DNA of 64,000 nucleotides from Watersipora subatra (lineage: Eukaryota; Bryozoa; Gymnolaemata; Cheilostomatida; Watersiporidae): NCBI RefSeq assembly GCF_963576615.1, contig NC_088708.1:2976001-3040000 (forward strand), given 5' to 3'. Positions 1 to 64,000 of the stretch are shown piece by piece. The translations under genes were made by a program, and so were the position numbers. Within the stretch, counting starts at the first letter, position 1. Each line of letters opens with the position of its first letter. The notes beneath the pieces were generated by a model. It worked only from the letters and a program-made list of their open reading frames with translations, searched no databases and was not told where the DNA came from.

Positions 1-1
1 G

Positions 2-1053
2 TTGTTTGAGCGTCTAGAGAGTTTGCAAGGAGAGCTGAGCCTCTGTGAGAAGGCCTTAGCGGAGTACTTGGAGACAAAGCGACTCGCCTTTCCAAGATTC
101 TACTTTGTGTCATCAGCTGATCTTCTTGACATCCTGTCAAATGGAAACAACCCTGTCGTGGTAAGTTTTGTCTCTCATACAGGTTAGCTTTAATGGTAAT
201 AAGAGTACTTCCTTGCCAGTTTTCAACTTGTCCCTCAAGTTAGTATATGACTTCAAGATGTTCGCTCACTTCTATGACCTTGTAAAAAAAAAGTTTCGAG
301 TGTTTTGTTGCTCACAGGTTCTACTCATGACCTTGATTGTAGGTCGCCCGGCATCTCACTAAGCTATTTGACTGCCTGGCATCGCTAGAGTTTGAGACTG
401 ATGACAAGGGTGAGGTATGCAGCAAGAATGCGCTACATATGTTTAGTAAAGATGGAGAGAAGGTGCAGCTAGCCTATGTGTGCGACTGCGATGGACAAGT
501 AGAGGTCTGGCTTAACAGGGTCCTTGATGATATGGTCGAGTCTGTAAGGAAAGAGTTCACAGAGGCTGTTGTCGCCTATGAGGAGAAGCCAAGAGATCAG
601 TGGCTTTTTGACTTCCCCGCTCAGGTTAGAGCTGCTATCATATCCTCAAGAATGACCCTTGTGAGACATGTTTGAAGAGACGAGCAGTTGATGGTATTTT
701 ATGCGAGTCATTAACTCGCTCCCTCTTGAGAGTTCCATCCTTTTAAGAGTTGCACCCATTCTAGAGTAGCATATAATATATAATATGTACACCTGCAATC
801 ATTCTGTTTGCAGGTGGCGCTTTGTGGAACGCAGATTTGGTGGACAACCGAGGTCAACATAGCCTTTGCAAGGCTAGAGGAGGGGTATGAGAATGCCCTC
901 AAGGACTACAACAGAAAACAAATCTCTCAGCTAAATCAGTTGATTGTAATGCTCCTGGACAAACTGTCCAAAGGTGACCGACAAAAGATCATGACGATAT
1001 GTACTATTGACGTGCACGCCAGAGATGTAGTAGCTAAGATGATCACCAACAAA
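2..1053 (+). CDS. Dynein exons 1-3: linker region
   Basis: The three exons (2-160, 343-624, 814-1053) encode the C-terminal part of the linker (DHC_N2), the mechanical element that swings across the AAA ring. Recognisable segments are [17 protein letters not shown], then [10 protein letters not shown], and [14 protein letters not shown], all standard in axonemal heavy chains. The first exon is open from base 2, so its 5' boundary is outside the window. Exons join in phase 0. Confidence 0.93.
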
Positions 1054-4000
1054 GTAAGTTTATTCTTTGGTAATCATCTATCATTACTTTTTACCAATAA
1101 TGTACCATCAGTGATCTCTAATAGTTTTGTGTTCTTGTTATAATTTAGTTGTATTTTTTCAGGTTGACTCGGCACTGCATTTCATGTGGCTGTCACAGCT
1201 TCGTCATCGTTGGGATGAGGCCAATAGGCACTGCTATGCTAACATCTGTGATGCCCAGTTCAAGTACTCATACGAGTACCTTGGTAACACCGCCCGACTT
1301 GTCATCACTCCTCTCACTGACCGCTGCTACATCACTCTGACTCAGTCACTCCATCTTACTATGAGTGGAGCACCTGCAGGACCTGCCGGCACAGGCAAAA
1401 CTGAGACTACCAAGGATCTTGGCAGAGCTCTGGGCATCATGGTGTATGTGTTCAATTGCTCTGAGCAGATGGACTACAAGGTATGCTTTGCTGAAGTGTT
1501 GCTCATTAACTGTCAATAATTGGCCATAAGTAGAGCAGCATACGCAGTCGACTGTGAAGTGACTGGGTATCTTTATTAATAATCAGTTGCTTAAAGCTCA
1601 GAAATTTTTCATTACTCTTGTACTTGTCAAAAAGTTAGTTACTTGCCAATTTGGATTGTTTTTAGTCGATTGGAAATATCTACAAAGGACTTGCCCAGTC
1701 AGGCGCCTGGGGATGTTTTGATGAGTTCAACAGAATCTCAGTAGAAGTGCTTTCCGTTGTGGCAGTGCAAGTCAAGTGTATTCAGGATGCCATCAGAGAC
1801 AAGAAGAAGATTTTCGCTTTCCTTGGTGAAGATATTAAGCTGATTCCCACTGTTGGCATCTTCATCACCATGAATCCAGGTACACAGGCTATGCACTCAA
1901 ACAAATGCCTTTTTTATTTTTAATGTTACCTGCCAGACTATTGTCTTTGCTATTCCCTGTCAGAGAGATATCTTTCCTCACTGTTTTATAACATGCTGCT
2001 ATACTTTATGAGTGCCACCTTCTTTAGCTCTATTTACTCTATATATCTTTGTATATATCTAACATTAGCTAGTAGTACGCAAGCATTGCCTCTATTTACT
2101 CTATATATCTTTGTATATACCTAACATTAGCTAGTAGTACACAAACATTGCCTTCTTTAGCTCTATTTACTCTATATATCTTTGTATATACGTAACATTA
2201 GCTAGTAGTACACAAGCATTGCCTTTTTCTTGCCTACAGGATATGCTGGCCGTGCTGAGCTACCAGAGAATCTGAAGGCATTGTTTCGACCCTGCGCTAT
2301 GGTTGTGCCAGACTTTGAACTCATTTGTGAGATCATGTTGGTGGCTGAAGGCTTCCTCGATGCTCGTTTACTGGCTAGAAAATTCATCACACTTTACACA
2401 CTCTGCCGAGAGCTACTCTCTAAACAAGACCACTATGATTGGGGTCTGAGAGCTATTAAATCTGTGCTGGTGGTGGCAGGTGCTCTCAAGAGAAGTGACC
2501 CTGACAGGCCAGAAGATCAGGTAAACAGTTTTTATTTAATAAAATCAATGATGAGGAATGCTGGTAGTCACTATTATTATATGGCTTATAGCAAAAGGTT
2601 TAACCGCGTGAGTGTACACCTCTACAGGTGCTAATGAGAGCATTGCGTGACTTTAACACACCAAAGATTGTGACGGATGATGTGCCTATATTCATGGGAC
2701 TCATCACTGATCTCTTCCCTGCTCTTGATGTGCCACGTAAAAGAGATCTGGACTTTGAAAAGGAGCTGAGAAATGGAGCTTTGGCATTGAAACTACAGCC
2801 TGAGGAAGGTTTCATTCTGAAGGTTGTGCAGCTTCAAGAGCTCTTTGAGGTGAGTCTTGTTGTCAGCTGGAATAAAATGAATGATTACTTGCTGGCTTTC
2901 ATAGGCTATGATATATCAGTGGTGCTGAAGAAACAAAATTCTGTTAAATCAATGAAGGATTTGACTACATTGGTTTAGGTGCGTCATTCTGTGTTTATTA
3001 TCGGCAATGCTGGTACCGGAAAGTCGATGGTCTGGAAGACTTTGATCAAGACCTACCAGATGCAAAAGAAAAAGCCTATAGCCCAAGATTTGAACCCCAA
3101 AGCTGTCACAAATGATGAGTTGTTTGGTACGTACCACCCTTAGACTCTGCTTTGTGTAATCTGATTAAATATCTAATGTAATATGAGGGATACGTTGTTT
3201 TTTAATGTTGTAGGAGTTATTAATCCTTCTACACGTGAGTGGAAAGATGGACTATTCTCGGTAATCATGAGAGATCTTGCCAACATCACGCATGATGGGC
3301 CCAAGTGGATTGTACTGGATGGAGATATTGATCCTATGTGGATAGAGTCACTCAACACAGTCATGGATGACAACAAGGTGAGACTAGACTCTTCTAATGT
3401 TTATATAAGTAACTGAGATGTAGGACAGCCGTGTCGACCAATTTGTATAAGTTAAGTAGTTAACCTAGTTAAGTAGTTAAGTAGTTATATATCAACCTAA
3501 ACTTTTTAAGGTGCTGACATTAGCTTCCAATGAACGAATTCCACTCACACCATCTATGAGACTCTTGTTTGAGATTTCTCACCTCAAAACCGCCACTCCT
3601 GCCACCGTATCCAGAGCTGGAATCCTCTACATCAACCCTCAAGATCTTGGCTGGAATCCGTAAGTTTTTATAAAAACTGTTTTTATGAGTAGCCCTGGGC
3701 GATAAAGCGTGGGATCATCTCGCAGACTTTTGGTTTACTTAGTTCTCTCAAGAAGTCTCTAACAACAATCTTCTCATTAATCTTAGCTATGTGAACTCAT
3801 GGATCGACACAAGAGAAGTTCAGTCTGAGAAGGCCAACCTGACAATACTGTTTGAAAAGTATGTGCCGCCATGTCTCGACATCATGAAAGTGCGCTTCAA
3901 GAAGATCACCCCCATAGCAGAGATTGCTCACATACAGATGCTCTGCTACCTGCTAGAGGTTTGTTCTCATATACGTACCAAGACTAGCCCACGTTCTGGT

Positions 4001-7000
4001 GAAATCGTTTTTTGAAGGTTTACAAATGCGTTCTATCAGTACTAAATCCATGTTGATTAATTTTAACTGCTGTTTTGAGTAGTTTAAAGTTACTAAATAT
4101 AACTCAAAAGTTCTTGTGACCTACAAAATCAGGTACGGTTTCTTCATTACATGTTTGAAATGTTGCAAATTTATGGCATTGTGTGCATAGCCACGCATAT
4201 ACATGTAAGATGAAGAGCAAAGGTCTCTGAGGTCAAACTCAAACCTTGAGCCATCATTGTTGATGCACAAAGAACTGTACATTGCATATGTGTGTATACT
4301 ACCAAATGCAGGCGTTGCATGGCTAATAAAATATTGACCCAATGAATTTGAGTAACTTAAGCTAGTAGCTTAAACTGGTTTAAATCTTTACTATAGTAAG
4401 ATCTGTGTCTGAAGCCTGCTTATTAATCGTTACGTTACACGTAATGATCTTTCATGCAATCATGTTTTTCAAACATGCTAGCAATAACCAATAGTATTTT
4501 ACCAAGCACTTAAACCGATGTAATGAGTATGGCCACAATTATTCCATTTTATTGCAATGTAGCCACTTGGCTTAGTGGTTTAGCACTCCTGTCTGCAGAC
4601 CTTGAGGTTCGGAGTTCAAATTCAGTGCGAAGTGCATTTTCCATTGCTAAAACTTTATCGCTTTCTCGAGACAAAAATGACAAATACTGAGATTTCTCTC
4701 TATATATATACAACTTAATGTTTGTTTTTCTAAATGATTTTTTGTTTTTACGTTCGGCTACAGCAATTAAAATCTAGCAATAAAAAATCCGTATCTGAAT
4801 TTATACCGGATTTAAATTCGCGACAATTGCAAATCTGCAAACCCTAAGCCATTCTTATTAGTTTCATCTATTTTATCTATGATATCCTTATTGCAATTGC
4901 AGGTTACAAGCTATATAAGGAGTCACTTTTTATTATTAATTTATATCGCCTTTTGCGTTTGTATTTATTTTTAAAATTATTTAAAAATTATTTAAAAAAT
5001 CATTACCTATTTTTTTAATTTGTAATTTTTAAATGTGACGTTTCAATTTCAAATGTCCTAGGACGTGCTTCAATTTCCAGTTCTTCCTTATGGCTATCGC
5101 TATAAATAATGAAATTTAAATTTTCACACGAGGATTATTGTATTATCTCAAGTAGTAATTGCATCTACATTTCCTCTCTGTTTGGTCAGACAAAGTATTG
5201 GACAAAACAGTCCGATATCTCATTTTCGAGATACCCGGTATCGAGTAGCATCAGTATTGTCGTATTCAAGGATTTGATGGATAGTTTCTGTTACCACAGT
5301 AACTTTTTTATATACACACTTCTATGTCCATGACATTGATTCAACATATCCATGATTTTTAGTTTTTTTCCTCAGTTTGTAATAATTGTATCAAATCATT
5401 TTTTATTGTAAACATCATAGCAAAACAGACTGTCTAGCCGTTGCTTGCTACGGTATTTATTTCACACTTGAACATCTTTACAGTTGTTTTAATTTTTTCT
5501 TAATTGATTTGAACTACACAGTAAACTTTTCTCATGATTTTAAGTTTGAAAATTAGAATAGTAAATGTTGCATACGTTAAATAAAAATCAGTTTACTGTC
5601 CAAAGACTTTTATTACTCTGCGATGCCGCGCATTCTCCTGGTATATATACTGTATAGATTATGGCTATAGATATATAACTAACTACCTAAAGACACTATG
5701 CAAATAGTTGTAGACTTTGGTGTTTAATATCTCACAGAGTGTATGAGATTTGTTACACGGGTAGATCACAGATCTAGTTAGATCACTATTATTATTAGTC
5801 ATTGTAATAAGGATCATAAATGTGAAGGAATTGTAAGGGGTGCACATACTCACTTAGAGTTGTTTCCTCTTGTTACGAACTATTTTTTCTCTTCACAGAT
5901 TTCACTTGTACCAGAGAATACACCACCAGACTGTCCAAAGGAGCTCTATGAACTCTACTTTGTTTTCTGCTGTGTCTGGGCTTTTGGCGCTTGCCTATTC
6001 CAGGACCAGCTGACTGACCACAGAATAGACTTTACCAAGTGGTGGACAAATGAGTTCAAGACAATCAAGTTCCCATCTGCTGGAACCGTCTTTGATTACT
6101 ACATTGACAACACCACTCATAAATTTGAGCCTTGGACAAAACTTGTTTCTAAATTTGAGCTCGATCCAGAAATTCCATTGCAGGTATATATATTTCCTGT
6201 TCTGGTAGATCACAATATAAACTTTTGCTAGCTATACAAGTGAAGTTCATCTCATAGTTAAAAAAATATTGCGAGCAACTGTAGCCCTTACCTCAGTGAT
6301 GTTGTGTATAGACAGATTGCCAATATGTCGACTAAATTATTAGTGTTATTATTTTATAGTCAGCACTGGTGCATACGGCTGAGACTACGCGGACCAAGTT
6401 TTTCATGGACCTTCTTATAGAGAATAGGCGACCTATCATGCTGGTCGGTAATGCTGGCACAGGAAAGTCGGTACTCATGGGAGAGAAACTCAATTCATTG
6501 CCTGAAAACTTCAACATATCTAATGTGCCATTCAACTTCTATACGACATCCGCCATGTTGCAAAATGTTCTTGAAAAGCCGCTGGAGAAGAAAGCCGGAC
6601 GTAACTACGGTCCACCCGGTAACAAGAGGCTCATATACTTCATCGATGACATGAACATGCCGGAGGTTGGTCAATATCTCAGCTTATTCTTCTTGGAAAA
6701 TGTCAGCTTCGAGCATGATATTTAATCAGGCGCTAGAAATAGACGTGAACATGACTTCACCTACCTCTCTATTCTTCTTCTATATACAGCGTTTTCTTAT
6801 AGGTTGACAAGTACTTCACCGTGCAGCCTCACACCCTCATTCGCCAGCACCTCGACTACAGCCATTGGTATGACAGGACCAAACTGTCACTCAAGGATGT
6901 GCATAACACTCAGTATGTAGCTTGCATGAATCCAACCGCTGGCTCTTTCACCATCAACCCTCGTCTACAGAGGCATTTCAGCGTCTTTGCTTTGTCCTTC

Positions 7001-10000
7001 CCTGGTCGAGATGCCCTGGCCACTATCTATACAAGTATTCTTTCGCAGGTATGTTCAAAATGTTTATTTTTTCCATAAGCATCTTCGATTTTTGCTGCTT
7101 CTTTCACAGGTTCTGAAGCTCACAGAAAACTCTCAGTCTCAACTCAACTCTCAACTTTAAGCCTTTTCATAGATACAAAAAGAACTTTGTCTGTTTGTTT
7201 AGCACTTGACAGTCGCTGGAATGACCGCGCAAGTGATCAAATTTGCTCCTAACCTCATCAATGGTGCTTTGGACTTGCATGCGAAGGTTACCTCAACCTT
7301 CCTGCCTACTGCCATTAAGTTCCACTACATCTTCAACTTGAGAGACTTGTCCAACATCTTCCAGGTTTGTACCTTGTGCCCGGTTATAGCCCCACTCATA
7401 TGTTGCACTCATATGCTGCATTCATACGCTGTTAGGTTGTTGTGAATAAAATGTATCCTTTTCTAGTGTTTTGGCTTTAGAGTCCTTCCTGTCAGGTGTG
7501 CATCAAATTGTAATAACTGTGATAACCTACAGGGTGTCCTCTTCAGCACACCTGAGTGTGTGAAGTCGACCAATGACCTCTTGAGCCTGTGGGTGCACGA
7601 GGCATCGAGAGTTTATGGAGATAAGATGGTAGAGACTGCTGACATGGAGCTCTTCATCAAGACTCAGAAAGATGTTTTCAAAAAGTCATTTGAAGACATT
7701 GAGCCAGATGAAATATTCTCAAAGAAGCCGCTGATTTACTGCCACTTTGCAACAGGTTCTTCCATTCATCATACGCCGGTGTTATAAAAATGCTTTTATT
7801 AAAGTCAATTTAATATTCAAGGTTTTGCGTAGCATTTAGTAGCTTAATACTTGCTTTTTCTTAGCTCTGTTTGTACTCCCCTCAGCGGGATTGAGAAGTA
7901 CATGATAGATTCTAATCTACACAGGCATTGGTGAGCCCAAGTACTTGCCAGTAGCTGATTGGCAGTCCCTGAACAAGCTGCTTATTGAAGCCCTTGATAA
8001 CTACAACGAGCTGAATGCTGCCATGAACCTTGTTTTGTTTGAGGATGCCATGGAGCACATTTGTAGAATCAACAGAATTCTTGAGTCACCCAGAGGAAAT
8101 GCTTTGCTTGTTGGAGTTGGAGGTAAGAAAGGAGGTTGCTGTTGTCTTGTTAGCTATAATATGTACGCAAGATATTGGATAAAATACAGAGGTATGAGGG
8201 ATTATGGATGAAATACAGAGGTGTGAGGGATTATGGATGAAATATAAAGGTGTGAGGGATTATGGGTGAAATACAGAGGTGTGAGAGATTATGGGTGAAA
8301 TACAAAAGTTTGAGGGATTGTGGGTAAAATACAAAAGTTTGAAGGATTGTGGGCGAAATCAATATTGCATATCGTATAGCATTGCGTATCTACTTGCAGG
8401 TTCTGGCAAGCAGTCGCTAGCCAGGCTGGCAGGTTTTATCACAGGCCTCGAGCCATTCCAAATCACCATAAGGAAAGGGTATTCAACTGCTGACCTTAAG
8501 CTTGACCTCGGGGGCCTCTACATCAAGGCTGGAGTCAAAAACATTGGCTGCATGTTCCTCATGACAGATGCGCAGGTTCGTAGAGTATTGTGTGGCTGTT
8601 TATCTCGGCTCCTTTGCTTTTCCTCTTTCACTCTGTTGTCAATACCTCTATAACTTTTGATTACTAGCGATCACCCCTTTTTGCCCATTTTACATCATCG
8701 TCTTTTTTCTCTCTTCAGGTGACTGATGAGAAGTTCCTTGTTCTGGTGAATGACTTGCTGTCTACCGGTGAGATAGCTGATCTACTGCCAGATGATGAAG
8801 TAGAGAACTGTATTAGCGGTGTGAGGAATGAAGTGAAAGGAATAGGGTTAGAGGATACGCGGGAGAACTGCTGGAAGTTTTTTATAGACAGAGTGCGTAG
8901 AATGCTGAAGGTTGTTCTCTGCTTCTCTCCAGTGGGTAGCACTCTAAGAGTGAGAGGCAGAAAGTTCCCTGGCGTTGTGAATTGCACAAGTATAGATTGG
9001 TTCCATGAATGGCCTCAGGAGGCTTTGGTCTCTGTAAGCCGCAGGTTCATTCAAGACAGTGAGTATCTGCCCGAAGAGCTGAAGGACTCTGTTGCAGAGT
9101 TCATGTCCTATGTGCATACGTCTGTTAACGAAGCCTCAATGCAATACCTCACAAATGAGAAACGATACAACTATACAACTCCAAAAAGTTTCTTAGAGCA
9201 GATAGCCTTGTATCTTAATACGCTGGCTACTAAGAACGTTGAGCTGCAAGGAAAGATGCAACGTCTCGAAAATGGCTTGGAAAAGCTTAGGTCTACAGGT
9301 AAGATAATTCATGTATTATAAAAGCAAGACATCGTTCAGTATCTGTCATGTGATCAATAAATGGTCGACACATAATAGACTGGTTAGTATGTGGGTATTA
9401 TTTGTACATTCTTGTCATTGCATATCCATGGTACCGTGATAATACAGCATGTGTACCCAGCATGTAGTATGTACACTACCTGTACACAGCTGCACATTGC
9501 ATGTGATACATACACCGCCTGTACAGTACTGTCATTGTGTACGCAGCTGCACATAGCATGAGATACGCACATCAATTGTACTATACTGCATCATTCACTC
9601 AGCTTATGCGACAGAGACCCCACCCCACTTATGTATTACTGCTGTTGTTCACTTAGCCGCTCAAGTGGATGATCTGAAGGCCAAGCTTGCTGCTCAGGAA
9701 ATTGAGCTGACGCAGAAGAATGAGGATGCCAATAAGTTGATCCAGATCGTAGGAGCTGAGACTGAGAAGGTGTCCAAAGAGAAGGCAATTGCTGATGAAG
9801 AGGAACAGAAGGTAACAGTAATCCCAGCTAGGAGATATATAAAACTATCTCATCTTGTGTTAAAAGGGGATGTTCAGAGCCCGCACTGTTTTTCATCGCT
9901 ATAACCAATTTTTTACCTTGCAAAATGTAAACTTTGTAAACTTGTGATGTAGGTTGCTGTCATCAAAGAGGAGGTGACAAAGAAACAGATATCTTGTGAA

Positions 10001-13000
10001 ACAGATTTAGCTAAGGCAGAGCCAGCTCTGATTGCTGCCCAGGAAGCGTTGAACACACTCAACAAGGTGCTTTTCTAGATGGTGCATATAGATACAAAGA
10101 GTCATATATTCAATTCACATTTGTATATAAGACTCTTGAAACACACTTTGATTATTTTCTTTAGGGCAACCTAACAGAGCTGAAGTCCTTTGGCTCTCCA
10201 CCAGCTGCTGTAGTGAGTGTTACTGCCGCTGTGATGTGCCTGATGGCACCAAATGGAAAGGTGCCCAAGGACAGGTCTTGGAAAGCAGCTAAAGGCATGA
10301 TGGCTAAGGTATGCTCTCTTGAGATACTAGTTGATTTTCCACATTTTTCTTTGTTAAAATCATGCTGCATCATAATATGCATATTCAACTATGCTCTCTC
10401 GTATATGTGTCAACCAATAAATGTATTCAACCATGCTCTCTCGTATATGTGTCAACCAATAAGTGTATTCAACTAGGCTCTCTCGTATATGTGTCAACCA
10501 ATAAGATTTTAGCTTTTTGAAGTATACAATAAACTTTTCAACTAGATGTTTTGTGCATGCGATGTTAAACAGGTGGATGGTTTCCTTGATGCCTTGATCA
10601 ATTATGACAAAGAGAACATTCCAGATAGCTGTCTAAAAGCTATTGATCCATACTTGGCTAATTCTGAGTTCGATCCAGAAAATATACGCTCAAAGTCGAT
10701 AGCAGCTGCAGGCCTATGCGCTTGGGCTATAAACATTGTAGCGTAAGTAGACGGTTGTTAGGCACGCTCGAGAGGGCGCTTCAGAGCTGCTAGCAGGGAG
10801 TCGGACTGAAGCTCTCTCTATAGTTGCTAGTGTTACTTTATATGTTTAGCTTCTTCTCAACCTCTTTCCTCTGTTTATCGCTTCGCACGTTATTGTGTTC
10901 TTTGCTAATTCACTGCTGTTAGGTTGACTCCTTCCTTGATGCCTTGATAAATTACGACAAGGAAAACATTCCAGACGCCTGCCTTAAGGCAGTCGATCCG
11001 TACCTTCAGGATTCCGAGTTTGATGCTGAGTTTATTAAGGGAAAGTCTCTCGCTGCGGGTGGTCTATGCGCTTGGGCTATCAACATTGTCACGTAAGTCT
11101 TGCGCAAAGACCCCTGGCAATTGTAGACACCTTGAATTGGCAACATGTTGTTGTGATGGTTGTAGAACAGTAAATAAATCGAGTAGTTATTGTGTGGCCT
11201 TCAGCTTCCTATCTGTTCATCTCCGCTATTTCTGTCACATTTGCTAGCTGAGGTGATAGCTATATGAGTTGGCTCCCACGCATTGTCTGTTAGAAACAAT
11301 GCATTTTTGTTTTTGCAAGCTGGCAACAGCCAATGTGCCACAGCTTCTTAAAGCTAGTTCAAAAGCCTAAAATGTAAAACAAAAAAATGATATGTGACAA
11401 ATGAATTAATTTTATTTGTTATAAAACCAATTCAGCTAGCTAAATTCCTGCTTGGATACAAAATGGATGTTTGTGGTGTTGATGTTGGTGTCAACACAAA
11501 AAACCTGCACAAAGACTATGGTAGTTAGCAAGTCAGCTGACTGTACGTCTTCTGTGTGGCAGATTCTACCGTGTTTATTGTGATGTGGAACCGAAAAGAC
11601 TCGCTCTGGCAGCAGCCAACGCGGAGTTAGCAGCTGCTGTTGAGAAGCTGAAAGGCATCCAGAATAAGATCAAATCTCTTGAGGAGGTGTTAGGTAAGCT
11701 GACAGCTGACTTCGAGAGAGCTACAGCAGAAAAGATCAGATGCCAGGAGCAAGCGGATGCTACAAACATGACTATCAAGTAAGTGACAGGAAGCAGGTCT
11801 AATTTTTCCTTCTTTAAGAAAGGATGAACTATGAAAGAACTATGACAGTGTGGAAAGGCAATTCCCAGTTTCACCCCTTCATTTCTACACGCTGGATCTC
11901 TCTCTTCTCTATCTTCTCTTCACACATATTCGCAGTTTCACCCCTTCACTCCTACACTCTGGATCTCTCTCTCTCTTTTTTTTCACACATATTCACAGTT
12001 TCACTCCTTCACTCCTACACTCTGGATCTCTCTCTTCTCTATCTTCTCTTCACACATATTCACAGTTTCACCCCTTCACTCCTACACTCTGGATCTCTCT
12101 CTCTCTTCTCTTCACACATATTCACAGTTTCACTTCTTCACTCCTACACTCTGGATCTCTCTCTTCTCTATCTTCTCTTCACACATATTCACAGTTTCAC
12201 CCCTTCACTCCTACACTCTGGATCTCTCTCTTCTCTATCTTCTCTTCACACATATTCACAGTTTCACCCCTTCACTCCTACACTCTGGATCTCTCTTCTC
12301 TATCTTCTCTTCACACATATTTGACAGTTTGGCGAATCGTCTCGTTGGTGGGCTGGCATCAGAGAATGTGCGGTGGGCTGAGTCTGTAGAAGGATTTCGA
12401 GCGGCAGCACAGACGCTGCCAGGAGATGTGCTGCTTACAACTGCGTTCATCTCATATGTCGGCTGCTTTACAAAGGCCTATCGAGTTGACCTTATGGAGA
12501 GCCAGTGGCTACCATTCCTCCACAAGCTCTCGGTAAGCCCGTACTCTGAGCTCGTTCTTTCCTTGTATTCTATCAAATTATAGTCGGATGTTAGTTTGTT
12601 TTCTTGAAATTGTACTAATATTTTATCACCTTTATTTTTGCACAACAGGAGAAATCAGCGGTACAGTATTATTTTATCGTATATTCTTTCTTTTCTGTTC
12701 TATTTTGACTGTTGGATATACCCAGCAAGTTATTGCTCTTGCAAATCAACTTCTGCTTTGCTAGCCAATCTTTCTGTCTTTCAATTAGCTGACCGCAACT
12801 ATCCTAATCATATCGTTGAGGCAGCCTGTGAATGAACTTATAATAATAACAATGTAACTTATAGTGCAACTAAGACAAAAAACTTTGTCTTATGTGAGAG
12901 AAGCCAGCTATTCTTACGAGCATAAATCCAATCAGCAATTTTTCTTTCTAGGCTAAAATGGAATACAAGTGACTGAATTACTCTTTCTAAGTTTCCTCTA

Positions 13001-16000
13001 ATAGTGCTCTCTTATGTATTATGTGCAATGCCCTCTGCATAAGCCCTGACTCCGCACAAGCGACGGTGTAGTGGTAAATTGTCTTATATCTCTGCCTTGC
13101 TGTATATCTGTATGTCTGTATATCTGCATGTCTGTCGACAGACTCCCATTCCCTCTACACCCGGGCTAGATCCACTCTCCATGTTAACCGACGATGCCCA
13201 AATAGCATCATGGAACAACGAAGGCCTCCCCTCAGACAGGATGTCGACTGAAAATGCTACAATTCTGTGTAACTGTGAGAGATGGCCTCTTATGATTGAT
13301 CCACAGCTCCAGGTAGGTCATATACACATCCTGTAGCTTTTATCCTCTCTTGACCGCTGCTACAACTAGCGACTACAACTAGCTGATAATGCAGCTGATT
13401 AAGCATTTTAATAGAAACTGTATCCTCATTTGTTCTATGTCAGGGGATTAAATGGGTGAAGAATCGCTATGGCGATGGACTGATAGTGGTTCGTCTTGGA
13501 CAAAAGGGCTATTTAGATAGAATCGAACACGCCATCATGGCAGGTGATGTCGTGCTCCTTGAAAACATTGAAGAGAGCATCGACCCCATTCTTGATCCAC
13601 TTCTCGGTCGCAACCTCATCAAAAAGGGTCGGTACATCAAGATGGGTGATAAAGAGGTAGAATACAATAAAGCTTTCCGACTCATTCTACAAACAAAAGT
13701 AAGTCTTTAAAAACCCAAACAGTAATTTCAGGTTTTTCCTAAAGCTAGATGATTGCTGCTATATCTAATTCTCAGCACGTTATAACTGATCTCATGTGTT
13801 CACATTCTTTCAGCTCGCAAATCCTCATTACAAGCCTGAGATGCAAGCGCAGACGACTCTCATCAACTTCACAGTAACAAAGGATGGCCTCGAAGATCAA
13901 CTACTCGCGCAGGTAGTGGCGGTGGAGCGACCCGACCTTGAACAGCTCAAATCTGAGCTAACACGCCAACAGAATGAGTTTAAAATTGTACTCAAGAAGC
14001 TGGAGGATGACCTGTTGGCTCGTCTTTCAGCTGCAGGTAAACATTGTGTTAGAAGGCCTAGCCTTACACACATATGTAGCTCGTGCACTAGGGATATGCC
14101 ACATTCAGTCAGCACATAATTACACATGTTAAGAGCTTGGTAAATGCATTCCACTTTTGTTCACTTGGTCAACTAATATACTGGTTTGTTAGGGCCATAC
14201 CGTCACATAACTAGGTATTGCTAAAGCATGCATTCTTTTAATAGAGGGTGACTTCTTGGGAGACACTGCTCTAGTAGAAAATTTGGAGACAACAAAGTTG
14301 ACAGCAACAGAAATTGCGGAGAAGGTAGAGCAGGCAAAAATAACGGAAGTTAAGATCAATGAGGCAAGAGAACATTATCGACCAGCTGCAGCGCAGGCTT
14401 CACTCCTCTACTTCATTCTCAATGAGCTCTTTAAAATCAACCCGATGTACCAGTTCTCTCTTAAGGTAGAAACTCTTAGACTGCCTCAGAGATTACATTA
14501 AATAAGCGGCAAGATTCCTGTTCAGTGAATAGAGAAAACTCTGTCTTTCTTCCTGTTAATACCAAAAATCCTTTTCGTTTAGGCTTTCAGCATTGTCTTC
14601 AAGAAAGCTATTGAAAAGGCGGAGCCAGCTGATGAGGTCAAGGCTAGAGTGCTGAATCTCATCGATTTCATCACTTTCTCTGTTTTTAATTACACCAGCA
14701 GAGGTCTTTTTGAGAAGGACAAACTCATTTTCGTCGCTCAGATGTGTTTCACAGTAAGTAAAGCTCTACTCTATCATCCTTATGCCACTAATTTATCTTT
14801 CAGTGTGAGAAATAGGTTCTATTTCAGTGTGAAACATAGGTTCTATTTCGTATTATTATTGGCTTTTTATTATTTAATCAAAGTAGATTGCATCTTTGAA
14901 TAGCTTTTTTGAATAGTTTTGTTGTCTTTCTTAGCCACCTTTCCTGTAGGCTTTTATTTTATTGCTTTAATAGCAACCTGCTATGCGATGAAATTAAAAC
15001 TATATTTACCTGCTGCTGCTGCTGCACCGCTATAGCACTTTCAAAACTTTTTAGATCCTGACAGCAGCAAAGACTATCAACCCTGTAGAGTTGGACTTCT
15101 TGCTCAGGTTTCCTGCACAGCAGAATGTCAACTCTCCGGTTGATTTCCTTTCTCACAACAGTTGGGGTGGCATTAAGGCTCTCTCGAGCATGGAGGAATT
15201 TAGAAACTTGGACCGTGACATCGAGGGTTCAGCAAAGAGATGGAAGAAGTTTGTTGAATCAGAATGTCCGGAGAAGGAGAAGTTTCCACAAGAGTGGAAG
15301 AACAAGACGTCGCTTCAGAAGCTCTGCATGATGAGAGCGCTAAGGCCTGACCGAATGTCATACGCAATCATCGACTTTGTCACGGAGATGCTTGGTACCA
15401 AATACACCGAGGGTAAGAACCAACTTTAGTTTTGCTGCTTCAAATAGATTCTCATATATGAATATACAAATATTGCTAATGTTACGAGGGGTGATGAGGA
15501 AATTTTGACACGTCTCTATTGAGATTGTTCTTTGTGCAAGAGAGAATGCAGCTAGTAGCCTTAAGTTAATACATTTGTTAGCATCGGCGGCAGTCTTAGC
15601 ATCAGCGATATTTACTTGCAGGTAGATCTATTGAGTTCGCAAAATCCTATGAAGAGACGGGCCCTGGAACCCCAGTCTTCTTTATCTTATCACCTGGTGT
15701 TGACCCTCTCAAGGATGTAGAGGCTCTCGGAAAGAAGCTCGGTTTCACCTTTGATGCTCTAAACTTCCACAACATCTCTCTTGGTCAGGGTCAAGAGGTA
15801 GTCGCCGAACAAGCGATGGACCTCGCGGCCAAGGAAGGTCACTGGGTTGTTCTGCAGGTACGCAGTGACTTTTCTATTATCATCAATACTAATATGCTGA
15901 GTATCCCGTTATATCCTGAGTATGTGAGTACCCTGGTAGTCCCGTGTGGCATGAAAGACCGTCATGCATAATAACTATGTGCACAATTATTCTATGGTGC

Positions 16001-19000
16001 TGCAAGGTGACTGAGTAGTGCAGATGGTAACGTGCTTGGCTGCAAAGCGCGCCTTAGTATCTTAGTTGAATGTCATACAATATTCCTAACGGTCTTAGCG
16101 TGGCTTTGGACAAGTGGACACAACTCTTATAATAGTAAATGTTTTATTTTGTTCAATATTCATTGATAAATTAGAATGACAGGTAATTCAGTCTTTACAC
16201 TTAGACTCAGCTACCACAGCTCAGATACCCGACTCTTCTCAAGTCGACTACATGAAATGGTTGGGTGCCGGTCAAAGCAAATAAATGAGCAAAAGAAAAT
16301 ATTAATTTGTTTTTAGGCCTAATCAAAAAATTTGTTTTATTTGCTTAATTACAGTTCAAATTAAAGCCATAAAATCTCGATATTTTTTCTTTTCTAGAAT
16401 GTACATCTGGTAGCCAAGTGGTTGGCGACTCTTGAAAGAAAACTGGAGGAACACAGTCTAACAGCTAATGAAGCCTACCGAGTCTACATCTCTGCTGAGC
16501 CAGCTGGCACCCCTGATATGCACATAATTCCTCAGGTAATGCCTTCTATTCATCAGTCTCTTTGTAGTTTTACTCTCTAGTTTCCTCAAGTAGTTGAGGA
16601 GTTCTCCACAGCTGCGCTCTATTTGGCTTATTCGGTTCTTGAAATTCATAGGGCATATTGGAGTCGGCCATTAAGATTACAAATGAGCCTCCAACAGGAA
16701 TGCAGGCAAACTTGCACAAGGCCCTGGACAATTTCAATCAGGACACTCTCGAGATGTGTGCAAGAGAAAACGAGTTCAGAAGCATTCTCTTCAGTCTCTG
16801 CTACTTCCATGCAGTAGTGTGTGAGAGAAGAAAGTTTGGACCTCAAGGTACATACACTTTTGTTGAAGTGCAAGGGGCAACAACTAGCAAGCATGCCCTT
16901 TAATACTAATTCACATCAAACTATTGTGTGTAATTATACAACCTATTATTATAAGTGATTATACAACTAATTAACCTTGGAGTTATCTTTACTATGCAAT
17001 AATGAAGGGGACAATTACATAGTGCCGACACCTTCATCCAAACTTAACTTATGTACCCGTCGGCTGCAATTTCTTAAGTCAAATCGTAACTAAGGTTATC
17101 ATAAAAATCTTTTTGCAAGTATTTGTCTTTACATACTAATTAATTTCAAACATACTATATCTAACAAATTTTGAAAGATCAGTTTTGTAAGTAAAAACAA
17201 CAGATTTGGTAACGATCAAAAGCAAAACATACAAATAATAATACTGTATAAACTCTGTTAATTTAAACCATAAATAGTGTAGGTTAAAGTAAGCTATGCT
17301 ACATATTTCCATTAATCACTGTATCACCAAATACACATAGTGCCTCTCCATTAATGTGTCTTTAAGGGAATGTAATGATAGAATCTTCTTTTTACCAACT
17401 ATTACTTTATTAACTCATTTTTACAAATAATTTAGATGTATATATTTGTTTTTTGTATAGTTTTATATAGCACATTTATCGTAGTAGTACATGATTCTAC
17501 TTGAACTATCTATTATTGTTTTATAAGCTCTGGAACGAATTAAGCAAAGCATATGCGTTTTTATGAAAATGTTTGTTTCGATGTACAAAAAAACATGAAA
17601 AAGTATTAACTCGATATGTTGATGTTTGACTGTACTTACTTTTAGTAATGCTTCATTTTATGCTTTTATGGTTCAGAAGCAACCATCAGAATTAGCCAGT
17701 CCTAGTAGATTAGTCAACAGTCACTGCTGTGTAGCTCCCCACTCCACCCTACCAGGTCATCCATTGATACCTTGTAAAATTCTACCTCATTGCACTCGTC
17801 ACCTTTCCTCTTTCACTAATAGTATTATTTGTGTACGCATATTCTGCTGTTGATCTGTACAGGCTGGAACCGTGTATACCCATACAACACCGGCGATTTG
17901 ACTATCAGTGCCATGGTGCTCTACAACTACCTGGAAGCTAATGCCAAGGTTCCATGGGAGGACTTGCGGTACTTGTTTGGTGAGATCATGTACGGCGGAC
18001 ACATTACTGATGACTGGGACAGGAAGCTATGCAGGACATACTTAGAGGAGTACATGCACCCTGACATGGTATGCTTTATCCTATGCAAGTCTCTACATGT
18101 AATAATGCGAGATGACCGACTGTTGCTAAAAATACAAATTAAACCGTTATATAGCATTCACTCGTTACATATTATGCATAGCTATACTAGCTATATCACT
18201 ATGATATGCTACATGTGTAGTTGATATGATTAGGCTGATTGATGCTGGATCTATATCTCCAGCAACCTGACTGCTATAAGGAGATGATATCAGTGAATCC
18301 GTGCAACAAGCACACACCTTATCAACAGATAAATGTATCTCCCTAATTGCCTTCCAAAAGTCGGCTTGTTAAAGATGATTAGTCGATTTCCTTAGACCCT
18401 ACGTCTTGCCCTTTTCCTGCCTAAGCAATTAATGGTTTTTTTGAGGAAGCACTTGCTACTCTTCATATATGTCGCATCTGTTTTTTAAATTTAGAGGGTT
18501 TACAATGTCCATTAAATGGATTTCAGGTCATTGGTGTCGTAAGAGGGCAACTCTTGAGATAGATAATTGAGCTATTTCATAAGATCTGTTAAATTGCTTG
18601 CCAATTATTTAACTCTAATGAGCTTATTGTGTTCTCAGCTCGCCTATCCTCGTAGCATTGGCAGCGGTATTGGCAGCAGCATTGGCAGCTCTGGCTTGTA
18701 ACCTGGGCTCTTGCTAACATATTATCATTTTGATTAGGAGCATGAGTTGAGCTGGAAACATGCTGCAAGCAGGCTTCTAATTACTATTAATAATAATTGG
18801 TATTACGTACTGTGTAACACTTTAATTTTACTCTCACTGGAGTTATCGGTACTACGATGTTTACCTACCTAGCGATTGCCCTCACACATTATCAGTCTTA
18901 TAACTCTGTAAACTACAATAACACGATTTTTATTATATAAAATAAAATCTAGCTTCTTCTGGCAGATGCGCTTGTTGCATGTAATTGTGTGTACTTATTA

Positions 19001-20595
19001 CAGCTGGAAGGAGAGCTGTACCTGGCACCAGGCTTCCCATTGCCACCCAACTCGGACTACAAAGGCTATCACTCGTATATAGATGAATGCCTTCCTCCAG
19101 AGAGTCCCTACCTTTATGGCCTTCATCCCAATGCTGAAATTGAGTTCCTAACAACCAATTCCGACAACTTGTTTAGAACAGTGTTTGAGATGCAACCGAG
19201 AGACAGCGGTGCTGGCAGCGGAGGAGGAGCTACCAAAGATGAGCGAATAAAGGTCAGTCAGCGAGCAGCAATAAAGCTAGCCTAGAAGAAAATGTGTGTA
19301 TTTGCTTTATGGGTTCAGTGTGTCAGCAATGTCACAGTATTACATAAAGCTTTATTTACAGCGTTAGGCAAACTATAGTACTAGTACAGTAGTCTACTCA
19401 AAGTTTGTGCTCTGAAACTTTTACTCATAATTGATTAGTAATCGTGACATGAAGTCATTTGGCACACAATATGCTAACTTGTAGACCATTTTGGATGAAA
19501 TTGTTGAAAAACTGCCTGATGAGTTCAACATGATGGAGATAATGAACAAGGTACCACCGGAGGAGAGAACTCCCTACGTGATCGTCGCTTTCCAGGAGTG
19601 TGAACGAATGAATACGCTGACCAATGAGATAAAGAGGTCACTTAAGGAGCTTGACCTTGGCTTAAAGGTATATCTTTTCTCAGTCTATACGCCTGCTCTT
19701 TTTCTCACTTTAGCGACTGAAAAGTGATACGATTTACAGTCATGTATTTTCACTTTTTTTTAAATGCTAGACTATGGGTACTCATTGCAGGCAAGTATGT
19801 ATGCGTGTATCTATAAGCTTCAGTGTATGACCGATTGTTATATTCTTTTTTAAGGGTGAATTGACAATCACAAGTGATATGGAAGACTTAGGCAACGCTC
19901 TCTTCCTCGACTCTATGCCTGAATCATGGGCAAAGAGAGCGTATCCATCACTCTTTGGACTCGCTCAATGGTATGCTGACTTACTGCTGCGAGTCAAGGA
20001 GCTCGAGACTTGGGTCAGCGACTTCCAACTGCCCGCTGCAGTCTGGTTGGCGGGCTTTTTCAACCCTCAATCTTTCCTCACAGCTATCATGCAACAGGTC
20101 AGGGCCACTTTATGTAATATTTTCGAAAAGAGTGTTGGCACCATAAGCAAGCTATATCATCTCTGAATCTCTCAAATCTTGTTTCTACTGTCTTCCAACA
20201 TTTTATATGTACCATTTTAGATGGCACGTAAGAATGAGTGGCCGCTTGACAAGATGGCCCTGCAGTGTGACGTGACTAAAAAGTCGAGAGAAGATATGAG
20301 TGGACCACCCAGAGAGGGCGCTTACGTTCATGGCCTTTTTATGGAAGGCGCGAGGTGGGATACGCAGACGGGTATGATTGGTGAGGCGCGCCTCAAGGAG
20401 CTAGCACCGGCAATGCCTGTCATGTTCATCAAGGCTATTCCTGTCGACCGCATGGAGACTCGTAACATCTATGAGTGTCCTGTGTATAAAACAAAGCAGC
20501 GGGGTCCGACCTTTGTATGGACATTCAACTTGAAGACGAAGGAGAAGGCAGCTAAATGGATTCTTGGAGGAGTTGCGCTGTTATTACAAGTCTAA
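2..20595 (+). CDS. DNAH9/DNAH17-like: Axonemal outer-arm dynein beta heavy chain, 3' part of the gene (linker to C-terminus)
   Basis: This is the ATP-driven motor subunit of ciliary outer dynein arms. Exons, chosen by GT-AG sites and homology: 2-160, 343-624, 814-1053, 1163-1480, 1666-1879, 2240-2520, 2628-2849, 2979-3126, 3214-3377, 3511-3659, 3787-3958, 5899-6183, 6360-6665, 6803-7048, 7203-7364, 7533-7755, 7925-8122, 8400-8575, 8719-9298, 9657-9811, 9953-10066, 10165-10308, 10573-10742 or 10923-11092, 11563-11778, 12328-12532, 13142-13312, 13444-13698, 13814-14036, 14245-14465, 14583-14753, 15055-15412, 15622-15857, 16398-16535, 16652-16847, 17863-18068, 19004-19252, 19485-19667, 19855-20097, 20221-20595 (TAA). 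All phases close, giving about 2917 residues. The N-terminal tail lies upstream of the window; these heavy chains are usually about 4,500 residues. Four P-loops and the C-terminal LKTKE and VALLLQV motifs match the DNAH9/11/17 group. I cannot tell which paralogue it is. Confidence 0.96.
1163..2520 (+). CDS. Dynein exons 4-6: AAA1, the main ATPase site
   Basis: Exons 1163-1480, 1666-1879 and 2240-2520 encode AAA1. The Walker A loop is GPAGTGKTE (about base 1380), followed by [17 protein letters not shown] (Walker B region) and [18 protein letters not shown] (sensor I region). This is the hydrolysis site that drives the power stroke. No key residue is missing. The intron between the second and third exon carries a threefold repeat of about 70 bp. 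Confidence 0.95.
2023..2226. repeat. Threefold ~70-bp tandem repeat in a dynein intron
   Basis: Three near-identical copies containing CTCTATTTACTCTATATATC and ACATTAGCTAGTAGTAC fill most of the intron 1880-2239. The last copy ends just before the acceptor of the AAA1 exon at 2240. Confidence 0.9.
2628..3958 (+). CDS. Dynein exons 7-11: end of AAA1 and AAA2
   Basis: Five exons (2628-2849, 2979-3126, 3214-3377, 3511-3659, 3787-3958) carry the AAA2 P-loop GNAGTGKS (about base 3005), the segment [16 protein letters not shown], and [14 protein letters not shown]2 of heavy chains binds nucleotide but is thought to play a structural role. Phases 0, 1, 2 and 1-nt splits all close across the junctions. 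Confidence 0.94.
3959..5898 (+). other. Large dynein intron (1.9 kb)
   Basis: No coding potential that fits the gene. It is AT-rich and holds one tRNA-like SINE fragment (about 4555-4640). Open frames at 4121-4342 and 5109-5333 lack splice context and family features. Confidence 0.8.
4555..4640 (+). repeat. tRNA-derived SINE fragment
   Basis: An A-box-like TGGCTTAGTGGTT is followed about 40 bp later by a B-box-like AGTTCAAATTC, the spacing of a tRNA promoter head. It does not fold into a full tRNA by eye, so I call it a SINE head or tRNA relic. Confidence 0.5.
5899..7755 (+). CDS. Dynein exons 12-16: end of AAA2 and AAA3
   Basis: Exons 5899-6183, 6360-6665, 6803-7048, 7203-7364 and 7533-7755. 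The first begins [19 protein letters not shown], typical of the AAA2 C-terminus. The AAA3 P-loop GNAGTGKS is at about 6447, followed by [12 protein letters not shown] (Walker B) and [24 protein letters not shown]3 is a regulatory nucleotide site. It is separated from the previous block by the longest intron of the gene (3959-5898). Confidence 0.94.
7925..9298 (+). CDS. Dynein exons 17-19: AAA4
   Basis: Exons 7925-8122, 8400-8575 and 8719-9298. The AAA4 P-loop GVGGSGKQS is split by the intron at 8123-8399. FLMTDAQ and the long exon 8719-9298 ([13 protein letters not shown], then [11 protein letters not shown]) follow, and the exon ends in the first helix leading to the stalk. The long 580-nt exon is intact. 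A 30-bp repeat array sits in the intron that splits the P-loop. Confidence 0.94.
8160..8360. repeat. 30-bp tandem repeat, about six copies, in the AAA4 intron
   Basis: The unit contains AAATACAGAGGTGTGAGGG and TTATGGATG. It lies inside the intron that splits the AAA4 P-loop codons. Confidence 0.9.
9657..10308 (+). CDS. Dynein exons 20-22: stalk coiled coil 1 and start of the microtubule-binding domain
   Basis: Exons 9657-9811, 9953-10066 and 10165-10308 are heptad-rich ([20 protein letters not shown] onward) and form the outward helix of the stalk. The last exon begins [20 protein letters not shown], the conserved start of the microtubule-binding domain, and ends KAAKGMMAK in phase 0. It feeds either of the two alternative exons that follow. 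Confidence 0.93.
10380..10502. repeat. Threefold 42-bp tandem repeat upstream of the alternative exons
   Basis: Three copies of a unit containing GCTCTCTCGTATATGTGTCA lie in the intron 10309-10572, ending about 70 bp before alternative exon 23a. Confidence 0.9.
10573..10742 (+). CDS. Dynein alternative exon 23a: microtubule-binding domain, version A
   Basis: This 170-nt exon has acceptor AG at 10571-10572 and donor GTAAGT at 10743. It encodes 56 full codons plus two bases, beginning [20 protein letters not shown] and ending [10 protein letters not shown]. This is the second part of the microtubule-binding domain, just before stalk helix 2. It has the same length and phase as the next exon and about 79% residue identity to it. 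Spliced to 11563 the frame continues as [12 protein letters not shown]. No damage is seen, so both copies look functional. Confidence 0.93.
10923..11092 (+). CDS. Dynein alternative exon 23b: microtubule-binding domain, version B
   Basis: A tandem copy of the preceding exon, 180 nt downstream and also 170 nt, with acceptor AG at 10921-10922 and donor GTAAGT at 11093. It begins [20 protein letters not shown] and ends in the same [10 protein letters not shown] motif. The two copies differ at 12 of 57 residues, counting the codon split at the donor, and at many synonymous sites, which indicates an old duplication kept under selection. Using both, or neither, shifts the frame to an early stop, so splicing must be mutually exclusive. 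Confidence 0.93.
11093..11562 (+). other. Dynein intron after alternative exon 23b
   Basis: 470 bp with no repeat or coding signal that I can support. Either alternative exon splices across it to 11563. Confidence 0.7.
11563..11778 (+). CDS. Dynein exon 24: stalk coiled coil 2
   Basis: Begins [20 protein letters not shown] and continues as heptad-rich helix, the return strand of the stalk. It starts with one base completing the codon split by either alternative exon and ends two bases into the next codon (donor GTAAGT at 11779). The next exon lies beyond a minisatellite-filled intron. Confidence 0.93.
11865..12327. repeat. Minisatellite carrying repeated 3' splice-site-like sequence
   Basis: Seven imperfect units of about 60-68 bp contain TACACTCTGGATCTCTCTC and CACACATATTCACAGTTTCA. 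Each unit ends in a pyrimidine tract plus CAG, like the real acceptor at 12325-12327 that closes the array. The units read open in two + frames; this is repeat structure, not protein. Confidence 0.92.
12328..14036 (+). CDS. Dynein exons 25-28: AAA5 and start of the buttress
   Basis: Exons 12328-12532 ([19 protein letters not shown]), 13142-13312 ([20 protein letters not shown]), 13444-13698 ([30 protein letters not shown]) and 13814-14036 ([20 protein letters not shown]). These are the D5 motor segments and the first buttress helix ([12 protein letters not shown]). AAA5 lacks a usable nucleotide site in the family. All junctions are in phase. Confidence 0.94.
12533..13141 (+). other. Dynein intron, 0.6 kb
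   Basis: No exon is needed here: 12532 joins 13142 in phase and the protein aligns without a gap. A short tRNA-like string (GACGGTGTAGTGGTAAATTG) near 13060 is too partial to call. Confidence 0.75.
14245..16847 (+). CDS. Dynein exons 29-34: buttress, AAA5/AAA6 link and AAA6
   Basis: Exons 14245-14465, 14583-14753, 15055-15412, 15622-15857, 16398-16535 and 16652-16847. Landmarks are [92 protein letters not shown] and RRKFGPQ. These are the conserved D6 segments of axonemal heavy chains, intact throughout. Confidence 0.94.
16005..16090 (+). repeat. Possible tRNA-derived SINE head
   Basis: GTGCAGATGGTAACGTGC followed by TTGGCTGCAAAGCGCGCC resembles a D arm and anticodon arm, but the T arm is not clear. 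It lies in the dynein intron 15858-16397. Confidence 0.35.
16848..17862 (+). other. AT-rich dynein intron, 1.0 kb
   Basis: Nothing but AT-rich sequence is seen. The flanking exons join in phase (CAA G / GC TGG). Confidence 0.75.
17863..20595 (+). CDS. Dynein exons 35-39: C-terminal domain and stop
   Basis: Exons 17863-18068 ([30 protein letters not shown]), 19004-19252, 19485-19667, 19855-20097 and 20221-20595. The final exon begins [20 protein letters not shown] and ends at TAA 20593-20595 after GVALLLQV, the usual end of outer-arm beta chains. The acidic/glycine patch near 19200 ([12 protein letters not shown]) is the usual variable spot. I see no strong nearby polyadenylation signal; an AATAAA lies about 1.1 kb downstream, near 21675. 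Confidence 0.94.
18069..19003 (+). other. Dynein intron, 0.9 kb
   Basis: No coding or repeat signal that I can support. The flanking exons join as HPDM then [14 protein letters not shown]. Confidence 0.75.
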
Positions 20596-21289
20596 GCTGT
20601 TGACATTTTAGAGAATGCATTCATTGCTTGCCGTTTTTGACTGACTTTTTGGGATCTCTTAAAAGTTTTGATTCTTTCTATTTTATTTTATTTACCTATA
20701 TTATGCTGCCATCAGGTAAATAAGCCTGTGTTCATTACTCTGTTGTCATACTAAGGAAAACAAACTATCATAGTATTAATTTTACCGATTGGCATGGTTT
20801 GCTCACAACAGTGTATATTATCAATTACACCCGTCCAGCGCTATCTTTTTGGTGCATCCAAAGAAGAAGATTGTGTTTCTATTTCTCTTGCTGCAAGACA
20901 ATCATATCAATTACTACTGGATATCCATATTCATATATAAATATCTTACACAACATAGAAACATCTTTTATCGTTATTACCATAAAAAGGTCTGGTGCTT
21001 TCCTGTTGCCTTCTAATATGACAACCTTCATCACTACGCACGAGCGATAAAATACTCCATCTTTATGCATAAACTAGGTGGAGTCTCTCTATGCTCTCTC
21101 TCCCTGAGTTATACTATTTTATTCAATCTACCCTTCGGCAGTATTTCTGACCTCTCATAAACTTTGTTTTCACACTGTCAGCAAACTCTGTCAAGGTACT
21201 CTCGTCCTTCCACGTGTTTTCTCTTAATGTCAGCTAGCATTGTCAGGATACTTTCTTCCCATGCTGCCTCTTGCCAGCTGTCAACCCAT

Positions 21290-21605
21290 CGTGTCATGGT
21301 GATCCCTTCCTATGCTGCCTGCCTCCTTGTGCACTGTTAGCTAGTTCATGGTGCTCCCTTCCTATGCTGCCTGCCTCCTTGTGCAGTGTTAGCTAGGTCA
21401 TGATGCTCCCTTCCTATGCTGTCTGCCTTCTTGTACACTGTTAGCTAGGTCACGGTGCTCCCTTCCTATGTTGCCTGCCTCCTTGTGCGCTGTTAGCTAG
21501 GTCACGGTGATCCCTTCCTATGCTGCCTGCCTCCTTGTGCACTGTAAGTTAGGTTACGGTTATCTCTTCCTATGCCGCCTGCCTCCTTGTACACTGTTAG
21601 CTAGC
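21290..21605. repeat. ~53-bp minisatellite, about six copies
   Basis: Units contain CTTCCTATGCTGCCTGCCTC and CTGTTAGCTAGGTCA. Pyrimidine-rich, downstream of the dynein stop. Confidence 0.9.
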
Positions 21606-22914
21606 TGTTTTTAATGCTCCTGTCTGATGTTGAATATTTTTTTGGTCAGATGTCTAGATTGTCATGCTGATGCAATAAACAACACGAAGGTTCACTTTTG
21701 GTAATGCATAAACTGGCATGACGAGCGATGACTGTGTTGGTGCCTGTTAGCCATTTCTATCTATGACAAGTTGAGACTTGCACGAATTAAGTCATTTAGT
21801 CTATGCTGGTTTTGTTAGCTAATTAAAACCACCACTGCTACAGCTGAGCTAAGACTTTATAGAATTCAAGTTTTCTGCTGTACTCAATAGCCATGTCTAG
21901 CTGGCCTGCCATAAGACAATAGTAAGACAATTCCAAATTTATTGCAAAGGGTTGCAGGCATGGGCTGACCAGGTCATGTTATTAGCATTCAGTGTCTGAT
22001 GATTGGTCGGAAAGTTTTCATATTCTATCATCATGCCTAATTGTGTGTGAAATGGCTAATTGGTCGATCCAGACTCTCCTCGTTATACGCATTAGCCTGC
22101 TAATAGATTGTTATACATTTACAACATATATGCATACATAATACTCAAAGGTTCATTATGAACACCATAAAAACCATGAACAAACTATATAAATTTATAA
22201 ATATTGTCTTAAGGACTATAACAGTTACTTGTTGTTCAAATAGCCATGCAGGTCTCAATAATGAATATTCATAATAGCTAAATTTAGCATTACTTTCTTT
22301 TAAATATAAGTGCAACCATACCATATCTTGATGAAATATATGTTATAGGTATTAAACTCTTTATGAGACCTTTGAAAAGGCATCAGTCTAGAGCTATTTT
22401 TATCCTATGTCTCCCTAACTAATCATCTCAATGCTAATATAGTGCTGGTAGAGGAAGCACACATTATTTCATTCAGTAAACAGGCTCCGGAGAGGAAATA
22501 ATCCAGAGGAGATTAGTTGCCTTGCTATGATCGCTAATGGCTAGCAATCACTATTTTCTTGCCCATTATATCTGATATTGTATATTGTATATGAATATAT
22601 TCATAACACAGAGAGTAAGCAGGCGCTGCATTATATAGAGATAACAACATTCATTATACAAAGAGAGCCCGCGCGCTCAAAGCAAGCTGTGCGCCTATAT
22701 TTTCCGAATATCGTGTGCAGTGATTAGATGCAAGGCGAGCCGTGAAGTGTGCAGAGACAATTGGAGTACATTTCTGATTCTCAGCACGTCTCGAGGACAT
22801 CAGATCATCAGCTATAGTAAAGCAGCTACGACAAACAGGTAGACCCTTTAGGCCTTTTCGACTTCTGTTAGCATACAGTGATAATATACAGTAAGCTATG
22901 ATTTTATTGTGATC

Positions 22915-23465
22915 TTTTAGCAATACAGTAAAATACAGTCAACTGTGATTTACTGTGATCTTTTAGTAATACACAGTATACTGTAACGCACTGCAGACTA
23001 CCAGCTTGTACACGTACAGTATACTGTGTCTTACTGTGATCTTTCAGTAATACATGGTATACTGTAATGCACTGCAGACTATCAGCCTGTACACGAACAG
23101 TATACTGTGATTTACTGTGATCTTTCAATAATAGAAAGTATACTGTAACGCACTGCAGACTATCAGCTTGTACATGTCCAGTGTACTGTGATTTACTAGG
23201 CTCTTTCAGTAATACACAGTATACTGTAACGCACTGCAGACTATCAGCTTGTACATGTACAGTATACTGTGATTTACTGTGTTTTACTATGATCTTTCTG
23301 TAATACACAGTATACTGTAATGCACTGCAGACTATCAACTTGTACACATAGAGTATACTGTGATTTACTATGATCTTTCAGTAATACACAGTATACTGTA
23401 ACGCACTGCAGACTATCAGCTTGTACATGTCCAGTGTATTGTGATTTACTAGGATCTTTCAGTAA
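22915..23465. repeat. ~92-bp minisatellite, about six copies
   Basis: Units contain AATACACAGTATACTGTAAC and GCACTGCAGACTATCAGCTT. The array gives a 147-codon reverse open frame that is only repeat. Confidence 0.92.
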
Positions 23466-24618
23466 TATATATGTACAGAATATTCTACAATGTCAAAGAA
23501 GAAGCTTAAGACGGCTCAACTGATCTGCCAGACATTTCTTGGCCGCAAATGAATTGCATGAAGAAATGCACTGTGTTCGTACAAACCAATGTTATAATAT
23601 GATGTAAATAATAGTAATATAATATAAAGGCTGTAATATATCCATATAATAGTTACTTCATGAAATGAGATGTTATAACGGATGAAAGTGTTTCTATAGC
23701 CAAGAGTATGTATCTCAGCTCTGGTGTGACTGTAGGCTACAACAAAAAAACGTGCTCAATGCTTATGGTTATTAAAAGTAGCGACTTGGTTTTCATAGAA
23801 TCACATGTAATTTCCTGTCTGCATTTGAAACCTCATCCTCAAAGCAGCAACAGTTATTATGGTACAAAGTGTTTGAAAGTAACTAGGAGCTCGGTCAGAA
23901 TGAGAGCAGAACAAGCAAAAAGTGTTGAAGATGTCGTCAGCTGGACACACTTGTTATATCACACCAAGTTTGTTGAACTTGAACAGTTGTACGGCAGGGA
24001 AGTCCTTCTGTTGACTCGCACAACTGACTAAACAATAAGGGCTGACAGTCAAGATAGAGCCTGACTAACATAACTGAGACAATCTGATCACATCTTGAAA
24101 AGATTGTTGCTGATAATCTATTCTGCTGGTGAATGTAAGTGTTTGTTGAGCAAACAAAAAGTATTTCCAGAAATGGACCACATTAAAAAGATCTTCGCTA
24201 TCTACTAACCGATTTACAGCGATATTGAACAACAAACCAAAAAAGAAGCAGTCAGTTGTTCACTTGATTTATACTCGGAGTAAAGGTTGGAAGACAAAGA
24301 GGAAAGGGACTGTTAGACACTGGTAGATTGTACTCAACTACACAATAACATCCTTGTTCACTCATAGTGTATCTGGAGGCATGCATCAGGTGCGGACAGA
24401 GTATTACAAACCATGATAAAAGCTCCCATGGGGGCTGTTTTACTTTACAATACATTGCACCTGAACTGATTCTAGTAACATAGCTAATCACAGTTAAAAC
24501 CCATCTATATCTTACCCACAGGGACACAAATCCAATGGCATGTACCAAAGCCAAGGAATAATCTAATATTTGAATGTTTAAATATTAATACTTTAGAAGA
24601 AGCAAAACAAGAGGAGTG

Positions 24619-26808
24619 ATGCAGTTGAACGTTCAATCCACGCGTGATGACATGACCTCAGCGGCAGCGGAAGTCAACATCTGTATCGGGTGCAACCAGG
24701 TATAAAGTTCTTTCCTTTTAGACTAGCTAAATAAATACACAAGCTTACACCTTACAGTGCATACAATGAAAGCAGACATGAGCCATGTATTGCTCTTCCT
24801 TACTTTTGCAGTATATTTGCTGACTAAAGACTTGCCTTCAGTATTTTCTTCTAATTAACTATCACACTATGAGGTGAGAGATTTCCACCTGAAATATATT
24901 TATGAGCAATCAACTTAGATGCAGAAACATTTTCTAGCACTCGTACCTTCTACCAAACATCTCGGTTTTCTAAACGCTAAAGTTTCTAAGAAGCGTATCA
25001 AACCTTCTCTATAACCATACATGTGTGTTATGCTCAATCACACAAGCATGCAGTCCAATTGAAAAGTTTCTTGCTGCGAAAGAAAGGTTTATAAAACATT
25101 AGTGAAGCTGTAAGTACATGTAATTTCTGTCCTATAACTTGCTTTGCCCACTTGTTCACAGGCTATAAAAGACAAGTACCTACTAAAGGCCATCGAGCAA
25201 GTCTGGCATGAAGATTGTTTGAAATGCTCATGCTGTGGGTGCAGATTGGGTGAAGTCGGATCTTCTCTGTTTGTAAAAGCCAATTTGCTGTTATGCAAAC
25301 GAGACTATTTCAGGTAAGAAATCAAATTCTATTTCACTGGCTTTTACTAAACAGTCTAAGATCGGCAATACATCAGCACAGAAATGGTTTGCAGAAGTTC
25401 AAACAGGTTTTTACTTAGAACTATGTAGGAAGAGCTGATTGCGTAACTGCAGCGGAGAACTAATCAAATCCATACACTGTTGATTAATAAATATTTAATT
25501 ATTCTTTCATTTTATCTTGATGATTAATACAGGAAGGTAGGCAACTAATGTATGCGTGGCAGAAAACAATGCGGGCTTTGTATGATCTGACACGAGAGTA
25601 ATTACATAGATGTGTCACAAGCAAAGCAACGTGCCGCATCAGCAATAATTGCAATTGGAAATGGCAAGCAATCAAGACATGAGGCAACTTCACAGCATGC
25701 TCTAATCAAAAACTCTAGGAGCGCATATGCTGCTTTATTCTATAAATATTGATACGCTTGCAATCTAATCAACACAGCTATAGCTCAGACTTGTTGGGCA
25801 TCTCAACATTGGATGTTTTCAGAGATGTTGCCTTTCTGATCGCCTTATCCAATTCATTTGCAGATTGTTTGGCATGCCAGGTCATTGTTCAGCTTGTCTG
25901 CTGCCAATACCATCTTTTGAAATGGTGATGAGAGCAAAAGAACATGTTTACCACATAGAATGCTTTGCGTGCTATAAATGCAGGCTAAGGTAATAATCGT
26001 ATCCAAAATATACAATCAAAAATAATTTTTAGTGGTGATAGTCAAGGTAGTACCATATCAGTATTATAGACTACATTAACAACACGTTTGTATGTTGTGA
26101 CTACATTAACAACACGTTTGTATGTTATGACTACATTAACAGCACGTTTGTATGTTATGGTTACATTAACAACACGTTGGTATGTTATGACAACATTAAC
26201 AACACGTTTGTATGTTATGACTACATTAACAACACGTTTGTATGTTATGACAACATTAACAACACGTTTGTATGTTATGACTACATTAACAACACGTTTG
26301 TATGTTATGACTACGTTAACAACACGTTTGTATGTTATGACTACATTAACAACACATTTGTTTGTTATGACTACATTAACAACATGTTTGTATGATATGA
26401 CTATATTAACAACATGTTTGTATGTTATGGTCAGATGCTATGGTAAGCTCGCTGTGGTGCAATTTAAGTTAATGCTAAGGGAATTCACAAAATCTGTCTA
26501 GAAATATGAACGCCTGGCTTGTTGCAGCAACAAAGTTGTTTTTCAGGTTCTGCGTAGGAGACAAATTTTATTTATTTGGAAGCAAGATAGTTTGTGAAGA
26601 TCACTACGAAGTTGTGGAAGGAAAAGACAACCTTGAAGAGTCTTTACAACTCCATGACAAAACAGTTCGTAGTCATGCACAATTGGAACAGCTGCAGATA
26701 TGCAAAAACTCTGACAGAACTGCTGCCGAAGAGCAGTGCAGTGAACAGCGGAGGGTAGAGGAAATGGTAGACACGGTGAACACCAGAACATCATCATTTT
26801 CATCTTAA
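24619..26808 (+). CDS. LMO1/LMO3-like: LIM-only transcriptional cofactor, LMO1/LMO3 type (rhombotin)
   Basis: Nuclear adaptor made of two LIM zinc-binding domains that bridge bHLH, GATA and LDB-type partners. Exons are 24619-24699, 25162-25313, 25864-25989 and 26547-26808 (TAA): 621 nt, 206 residues, all phases closing. LIM1 starts [16 protein letters not shown] and contains [20 protein letters not shown] and [14 protein letters not shown]2 has [27 protein letters not shown] and a final CEDHY. These match vertebrate LMO1/LMO3 more closely than LMO4. The start is the first ATG in frame of exon 1 ([14 protein letters not shown]); a second ATG is nine codons further on. After LIM2 there is a tail of roughly 60 residues rich in E, Q and S that vertebrate LMO1 (about 156 residues) lacks. 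It is convergent with CCDC112, stop codons 358 bp apart. Confidence 0.93.
26066..26430. repeat. 30-bp minisatellite, about twelve copies, in LMO intron 3
   Basis: The unit contains ACATTAACAACACGTTTGTA. Because the period is a multiple of three, it stays open in two frames; it lies wholly within the intron 25990-26546. Confidence 0.93.
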
Positions 26809-27166
26809 CCATTTGATTAATGTTTGGTAATACATCTTAGATTCACTATTTTTATAAGCTAGAGTACAGAACAGATGAGTTTTGACATAGCTGTCATATC
26901 TTTTTGCCTCCATCTATCTGTGATAGCAACAAATGCATTTACCTTCTGGCATGTGAGCACAACTTCCATTTTGCGGTAGCTAGCACTAAAATTGTTGTAT
27001 GTACATTGTATGTTGATTACAGACATTGCAGTAATGGACAACTTTCAATTTGTCACAAGTAGAATCATTTAACATAATATATATGTATGCATATATTTAA
27101 TTAAATATAAAATTCATGAAGTCGGAGGTGATAAAAACACTGATGGAAGTATGAAGAGCAGGTGCG

Positions 27167-30100
27167 TCAAAGACCTCGTCTCCAAGACGGAACACCCCTG
27201 CAATAGACACACACTAGATGAACTGAAATGCAGAAGTAGTCAAAGGGAAGCTACCTACATGTGCTACTACGGAATACCGTATGACATCACACAATATTAT
27301 TTACCCTAGGACACTTATGTATTCGCGGCATCTAACTTTCGCGTTTTCGCGGTGTCATCCTCTCGCGAAAGTTTCGTGTGCGAAACTAAACTATCATAAC
27401 AAACGAGCGAAAAAGCGAAACTAAATAGCTTTGTTCATTGATACTGCATAATTGAATTTTATAACGACATTTATTTCAACGATTTTAACGACCACTATAG
27501 CATCGTTAAAATATAAACCGACAAAATAATTTGACTGTCAAAATTTATTATGTTATTATTTTGCAATTATTTAGGATTATTTTCCCATTAGGAATGATAT
27601 ATAATGATAGGAATTTGATGTCAATGCACATGCATTAGTTAGCGTTATCGTTTGCTGGGGACATCAATCAATGCAGTGAGCACCGTGTGTTGAAAGAAAA
27701 TAAGACACATGCACTGACACTCGCAGTACTACACAAGCAGCATGGCTCTGGAAAGGTTTGGATTCACCACTGACACCTCTTCAATAACTTGTAATTTTTT
27801 TAGATTTGTTTTGTTTTAAGTGATGTGACTGACGAGACGTTTTTAAATTAAAATAGGCATAACATGACCGCAGTTAATACGCTCAGAAAAAAAACATCTT
27901 TTCCTTTTGAGCGTTTTAACAAAGATCAATTTTGCGGATTTTATTTTAAGTTCATTCGGAGGCTTTTACGCTTTCGATGGGACACGGCCAAGCGGGTGAT
28001 TGATAAAACTGAATCTTTTGCAAACCTTTATAAAAGTCGTTAACAAAAATATTTTGCCTCTGATGACGATAATAATGATGCCTAAGAACTACTAGAAGTT
28101 GATGTTTGTCTCTATGGCTTGGAATGAAGTGACATTCTACAGCGATAAAAACCGCGTCCATGGCCGTTGGGCAAGTAACTTTTCGAATAAAGTATGTTGA
28201 GGTCGAGTTATCTGAAGGAATTTATCATTGCGTTGGAACTGACCAAACAAATCCGTTTGAGTTGACCTTGTGTTTGAGATGAAATGTTACATTTTATCTG
28301 AGGGTGAGTTTTTTGAGTTGGACTGTACTTACCGTAAAAAATTCCCAAAAAGTTGGGGCGGCTCAGCCGGCCAGCTGCCCCAGTGAAAACTGGCCTGTTG
28401 ATAGTCCAAGAAACAAATGGCAGCAAGCGATCAAATTGCATTATCGACCTTACCCACACCATTCTACCTGCGGTTCACAATTACAAACTAGTCGCAAATT
28501 GAATTTTTTTTATCGGTGAACCGAACCTGAGGAATATAATTATGTTTGTTCCACTGCATTTATTTTCACATCACTATATTTTCGCACTCATCAGAGCTGC
28601 GAAATTAAGTTGCTTCGAAATTTTACTCTGTGAGCTACTCACGAAACTAAATACTAACGAAATATAAGTGTCCTAGGGTACAAGCATGTGCCTCTGTATA
28701 CTTCAGCATGCTAAAACACACAGGAAGAGAAAATAGTCATGACACCACATTAAATTATTTATTTGTAAAATACATATATCTTGTGTTCAGACCAATTCAT
28801 AGTACTGTTCTTTGAAACAAATATCAAAGGATTATTTATAGCCCATATGTTAACTGTTAACAGTAGGACCATATGTTAACAGTAGGACTATATGTAAACA
28901 GTATGTTAACTGTTAATAGTAGGAATATATGTTAACAGTATGTTAACTGTTAACAGTAGGACTATATGTTAAAAGTATGTTAATTGTTAACAGTAGGACT
29001 ATATGTTGACAGTATGTTAATTGTGGGACTATATGTTAACAGTATGTTAACTGTAGGACTATATGTTAACAGTATGTTAACTGTAGGACTATATGTTAAC
29101 AGTATGTTAACTGTAGGACTATATGTTAACAGTATGTTAATTGTAAACAGTAGGACTATATATTAACAGTATTTTAACTGTGGGATTATATGTTAACATT
29201 ATCTTAACTGTTAACATTATTACTATATGTTAACAGTATGTTAACAGTAAAACAATATGTTAACAGTATGTTAACAGTAGGACAATAGGTTAACAGTGCG
29301 TTAACTGTTAACAATAGGACTATAATTATGTTAACATTATGTTAACCGTTAACAGTAGGACTGTGTTAACAGTATGGTAACTGTTAACAGTAGGAGTATA
29401 TGTTAATAGTATGTTAACTGCTAACAGTAGAACTATATGTTAACAGTACGCTAACTGTTAACAGTAGGATTATGTTAACAGTATGTTAACTGTAGGAATG
29501 GATAAAGCAAGATGTATTAAATATTGAAGTGACACGCAGATAGACAACAAATTCTGCAATGCTCTAAGTGAGTATTTGGAGACACCAAGGAATCGACCTA
29601 AACAACAATATTTACGTATTCAATTAGATGAAAATTTTTCCATTTTTCCACAAGTCAGCCATAATTCATTGTCAGTCTGAGGCAGTATGGCCAAGCTGTA
29701 GAAACATTCTTCCTCATTTACTGCATTATGATATACCTATACTTCGCATAGTTCAACACTGCCGAGGAAGTACACGATGGTTGAAACAGAAGTCATTCTA
29801 ACATAGGCGTAATGAGACAACTCTAACTGTATGGTCCTTTGCATACAAATAGTGACCTAACTAATACCCAATACACTAGCCAAGGCAACATGTTTTCTAA
29901 TGATACAAAGACTCTTCTATTATTGGTTGAGTTCATGCAATATTATCTCGTCTTGAAACATCCGAGTCGGTACACTTGATGACTTGTAACCTATTTGCTT
30001 TGATAAGCTACATTCACTCTGTAAAATCTTGCCTGCCTAAAAATATGCCTAATAATGTAACATGAGTCATCTGCTCAGCACGGAGTTGAGAAAAATAATG

Positions 30101-33100
30101 AAGCGTTTGTTCACTAAATTAGCTAGCAACTTCAACATGGAAAGATGCTGTTTGGTCGGGCTGAAAGAGTAGAGCAAGTACTCACTACAACTGACCTTGA
30201 CACCAATATTAACTTATTTTTATTAATAACTATGATCCACCCACTAAAAAGCATTGTTACCCCCTGCCTCATTTCCTCAGCTTTACAAGTAGTCATAATC
30301 ATTTGCTACTAGCTAAATACTCTACCCAACTTAGCTTGTTAAATACAGCCTTTTACTTACAATCCCTATAACCTTTCACCTACAATGCCTGCTGCCTTTT
30401 ACCCATAAAGTCCACAACCTTTCGGCTACAACACCCATTACCTTTCACCTACAATACCGGCAGCTTTTCACCTACAAAGTCTAAACTCTTTCACTCCAAC
30501 GCCTGTGGCCTTTCATCTACAAAGTGCACACTATTTTCCCAACAATGACAGTTTGAACGTACACGCATTGTCCAAGATAACTGAAGATCAAGGTAAACAT
30601 AGAAATATAGATCATACCTGTGAGCCATGGTGTAGATTCTACCAGACTCCGCGCTAGCACCCACTTGCTTGGTACGTGACTTCCAACCCTCCGTTGGCCT
30701 TAATAACCGACTTGGATCTCTGACCACATTCACTTCATACTATGTGAAAATATCAAACAGGAACAGACTACCATAAGGTGTCTAGTGAGATGGAAAATCA
30801 TTAACCTCAACGAATTAAAACAAGCAAATGTATACAGTTGCAGAATAACTACTGGCAGCATCTGCAATTCACTAAAGCAACTCAAACCTGTGACTTGAGC
30901 CTTTGTTCCTTCTTAAGACTCTCTTCCTTCTTCTTCTCTCCATCCCTCATGTGTCTCATCTTCTGCTCAAAAGCAAATTGGTTCCTCAACTCCACTCTGC
31001 TTTTGTCTAACTGTCGTCTTTCTCTATCTTTCTCTAGTTCTTGCAGTTCCTGCGCCTCAGCTTCAAGCCTTAGAAATTCCTCTGTCTCGAGCTTTGTGCG
31101 CTTGTACTCCGCAACCTGCAAGCGGGGCAGAGTCTAAGGGCCTAAGAGCCGATACACATAGTAGAATCATGGTTATATACAACTGCAACTAATATTACGA
31201 TCAGCACTGAATGCAGTTTGTAATCTACAATCTACGCCTGTACAACGCGCTCAAATAACTAGCCATGTTGTGCTCTTGAATGTTAAAAAATAAATTCAGG
31301 TGTGTTTTACCTCACTATGTTGCCCTTCTCACTCGCTACCTTAAATTTGAATAGATTCCTGACCTTCTCACGTAGTTCCTGCTGCCGTAATCTCTCTACT
31401 CTTTCCTTTTCAGCTTTTGCACTTTCTTCTCTCAGTTGTCTTTCCTCAGCTTCAGCCCGTTCCAGTTCTTTTTCAAGCTTCAATGAATAACATGTCTTGG
31501 TTTCCTAGCCTATACACTGCTACGATCGATGGCCTCATTAGAAGCTGCTGAGCCCCGTGTCACACATGCTTTTTAGACAAGAAACAAAACATTAAAATAC
31601 AAACTTTCCATGAGCTGAGTTTGTTCTGTCTATCAAGCCTCTCCCTTTCCATAATTCGCTCTTTCTCCAGGCGTTTCTCTTCCTCCTCATCAGAAGCCTC
31701 AGATGACTGCTCCTGCTTCTCATTCTTTTCTTCCTGCAGATGAAAAGGCATAGTGGCCACCCATATAGAGACATAGTGGCCACGCATAAAGAAATAGTGG
31801 CCACCCATATAAAGACATAGTGGCCACCCATATAGAGACATAGTAGCCGCCCATATAGAAACATAGTGGCCACTCATATTATAGAGACATAGTGGCCACT
31901 CATATAGAGACATAGTAACCACCCATTTAGAGAGATAGTGGCCACCCATATAGAGACATAGTGGACACCCATATAGAGACATAGTGGCCATCCATATAGA
32001 GTCATAGTAGCCACCCATATGGAGACATAGTAGCCACCCATATAGAGACAGTGGACACCTATATAATTGGTCACCCATATAGATTAACAAATATGTGATG
32101 ACACACAGAGAGCTACTAACATATGGTAACATACACATATACTGCCACATACATCTCAGTGAAGACAGCGTTTGTCGTATAGAGGACAACACACAATCAT
32201 CCTATCATATGCATGATAACGCATATACATGTACGCATTAACACCGCATACAACGCGTATGCATACAACGCATTAACCATATACATGATAGCCCACAGAC
32301 CATGTAATACACATGATAGCTCACAGACTATGTAATACGCTTGGAGGGACAGAGACCTACCACATGCATATTAACTCAAAAAAACCATGTCAAATATAAA
32401 AGATAGAGGGCTGCAAGGTTCCTCCAAGAGATCCTGAAACATTGAGCATCCATACGCATATATACAGACATATGGACATACAGATATATCATGACAGTAC
32501 TTGTGAATTAAGAGATTAGGAAAGAACATGAATAAGATAGTTATATATGAACATGTGAACACAAGAGGTTGGGAAAGATCGTGAATAAGATAGTTATATA
32601 TGAACATGTGAACACAAACAGACACGGAATATATTAAAATTTAAGCATACATTTTTCTTACGCTTCCAATCGCTGATGGCGAGTCGCTTCTGTTCTTGAT
32701 GACTCAAGAATTCTTTGTACCACTTCTCATGCTCCCTCACCTCTTCTTCGGTTTTGCTGGGCAAATGAGATATTGCCTCAGCCACAAACTGTCCCCGGCC
32801 CTACAGAATGGGTGAGCAATGCTAATAATCTATTTTAGCGCGTGATAGCGATGAGACTAATGTCAACTAGTAGCAAAAACTTACATGGTATCTCACTCTC
32901 CACTTGAGAAATGTATTGTGGTCATACTCATCCCAGCCTCCTCTTGGCCCTCCAGTTTCTTCTAAAAACTTCTACAAATAACGCAGACATTAAATTGATG
33001 AATACTGAAATAGGCACGCCAGGTACATTCGGAGAAGGTCCTATAAGGACTCACTTTCAGCGATTGCTGATGAAATCAATTATAATTGATCAGTGTTGAC

Positions 33101-36100
33101 ATATAAATATAAACCGGTAGTCCAAGTCTACCTGCCAGTTTTTGTCAGCAAAGTAGCTAAAACAAAATGAATTGTAGTCTCAAGACTAACGTGACTAATA
33201 TATCAGACATTGTTGGAAGTGAAGACACCCACCCCAGTGAAGACATCTACCCTAAAGTGAGAGCTAAATAGTAACCTAGTTAGAAACTTTGAATGTAATA
33301 TGTAAGTATGTATGTAATATGAATGTAAGTAAACAAAGTGATAATATTGAATTACTATTTTATGATATTAGTTGAAGCCCCATAACCATAGCTAGTAAAG
33401 AATAAATTGATATACACATGTATAATGATATCTTTACACGTGAGTATGATCGGTAAGTTGGATGATGGAATGGAGTTGAGTTGTTGGCTGACCATGACAA
33501 CAATAACGCTGACAAAAATGGCGTCATAGTTACTTACAACTTGTGCAGACATGATAAGCATGACAATAACATCAGTAGCTGAGTATACTAAAGAGGAAAC
33601 TTATTTTTTAAATCACTAGATTACAAATTTTATTTATTCATTTTGTGGCTCCATTAACTCGCTTGACTTTTTTAAGATGACCTCTACACACTTGCATCTA
33701 TACTAAAATCTTTTACAAGAATAAACAGATATTGGTACTTGGTATAAACTATGGTAACTAGGCAAGGGCTGAATGTAAATGTTTTTTTAGCACTTTTTTG
33801 ACCATCTCAAGTGACCATAGCTACGTTCTCGTAATTTTCATGCTTCATATGAAATGTTTACTTAATCTTTGATAAGCAAGGCCTACAACTTTAATGTATA
33901 CGGACAAAAATTATTGGTGAGATGAGCTTCAGGCAACTACCACAATGCATCCAGACGTTCAAACAGGCTTCACAAAAAGTGAACATTTAGATAACTTTCC
34001 CTTGTTAGCGAGCAGTGGACTACACATAAACTGCCCTGTGTCGTACTAGATGTATCCTGGTCTATCTAAAAAGACTGACAACTTCAAATACAGCTATGTA
34101 CTAAATTTACTATCCTCATGCACTGTTATTCACAACTGTCTGATGTATGACTGCAGTTGTCTGACCTTTCCATCAGCAGATAAATCCTACTTTGAGCTGC
34201 GATGACCAATCTCTTTGCACTCAAGACAACCATGACCATGTACAAGCGTGGTTCATAATAGCAGTAATGTAAAACAGCAGAGACGGTGGATGGATAAATC
34301 CCACAGCATGTTCTACATGCACAACCTAATCACATGCTATCTACTAGTCAGATTTTGCATCCTCAATAAAGTATACACTGCAGACCTCATGGCAACAAAC
34401 AGTAGAATGGCTAGTCATGCAATGCTTGCTCGATATTTGAGAGCAGACGAGGTGAAACTTGTTGCCGTATCTTGCCTACCAAAAGCCATGCTTTATCAAA
34501 TTGCATATGAATAGAGACTCCGATAACGGAAAGTATTGTGACATGTACTTCACTGCCTAATAAAATAATATTTTACCAAAACTGATGTCAGGCATTACAT
34601 AAAAACCAGATCTGAAATGGAGAAGATAATATGTTGTTCTCCAGGTCGAAATTCAGAGTTTTGCACCAATACTCATCCGATCAAAAGACACAAATGCGCT
34701 CACCTGAAAGAGATGGTCAATTTCACAGCTACGAACCCAGTCACTAACAAGGACTATCATGAAGGAAACATATCCAAACAGTATTCGCTGTAGAGAGGCT
34801 GAGTGTAGTTTGTTTACATAGAGTTGCTAGTAAATTGTAGCCATGCCAACATTTATAAGAATTATAAGTTATGAATCGCAAGTGTTCATTCGCAGTCAAG
34901 CAATATGAAGACAGCTGAGACACAAGTTCATAGCGGAGTTGATAAAAGAAGCAAATGTTATATTGACTGGAGCAACTGTAGATGTATCAAAGTACAATGC
35001 CAACACAAAGGTGACTGTCATAGCTTCTCTGCTATACCCGTGAATGTAGTGCAAACTACAAATGAAGAGAACATGGGAAGCGAATAGCTGTCTGCCAATT
35101 CTCACCAAAAGCTACAACCGGAGTGAGAGTACACTGTCTCATGGACTTATGCCTAAGAAAAATACCTACTGAGAACTGCGCTACTTCGACAGGTAAATTC
35201 TTCCCAACATCTTTGGCACTGGGTAGTTTGGTGAGTGGAGCGGCGGTGACACGTTGAGTACTGTCACTGTCAGTCCAAGAGTCAAACCGCTTCTCCAATG
35301 CATTGATTTCATGAGAGTATTGTAACTCATTCATCATCAGTTGGTCATATCTAAAGGCAGCGTAATTCTTTCACATTCAGCTGGTCAGGTCTGACAGCGG
35401 TGTAACTCAGCTGACCAACAAAAGCAATCGAATGTACTATGGAAGGATACTTACTTTTCTCTTTGGGACTGCTTGAACAGACTGATGCCATTCTCTATGT
35501 CTTCCATGATAACTTTTAGCTTCTCTAAAACTAGTATTTGAATGAATATTATAGTAGACACTAATGTTATACATAAGAGAATACAGAGATATAAGGAATA
35601 TGAGTATTATAGTAGACACTAATATTATACATAAGAGAATACAGAGATATAAGGAATATGAGTATTATAGTAGACACTAATATTATACATAAGAGAATAC
35701 AGAGATATAAGGAATATGAATATTATAGTAGACACTAATGTTATACATAAGAGGATACAGAGATATAAGGAATATGAGTATTATAGTAGACACTAATGTT
35801 ATACACAAAAGAATATAAGTGTGTATGTAGGACAGCATGTATAAGGCATGACAGATATAAATGTGACAGAAATAAACACGCTCAAATGGATTTTATCAAG
35901 ATAAATGTCTCACAAGGGTAACTCACACTCCGGTGTAGGTAAAACATTTCTTATTTCTTCATGAAATTGATGGACCATTCCTCGGAGCTGGTAGATTTCT
36001 TTCTTTGTTTTTAATCCTAGAATCATATTAAAACATTGAGATAGGTTTCTAGATGCTCAGTTGAGAGTTTAAACACCGATAGAAAACTACTAGATGTAAA

Positions 36101-37644
36101 TGATTACTTTTTCTGATTTACCTCAAAACTCTCAATTTGTTCCAAAAATGTGCTGCTGTAATGCCGTGTAACACAGCTATAAGCTTTATTTTTCAACAAT
36201 CCAATTTCTGTAGTGTAATGTGTAATTTCTTCTAGTAATGTGAGGGAACTCATTTTTTTGATTCTGATAATCCTTTGCATATGTATTGCCGTTACTTTGT
36301 TTGCGTTTTTTAAACTCATGTTTGTTTTGGGCAAATATGATAATCAGACAATATAAAAATTAAGCAGATTTTATGCATTCCGGGATGCTAATGTGTCACT
36401 AGAATAGCCAGAAAGTATAGAGCATAATGTTTCAACTATGTCGTGCTTCTCACTACCAACAAGCTCATTCAGACAACTGAAACAGTGACTTATCACTTAT
36501 TAAACAAGCACCTTTCAGCCTTTAATGCCGTTAAAAGTGTGCTAATTTTGGTAGTTATAATAACTAGTACGCTTGGCAGTCCGGGCAGCAGGAGAGATCG
36601 TCATGAGTAAAAAGTCTATAGAGGGAATCCCTATCCAGGGAATAGTTAGGGCTTCTGAGTGGTGTAATGGTAGCCTGCTTGCCTTTGATTCTGATGCTCG
36701 GGTTTGATTCTCGTGCAGTGCAATCTTTTTTTTTTCATCGTTTTCAGCGTGGCTGAGAACAGGCGGACAAAAACGCTCCTATTATAGTAAAGATTTACAA
36801 AAACATCATAACTTTGATAATGTGTTATATCAGACTTACTGTCCCGGCTGTATTCACTAGACTGTTTACTGTCCATAGCCGATAGCTCACCAGCAAGAGA
36901 TGGGCTCTTTTTATACAGCTGCGTCTCCTTTTCTTTGTTTATGCCCTGAGCTCTGTAAATGTTTAGCATCAACTGAGCAGATAATAAATGACAGGTCAAA
37001 AGGTCACTCGGGCCTTCAAATCCTTTCATCTAACCAACTATTCCCTCAAATAAGTTATTTATCTATCAGTACACTTCAATCACTTTAGCTAACCAATTGC
37101 AATCTGAAACCATCTTATCCAACCTCATGCTTATTCAAAACCATTTCACCTAACCGCTTGCACGCGAAAATATTTTATTTTATCAGACGACCAGTATGTT
37201 TAGATTCTACCAGTTCAGCTGACCACATTAACATCATTAGCAAGTCTAAATAGGAAGATTAAACCCTTTGTTCGACTTTATTCGCTCATGATTACTGAAT
37301 AATCTGAGTTTTGATTTAGAATCATGACACGAATGGCTGGGCAATGGCTGAGTAAGCTAGTTGCCTGATCCACATCTATTATAATACTACAGTAAATACT
37401 ATAGATAGGCATGACCAAGGTACATGTGATAAGCTGACATTTTATTTACACCCCAAAGTTAGAGTTGAACTCTGTTTTACACAACGAAAATGATGTCCAA
37501 AAACACAAGCAAAACAAGATAAAGTAGAACAGTCAGATCGTTAGCTTTAGTGGTCTATTAATATGATGTCTACCTCGTCTCCAAATGCTTGAGCTCTGTT
37601 AGTATCTCCTTAATGTTCTTCTTATGTTGCCTTGCTTGGCTCAT
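27167..37644 (-). CDS. CCDC112: Coiled-coil domain-containing protein 112
   Basis: A coiled-coil protein of the centrosome/ciliary-base region in the animals studied. Exons on the minus strand, 5' to 3': 37644-37574, 36952-36840, 36016-35927, 35530-35455, 35350-35170, 32971-32885, 32800-32651, 31733-31605, 31477-31364, 31115-30888, 30739-30618, 27197-27167. These total 1392 nt, 463 residues, every phase closing; human isoforms are about 446-530. Family landmarks in order: PTPEFLEKLKVIMEDIENGI, then KFLEETGGPRGGWDEYDHNT, ISHLPSKTEEEVREHEKWYK, a long E/K/R-rich helix (LEKELERAEAEERQLREE), VRDPSRLLRPTEGW and the final VPSWRRGL. The start ATG (MSQARQHKKNIKEIL) follows an acceptor-like CAG, so an upstream exon is possible. 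The last exon holds only 31 nt. Confidence 0.92.
27304..28678. mobile_element. Non-autonomous DNA transposon with TA target duplication
   Basis: The 15-bp ends CCCTAGGACACTTAT and ATAAGTGTCCTAGGG are perfect inverted repeats, each flanked by TA (27302-27303 and 28679-28680), as in the Tc1/mariner group and its MITEs. Subterminal sequence is full of TTTCG/CGAAA motifs on both sides. No transposase frame is visible in 1.4 kb. It sits in the last intron of CCDC112. The perfect tips suggest a fairly recent insertion. Confidence 0.85.
28850..29500. repeat. Irregular minisatellite of GTTAAC-rich units
   Basis: Units of about 22-38 bp built from ATATGTTAACAGTATGTTAA and CAGTAGGACT repeat some 25 times in the last CCDC112 intron. 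GTTAAC and AACTGTTAACAGT are self-complementary, so the array can form many small hairpins. Confidence 0.9.
29501..30617. other. Remainder of the last CCDC112 intron
   Basis: Mostly unremarkable AT-rich sequence. A degenerate repeat of about 30 bp (CCTTTCACCTACAATGCC and variants) occurs at about 30360-30530 beside the penultimate exon. Confidence 0.7.
31740..32095. repeat. ~24-bp minisatellite touching a CCDC112 acceptor
   Basis: About 14 units of ATAGTGGCCACCCATATAGA and variants begin within about 10 bp of the exon at 31605-31733, upstream of it on the minus strand. The reverse strand reads open in two frames (W, C, L, Y, M-rich); this is repeat only. Confidence 0.92.
32972..35169. other. 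CCDC112 intron, 2.2 kb
   Basis: No supported exon. The protein aligns without a gap from LPVEVAQFS (exon ending 35170) to KFLEETGG (exon starting 32971), so no exon is missing. No clear repeat or mobile element. Confidence 0.75.
35537..35815. repeat. 58-bp minisatellite, about five copies, in a CCDC112 intron
   Basis: Units contain AGAGAATACAGAGATATAAG and GAGTATTATAGTAGACAC. The array starts within 10 bp of the exon 35455-35530. Confidence 0.92.
36653..36725 (+). repeat. tRNA-derived SINE head
   Basis: GAGTGGTGTAATGGTAGCC (A-box region) and GGGTTTGATTCTCGTG (B-box region) are spaced as in a tRNA and followed by a T-run. A full tRNA fold is not evident, so a SINE or tRNA relic in the CCDC112 intron is the better call. 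Confidence 0.6.
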
Positions 37645-40600
37645 TCTTGAATTAATTCTGGCAGTGAATATATAATGACTTATTGACAATTATTTGACAG
37701 CAGATGTTATTTCAGATGAGTTTATACTAAGAATGTCTTGTGTTGACTTCCAACGCAGACAGGAATGTTTCAACACAAACCTATAGTTGCACATATAAGC
37801 CACAAGTGATCTTACAAGACTATTCTTGCTAAAACTTTAAGATAGGCTGAGCAATTAGCGCAATGCCTTTAGCAAAATAGCCACAGGCTTTCTTTTTGTG
37901 TGCAGCCCATGTCTTTGCGGCCCTGAATAACCATGTTTATGAAATACTGGAGCAACATTCACATGACAAAAATAAGTCAGTTTCTGTGCTTCCTCTTAGC
38001 CACTCCCTTCACCATTTCAGACAAGTCTTATGCGTGTATCTAAACAATTGATCCACCAATGTATGCAACATAAATGTGAAAAACCTTTGACGTCAGTTTG
38101 AGAGCAACATGGATATTTTACAGTTCAACTTTGGTTGATCAGTTGATTTAGCTTGAAATAGGCGACTTATTTGTAGCTACTAGAGCACAAAAATGCTTCG
38201 AGATCGGCCTAGAAAAGAACTAATCTCTTTGGCCTGCATATTCCTAATTCATAGATGTATGTTCTGTCACATAGTTTTGTCAGTTAACCTCATGATAATT
38301 ATCGAACATTCATTTTAAGCAACGAATGGCGAGTTCAACCTCACTATTATGTCTTTATTAAGACTACTCTCAATGAATATCTTATTAGTTCCATACAGTT
38401 GCACCCTCTTGAAATTAAAACTACTCCACAAGTGTATCAACTAGGGATCTACGCCTGCTTTCACATCATTGTCTGATTTACTCATGACAAACATTGAACA
38501 TGTCATGCAGTGTTTCGTTTAAACTGGTTATGAAACAATAAAAACAGCATAGTCTTTTTTGTCAACTAAGGTATGTTGAGTAGTAGTGTTTTTAAAGAAA
38601 CATTTTGCATAGGCATGGTCGATGCCTTTTGCCACCTTGGTTACTAACTGAAACTGTCTAGCAATATTGTTAAGCGTTTGAAAACTTTACCTTGTCATCT
38701 GCAAAACGTTCACTGCCAACTTTAATGATTACACATTACACAACCTTTTGCAAACATACAAAAAAGTGACTAACCTAGCTTTTTAATGCTCTGACACAAT
38801 AGTCAAGGATTTTCTTGGAAACCTATAAAGAATACCTTTGTATGTACACCCAAATCGGAAAAAGGTTTGACCCAAAAAATCATATAAAGTTACACTGCAG
38901 ACATGCGAGAAGTACAACTGAAAAGTGGTCAAAGATTTTTTAAGTGGTTCGCGCTCTTACTCGTGAATTTGAAAATGATTCTGAATAGCCTATGCAGGTC
39001 TTACTAAACATTCTAGAAGTCCATGATCAAACTTGTACATGTATTGGATCATGATTTAAAACTTTCGTGCAAAAAATTTTGAATGTAGCATCGTTAAAGA
39101 ACATAAGTATTAAAATAAGGTACCATCTACGTGTCAAATGGATGCGTATTGACCATGAGGCGTCTTTGAAATGAATTACATATACACTCCAATTCTTGGC
39201 GGACACACAGATTAGCGTACAGTATTTCCGTTTTATGAACTTAATGTGATTGAAATAAATTTTCCGAAGATTGCAGTAAATACTCAGCTGACGCGCCACA
39301 ACATAGAAATATTTTCAGTTTGTATCTGGCATGTGACATATAGTGTTTGGGATTTTTTATCAAAACAGTACAACAATACTAACGTGTCCATTTTTTTTGT
39401 TTTTAACCAAATCAAAGGTTATGAGTGACTAAACGGACAGGGAAGCTTAGCTACTCAAAGATTTGATGATTTGCTGTCACCTAACGCTTAGGCTATATTT
39501 TAACTACTGTGTGCAGAGTATGTTTCCGCACCAAAATTGGTTTACAGACTTTTTAACAGACTTCTTTATGATCTTTATTTATATTAGTATATTTTGCTAC
39601 TTTTCAATATTCAATGGTTAGATAAGTCAATTGTGAATAGCTGAGATAGGTATTTATTGTAAAATAATGAAGTTTTTGGTTGTTTTCTGATCAGGATCTC
39701 ACCTAGTCAAAACCACCGGAACGCTATACAAAACCCCTGGGAATCCTTTTAGTGAATTCGATTCACGATTTCACCAATCGAATTCCTATTCGATTGGTTT
39801 AGCTAAAATGAGAAACTGCACATCTCTTTACTGAGTGCTTGGGAGTTGGGCAATGCTGAATGTTGTTCGATGCTTCTTCTTTCTACAGACTTAAATTGAC
39901 ATGTTGCAATAGTAAGTGAATTTCATGGTTATGGGTGATTCGACTAAAGACGACACTGGATCTCCATATATAAAAACCATGCACATCAAAACACGGTAAC
40001 TATTTGTACATGTAAATCTTCTTGTAATATTTGAATTTCTTGGGTGTATGTATCATCATAGTTAAGTTATGCATGCTTTCGCCATTATTTCATTCTATCT
40101 ATTCTTTCTTGGTGAGACGCGTGAAGTCTCTATTGAGAGTCACCGTCGATTGTTTTTAATGTATGTTAGTGCGTATGTGTGGGCTGTTGGGTGCGTGAAT
40201 TGTGTCATTCTTCATTATTGCTGAAGTGTCTTTAGTAAGACAACTAACTAACTATATCTATTCTCCAGACTTCATAAACTCCATTGATGGGGACTATGAA
40301 GTCCTGTTATTCTCAATATTTAGTGAGGTGTATGAAGTCTGTTATTCTCCATTCTTTTTGGTGAGGTGTGTGCAGTCTGTTATTTTCCATTCTTGGTGAG
40401 CTGTAGGCAGTCTGTTAATCTCCATTATTATTTAGCTGTGTCAGTTCATCTCCATTGTTGGTGAGGTGTTGGTGATTCTTCATTCTTGGTAGGTGTGTGA
40501 AGTCTGTTATTCTACATTCTTGGTGAGCTTTATGAAATCTGTTATTCTCCATTATTGGTTAGCTGTAGGAAGTCTGTTACTTTCCATTCTTGGTGAGCTG

Positions 40601-40950
40601 TATGAAGTCTGTTATTCTCCATTATTGGTGAAGTGTATAAATCTGTTATTCTCCATTCTTGGTGAAGTGTATAAAGTCTGTTATTCTCCATTATTGGTGA
40701 AGTGTATAAAGTCTGTTATTCTTGATTCTTGGTGAGCTGTATGCAGTCTTGATCTATTGCAATCAGAAAAGGTGTAGAACAATAGGGGTACCAAAGGTTA
40801 GTCAGCTTATGCAGAACTTGGTTAAGGATTAAAAATACTGATCCTATTGATAACTTGTATAATATTACTGTCAGTTTTCAATCATGATAGCTAAACATTA
40901 ATTTCGATTTTGTTTCAATCACTTGAAAGTAGGGTTTGTTCTATTTATAG
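37645..40950. other. Intergenic region upstream of CCDC112
   Basis: The CCDC112 promoter should lie near 37.7-38 kb but shows no motif I can name. The rest is AT-rich sequence ending in a minisatellite (40300-40745). No supported exon. Confidence 0.6.
40300..40745. repeat. ~36-bp minisatellite, about twelve imperfect copies
   Basis: Units contain GAAGTCTGTTATTCTCCATT and TTGGTGAGGTGTAT, and lie about 200 bp before the first exon of the downstream + strand gene. Confidence 0.9.
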
Positions 40951-43900
40951 GTTCGGCCGAGATCAAATTTCAATGTACACTATAAACGCTTCATGGGCAG
41001 TTTTCTGAAGAAGCTAGACTACCTGTCCACCCAGCAGCCGACAGTTATGCTTACTGTAACCACAGGTGGTGATATCATCATCAGAGGTTAGTTCTTTCTG
41101 CTGTGTAATGTTTAGGCCATGTTTGCCTTGACAGTTAGATATACACACATAACTCAAATTTGGTAAGAAGTTTGGGATACATTGTTGTAGTAAGGCATGG
41201 TACTGTTTGTAGTAAGGCATGGTACTTTTTGTAGTAAGGCATGGTACTTTTTGTCAGCCAACAAAGCGCAGTGGTTGTTCTGTTTAGACCCAGTATGTGG
41301 GTGACCGGGGTCTGATTTCCTTATCATTATGAAATGTCAGTGATCTCGGACACTGCGGAAAAAAAAAACATCTGATTTGCCTAGTGACAGAGAATTGCTG
41401 GCATCAGAGGCTGTGACCGTTACAAAATTTGAGCCTTAAACAAATTCACTTCTAAGTTTTATGCATGGATGCATAGAATAGTCCAGTTTCACATTTTGTA
41501 TCATACAGTACATGCAAATTTGAATTGCAATAACTATTCATATGTTTTGAAATTGACATGGATATCATAGTTGTTGTTGAAGGAAAATGGTGCATGTGTC
41601 TGACTAATCCAACAGCCAGGTCAATTTGAAAACGGTTTGTTATAGGAAGTAGCTGCATGTTAGCAGAACAAGAAAATTTTTTGGAGGTATTCCAACAATC
41701 GGTACAGGTGATACCAGAAGTCGTGTCATCAAAGTCTCTAAAAGCAGACACTGTTGGTAATGATGAAGGTAAATTTCTATTAGACTACAAGCTTTGAATA
41801 TGCTAAATGTCTAAGTACATGTAGAGCCATGGTTCATGACAAGGGGCCAGGACTAATTGGTCTGACACATCATGAGTTAAGCCTGTCAGCTATGATGCTG
41901 TTGTGCATGAAGCAATGTTGAGCTCGTTGATTTGCCAATCATTATGCAAAGTGGTGTGCCAGAACTAACAGGCTGGTCTGATAAAGTGTCAGACCTATCG
42001 GTCTCATGGACAGTGGCTTGTAGTTATCTTGATATAAGATATGGAAGCGCAATATCTAACAACAAGCCTCTTTTTGCTTTTATGCTATGTGTCAGGTGTA
42101 TACTAATCTATTATATAAACGACAATATGTGTGTGTAGATGTTTGTCCACCTTATAGAGCAGTCTTTCCTTTTTCCCATTTGGTCGCACGAAGCCAACTG
42201 AATTAATATGAGTAGTAAATACTGTACTTTCGGACTATTAGCCGCTACTTTTTTCTGATGATTTGAGCCAAGCGACTTATATAAAGGGGTGGCGATTATG
42301 TGGTTTTTTTTCACCGCTAGGGCGCATTAACTGAAATCTATAAGTTAGCGCGCCTCTTTACAGTGCCCAACTGCGCTGTTCCGTTTTAAACAGCAAAGTT
42401 GCTGCCGTGTCAAAAAGCACCGTCCTGAGTTCTGCAGCCTATGCAAAGGTGCCTATTCAGCTATACAATTGTACTACTCATTAAATAAAATAAATTAATG
42501 AGTAGTAATTTACATGTAATTAATATTTACTGCCAACGTGTACCGAAAAGGTCACGTGAACGTTTGTTTCTTGTGGCCACTAGAAAAAACGCTGTTTTCA
42601 CCTACTAAATTTATACATCAAAAAGGTAAGTACTTCTTATTGTCTATGAATTGCCACACCTCTACTACATAACCCTTTCACTTGCGTCCACTTACAAATT
42701 TATCTATCTGCTAGCCATTTTGCCGATATTGCTTCATGATATGTATGCAATATTTTTTCAATTTCAGACTCCATCTAGAACGTTTGTTTTGGTTATATAT
42801 TTTATTTTGCCAACATGTTAATAAACACTGCGATGCAAAAAATTCATTGTTCTATACTTTGTGCATTGATAAAGCGATGTGAAGCTACGAAGCTTAAACG
42901 ATCCTCTAGAATGTTCCTTATTCTTACAAAACCATTACTTTCACCACCATCAGAGTCAGTGCTGCTATTGCTATTTTAATTATGTGTGATATCACAAAAA
43001 TCTTAATCGGCTATAATGTCATCAACCTAAGTAGTTATTTGTTTTCTAACTCGGAGGCGTTTACAGAACTTACACAAAAATGTTCGTTTTTAGGTTGGAA
43101 ATTCCCAAACAAAGATTTAAAATTAAATTTTAAGCTAATTTTATAGAGAAATCTTAGGACAACACTGTCACTACCATAAAAGTCCTAAAGATCGATGGTT
43201 ATGTTATCAACGAATAATAAAATTCAGTTACTAGCAAGTGCTGGGAAAGTCGCAAAAATGCGTGTACGGCGGTCGACCATACAAAATGCATAAATGAGTC
43301 TACTTCAGTGAAAGGATTAAAAATGTTGGATTTGCCACTGTTTGTGATAGTAAACATGTTCATTTCCTTCCGCAGCCGAGATACTTTTACTTTTTTCCAG
43401 CTACAATTACTACAGAACTACAGCTACTACAGAACTTGCACGGGTACTGCTACTACATTTTACCTACTAAATTTCTACTTCAAAAAGGTAAGTATTTCTC
43501 ATTCTATGTTGTATTGTCTATGAATTGCCACACCTACACTACTTAATAACGTTGGATTTGCCACTGTTTGCCGTAGTAAACATGTTCATTTCCTTCAGCA
43601 GCTGAGTCACTGAGTTGGCAGTTGTTCAGGCAGGTTGTGTGCTCTGCAAGCTACGCTAATTATAGCTAAGTTAAAGCTTTAAGGAGATTATATTTCATCT
43701 CAAGAAACAGCTGCTAGGCAAGGAATTATGCAGGGGGTGGTGTAATTTATATAAGCCATCCCCAAATTGGCTAAGTTTTCAATACATAACTTACAACATG
43801 CCAGGAACTCGTGGAAAATGTGAGTCGGGAAAATGAGAGTCGGAGAACACTGACACTCTCAAACAGATTTTACAGCAGCTAAAAATAATGAACTCAAGAA

Positions 43901-46900
43901 TGTCAAATTTAGAAGAGAATGTGGCAAACATTGAACATAGTTTTGATTGCCACTCTAAAGTTGTGTAGGAGCTACAGGAAGATGTTTCTTCTATTAAGTC
44001 TCAATTACCAGAAATGGAGCAAAAGGTTTCAGAACAAGAACGCTTTGAAAAGAATAAGTGCGTGGAGATTCGGGAAGTTCCCTTCAATAGTGAAGAAATT
44101 GCCATGCATATTGGACTTGCTATCGCTGATAAAAAGAATGTTGACTTAGAGAGCAACAATATAGACACAACTTATTGAAATAAGAGCAAGAAATCACTGA
44201 TTGTTAGATTTGCTCAAACCCATACTAGAAACAGTTTCTGAAATCATTTAAATCTAAAGATGCTGAAGTGCTTCACAGAACCGATATAGGATATGAAACG
44301 AAAAGCAGAATATATGCAAACGACCTATTGCCATTCAATGTGCGACAACTTTTTTATAAAGTACGAAAACACAAAGCTGATCATGACTATAAATATGCAT
44401 GGACTAGTAATCAATCGGTTTGTATTAAGAAAACGCAAGATTCTTTGGCTATTCATATTAAACATGTAAGTGATTTAAAATCTTTAACTGACAGTGATTG
44501 ATATCACTAAAAGTAATGTTTCTTTTCTTGTAACTAAGTAGTGTATTTGTTATATATTGCATTAATAATGGAAATAGGATATAATTGTCTACATTTTTCT
44601 ATAGAAAATCTTGCTAATATAAAACAAAATGGATTTAGTATTATACATTGTAACATTTGCAGTTTACGGAAAAATTTTGACAGGCTTACAGAATTATTGT
44701 CTAACTTTAATTTTCAATTTGATGTTATTTGTGTTAGTGAAACTTTTCTTTACGAGTATCAACACTCTTGCTTTCCGATTCCTAATTATGTGTTTATAGG
44801 TGACAGCCGAAAATCTAGATATGTTGGCTCAGGGATCTATGTGCGCACTAGTTTGGTGGTCATGGCGTCTGGACCAGTTATGCTTTTGGGAGCGGAGGCT
44901 GTCTCAGTGGAACTGGCTGGTGTTGGTGGTGAGTCACTGAGCATCACTTCAATTTATAGGGCTCCATCCTCTGACTCTGGTAGGTTTCTATATGATTTAG
45001 ACCTGTTTTTGTCCACGCCTAGGGTAGGATGTAAACATCATATCATCACTGGAGATTTTAACATTGACCTTCTTAAACCTGAATCAGAAAAGTATGTGGA
45101 TATTATGAATCAGTACAATTTTAAAAGTTTAATTTCCATTCCTACTCATACAACCCTTCTAACTGAAACATGCATTGATAATATGTTTATTAACTTTGAA
45201 AACCATGAAATAGTCTGCGGAACAATTAAAAAAGACACATCCGATCATTTTCCGATATTTGCTTGCTTTGAAAATTTGAATACTAGCATGCCTGAAAAAA
45301 TAACAAAAAGATGTTTTAATAACATTAAAACTAATGGCATCAAGATTTTATTTGGTGATATAAACTGGAATGAAGCTGTATACAATGTAAAAAATGTAAA
45401 CCAAGCCTACGAAAATTTTCTTCATAAAATTGTTAAAACTTTTGATATTTTGGCACCTATGAAAGAAATAATGGTGAATCAAAAGAAACAATCATGTCCT
45501 TGGTTAACGAGGAAACTTAAATCTAAAATTAGATCCAAAGACAAATTATACAAAGAATTCAAAGCTTTTCCTTTTAGCCCTCGATTACGTGATTAATACA
45601 TTAAGCTACGAAATGAAATTTCCACTATGATTAAACAAGCAAAGGCAAGCTATTTTAATAAAATTATTTCAGAAGAATCTGACCCTAGAAAGCTTTGGAA
45701 TAGTATAAATAATGCTTGCGGATTAAAAATGCCAAAATCCACACAAATAAAAATGCTGCTCGATCCTGAAACTAGTACTGAACTCTGTGATCCGATTCAA
45801 ATTGCCTCATGTTTTAACAAGCATTTTACTTAAATAGGACCTCTATTAGCAAATGCCATACCTACAGAAACTCATATGGTAATAAATCAAAGTGCTTCCT
45901 ATTAAGCTTTTTATATTCAACCAGTTGATGAACAAAATATCTTAGATGAAATAAAAAAAATGAATGATAAAAAAGCAGAAGGAATTGATCGAGTGCCTGC
46001 CAAATTAGTAAAAATATGTTCAGATTATATTGTATCACCACTTGTTGATATAATAAATAGATGTATTAGTTCAGGAAGTTTTCCTGATGCTATGAAAGGT
46101 GCAAAAGTTTTACTCATATACAAAAATAGAGGAAGTTCATTTTTTTGTAATAACTACCGTCCCATATCTGTTTTACCAGTTTTTTAAAAAATATTTGAAA
46201 AAATAATAAATTCTCCTATTCACAATCATATTGATTCAGAAAACATTATTTGCAAAAATTAATATGGATTTCAAAAGAAAAAAGGAACTAGAGAGGCTCT
46301 TATTGAATTTGCTAATAACACATTTGCTGCCTTAAACGAGAGCAAGGTTATTTTGGGCATATTTATAGATTTTTTAAAGGCTTTTGATACAATTGATCAT
46401 CGTATTCTGCTTGACAAACTTAAAAGCTTAAATTTTTCAAATAAAGCTGTGAAACTCTTTGAAAGTTATTTGTCAAATCGAACTCAATGTGTTTTTGTAA
46501 ACAAGCATACTTCCTTGCCTCTCAATATTTCATGTGGTGTTCCTCAGGGCTCCATCTTAGGACCCACTTTGTTCCTGTTATATATAAATGATTTAATTGA
46601 TTTTTCTAGAAACTTTAAAACGATCCTCTTTGCTGATGACACAAACTTGTTCTATTCTTCAAATAAAGTAAATGATGAGATTGATACAATAAACTCTGGA
46701 CTAAGCAAAATAAAAAGCTGGTATAATCAAAATAAACTTACATTAAATATTGATAAAACAAATTATATTGTAATAAGAAACCCACAAAACAAATTTTCGC
46801 TAGCTGGAAATTTAAAAATGAATCATTTATCTATTTCTGAGACAAACAACATAAAATTCCTTGGTATAATTATAGATCAAACACTAAATTGGTCCGCTCA

Positions 46901-49900
46901 TATAGCTAATTTACGACAACAACTTCACAAAAGCTTAGGTTTAATTTACCTAGCTTCTAGCTATCTTCCTACTACTACCTTCATATTACTATACAACAGC
47001 TTGATAAACAGTCAAATAATATACTGTATTGAGGCATGGTGGAATGCACCTGTTACATACCTAAATAAAACACTTACCATACAGAAAAGATTGCTTAGAA
47101 TCATTTATCATAAACCTCCCACATATTCTTCTGCTTCACTGTTTAAACTTAGTAACATCTTACCTATTCATCTACTTTAGACTTTACGCATTTGTATTCT
47201 AGCACATAATAAATTCTACAACCGTCCTTTATCACATCCAGCTTACCCTACTAGACATTCATTACTATCTCTTCCACTCCCGTCTTGTTCTACTACATGT
47301 GGACATAGGCAGGTCTCTTATCAGATGGCACGAGCTTGGAACCTATTGCCTGGCAGTCTACGCTTGATTGCCAATGCTCACAAATTTAAAGTGACTTTGA
47401 AACAACATCTGCTTGGATTACTGGGATAGCTTAGTCTATTGACTTTTAGCTGTTTTGTCTGCTGACTTGGGTTCGGCGCCATGATTAGCTCTGCTTTTGC
47501 GCATATGGACCCTCATTTTCTACAAATTTCTTACCTTTTATATGTTGTATATTAAAATAATGAAAATAAATACATACATACTAATTTATTTCCAGCTACG
47601 AGTAGGCCTGCTGTAATTTACTACTACAGAACTTGCCCGAGTACTCTGAGGGTTGCGATAGACAATGGTGAGAAGAAAGAGAGCAGCTGGTATCGACTTA
47701 CTGTCACCCTGCTTTAGCCATGACCAGCTGTACGTCGCCTGCTCAAAAGTAGGCACAAGCCGAAAACTGTTTGTTCATACACCCGACAGAAAAACACAAA
47801 ATGTTGTATTTCCGCAAGTGTTGTCCCACATTGTGTTATTGTTATGTCATGCTTGCATTGAATTAACATTATGTTTTTGTTATGTCATGCTATGTTCTCC
47901 ATGTTCTGCTATACCTACATATTATCCACATGCAGCATTTTATAACATACTTTTCAGTATATATATATTTTCATGCATCCTTTTTCCTTATTGTATCTCA
48001 TAAAAAGGCTATCATGTTGGCGTTATGTTTTATTATGGTTAGGTGCTAATGCTGTATCTGCCTTGACATCATACTGTCTGTGCTGTTATACATATAAATT
48101 TTATTGACACAACCTTATTACTGTTTGTATAATTATACCATGTCAAAACACAGGCTATAGGCAAAGAACTGGTGAGCCATGATTAGTGTTTTAAGCATGT
48201 AGAAATCTCCATTCAATAAATGCTAGCGATAGCAAAATATTTTGTATAATTTCTTAAAAGATAAAGCTCTGGACCTTTTAAAGGTTGACTTGCAACAAAA
48301 TTCACATTACAGTTATTTGGTATCAGAAGATTCACCATGTCTTACTCTGTTGTGTTGTAAGTGCCAAATATGTGGAAATGTGATTACAAGCTCTTAAAAG
48401 CTCAAAAACGAAAAGCCGCCATAGATTGGAATCTCTTTATTTCGATGACGTAGCCATGAAATTTGGTTATTATCTTGTCACGTATGTTCTCAAGTGAATT
48501 GAAAGGCCAATAAAAAGCTCAATATAAAACTTATCGTAGCACTAGTTTATGACAAACACTTCGGGTTTTACCGAAGACCCCGTATCAAATATAGATGCTC
48601 ACTACTTTACAGTTTTGTTTCGGCCTAGGCTAATCAGCAAGTCGTAATCTGATCATGTGACCCAATACTTCGCAAATAATTTGTGCAGCACTTTTTGATT
48701 ATCACAGGTGACCAACAGGCTCGTCATGATTATCAGACAATAATATGAACTCCTTCGAGGTAAGGTTAAAAAATTAAATGAATTTTTACGGTAAGTTATA
48801 AGATATCACTGCTAGAAGTGACAGCATTACAATGACGATAAAACAGACGCGTAAGAACAATAGACATGGTTTTATTGAATGCGTGAAGTATATTTGTGAA
48901 AATATTTCGACGAATAAGGTTGCATGAAAGTGTAAACAGAAACCATCCCTCACAACTATGTCACATTTGAGCCGTTTTGGAAAGAGAATCCAAACTACGG
49001 CTGTCTCATGTGGCTGCAATTAACTGTTCGTTTTTGAGTTTTTAAGAGCTTGTAATCACATTTCCACATATTTTGCACCTACAACACAACAGAGTAAGAC
49101 ATGGTGAATCTTTTGATACCAAATAACTGTAATGTGAATTTTGTTGAAAGTCAACCTTTAAGCATCAACAACCCTCAAGGTGTGCCTAAGTGCAATCAAT
49201 TATAAGCATCAAAATCTACATAAATATATTCTTTATGGTTCATAGTAGGCAAAACTTTTTCTTTATTCAACGAAAAGTACAAAACTCGTGACACTACAGA
49301 TTCCTGTGAAGGTCATTGACAGAACAAGAGCTATTACTTCTTTATTGCAATAGCCCTAGTTCTGTCAATGTGTCCATGACAGAAATCTTTCACAACTGAT
49401 TCTGTATCTGTTTCAACATCTTTCTATATGTGTAATATTAGAAGATTATTTAACCGAGCCTGCTCCATAGTGCTCTTCGTCGATGTATTGATTCGCTTCA
49501 ATACAGAAAAGAATCACTCACTCATTGCATTAGTGGCAGGGAAAACCATTACTAGATTAGTGAGCCTGAAAATTAGTGAACATGCAAGTTTGGGGGTCTT
49601 CTTTTCACTCCCACTATAAGCAATTAAGTTCAGTTTGCAAGTCTTAACAAAGACTCACTCACTCATTTGGCGAGATCACCACGGAGACAATATAGAACGC
49701 TAGTAGCTAATAGATTAGTTGTTGGAATTTCCAACCGTTCTTGGAATTTCCAACTTGGAAATTCCAAGTGGATGAGCTTAGATCGCAATTCTTAGTACGC
49801 AGCCGTCGAAAATTACTAAGAAGTTGGGGCGGCCCAGCCGCCCCAGGGAATACCGGCCTGAAACATATTGCAGATTTCCATTGTTCTCCCCAACATTATT

Positions 49901-50952
49901 CACATGTATGACTGCATATGTGTATGCATAGTCTGATTAGGGCAAAAAATTTCAGTAGACTGCATATTTGGTGTTGTTTTACAGTATGAAAGACAACTCT
50001 CAATAAACCTCTTGTACGTGAATCTGTTCCCATGGACGGGTAATGCAGCTAGCGGTTCAGGTTTGGGGCAGTGACGTCACTCGGGGATGTGAGTGAGACC
50101 TTTTCGCCCCCGAGTGCAGTGAGAGTCTCCGGGCGTGGCGCTCCAGATGAATGAGTTGGCGAATGCGAGGCGATTGATTGCGAAGCGATTGACTGCTAGG
50201 CGATTGATTGCGAGGTGATTGATTGCGAGGCGATTGATTGCGAGTGCGAGGTGATTGGTTGCGAGTGTGAGGCGATTGATTGCAAGGCGAGTGCGAAGCG
50301 GTTGATTGCGAGGCGATTGGGTGCGAGGTGATTGTAAGGCCAGCGTGAGGCGAGTGCAAGGCGATTGATGGCGAGGCAAGTGCGGGCCGATTGATTGCAT
50401 GGCGATTGATTGCGAGTGCAAAGCGATTGATTGGGAGGCACGTGCAAGAGCGCAATTGTCAATTGCGAGGCGAGTTAAGACTGGTCGGCCGAGGCGGGGG
50501 CTCAGCGGCAAAAGTGCACAATCGTCAACTGCAAATATAGACGGGTATGAACGGATGCATGAATCTAGATGCATGAATCTAGAATATTTACTCAATTTTA
50601 CACGCATCTAGCTGTAAAACACATTGTAGATTTCCATTGTTCTCCCCAACATTGTTGACAAGTATAATATGTGTATGCATACTCTGATTTGGAGTTGTTT
50701 TACAGTATAAAAGACAACTCTCAATAAACCTGAAGCTGCATGTAAATCTGTTCTCGTAGGCGGGTAATGCAGCTAGTAATATATATAGCCTATGTTTCTT
50801 AGGCTTGCTTATATCAGTCATAGCTGTGAAATCATGTATGTGAATCAAATATTGACTTCCAGATGTTGCGCAGTACCTAAGTGTATGCAAAGACACTCTA
50901 GAGAGCATCACACTTGGTGAAAAGAAAGCTCTCGTGAGAAAGCTTGTGCTTA
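40951..50952 (+). CDS. Unrecognised + strand gene, three in-phase exons
   Basis: Three exons with good splice sites join in frame: 40951-41086 (acceptor TTTATAG, donor GTTAGT), 41664-41768 (ending GATGAAG/GTAAAT) and 50863-50952 (acceptor TTCCAG, donor GTAAGT). Together they give about 110 residues without a stop. The first exon (YKRFMGSFLKKLDYLSTQQP, TVMLTVTTGGDIIIR) has an alternating basic/hydrophobic pattern faintly like a MADS box. The second is acidic (ENFLEVFQQSVQVIPEVVSS). The third (DTLESITLGEKKALVRKLVL) looks helical and is weakly like the N-terminal helix of AFAP-family adaptors. I do not recognise the family. The first exon starts in phase 0, so earlier exons are expected. The 9.1-kb intron 41769-50862 holds a LINE in the same orientation. 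Confidence 0.55.
41260..41330 (+). repeat. Possible tRNA-like SINE fragment
   Basis: GCGCAGTGGTTG followed by GGGGTCTGATTTCC has A-box/B-box-like spacing, with a poly-A stretch (AAAAAAAAA near 41361) about 30 bp downstream. Weak. Confidence 0.35.
41769..43797. other. Intron sequence 5' of the LINE
   Basis: Contains a segment with CTTTCGGACTATTAGCCGCT (about 42228), which looks like an end of a DNA element, though I found no partner end. It also has internally duplicated stretches: 43320-43400 resembles 43545-43615, and 42600-42680 resembles 43455-43550. Confidence 0.5.
43798..44500 (+). pseudogene. LINE ORF1 with coiled coil and FP25K-like domain
   Basis: Begins MPGTRGKCESGK at 43798, then a coiled coil (MSNLEENVANIEHSF), then VEIREVPFNSEEIAMHIG and, after a one-base shift, RIYANDLLPFNVRQLFYKVR and WTSNQSVCIKKTQDSLAIHI. 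This is the FP25K-like C-terminal pattern found in ORF1 of such LINEs. Stops: TGA at 43834, TAG near 43966 and TGA near 44176; the frameshift lies between about 44190 and 44268. Confidence 0.75.
44568..47429 (+). pseudogene. LINE ORF2: endonuclease and reverse transcriptase
   Basis: A single reading frame from ATG 44568 to TAG 47427-47429. Endonuclease motifs are IIHCNICSLRKNFDRL, VICVSETFLY, ITGDFNIDLL and SDHFPIFACF. Reverse transcriptase motifs are KKAEGIDRVPAKLV, NNYRPISVLPVF, IDFLKAFDTIDHRILL, GVPQGSILGP and FADDTNLFYS. The C-terminus has IQKRLLRIIYHKPP and MARAWNLLPGSLR. Six in-frame stops (TAA 45594, 45831, 45903, 46185 and 46260; TAG 47178) break it, yet there is no frameshift over 2.9 kb. 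Confidence 0.9.
47576..48280. other. Intron sequence between LINE and inverted-repeat element
   Basis: Begins with a stretch (TTTCCAGCTAC, then ACTACTACAGAACTTGC, 47590-47640) that resembles 43395-43460 on the other side of the LINE. A 112-codon + frame (47665-48003) has no recognisable feature. Confidence 0.5.
48281..49158. mobile_element. MITE with ~132-bp inverted repeats and TA duplication
   Basis: The left arm 48281-48412 and right arm 49027-49158 are inverted copies with only about half a dozen mismatches. Tips are AAGGTTGACTT and AAGTCAACCTT, flanked by TA on both sides (48279-48280 and 49159-49160). The 0.6-kb centre has no transposase; a 77-codon reverse frame is not recognisable. 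TA duplication suggests mobilisation by a Tc1/mariner-type enzyme. Confidence 0.9.
49315..49369. repeat. Short near-perfect hairpin
   Basis: Arms ATTGACAGAACAAGAGCTATT and AATAGCCCTAGTTCTGTCAAT pair at 19 of 21 positions around a 13-nt loop. It could be a small MITE remnant or a microRNA-like hairpin. No other evidence. Confidence 0.6.
49859..50771. mobile_element. Short element with terminal direct repeats (TRIM-like LTR fossil?)
   Basis: The two repeats, 49859-50047 and 50613-50771, start TG and end CA. Both contain GATTTCCATTGTTCTCCCC, a TATA-like or related AGTAT(G/A)AAAGAC stretch, and CTCTCAATAAACCT, a promoter plus polyadenylation layout like small LTRs. The interior has no protein domain and is dominated by a GC-rich tandem repeat. 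The repeats have diverged noticeably, so it is old. Family assignment is tentative; a duplicated promoter segment is the alternative. Confidence 0.45.
50150..50450. repeat. GC-rich GCGATTGATTGCGAG tandem repeat
   Basis: Irregular units of about 13-30 bp (GCGATTGATTGCGAGGC and variants) fill 300 bp. Long reverse open frames (N-Q-S-P-R-rich) are repeat artefacts. Confidence 0.9.
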
Positions 50953-53600
50953 GTAAGTTAGACAGTGTTTATATCTAAAAAATAATTACTGTTTTGAAAC
51001 ATTCACATCTTCAAAATTACTTAGTTATTAACAGAGAGTTTTCTTTTACATCAATCACAACTTGTACATTTATTTTGGTCAGAGTTTGCCTTGTCAGTTT
51101 AGTTGGATGACATTTTACAACAAGTGGAAAGAGACCACAGTCAACATGGGGTGTGGAGGGGCAACAGCCAACATGGTGGCTCGAAAGTATTCCATTCGCG
51201 TCTCCAACAAGCAAGGATGAAGGTGAGTTTTTTTTGTTAGTTTTAACCAACGAATAAATTAGAAAGTTTTACTCTGTTTTATAGTAGTAGCAGTTTCTGC
51301 TATAACACCACACATGCCTATCATATGCCTGTCTCAAGACCTCCAAAATACCTGTCATATCATAACTCATTTGAAGTATTGAGTTCTCGCCAAAGGTGTT
51401 GTTGAAAAAACCTAGTTTGTGTAGCATGGTTGTCATTGTTTTCAGAGGGAAATCTTCATCATTCCAGGAGGGGAGAGAGAGAGCTAGAGCTAGTAAGTCA
51501 TTGGAGCTGTTTTTTTTCATAGATGTCTGGCATGTAGGGTGGCTAGCCTGTGGGTGTAAGTTGAGTGTTAATATTCAATGCTCTTTGTCAGGCGTGTGAA
51601 AATATCTTGTTTGCATAAGTTTTCAGCTGGTGCAAGAGATGTTGACATGTAGGGTGGAGCTCGTGACTTACTCTTGGTATCTAGGTCATGTTTGACAGGA
51701 GTGGCAGATCTGTATGTGACTCATTTGATTCGTTTCTAATGTTTCTCTGGTGGTTTTTTGGTGATGGTGGTTGGTAGGTTTATTTGCTTCGACTTCTCTT
51801 CGGCATGTTCTATATCTGGTGTTGACGCAGTTTCTATCATTGATATCTTCCAATTCTGAAGTTCATAATTTTCTTTTGGCGTTTCCAATTATCAAATCTT
51901 TTGATGTCTTTTAGGCGTCTTGCTGCTTGTAGGTATTAAATGCTTATCCTGTGGTATGGCTGCATTCCCTGTTGGTATCTTGTTTTTGCAGTATCTCCAT
52001 TCAACAGTACAACTGCGGTTACTAGGACTTACATGAATACTCCTGCTCAAGTCATGGGGCATTTTTATAGATGAAACTAACAAGAATGAGACTTCAAGTA
52101 AATATGATGAGACCTGCACCACATAGGTTTAATCACTTCCAATATTCTTGTAACAGAGACCTGTATCAGCACAACCACCATATAAAAAGTGAGAATTTTT
52201 TTTTGTTTGCTTTCGCTGTTTGCCACTAGATCAGCATTTCTTTCTCAACTCTTGCCGTTTATACAGTATGATATTTGTCTGTTGTTTAGTATCTGAACTC
52301 ACATGTTTCAGCCTTGATACATGTGCTGCTTTTCAGTGTCTATGTCATATATGATTGTTACCTGAACTTAAGAATGGCTGCCCCGTTGCTTGCCATCATT
52401 GGTTTTACCTTAGTCTGGCTGTGTTAGCATAGGCTTTTTAAGCTTCTATCTGAAATATTCAGCAATCACGTCTGCCTGGCAATCAAACTTATCTAGCAGT
52501 CTAATCATAGAGGCAAATTATAAAGTGATTGGCACATTTGCTCATTTTTATTTGCTACAGTATCCATTCTATAATTTGAACGTTTTCGCATGAAATTTGG
52601 TTTGCCTATTATAAATAGAAGACAACAGCATGATGATTACATAAGCAAGTGGCGTGGAAGCAAGATAAGTTTAGAAAGCTTCCATTGTCAGAGTTATATC
52701 GCAGTTGCTGATCCAAAACTGGCTATATCCTGCATGTTCATTGCCTCGTAGTACTTATCATGTATGGATCAAGGAGGAATCTCCTTGTAGTTTAGCAGAG
52801 ATTTGTCTTGTTATTGAGTCGTATGTAATTGTTCAAATGTTTCATTTTACTAATCTCTGCTGTCATACTTTGTATCATGAATTTAGATCGGCAATGATGT
52901 GACATCCTACATGTTCATGCTCAGAGTTACCCAATCTAGTCGTTTTTACACTGTTACATAATGTTAGACACCTTTTTGTGTATACACACATGTAAATAGT
53001 TGTTAGATTCATTTAGGAGCTATGCACTCTCAAGGATAACCTCTCAGTAATTCCAGCGCCTGCCTTTTTGAACTTTAATGTGATTAATAACTACACCCTG
53101 CTTATCTAATTAATTTAAAAACAGAAGCCGCCATTTTAGTGCGATTTTCACTTATATCACCAATATGGAACTACATGCTGCCATTATAGGTTTTGCAGCT
53201 ATTGCTGAATAATTAGTTGTTTTCCGTGATGTAATGGGTGTTGATGTTCACCAGTATTGGAGTCTCATACGTTGACGCATTAAAATTGTAAAGTTGAATG
53301 ATATGGTTCATATTTGTAGCACCCTTAAGTAAATGTCAAATCTGCAAAAAAAATTAGTGTCATTGCAAACCTACCTATAATCTTAGTGTAGGAATGATTT
53401 TTTTATCGTATGGCGGTGATTCTTAGTTTATCAACAAGACAGCATACTTAAGTCTCAAGAGACAATTTTCTTTTGTATGATACCAGTAGCACATTTAAAT
53501 TATAACCAACATCTTGATTAGCTAGTTAGCTATTCACACGGTTGTCTGGCTTCAGCCTATTGTTCATGCATGCTAGTTTATTCTTGCAGATTGATGCCAG

Positions 53601-53674
53601 CCACTAGCTGTATCAGTCATATACTCACTGATTGCACTAGCTGTATCAGTCATATACTCACTGATTGCACTCGC
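53601..53674. repeat. Twofold 37-bp tandem duplication
   Basis: Two copies containing CACTAGCTGTATCAGTCATA and TACTCACTGATTG. Confidence 0.9.
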
Positions 53675-56600
53675 AGTCTCTAAGCTCTCTCATACTCAGG
53701 TCCTCAAGCTACATGACATGGAAACTGCTAAGTTTAATGTTCTCCAACTGTAAGTAGTAGATGTTTGCTACCGTAGTTACTTTTGGAGGAGTGATGCTTC
53801 GATGTGCTGGCTTGTCTAGACTTCTAGCATTGCGCACACAAATATATCTAATCAGATATTCTAGTCACTCATACCTGCATACTCGCTCTTCTGACTACAT
53901 TTCAAAAAGACTATTGTAGAGAGTCACCGCTGCAGTCCGGAGTCTTCCTTGCATTACTCAACGTATATCACTACACTGCAGGCGAACCAAACATGTGGAC
54001 ACAATGCATGATGTAATGAGGGTATTTTAGAACTATTCGGTATCCTATTTTAATTGGAAAGTTTAACCGTCGGTTTATTGGTCAGCATACAGTTCACCTT
54101 AGCCTTGTTTCTAATTGTTCTATTACTAAAGTAAAGTAGCTAGTCTAAGTTCATTGTTTATTGTCTCGCAGACATGCTGTTATTATCATGTGTACCTTCA
54201 AATTTACTGTTTTGTAATATGCAGTTATTTAACACTTTCTTAAATTAAGTGTCTGCTGAGTTTTTGGGACAGGTATTATTGTTCATCTTGATGACTATCC
54301 TAGTTTAACAAAATTCAATGAATATTTGTATATGTCATTATGAAGAAGGGAAATGTTGTAATGTTGAATCAAGTTGTAAGGATCTATATATTTTACTTAT
54401 CTGATTGAAATAAAATGCTGTTACTCATTTGACTGCTCAAAACCTTATAGCTACAATTTAGTCCAATCATTGATTTGAGATGGTGGGATGGATAGGATAA
54501 CTCCAAGTTGTTATCAGAGTTGTTTCTTTTTATAATCCGTAAAATATTTAATGTGCTGTTGTTGTTGGTCAAGTTAATGGCAGCAAACACATTTGCTTGA
54601 TTTATATAATCTTTGGCCCCTTGTTTATGAAATACCGTATATTTTGTTACCAGCTATCAGGACCTCTATGATGAGACATACGAGGGAATTGTCTGCTCAA
54701 CTGCTGGCATGTAAATGTGCATACGTGAGATGGTGCATATTATTATCTCATCTAGTGATGTTTGCCTAGTCGCTCTTACTACTACTATTTATTGCAGATA
54801 TAATGATAACAGAGTACACTGAACAACTTGTTCAAATAAATGTGACTGCACCCAATAACATAACTTCAGCACAAAATGCCTCTTTATACTCAGATGCTGC
54901 GCTGTAGAACATCTGATTGATTTTTAGTTTTATTTGTTAGAACTTAACAATATTACTTGAATTTTCAGGTCTCAGCGTATTAATGCTTATTTGGGGCGTT
55001 ATTGTTTGGACTTACTATAGATTTGTCTTATCTTGTTGGCTGCACTATATTAGGTCGTACTTTATAGCCATCTATGAACAGCTCATAGTGAATGTTGCTT
55101 CAAACATACATATTTTGAGGAAAATAATTGTATATTGTGATAATTTTTCTATGTATTCTGAGTTGTAAGCATAAATATTTGTATCTCAAATGTGTTTGCT
55201 ATAATCTAACTTACTAAACATACATAGACATTATCACTTGCGTTTTATGCACGAGACGCAAATATAAAGTTTTGTTATCAAACATTAACTTGTTTTGACT
55301 TTATAGCCAAAGAATTATGCTATTAGCTGGGCTGGTCACACCATCTCCCCTCACTTTAGACAGTGTCACATATTTAACATCATTTCTAAACCATGTAGGC
55401 CTACCATTCTCTTTCACATTTGTCTACATTGCAGACCATTCAATGAGCCACTCCAGTAAATTGAGCCTGTGTCCCATCCATCCTTTCAAGTAGGCTATCC
55501 AGTGTGTTTAGTTTAGAGCACTCCTCTTAGTTCAAGTCACAACGTTTAAACTTGGTCTGTCGAAGATTTGGTGGCCTGATAGCCCTTTCTTTCAAAGTTT
55601 AGCCTTGCACAATTTACTAATCGTAAGGTAAGCAAATTTAACAAGTCTCTAGCGCTTCAAACTGCAATGCAGAGGGATGATAAGTTTGACAAGATGGCTC
55701 AGGTGACAGAGATGGGTCTAGTCACTTTAGTGATTTATGGTTTGTCAAATTGAACTTCTTGTTTACAATTCTCAACCTATTACATACAGATTTTGTTAAA
55801 AATCCATGTAAATCCAGAAAAAACTAACAGCCTGTGCTTTTGCTACATTATTTGCATACGGCCTGCCTGTGTTTACTTGTTGGTTATAGCGATTACGACA
55901 AATATCGATGAGTGCTTCTATAAAACATTCATATTTGGAGAAACATTTCTGCTGGTCTGCATACACGTTTACGCACGCACGCACGTTAACATGCATAGGT
56001 ATATTTCATAAGCTGGTTGGATAAATAAATACACAGGCAAGCAATAGAGGATAAAAATTAGCTAATAAGGCACTGACGAGGCGTGTGTGGGAATCACACT
56101 GTCTGCTGAGTCTACAGACTGAAAGGACAGATGGCGTGAAGTAGAAATAATAAATGCTGTTTATTGTATTACATGATTTACTTTAATGAATCCTTTATTC
56201 TATGTCACTCAATCTAGTGATGATAACACTGGAATTTGAACATTTCAACAAATACCGTAAAAACCTTTATTTGAACGCCATGAAGCTCTATTTTTCTACC
56301 CTTCTTTTTTAATGGCGTTCAAATAGAGGCTAGGGTGGTATTTTTCAAATAAATTATCAGAATTTTAGGAAAATAAGATTAACCCTTGCGTGGTGAAGCA
56401 AATATCACCTATATTTTGCACGCTCCTTCGGGCTGAGCAACTAACCCTTTCAGATACAAAACATCTGCTAATTTACCTCTAACTTGTCATAGATCTCCAA
56501 ATAAATATGCATTAGGAAACAGAAATATCTCTACTAGTTAATATCTATTGCTTACAATTATTAACCTGTGATGATATTATAGCCTGCACCCTGGTTAGAA

Positions 56601-57225
56601 ATTTGTTTAGGCTTTTAATTCTTTATTTCGCTCTAAATTTGAAGGCATAGTTTTATTTTGTAACTACTCATTAGCAATATCACGTTAAATCTCATTGCAA
56701 TCATTAATATGTTTTCTGCAGTTATGAACATTTATCCATCCTAAGCTTTATATAACCACGATGATGCTATTAAATATAGTAATATGTTATAAATCTGCAA
56801 ATTTATAAGTTATATGCTAATAATCTATCAAATGCTGCGAATACGTATTCAAGAACAAGTGACATAATCAAACTATACTTATAATACATACAGAAACAAA
56901 AATGATCATTTTTGAAACAAAAATATTTGCATCGTTTGCTCGGACAGTTGTGTTCTGATTGTTGCTTTTGTTTGGAGCGATTTTATCTTCTGGCTGTTCA
57001 ATAGCTTTCATAATATCTTTCTACTACAACTCTTCTTTTACGCATTACATTTTGCACAAATAATGATAAACTTTTAGCCACATGCGTGCAAGCAAAATCT
57101 TTTGCCTAAAACTAGTCGTCCATATACCATCGTAAATGTAAACTGTTTTTCACATACGTCCAAGTATCAAGACCGCAAATGACAAGTGAAAAAGAAACAG
57201 AACTACTATTTGCCTGGTACAGTTG

Positions 57226-57279
57226 TTAATTATTTCTATTTCATTAAAACTAAAGTTTTAACGAAATAGAAATAATTAA
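57226..57279. repeat. Near-perfect 26-bp palindrome
   Basis: Arms TAATTATTTCTATTTC... and its reverse complement (one mismatch) around an AA spacer. It sits close to the centre of the element 56255-58026. Confidence 0.85.
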
Positions 57280-57764
57280 AAATAAAGTTTTAACAAAAGA
57301 ACCAGAAAGCTTTGAAGTTGAAAAACTGACTTCGATACGAACATGTTACATCTTGTAATAAGAAGCAATAAACAATTGTAACATTTCAATTTGATGGCTT
57401 TATTAGCAACTAAACCAGAGTTAACACTAGCCAACTCAACACTGAACAAGGCCAGCTGACCAACTGGTAAATAAGCCATAAGATACGAAATAGAGCGAAA
57501 TATAGGGATGACTCATCCTAAGCTATTTATAGAGCACTAGCTGCGCATGTCCAGGCAGGAACAAAACTGAACTCTTGTAATAGTGCATATATATTGCATG
57601 CGGTTATTGATGTAACCGAGTTATATTAGTACGATCTTGTGGATACTTTTTACTGATCACATGCTTTAGGGGTTCATGAAGATCAAACAATGTCAAGTGG
57701 CAGTCAAATGGAGGGGCGTTCAATTAAAGGGTGTTGCTCTCTTTTTCAACCCTTCTCCCATAGT

Positions 57765-58005
57765 GGCGGTCAAATAGAGGTGGCGGTCAAATAGAAGTAG
57801 CAGTCAAATAGAGGTGGCGGTCAAATAGAAGTAGCGGTCAAATAGAAGTAGCGGTCAAATAGAAGTGGCGGTCAAATAGAAGTAGCGGTCAAATAGAAGT
57901 AGCGGTCAAATAGAAGTGGCGGTCAAATAAAAGTAGCGGTCAAATAGAAGTAGCGGTCAAATAGAAGTGGCGGTCAAATAGAAGTGGCAGTCAAATAGAA
58001 GGGGT
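57765..58005. repeat. 18-bp minisatellite, about 13 copies
   Basis: Units alternate GTGGCGGTCAAATAGAA and GTAGCGGTCAAATAGAA. Internal to the inverted-repeat element. Confidence 0.93.
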
Positions 58006-61000
58006 GCATAATTAGAAGTTTTACAGTAATCCTGTCCCAAGTTCAAACAAAGAATTGCATCAAAGATTGCTATTTTGGGGTTTACCTGCTTCTGAATAAA
58101 ATATGAGTAGAGGTTGTTTGGTCTACTACTTTTTATCTAACTAGTAAGTTATTTACAGACTGACCTTTTTGATTTCTATTTGCCTCTAAATCAAAAATTC
58201 CTTTGAATAGAAAACGCAGAAAAGGAAATGAAGAAGAGCAAATAAAGATTTGCTTTGTCTAAAAAAAGTTTGATAAGAGCAACGTGTTTATTGAGAATCG
58301 AATAGACAAGGTATTATAGGGACAGAGCATTCTTATCCTTTTACATATACTTTCTTGAGCCAGGTTTCCATGCGGGCTAATAACTTGCATAGCTGGAACT
58401 TTTGAAAATATGAAGTGTTTCATAGCTGTGGACACTTAACTATATGAATCACGTGCAGTTGTCACAATAATTGGCATGTTCCGCTAAAATGGTTTTCAAT
58501 ATTTCATTGTAGCATGTTTCACTAGTTTACTGTGGGCCAGGCAAATGTACGCTTGTATATGACACCTCAATACTTCTATTGGATACACTCTAAAAATCCA
58601 AAGCTAGGACTTTAAACTTATCTGAACCTTGATTTCTGATTTCGTGCAAAACCACCTCCTTGCCTCTGTTCCTACTTGAATAAGTATAAACAATGAGTGA
58701 AGGAGGCATGTTATGATACTCCAGTATGACTTCTGTTTTGAGACATCTGCCTAGTTTTCCATATCAGCCTCATGTTGATCAGGAAAAGCATTGATAGTTG
58801 GTCACATGACTCAGCTCAAAATAGAATGTTTGTGCAATACAGCGGATAAATGCATAATAGGCAGCAGACGTATAGACCATAGATTTTTCTAGTTACACGT
58901 GTGTCCTATGAGTAGACTGTAGTATTTAGTGCATGCAGAGGTGCGTCACTAGTATGAAGAATGTACAAGGCAACGTCTGGAGCTTGAGATGAAACAGTCG
59001 GCAATTGTTTGGGACAGCTTATTAACGACTCACTGCTAATCAAACAATATCTGAGTCTGTTACTCGAGCATGTTTACCCGCTGGTAAGTGTAACACACTC
59101 TCTCTCTCTCTCTTGCTGTTCTAGTTTTGACTTACTATTATTTTAACGTCTTGAATAACTTACAGATTTGTATCCAAAGCTAAACATGGTTTGGTATGAA
59201 GATAATTATGTGTATTTATAAAACAATATTGTTTTGCTGTTTTTTGAAAAATACAATGATTTTTGTTAGACAATGGGCCAGTGCACTTAATTTGAGTGTT
59301 ATTAAACATAGGAGAACTATTTGTATGGTGGGCATCTCCGCCTCCAAAATATTACTGCTTATTTTGTGTTAGACATAAAAGAAGTGCGCTTTACATGCCT
59401 GAATGCTGGCTTACTTTGTAATTGCCACCTGTGTTTGTTTCTTGCCTTACGCATTCTAATATAAGCTTCTAGCGACGCTCATTTCTATGCTTCTATTATT
59501 GAACAGTGAATAAGCAGGTGGTGAATGCAAGGCAATTGTATGATTAGTGTTGAAGACTCGTTGATATCTTGCAGCAACCATAATCTACCTGCCGTTAGCT
59601 GACAGGGTTGACACGACGTAGTCGCTCCAGCATCGACCTTCGATTGACGCCCCTCGTATCACAACTGGAGATTTGCATGTTTTACATTAGAGCGCAGTAG
59701 ATAAGACGAGGTAAGCCTGCCCTTTTGTGGCTGATAGCTAATCTTACTCATTACAGGCTTGTCATACTTCTAGTCTTCATGGTCATCCTAACGACAGCGC
59801 TGCTTGCTGCTTCATATACTAGTAACGCTTCATTTGCTCAGCAGTTTTTTTTTTATAGATTTTATTGGTGTGGTACAACTGAGGCCTGCCTAGTAACCTG
59901 TATAGAGAGACTTGACTCTGACTCAAGTATAAACACTTGAAACTGATACATTCAATTAATTACCATCTGGATGACCCTAGAGATTACATGGACTAACGAA
60001 GACTGAATCGCTATTGCTGTCACAGCTGACTGTTGAAGAACACCTTTGCTGCCATACTGATTGCTTGGAATGTGTGGTGGACTGACATTGTTGACACCAG
60101 CTCTAGATTGACAATCGAAAGTTTATTATATTTGGCAGTTGAAAGGTAGGAGAAGCACCTGCTTCACCTGTCATATCATTGCGTGATAAGTAAATTTCTA
60201 AATTAGACAAAATATTCATCTTGTGATAGGCTTAGTGGGCTATTGTGTTAGCTGGTGTTACCAGTCTCGTGCATCTTTTATATTTGTTTACAAGGATTTA
60301 GTTGTATTCATCATCTCACCTCAGATGCTATCTATACTGTCTTATGCGCAATTGCCTAGTGTTAGTCTGTGTTGGAACATGGGAAAGTGAAGGGGTAAGT
60401 GTTTGTCTTGCTCAACACTTGTGGCTCTTCCTTGATTTTTTTCAATAGTACACATCTAGATCCTTGGTTTTGATTTTAAATAATAATATTTTTGCTAAGA
60501 TTTAAATCAGCACAGAATTACCACCATGAATGAATCTTAAAAGAAGCTGGTTAAGACTGATGAATGGTATTTCTAGTGTAAAATGATCAGATGTGGCTTT
60601 CAAGTGTTTAGATGGAGTATTCGCCATATTTACTAAGATAACTGTTTTTTGTTCGAGTAGTGTACAATATTAGCATACTTAGGTTTGGTGTACAAATCTG
60701 TAGTATTTTGCGAGAGTCCTAGGTTATTGGCACCACGGGAGTTCAAGGAAGTAAAATCTACACACACGCTGAGGTTTTAGGGTTATGAAGGCCAAAGTCT
60801 ACCAAGAGAGTTAAAGGTTAAGGAAGAGCAAGCTCTATCTTGATATTTAGGGATTATGCCGAGAAAGTGCTGTTCTGAGAGTTAATGCTTATTACAAGTT
60901 CGAAAGATGTTTGAAGGTCAAGGTTTAATATAATGTTACATGGCTCAAGAGCTATGATGCGCTAGTGGTAAAACTCTTGAGAAACTTTAAGGAAACATTT

Positions 61001-61712
61001 TGGTGCTGCACAACCCTAAATTGTATTAAGATTTGGAACTAAAGTATTCATGTTGAAATAATTATTAATTAAAAAGAGGACAAGTGGTTTCATGCAATAG
61101 CACTTTAGCCTATGTCTACTTAATGAACATTCATTGCACTTTCGGCATCTTATTTGGGTCCGAGTCCGTAGCCACGGACAGGAAGTCGCTGGATCATCAC
61201 AGTTCACAGAATCATCATAATTAGCTGGCATTGTTGGAAATGAATAAGTTGTCTTCATTTTACCTCCATCGTACCTCATCCAGTTTCATTTTATTGATTC
61301 TAATAAGGGTATTGTTGAGCGACTGTTGTCTGACAGCCTCGAGGTGGCCTTCTTCAAACTAACAGTTATCTAGAACAAACCTGTTTATTGATAGAACAAT
61401 TTACACGAGCAGCACAGCATTGTGAGATGAACAGTCTACCAATATAGTGAATATTTGATTACGATGGCCATTGTTTATCATATTGATTATACACAGAGAT
61501 GTTTAAGCGAACCTCATTCTGTAAAAAAACAACTGAATTCTACTGCACATCTCATTTGGTTTTTTTAATGGTAGCTAGTCGGATGCCTTCCTGCTGTCTC
61601 CCCTAAAACACTCACGGATCCTCTGGTTGTCTTTACTTAACCATGGAACACTCTCTGCGCTACAATCATAGTAAGTTGATACTTTCACGTGAGCACATGA
61701 TTCTGCGCAAGT

Positions 61713-62143
61713 ATAGAGGGTTTGAACCATTCTCTGTGCAAGTATAGAGGGTTTGAACCATTCTCTGTGCAAGTATAGAGGGTTTGAACCATTCTCTGTG
61801 CAAGTATAGAGGGTTTGAACCATTCTCTGTGCAAGTATAGAGGGTTTGAACCATTCTCTGTGCAAGTATAGAGGGTTTGAACCATTCTCTGTGCAAGTAT
61901 AGAGGGGTTGAACCATTCTCTGTGCAAGTATAGAGGGTTTGAACCATTCTCTGTGCAAGTATAGAGGGTTTGAACCATTCTCTGTGCAAGTATAGAGGGT
62001 TTGAACCATTCTCTGTGCAAGTATAGAGGGTTTGAACCATTCTCTGTGCAAGTATAGAAGGTTTGAACCATTCTCTGTGCAAGTATAGAGGGTTTGAACC
62101 ATTCTCTGTGCAAGTATAGAGGGTTTGAACCATTCTCTGTGGC
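61713..62143. repeat. 31-bp minisatellite, 14 nearly identical copies
   Basis: The unit contains GGGTTTGAACCATTCTCTGT and GCAAGTATAGA. Copies differ at only a few bases, so the array is young. All three reverse frames stay open over the array. Confidence 0.95.
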
Positions 62144-62451
62144 TGTTTGTTTAATCAGAAACTCGAGAAGAAGAGTTTTTAATAATAATATCAGCTGGGG
62201 ATGATTAACCATCAAAACATTTTAAGCGATGACTAATTTTTTTTAAATACCTGAAACTAATCATAAACACAGTCTATTTTGTATGGAGGGATGGGGGGCA
62301 CTTATGAGTCATTCGCATAACAATCATCTCTTTTATTCTTATAACCATAACGATGCTCAGTAGCTTGGTCTATATATTTAGTCAACTCAGCTATTGCAAA
62401 ATCAACTGAGCACCCTTCCATTCCCCCTCTTCTTTCTGTATATTGTTCTAG

Positions 62452-63463
62452 AGTACAAACCTTGCCCAATCGATCGAGTTTGCCAAAACTATAGATTGAA
62501 CATCATTGTAGATGATTATGGAAATGATGATTATGCTCAACTAACTGGGTGGTCAGAACACCCTACCTACAAAACACCACCACACGAAAACTTTGTCTAC
62601 ACATCGGATTACGGATCCTACAGCTCTCAGGAGTCTAACCATTCCGGTACCACCTGTATGTATACATGACTATCTGTACGCGCACATCGTCATTTCTAGC
62701 GAGAACCTTGGCAGTGGTAGTCTATCCCTGTCATAACTGAAGTAGTATATGCAATAGGTAGCCGAACACCTCGTTATAAAGGAAGATGGTTGCTCATCAA
62801 TTCTGGCCAATCCACATTTTATAGTAAGGAGATTGAGGAAGCTACAGCGAAACTTGTAGCACTGGTTAATAATTACACAAGAACCAGTGTTTACTTTCTA
62901 GATTGTGTCCTTATCTAAACATACAACAGAAAATCAATTGTACACATTGGCTTCTTTCTTCAGTTTTGATGATTCACTGATGCATTCTGTTGACAGATAG
63001 CAATCTGGCGGATTGTGAGGAGGCCTTGAGCAGCTCCTCTACAATTGTCTATGATATGCCTCCTCCCCAGCTCACTAGCACTGAGAGGAGGCGCGATAAA
63101 CCCCTCCCACCTCCGCGCATGACAAGCACAGTACTGTCAAAAAATCAATCCAGGTCAGATTAGCATGTAAACCAGGGGAATATTTCAAGAGCTGATTAGT
63201 CACATCCTGAAGATAGTAATGTACATGTAGTACGATGTAAAACATTCGGCTTTGCAGGATCTTCGAAACAACGAAAGAAAAAAAGATTAGCTTTGATGAT
63301 TCTTCGCTACATAAAGAACACCATAGTGCGAGAACAGAATCTGGAAACGAGGTGCCCTCATTTGCTACACTGCCGAGGAAGAAAAAACAAGCCGGAAGTA
63401 GTAATGGTGACAGAGCTCCCGTCGCTCCGCAAGTCACCTGGATGAAGGAAGTTGCACAAAAAG
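62452..63463 (+). CDS. Tyrosine- and proline-rich signalling adaptor, partial (three exons)
   Basis: Exons 62452-62655 (acceptor TTCTAG, donor GTATGT), 62997-63153 and 63258-63463 (donor GTAGG) join in frame into about 188 residues. The sequence is low in hydrophobics and carries several tyrosines in docking contexts (DYAQL, TYKTP, VYTSD, DYGSYSS), a YDMP motif of the Crk-SH2 type, a PLPPPR SH3-ligand-like motif and basic patches (KEKK, LPRKKK). It ends VTWMKEVAQKG at an exon border. Layout is like AFAP/XB130 adaptors, where Tyr/Pro-rich sequence precedes the first PH domain, but the match is by pattern only. The gene continues past the window. It may or may not be one transcript with the exons at 40951-50952; the 50952 exon and the 62452 exon are compatible in phase (1 base plus 2). 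Confidence 0.6.
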
Positions 63464-64000
63464 GTAGGACAAATCATAGCAAGTTGTCACACTAGTTATC
63501 CTTAAGATACTTGTACAAGTATTGGCGCTGGCAATGAAATATGAAAATATAAAATATGGCTCTACCTGCGCTTGCTAATTAGGAGTTGCCAAACCCTTGT
63601 CAACTAGGAGTTGCCCAAACACAAAAACTTGAGGGCAAGCGGACAACTTAGCAAAGGCCCTGATGTTATGCTTTAGTAACTGAAGGTCCACTACATCTAA
63701 CGAGCTTCTACCACGCTGACCATAATGCTTATTTCATAGTATTTTAATCTACTATACATGATTGACTTTACAAACTTTCAAGATATACATATATATTCTA
63801 CAATTCTGCGCTTGACTCTCAATATTTGAGTGACTGCACAAATTTTAAATGAACGACTGAGTGTAAATTTAAGACTTCATTTCAGTATTTCTATTCCCTG
63901 AAACCAGAAAGCTATGTTTTTCACATCCTCGCAGTCAGCTGAGAAAGAAACAAACATTATAATCAGCTTGGGTAGATTGAAACGCGCTCATGAACTGGAC
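63464..64000 (+). other. Intron at the window end
   Basis: AT-rich; no exon or repeat that I can support. Confidence 0.6.

Follow-up and report, generated by a model that had tools for sequence, protein, structure and literature searches.

Two tandem 170-nt exons, probably mutually exclusive, encode part of the microtubule-binding domain in a DNAH17-like outer-arm dynein gene of Watersipora subatra

The window analyzed here (the whole 64,000-nt stretch, in which all positions below are counted) opens within a dynein heavy-chain gene, which runs to a TAA stop codon at 20593–20595 and the 5' part of which lies beyond the window. The features required for the present analysis, all on the forward strand, are as follows:

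2–20595, + strand: outer-arm beta heavy-chain gene resembling DNAH17, 3' part only, with some 40 exons, as given by the exon chain and by DNAH17 as best match
10165–10308, + strand: constant upstream exon, presumably the end of stalk helix CC1, H1, H2 and the start of H3 (from frame, splice sites and alignment)
10309–10572, + strand: intron 1, 264 nt, with four CTCTCT (three inside a 42-nt repeat) and a TGCATG at 10554
10546–10572, + strand: possible 27-nt in-frame extension of exon A (9 codons) from an upstream AG, speculative
10573–10742, + strand: alternative exon A, 170 nt, presumably the rest of H3, H4, H5 and H6; low-scoring acceptor and donor
10743–10922, + strand: intron 2, 180 nt, separating A from B; branch-like CTAAT at -18 from B
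10923–11092, + strand: alternative exon B, 170 nt, the same part of the domain as A with 12 substitutions; ordinary splice-site scores
10945–10950, + strand: TGATAA double stop, read when A and B are both included
11093–11562, + strand: intron 3, 470 nt, following exon B
11563–11778, + strand: constant downstream exon, stalk helix CC2; low-scoring acceptor

In assembling the exon chain, the choice of exons was partly guided by DNAH9 and DNAH17 sequence. The resulting frame is open in the window, apart from three in-frame stops that all fall in 7110–7364, where the script missed an intron, and two junctions of the chain (3131–3187 and 16868–17822) are doubtful. Searches of solved structures with four pieces of the gene (the microtubule-binding segment with A, the same segment with B, the C-terminal exon, and 193 residues that precede the stalk) returned DNAH17 (9fqr) first and DNAH9 (8j07) second each time, with 244 vs. 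239 bits in the stalk region and 232 vs. 212 bits at the C terminus. An initial sequence-only reading of this DNA had called the gene an outer-arm axonemal heavy chain, and these searches bear it out. Its sequence places the gene among the outer-arm beta-type heavy chains, closer to DNAH17 than to DNAH9, these two being the animal chains of the DNAH9/11/17 type that were compared.

Elsewhere in the window, pieces resembling a non-LTR retrotransposon lie in separate open frames at 44538–47177 on the forward strand:

44538–45593, + strand: endonuclease frame (PF03372)
46263–47177, + strand: reverse transcriptase frame (PF00078)

Minisatellite-like arrays with units of about 17 to 81 nt occupy 11846–12320 (in the dynein intron that follows the constant exon 11563–11778), 21241–21656, 22843–23548, 25979–26518, 28856–29510, 31719–32089, 35484–35831, 40295–40749, 57762–58001 and 61702–62141. 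Two similar, non-tandem stretches about 0.8 kb apart on the forward strand (42520–42669 and 43298–43543), each running into GGTAAGT and a common downstream sequence, may represent a dispersed repeat or a duplicated unit, and a further similar pair about 0.7 kb apart (49890–50090 and 50580–50980) lies outside the tandem arrays. An Rfam scan at the gathering threshold and a tRNA scan both came back empty.

Exons A and B each comprise 56 codons plus 2 nt, start in phase 0 and end in phase 2, with acceptors AAACAG/GTG (A) and TGTTAG/GTT (B) and donors AGC/GTAAGT (A) and CAC/GTAAGT (B), the slash marking the exon boundary. Either exon alone joins without a stop to the upstream exon, which ends in AAG at 10308, and to the downstream exon at 11563. 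Inclusion of both leads to a TGA at 10945–10947, in the eighth codon past the junction codon and directly followed by TAA, and skipping of both leads to a TGA at 11581–11583, six codons on. The two tandem exons, their positions and the stops created by double inclusion and double skipping had been read from the letters alone, together with the proposition that only mRNAs carrying exactly one copy stay in frame; phases, splice sites and computed joins confirm all of these, and the reading frame tolerates exactly one copy. A and B are homologous neighbors inside the gene, matched in length and phase and bounded by valid splice sites, as expected of mutually exclusive exons. A variant of exon A is conceivable through the upstream AG of its possible extension, as the nine added codons hold no stop; that AG scores low, about the same as the proper acceptor of A.

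The two exons are identical at 121 of 170 nucleotides (71%) and at 45 of 57 residues, and a blastp comparison of the A frame with the B frame gives E = 8e-31; chance similarity is rejected on identity, on this E value and on the selection analysis below. A 175-residue segment matches the Pfam family PF12777 about equally well with A (4.6e-86, 289 bits) and with B (3.1e-85, 287 bits), which upholds the earlier assignment of the exons to part of the microtubule-binding domain. When 850 stop-to-stop frames of at least 35 codons from both strands of the whole window were compared with one another (low-complexity filter, E up to 1e-6, pairs restricted to the same strand and within 6 kb), coding support was seen for A/B alone; the remaining pairs lie mostly in tandem arrays, the exceptions being the two dispersed pairs near 42.5/43.3 and 49.9/50.6 kb described above. 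A repeat scan of positions 1–40000 returned 12 families, namely the A/B pair and 11 with the short spacing typical of tandem arrays. No further copy was found by tblastn of both peptides in the introns or the rest of the window (other matches at E of at least 1.0). Searches of viral contigs (111 pattern matches) and prokaryote genome contigs (592) with the exon A form (79 aa) likewise produced no relatives.

The pattern of divergence between A and B is that of protein-coding sequence under constraint. The 49 nucleotide differences are distributed 12/7/30 over the three codon positions (chi-square P = 1.3e-4), and the Nei-Gojobori estimates are 0.77 for pS, which is saturated and beyond correction, and 0.15 for pN. 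In 2 x 20,000 simulations of neutral decay, under a null that puts all 49 differences into one copy, none of 40,000 runs was free of stops with 12 or fewer amino acid changes (minimum 21, observed 12). The own-frame coding score is positive for both exons (17 and 31 bits) and negative in the other frames, the codon table containing exon A and hence slightly favoring it. For both copies, then, pN, pS and the simulations indicate selection at the protein level. The duplication itself appears to be old rather than recent, because the flanking introns are alike only at roughly chance level (ungapped identity over 100 nt of 21% upstream and 34% downstream, with 26% expected from base composition). 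In trees built from the exons alone and four outside sequences, the peptides of which were copied from the structure search alignments, A and B are sisters (0.94 by FastTree; 87 by ultrafast bootstrap), with branch lengths of 0.07 for A and 0.19 for B, the latter being more derived; an initial tree built with the constant flanks was inflated by these and is set aside. A DNAH9-like paralogue as the source of B is not supported by this sister relationship, though only four outside sequences enter it. Both copies look selected, consistent with their having been kept as protein since an old duplication, and, since selection appears to act on both, two real isoforms are supported.

As to what would be swapped, we take the constant upstream exon to supply the end of CC1, H1, H2 and the start of H3, and the alternative exons (with limits that are in part our assumption) the rest of H3, H4, H5 and H6 up to the base of CC2. 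Residues 33–46, around the start of H6, account for six of the 12 substitutions (P35A, N37F, R39K, S40G, I43L and A46G), a clustering with P = 0.03 for a region picked after seeing the data. By a manual residue count combined with the residue names given in papers, the last constant codon before the alternative exons (AAG, lysine) aligns with R3342 of mouse cytoplasmic dynein and S40G with R3382, a residue of H6, whereas E3378 corresponds to a glutamate that A and B have in common. PMC6629372 cites earlier work for microtubule contacts by H1, H3 and H6, reports interface residues that match earlier data, with H3 and H4 positioned higher than in an older model, and describes a slight shift of H6 to meet alpha-tubulin. 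The same paper assigns a long flap, among human chains, only to DNAH1, 3, 5, 7 and 8, and the DNAH17 type would therefore be without it. The swap could thus tune the grip of the motor by replacing the start of H6, where alpha-tubulin is contacted, while H1, H2 and the beginning of H3 stay constant.

Mutation of E3378 alters the speed and run length of cytoplasmic dynein, as cited in PMC4987762 and PMC4230729: a change to lysine lowered the speed and raised the run length (cited in PMC4987762), and the equivalent change in C. elegans raised microtubule binding (PMC4230729). PMC4987762 itself, however, locates the mutated residues E3289 and E3378 far from the interface with the microtubule and is doubtful of a salt-bridge switch, finding none. 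Differences between A and B are mild (net charge differs by one; BLOSUM62 is at least 0 in 9 of 12 substitutions), and at most a tuning of grip is expected, because these changes are gentler than the E3378 mutation. We give even odds that the swap would yield a real difference in microtubule grip.

This mildness bears on the alternative that survives best, according to which A and B are both real and used, the choice between them is unregulated, and the products are equivalent with no division of labor. The mostly conservative substitutions and the charge difference of one speak for it, as does the occurrence of the relevant residue runs elsewhere in the family (RSKS of A in DNAH17, KGKS of B in the Chlamydomonas beta chain). 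Redundant copies, however, would not be expected both to persist at a pN of 0.15 with saturated synonymous sites, and B is more derived than A (0.19 vs. 0.07 in branch length), so that we consider full equivalence unlikely.

For the choice of one exon, splice sites were scored with small matrices against 34 of the 38 introns of the chain, two around A/B and two doubtful ones being left out. Exon A ranks near the bottom of this set (1 of 34 donors and 2 of 34 acceptors score at or below its own), exon B in the ordinary range (21 and 26 of 34, respectively), and a low score, with 5 of 34 at or below it, is likewise found for the constant downstream acceptor at 11563. The donors of A and B share GTAAGT and the C at -1, so that the two bases preceding this C are their sole difference. 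At 0.54, the pyrimidine content ahead of A does not stand out from the other introns (0.41–0.84). A branch motif YTNAY is absent before A, but so it is from the last 70 nt of 5 of the 34 other introns and, between -50 and -12, from 14 of 34; a missing branch motif as a sign of a weak exon A was dropped on account of this common absence. Tentatively, and at slightly less than even odds, these scores suggest that B is the default exon and A a regulated exon with a weaker acceptor: exon B would be joined by default through ordinary splice sites, and exon A would be used where a splicing factor assists or a repressor is absent. This guess fits the pattern given by a section heading of PMC5740500, by which clusters mainly consist of one ubiquitous exon and otherwise regulated ones.

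Two motif observations in intron 1 are leads only. CTCTCT occurs four times in its 264 nt vs. seven times in 10,092 nt of other introns (one minisatellite removed), with three of the four lying in one tandem repeat, and TGCATG stands 13 nt before exon A, as one of nine in the first 20,600 bases. We take the former to be a PTB-like site and the latter an Rbfox-type motif. The tandem repeat itself (a 42-nt unit repeated three times at about 10385–10510, each unit with a CTCTCT) may be a splicing-regulatory array or a plain minisatellite.

Exclusivity might alternatively be imposed by competing RNA structures between introns, with docking and selector sites of the kind reported for Dscam, a mechanism known for such exons (PMC5740500, PMC6071210). 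Intron 3 alone does fold slightly better than its shuffles (z -1.9), but no whole-intron duplex exceeds shuffled controls (98, 78 and 53 of 100 shuffles reach the observed intron-intron pairing energies), and none of eight inverted-repeat pairs of 10–14 nt is an obvious docking site; a single sequence without relatives makes this a weak test, and we regard the mechanism as very unlikely here. No steric block of A-to-B splicing was found, intron 2 being 180 nt long with its branch-like site near the 3' end, and no U12-type donor was matched. RNA structure, steric and U12 mechanisms accordingly find no support in these introns. The reading frame is the only guard of exclusivity demonstrated, the decay of wrong forms being assumed: doubly included and doubly skipped mRNAs would, we infer, be removed by nonsense-mediated decay, and because of this presumed removal the frame would be at least one guard, while the splicing step itself could be leaky.

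The low-scoring splice sites of exon A, along with its lower GC3 (0.36, vs. 0.52 for B and for the gene), could also be read as signs that one of the two copies has become, or is becoming, a dead pseudoexon since the duplication. Against such decay, neither copy contains a stop or frameshift, none of the 40,000 neutral simulations resembles the observed pair, and it is A to which the shorter branch on the exon-only trees belongs; the pseudoexon reading is rejected by the neutral-decay simulation and appears highly improbable. Barely credible are the readings for which the tandem arrangement alone speaks, i.e., both copies in a longer protein, the simple form of which is refuted by the frame shift into TGATAA, or an assembly artefact or collapsed paralogue, given copies that differ at 29% of sites, unlike flanks, and a gene that otherwise chains single-copy and open except for the missed intron and the two doubtful junctions.

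Overall, the evidence favors, with a probability of about 0.88, the interpretation of A and B as bona fide mutually exclusive exons, derived from one exon that was duplicated in tandem long ago in an outer-arm beta heavy-chain gene of the DNAH17/DNAH9 type. The sequence-only reading stands as regards the outer-arm axonemal chain, the part of the microtubule-binding domain and the one-copy logic of the frame, to which selection on both copies is now added; its further proposal, that one gene would make two motors, for example for different cilia or sperm, may hold.

The sequence-only reading knew of no such case in an axonemal heavy chain, and the matches listed in a survey of the open-access literature do not contradict it: homologous exons of this exclusive kind were not found among them for any axonemal chain. 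Among those matches, mutually exclusive exons of a dynein heavy chain appear only in the cytoplasmic DHC1 of Schistosoma mansoni (SmDHC1; PMC3228551); they differ from the present pair in belonging to a cytoplasmic chain and in splitting codons at both exon ends, whereas the 5' end of A and B is in phase 0. Human frame-incompatible clusters of mutually exclusive exons are described in PMC5740500, and a term search of its main text returned no DNAH gene. Two other papers come close in subject: PMC11780860 records a mutually-exclusive-type event of DNAH11 exons 9/10 in one patient, classed as aberrant splicing, and PMC12965833 notes exon duplications in the annotation of Drosophila Y-linked genes, axonemal dyneins included, but mentions no mutually exclusive exons, the term "mutually exclusive" not occurring in it. 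A beta-type axonemal dynein gene is an unusual and informative place for a mutually exclusive pair, and we regard the predicted placement of A/B in it as sound.

Better-known systems provide the context for the functional proposal. The arthropod muscle myosin heavy-chain gene Mhc makes specialized motors through a choice of exons, a role that falls to a gene family in most other animals (PMC2257972), and the present dynein gene would do likewise; Mhc, however, encodes a myosin and has several clusters (nine in Daphnia magna, according to PMC3228551), in contrast to one pair in the stretch seen, within the track-binding domain of a dynein. The mammalian DNAH9, DNAH11 and DNAH17 share the beta heavy-chain type and the existence of cilia and sperm variants, but their diversity derives from separate genes and not from exons (PMC7041708); by the same account DNAH17 is testis-restricted, DNAH9 and DNAH11 are found in respiratory cilia, and DNAH9 occurs also in sperm flagella. 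Because mammals use the DNAH9/11/17 genes and insects myosin exon choice, the idea of one gene and two motors has a clear parallel. In its full form, one beta heavy-chain gene would replace the mammalian division of labor among DNAH9, DNAH11 and DNAH17 by switching part of the microtubule-binding domain, so that different cilia or sperm, perhaps differing in tubulin isotype, would be provided with motors of matched grip and stepping; we hold this to be rather doubtful, though worth entertaining. If the selected swap is real, it would represent a natural matched pair of motors, 12 residues apart in the stretch seen and with six of these near the start of H6. If the proposal is true, the tuning of stepping by this domain in beating cilia, as well as differences in grip among types of cilium, would become directly testable.
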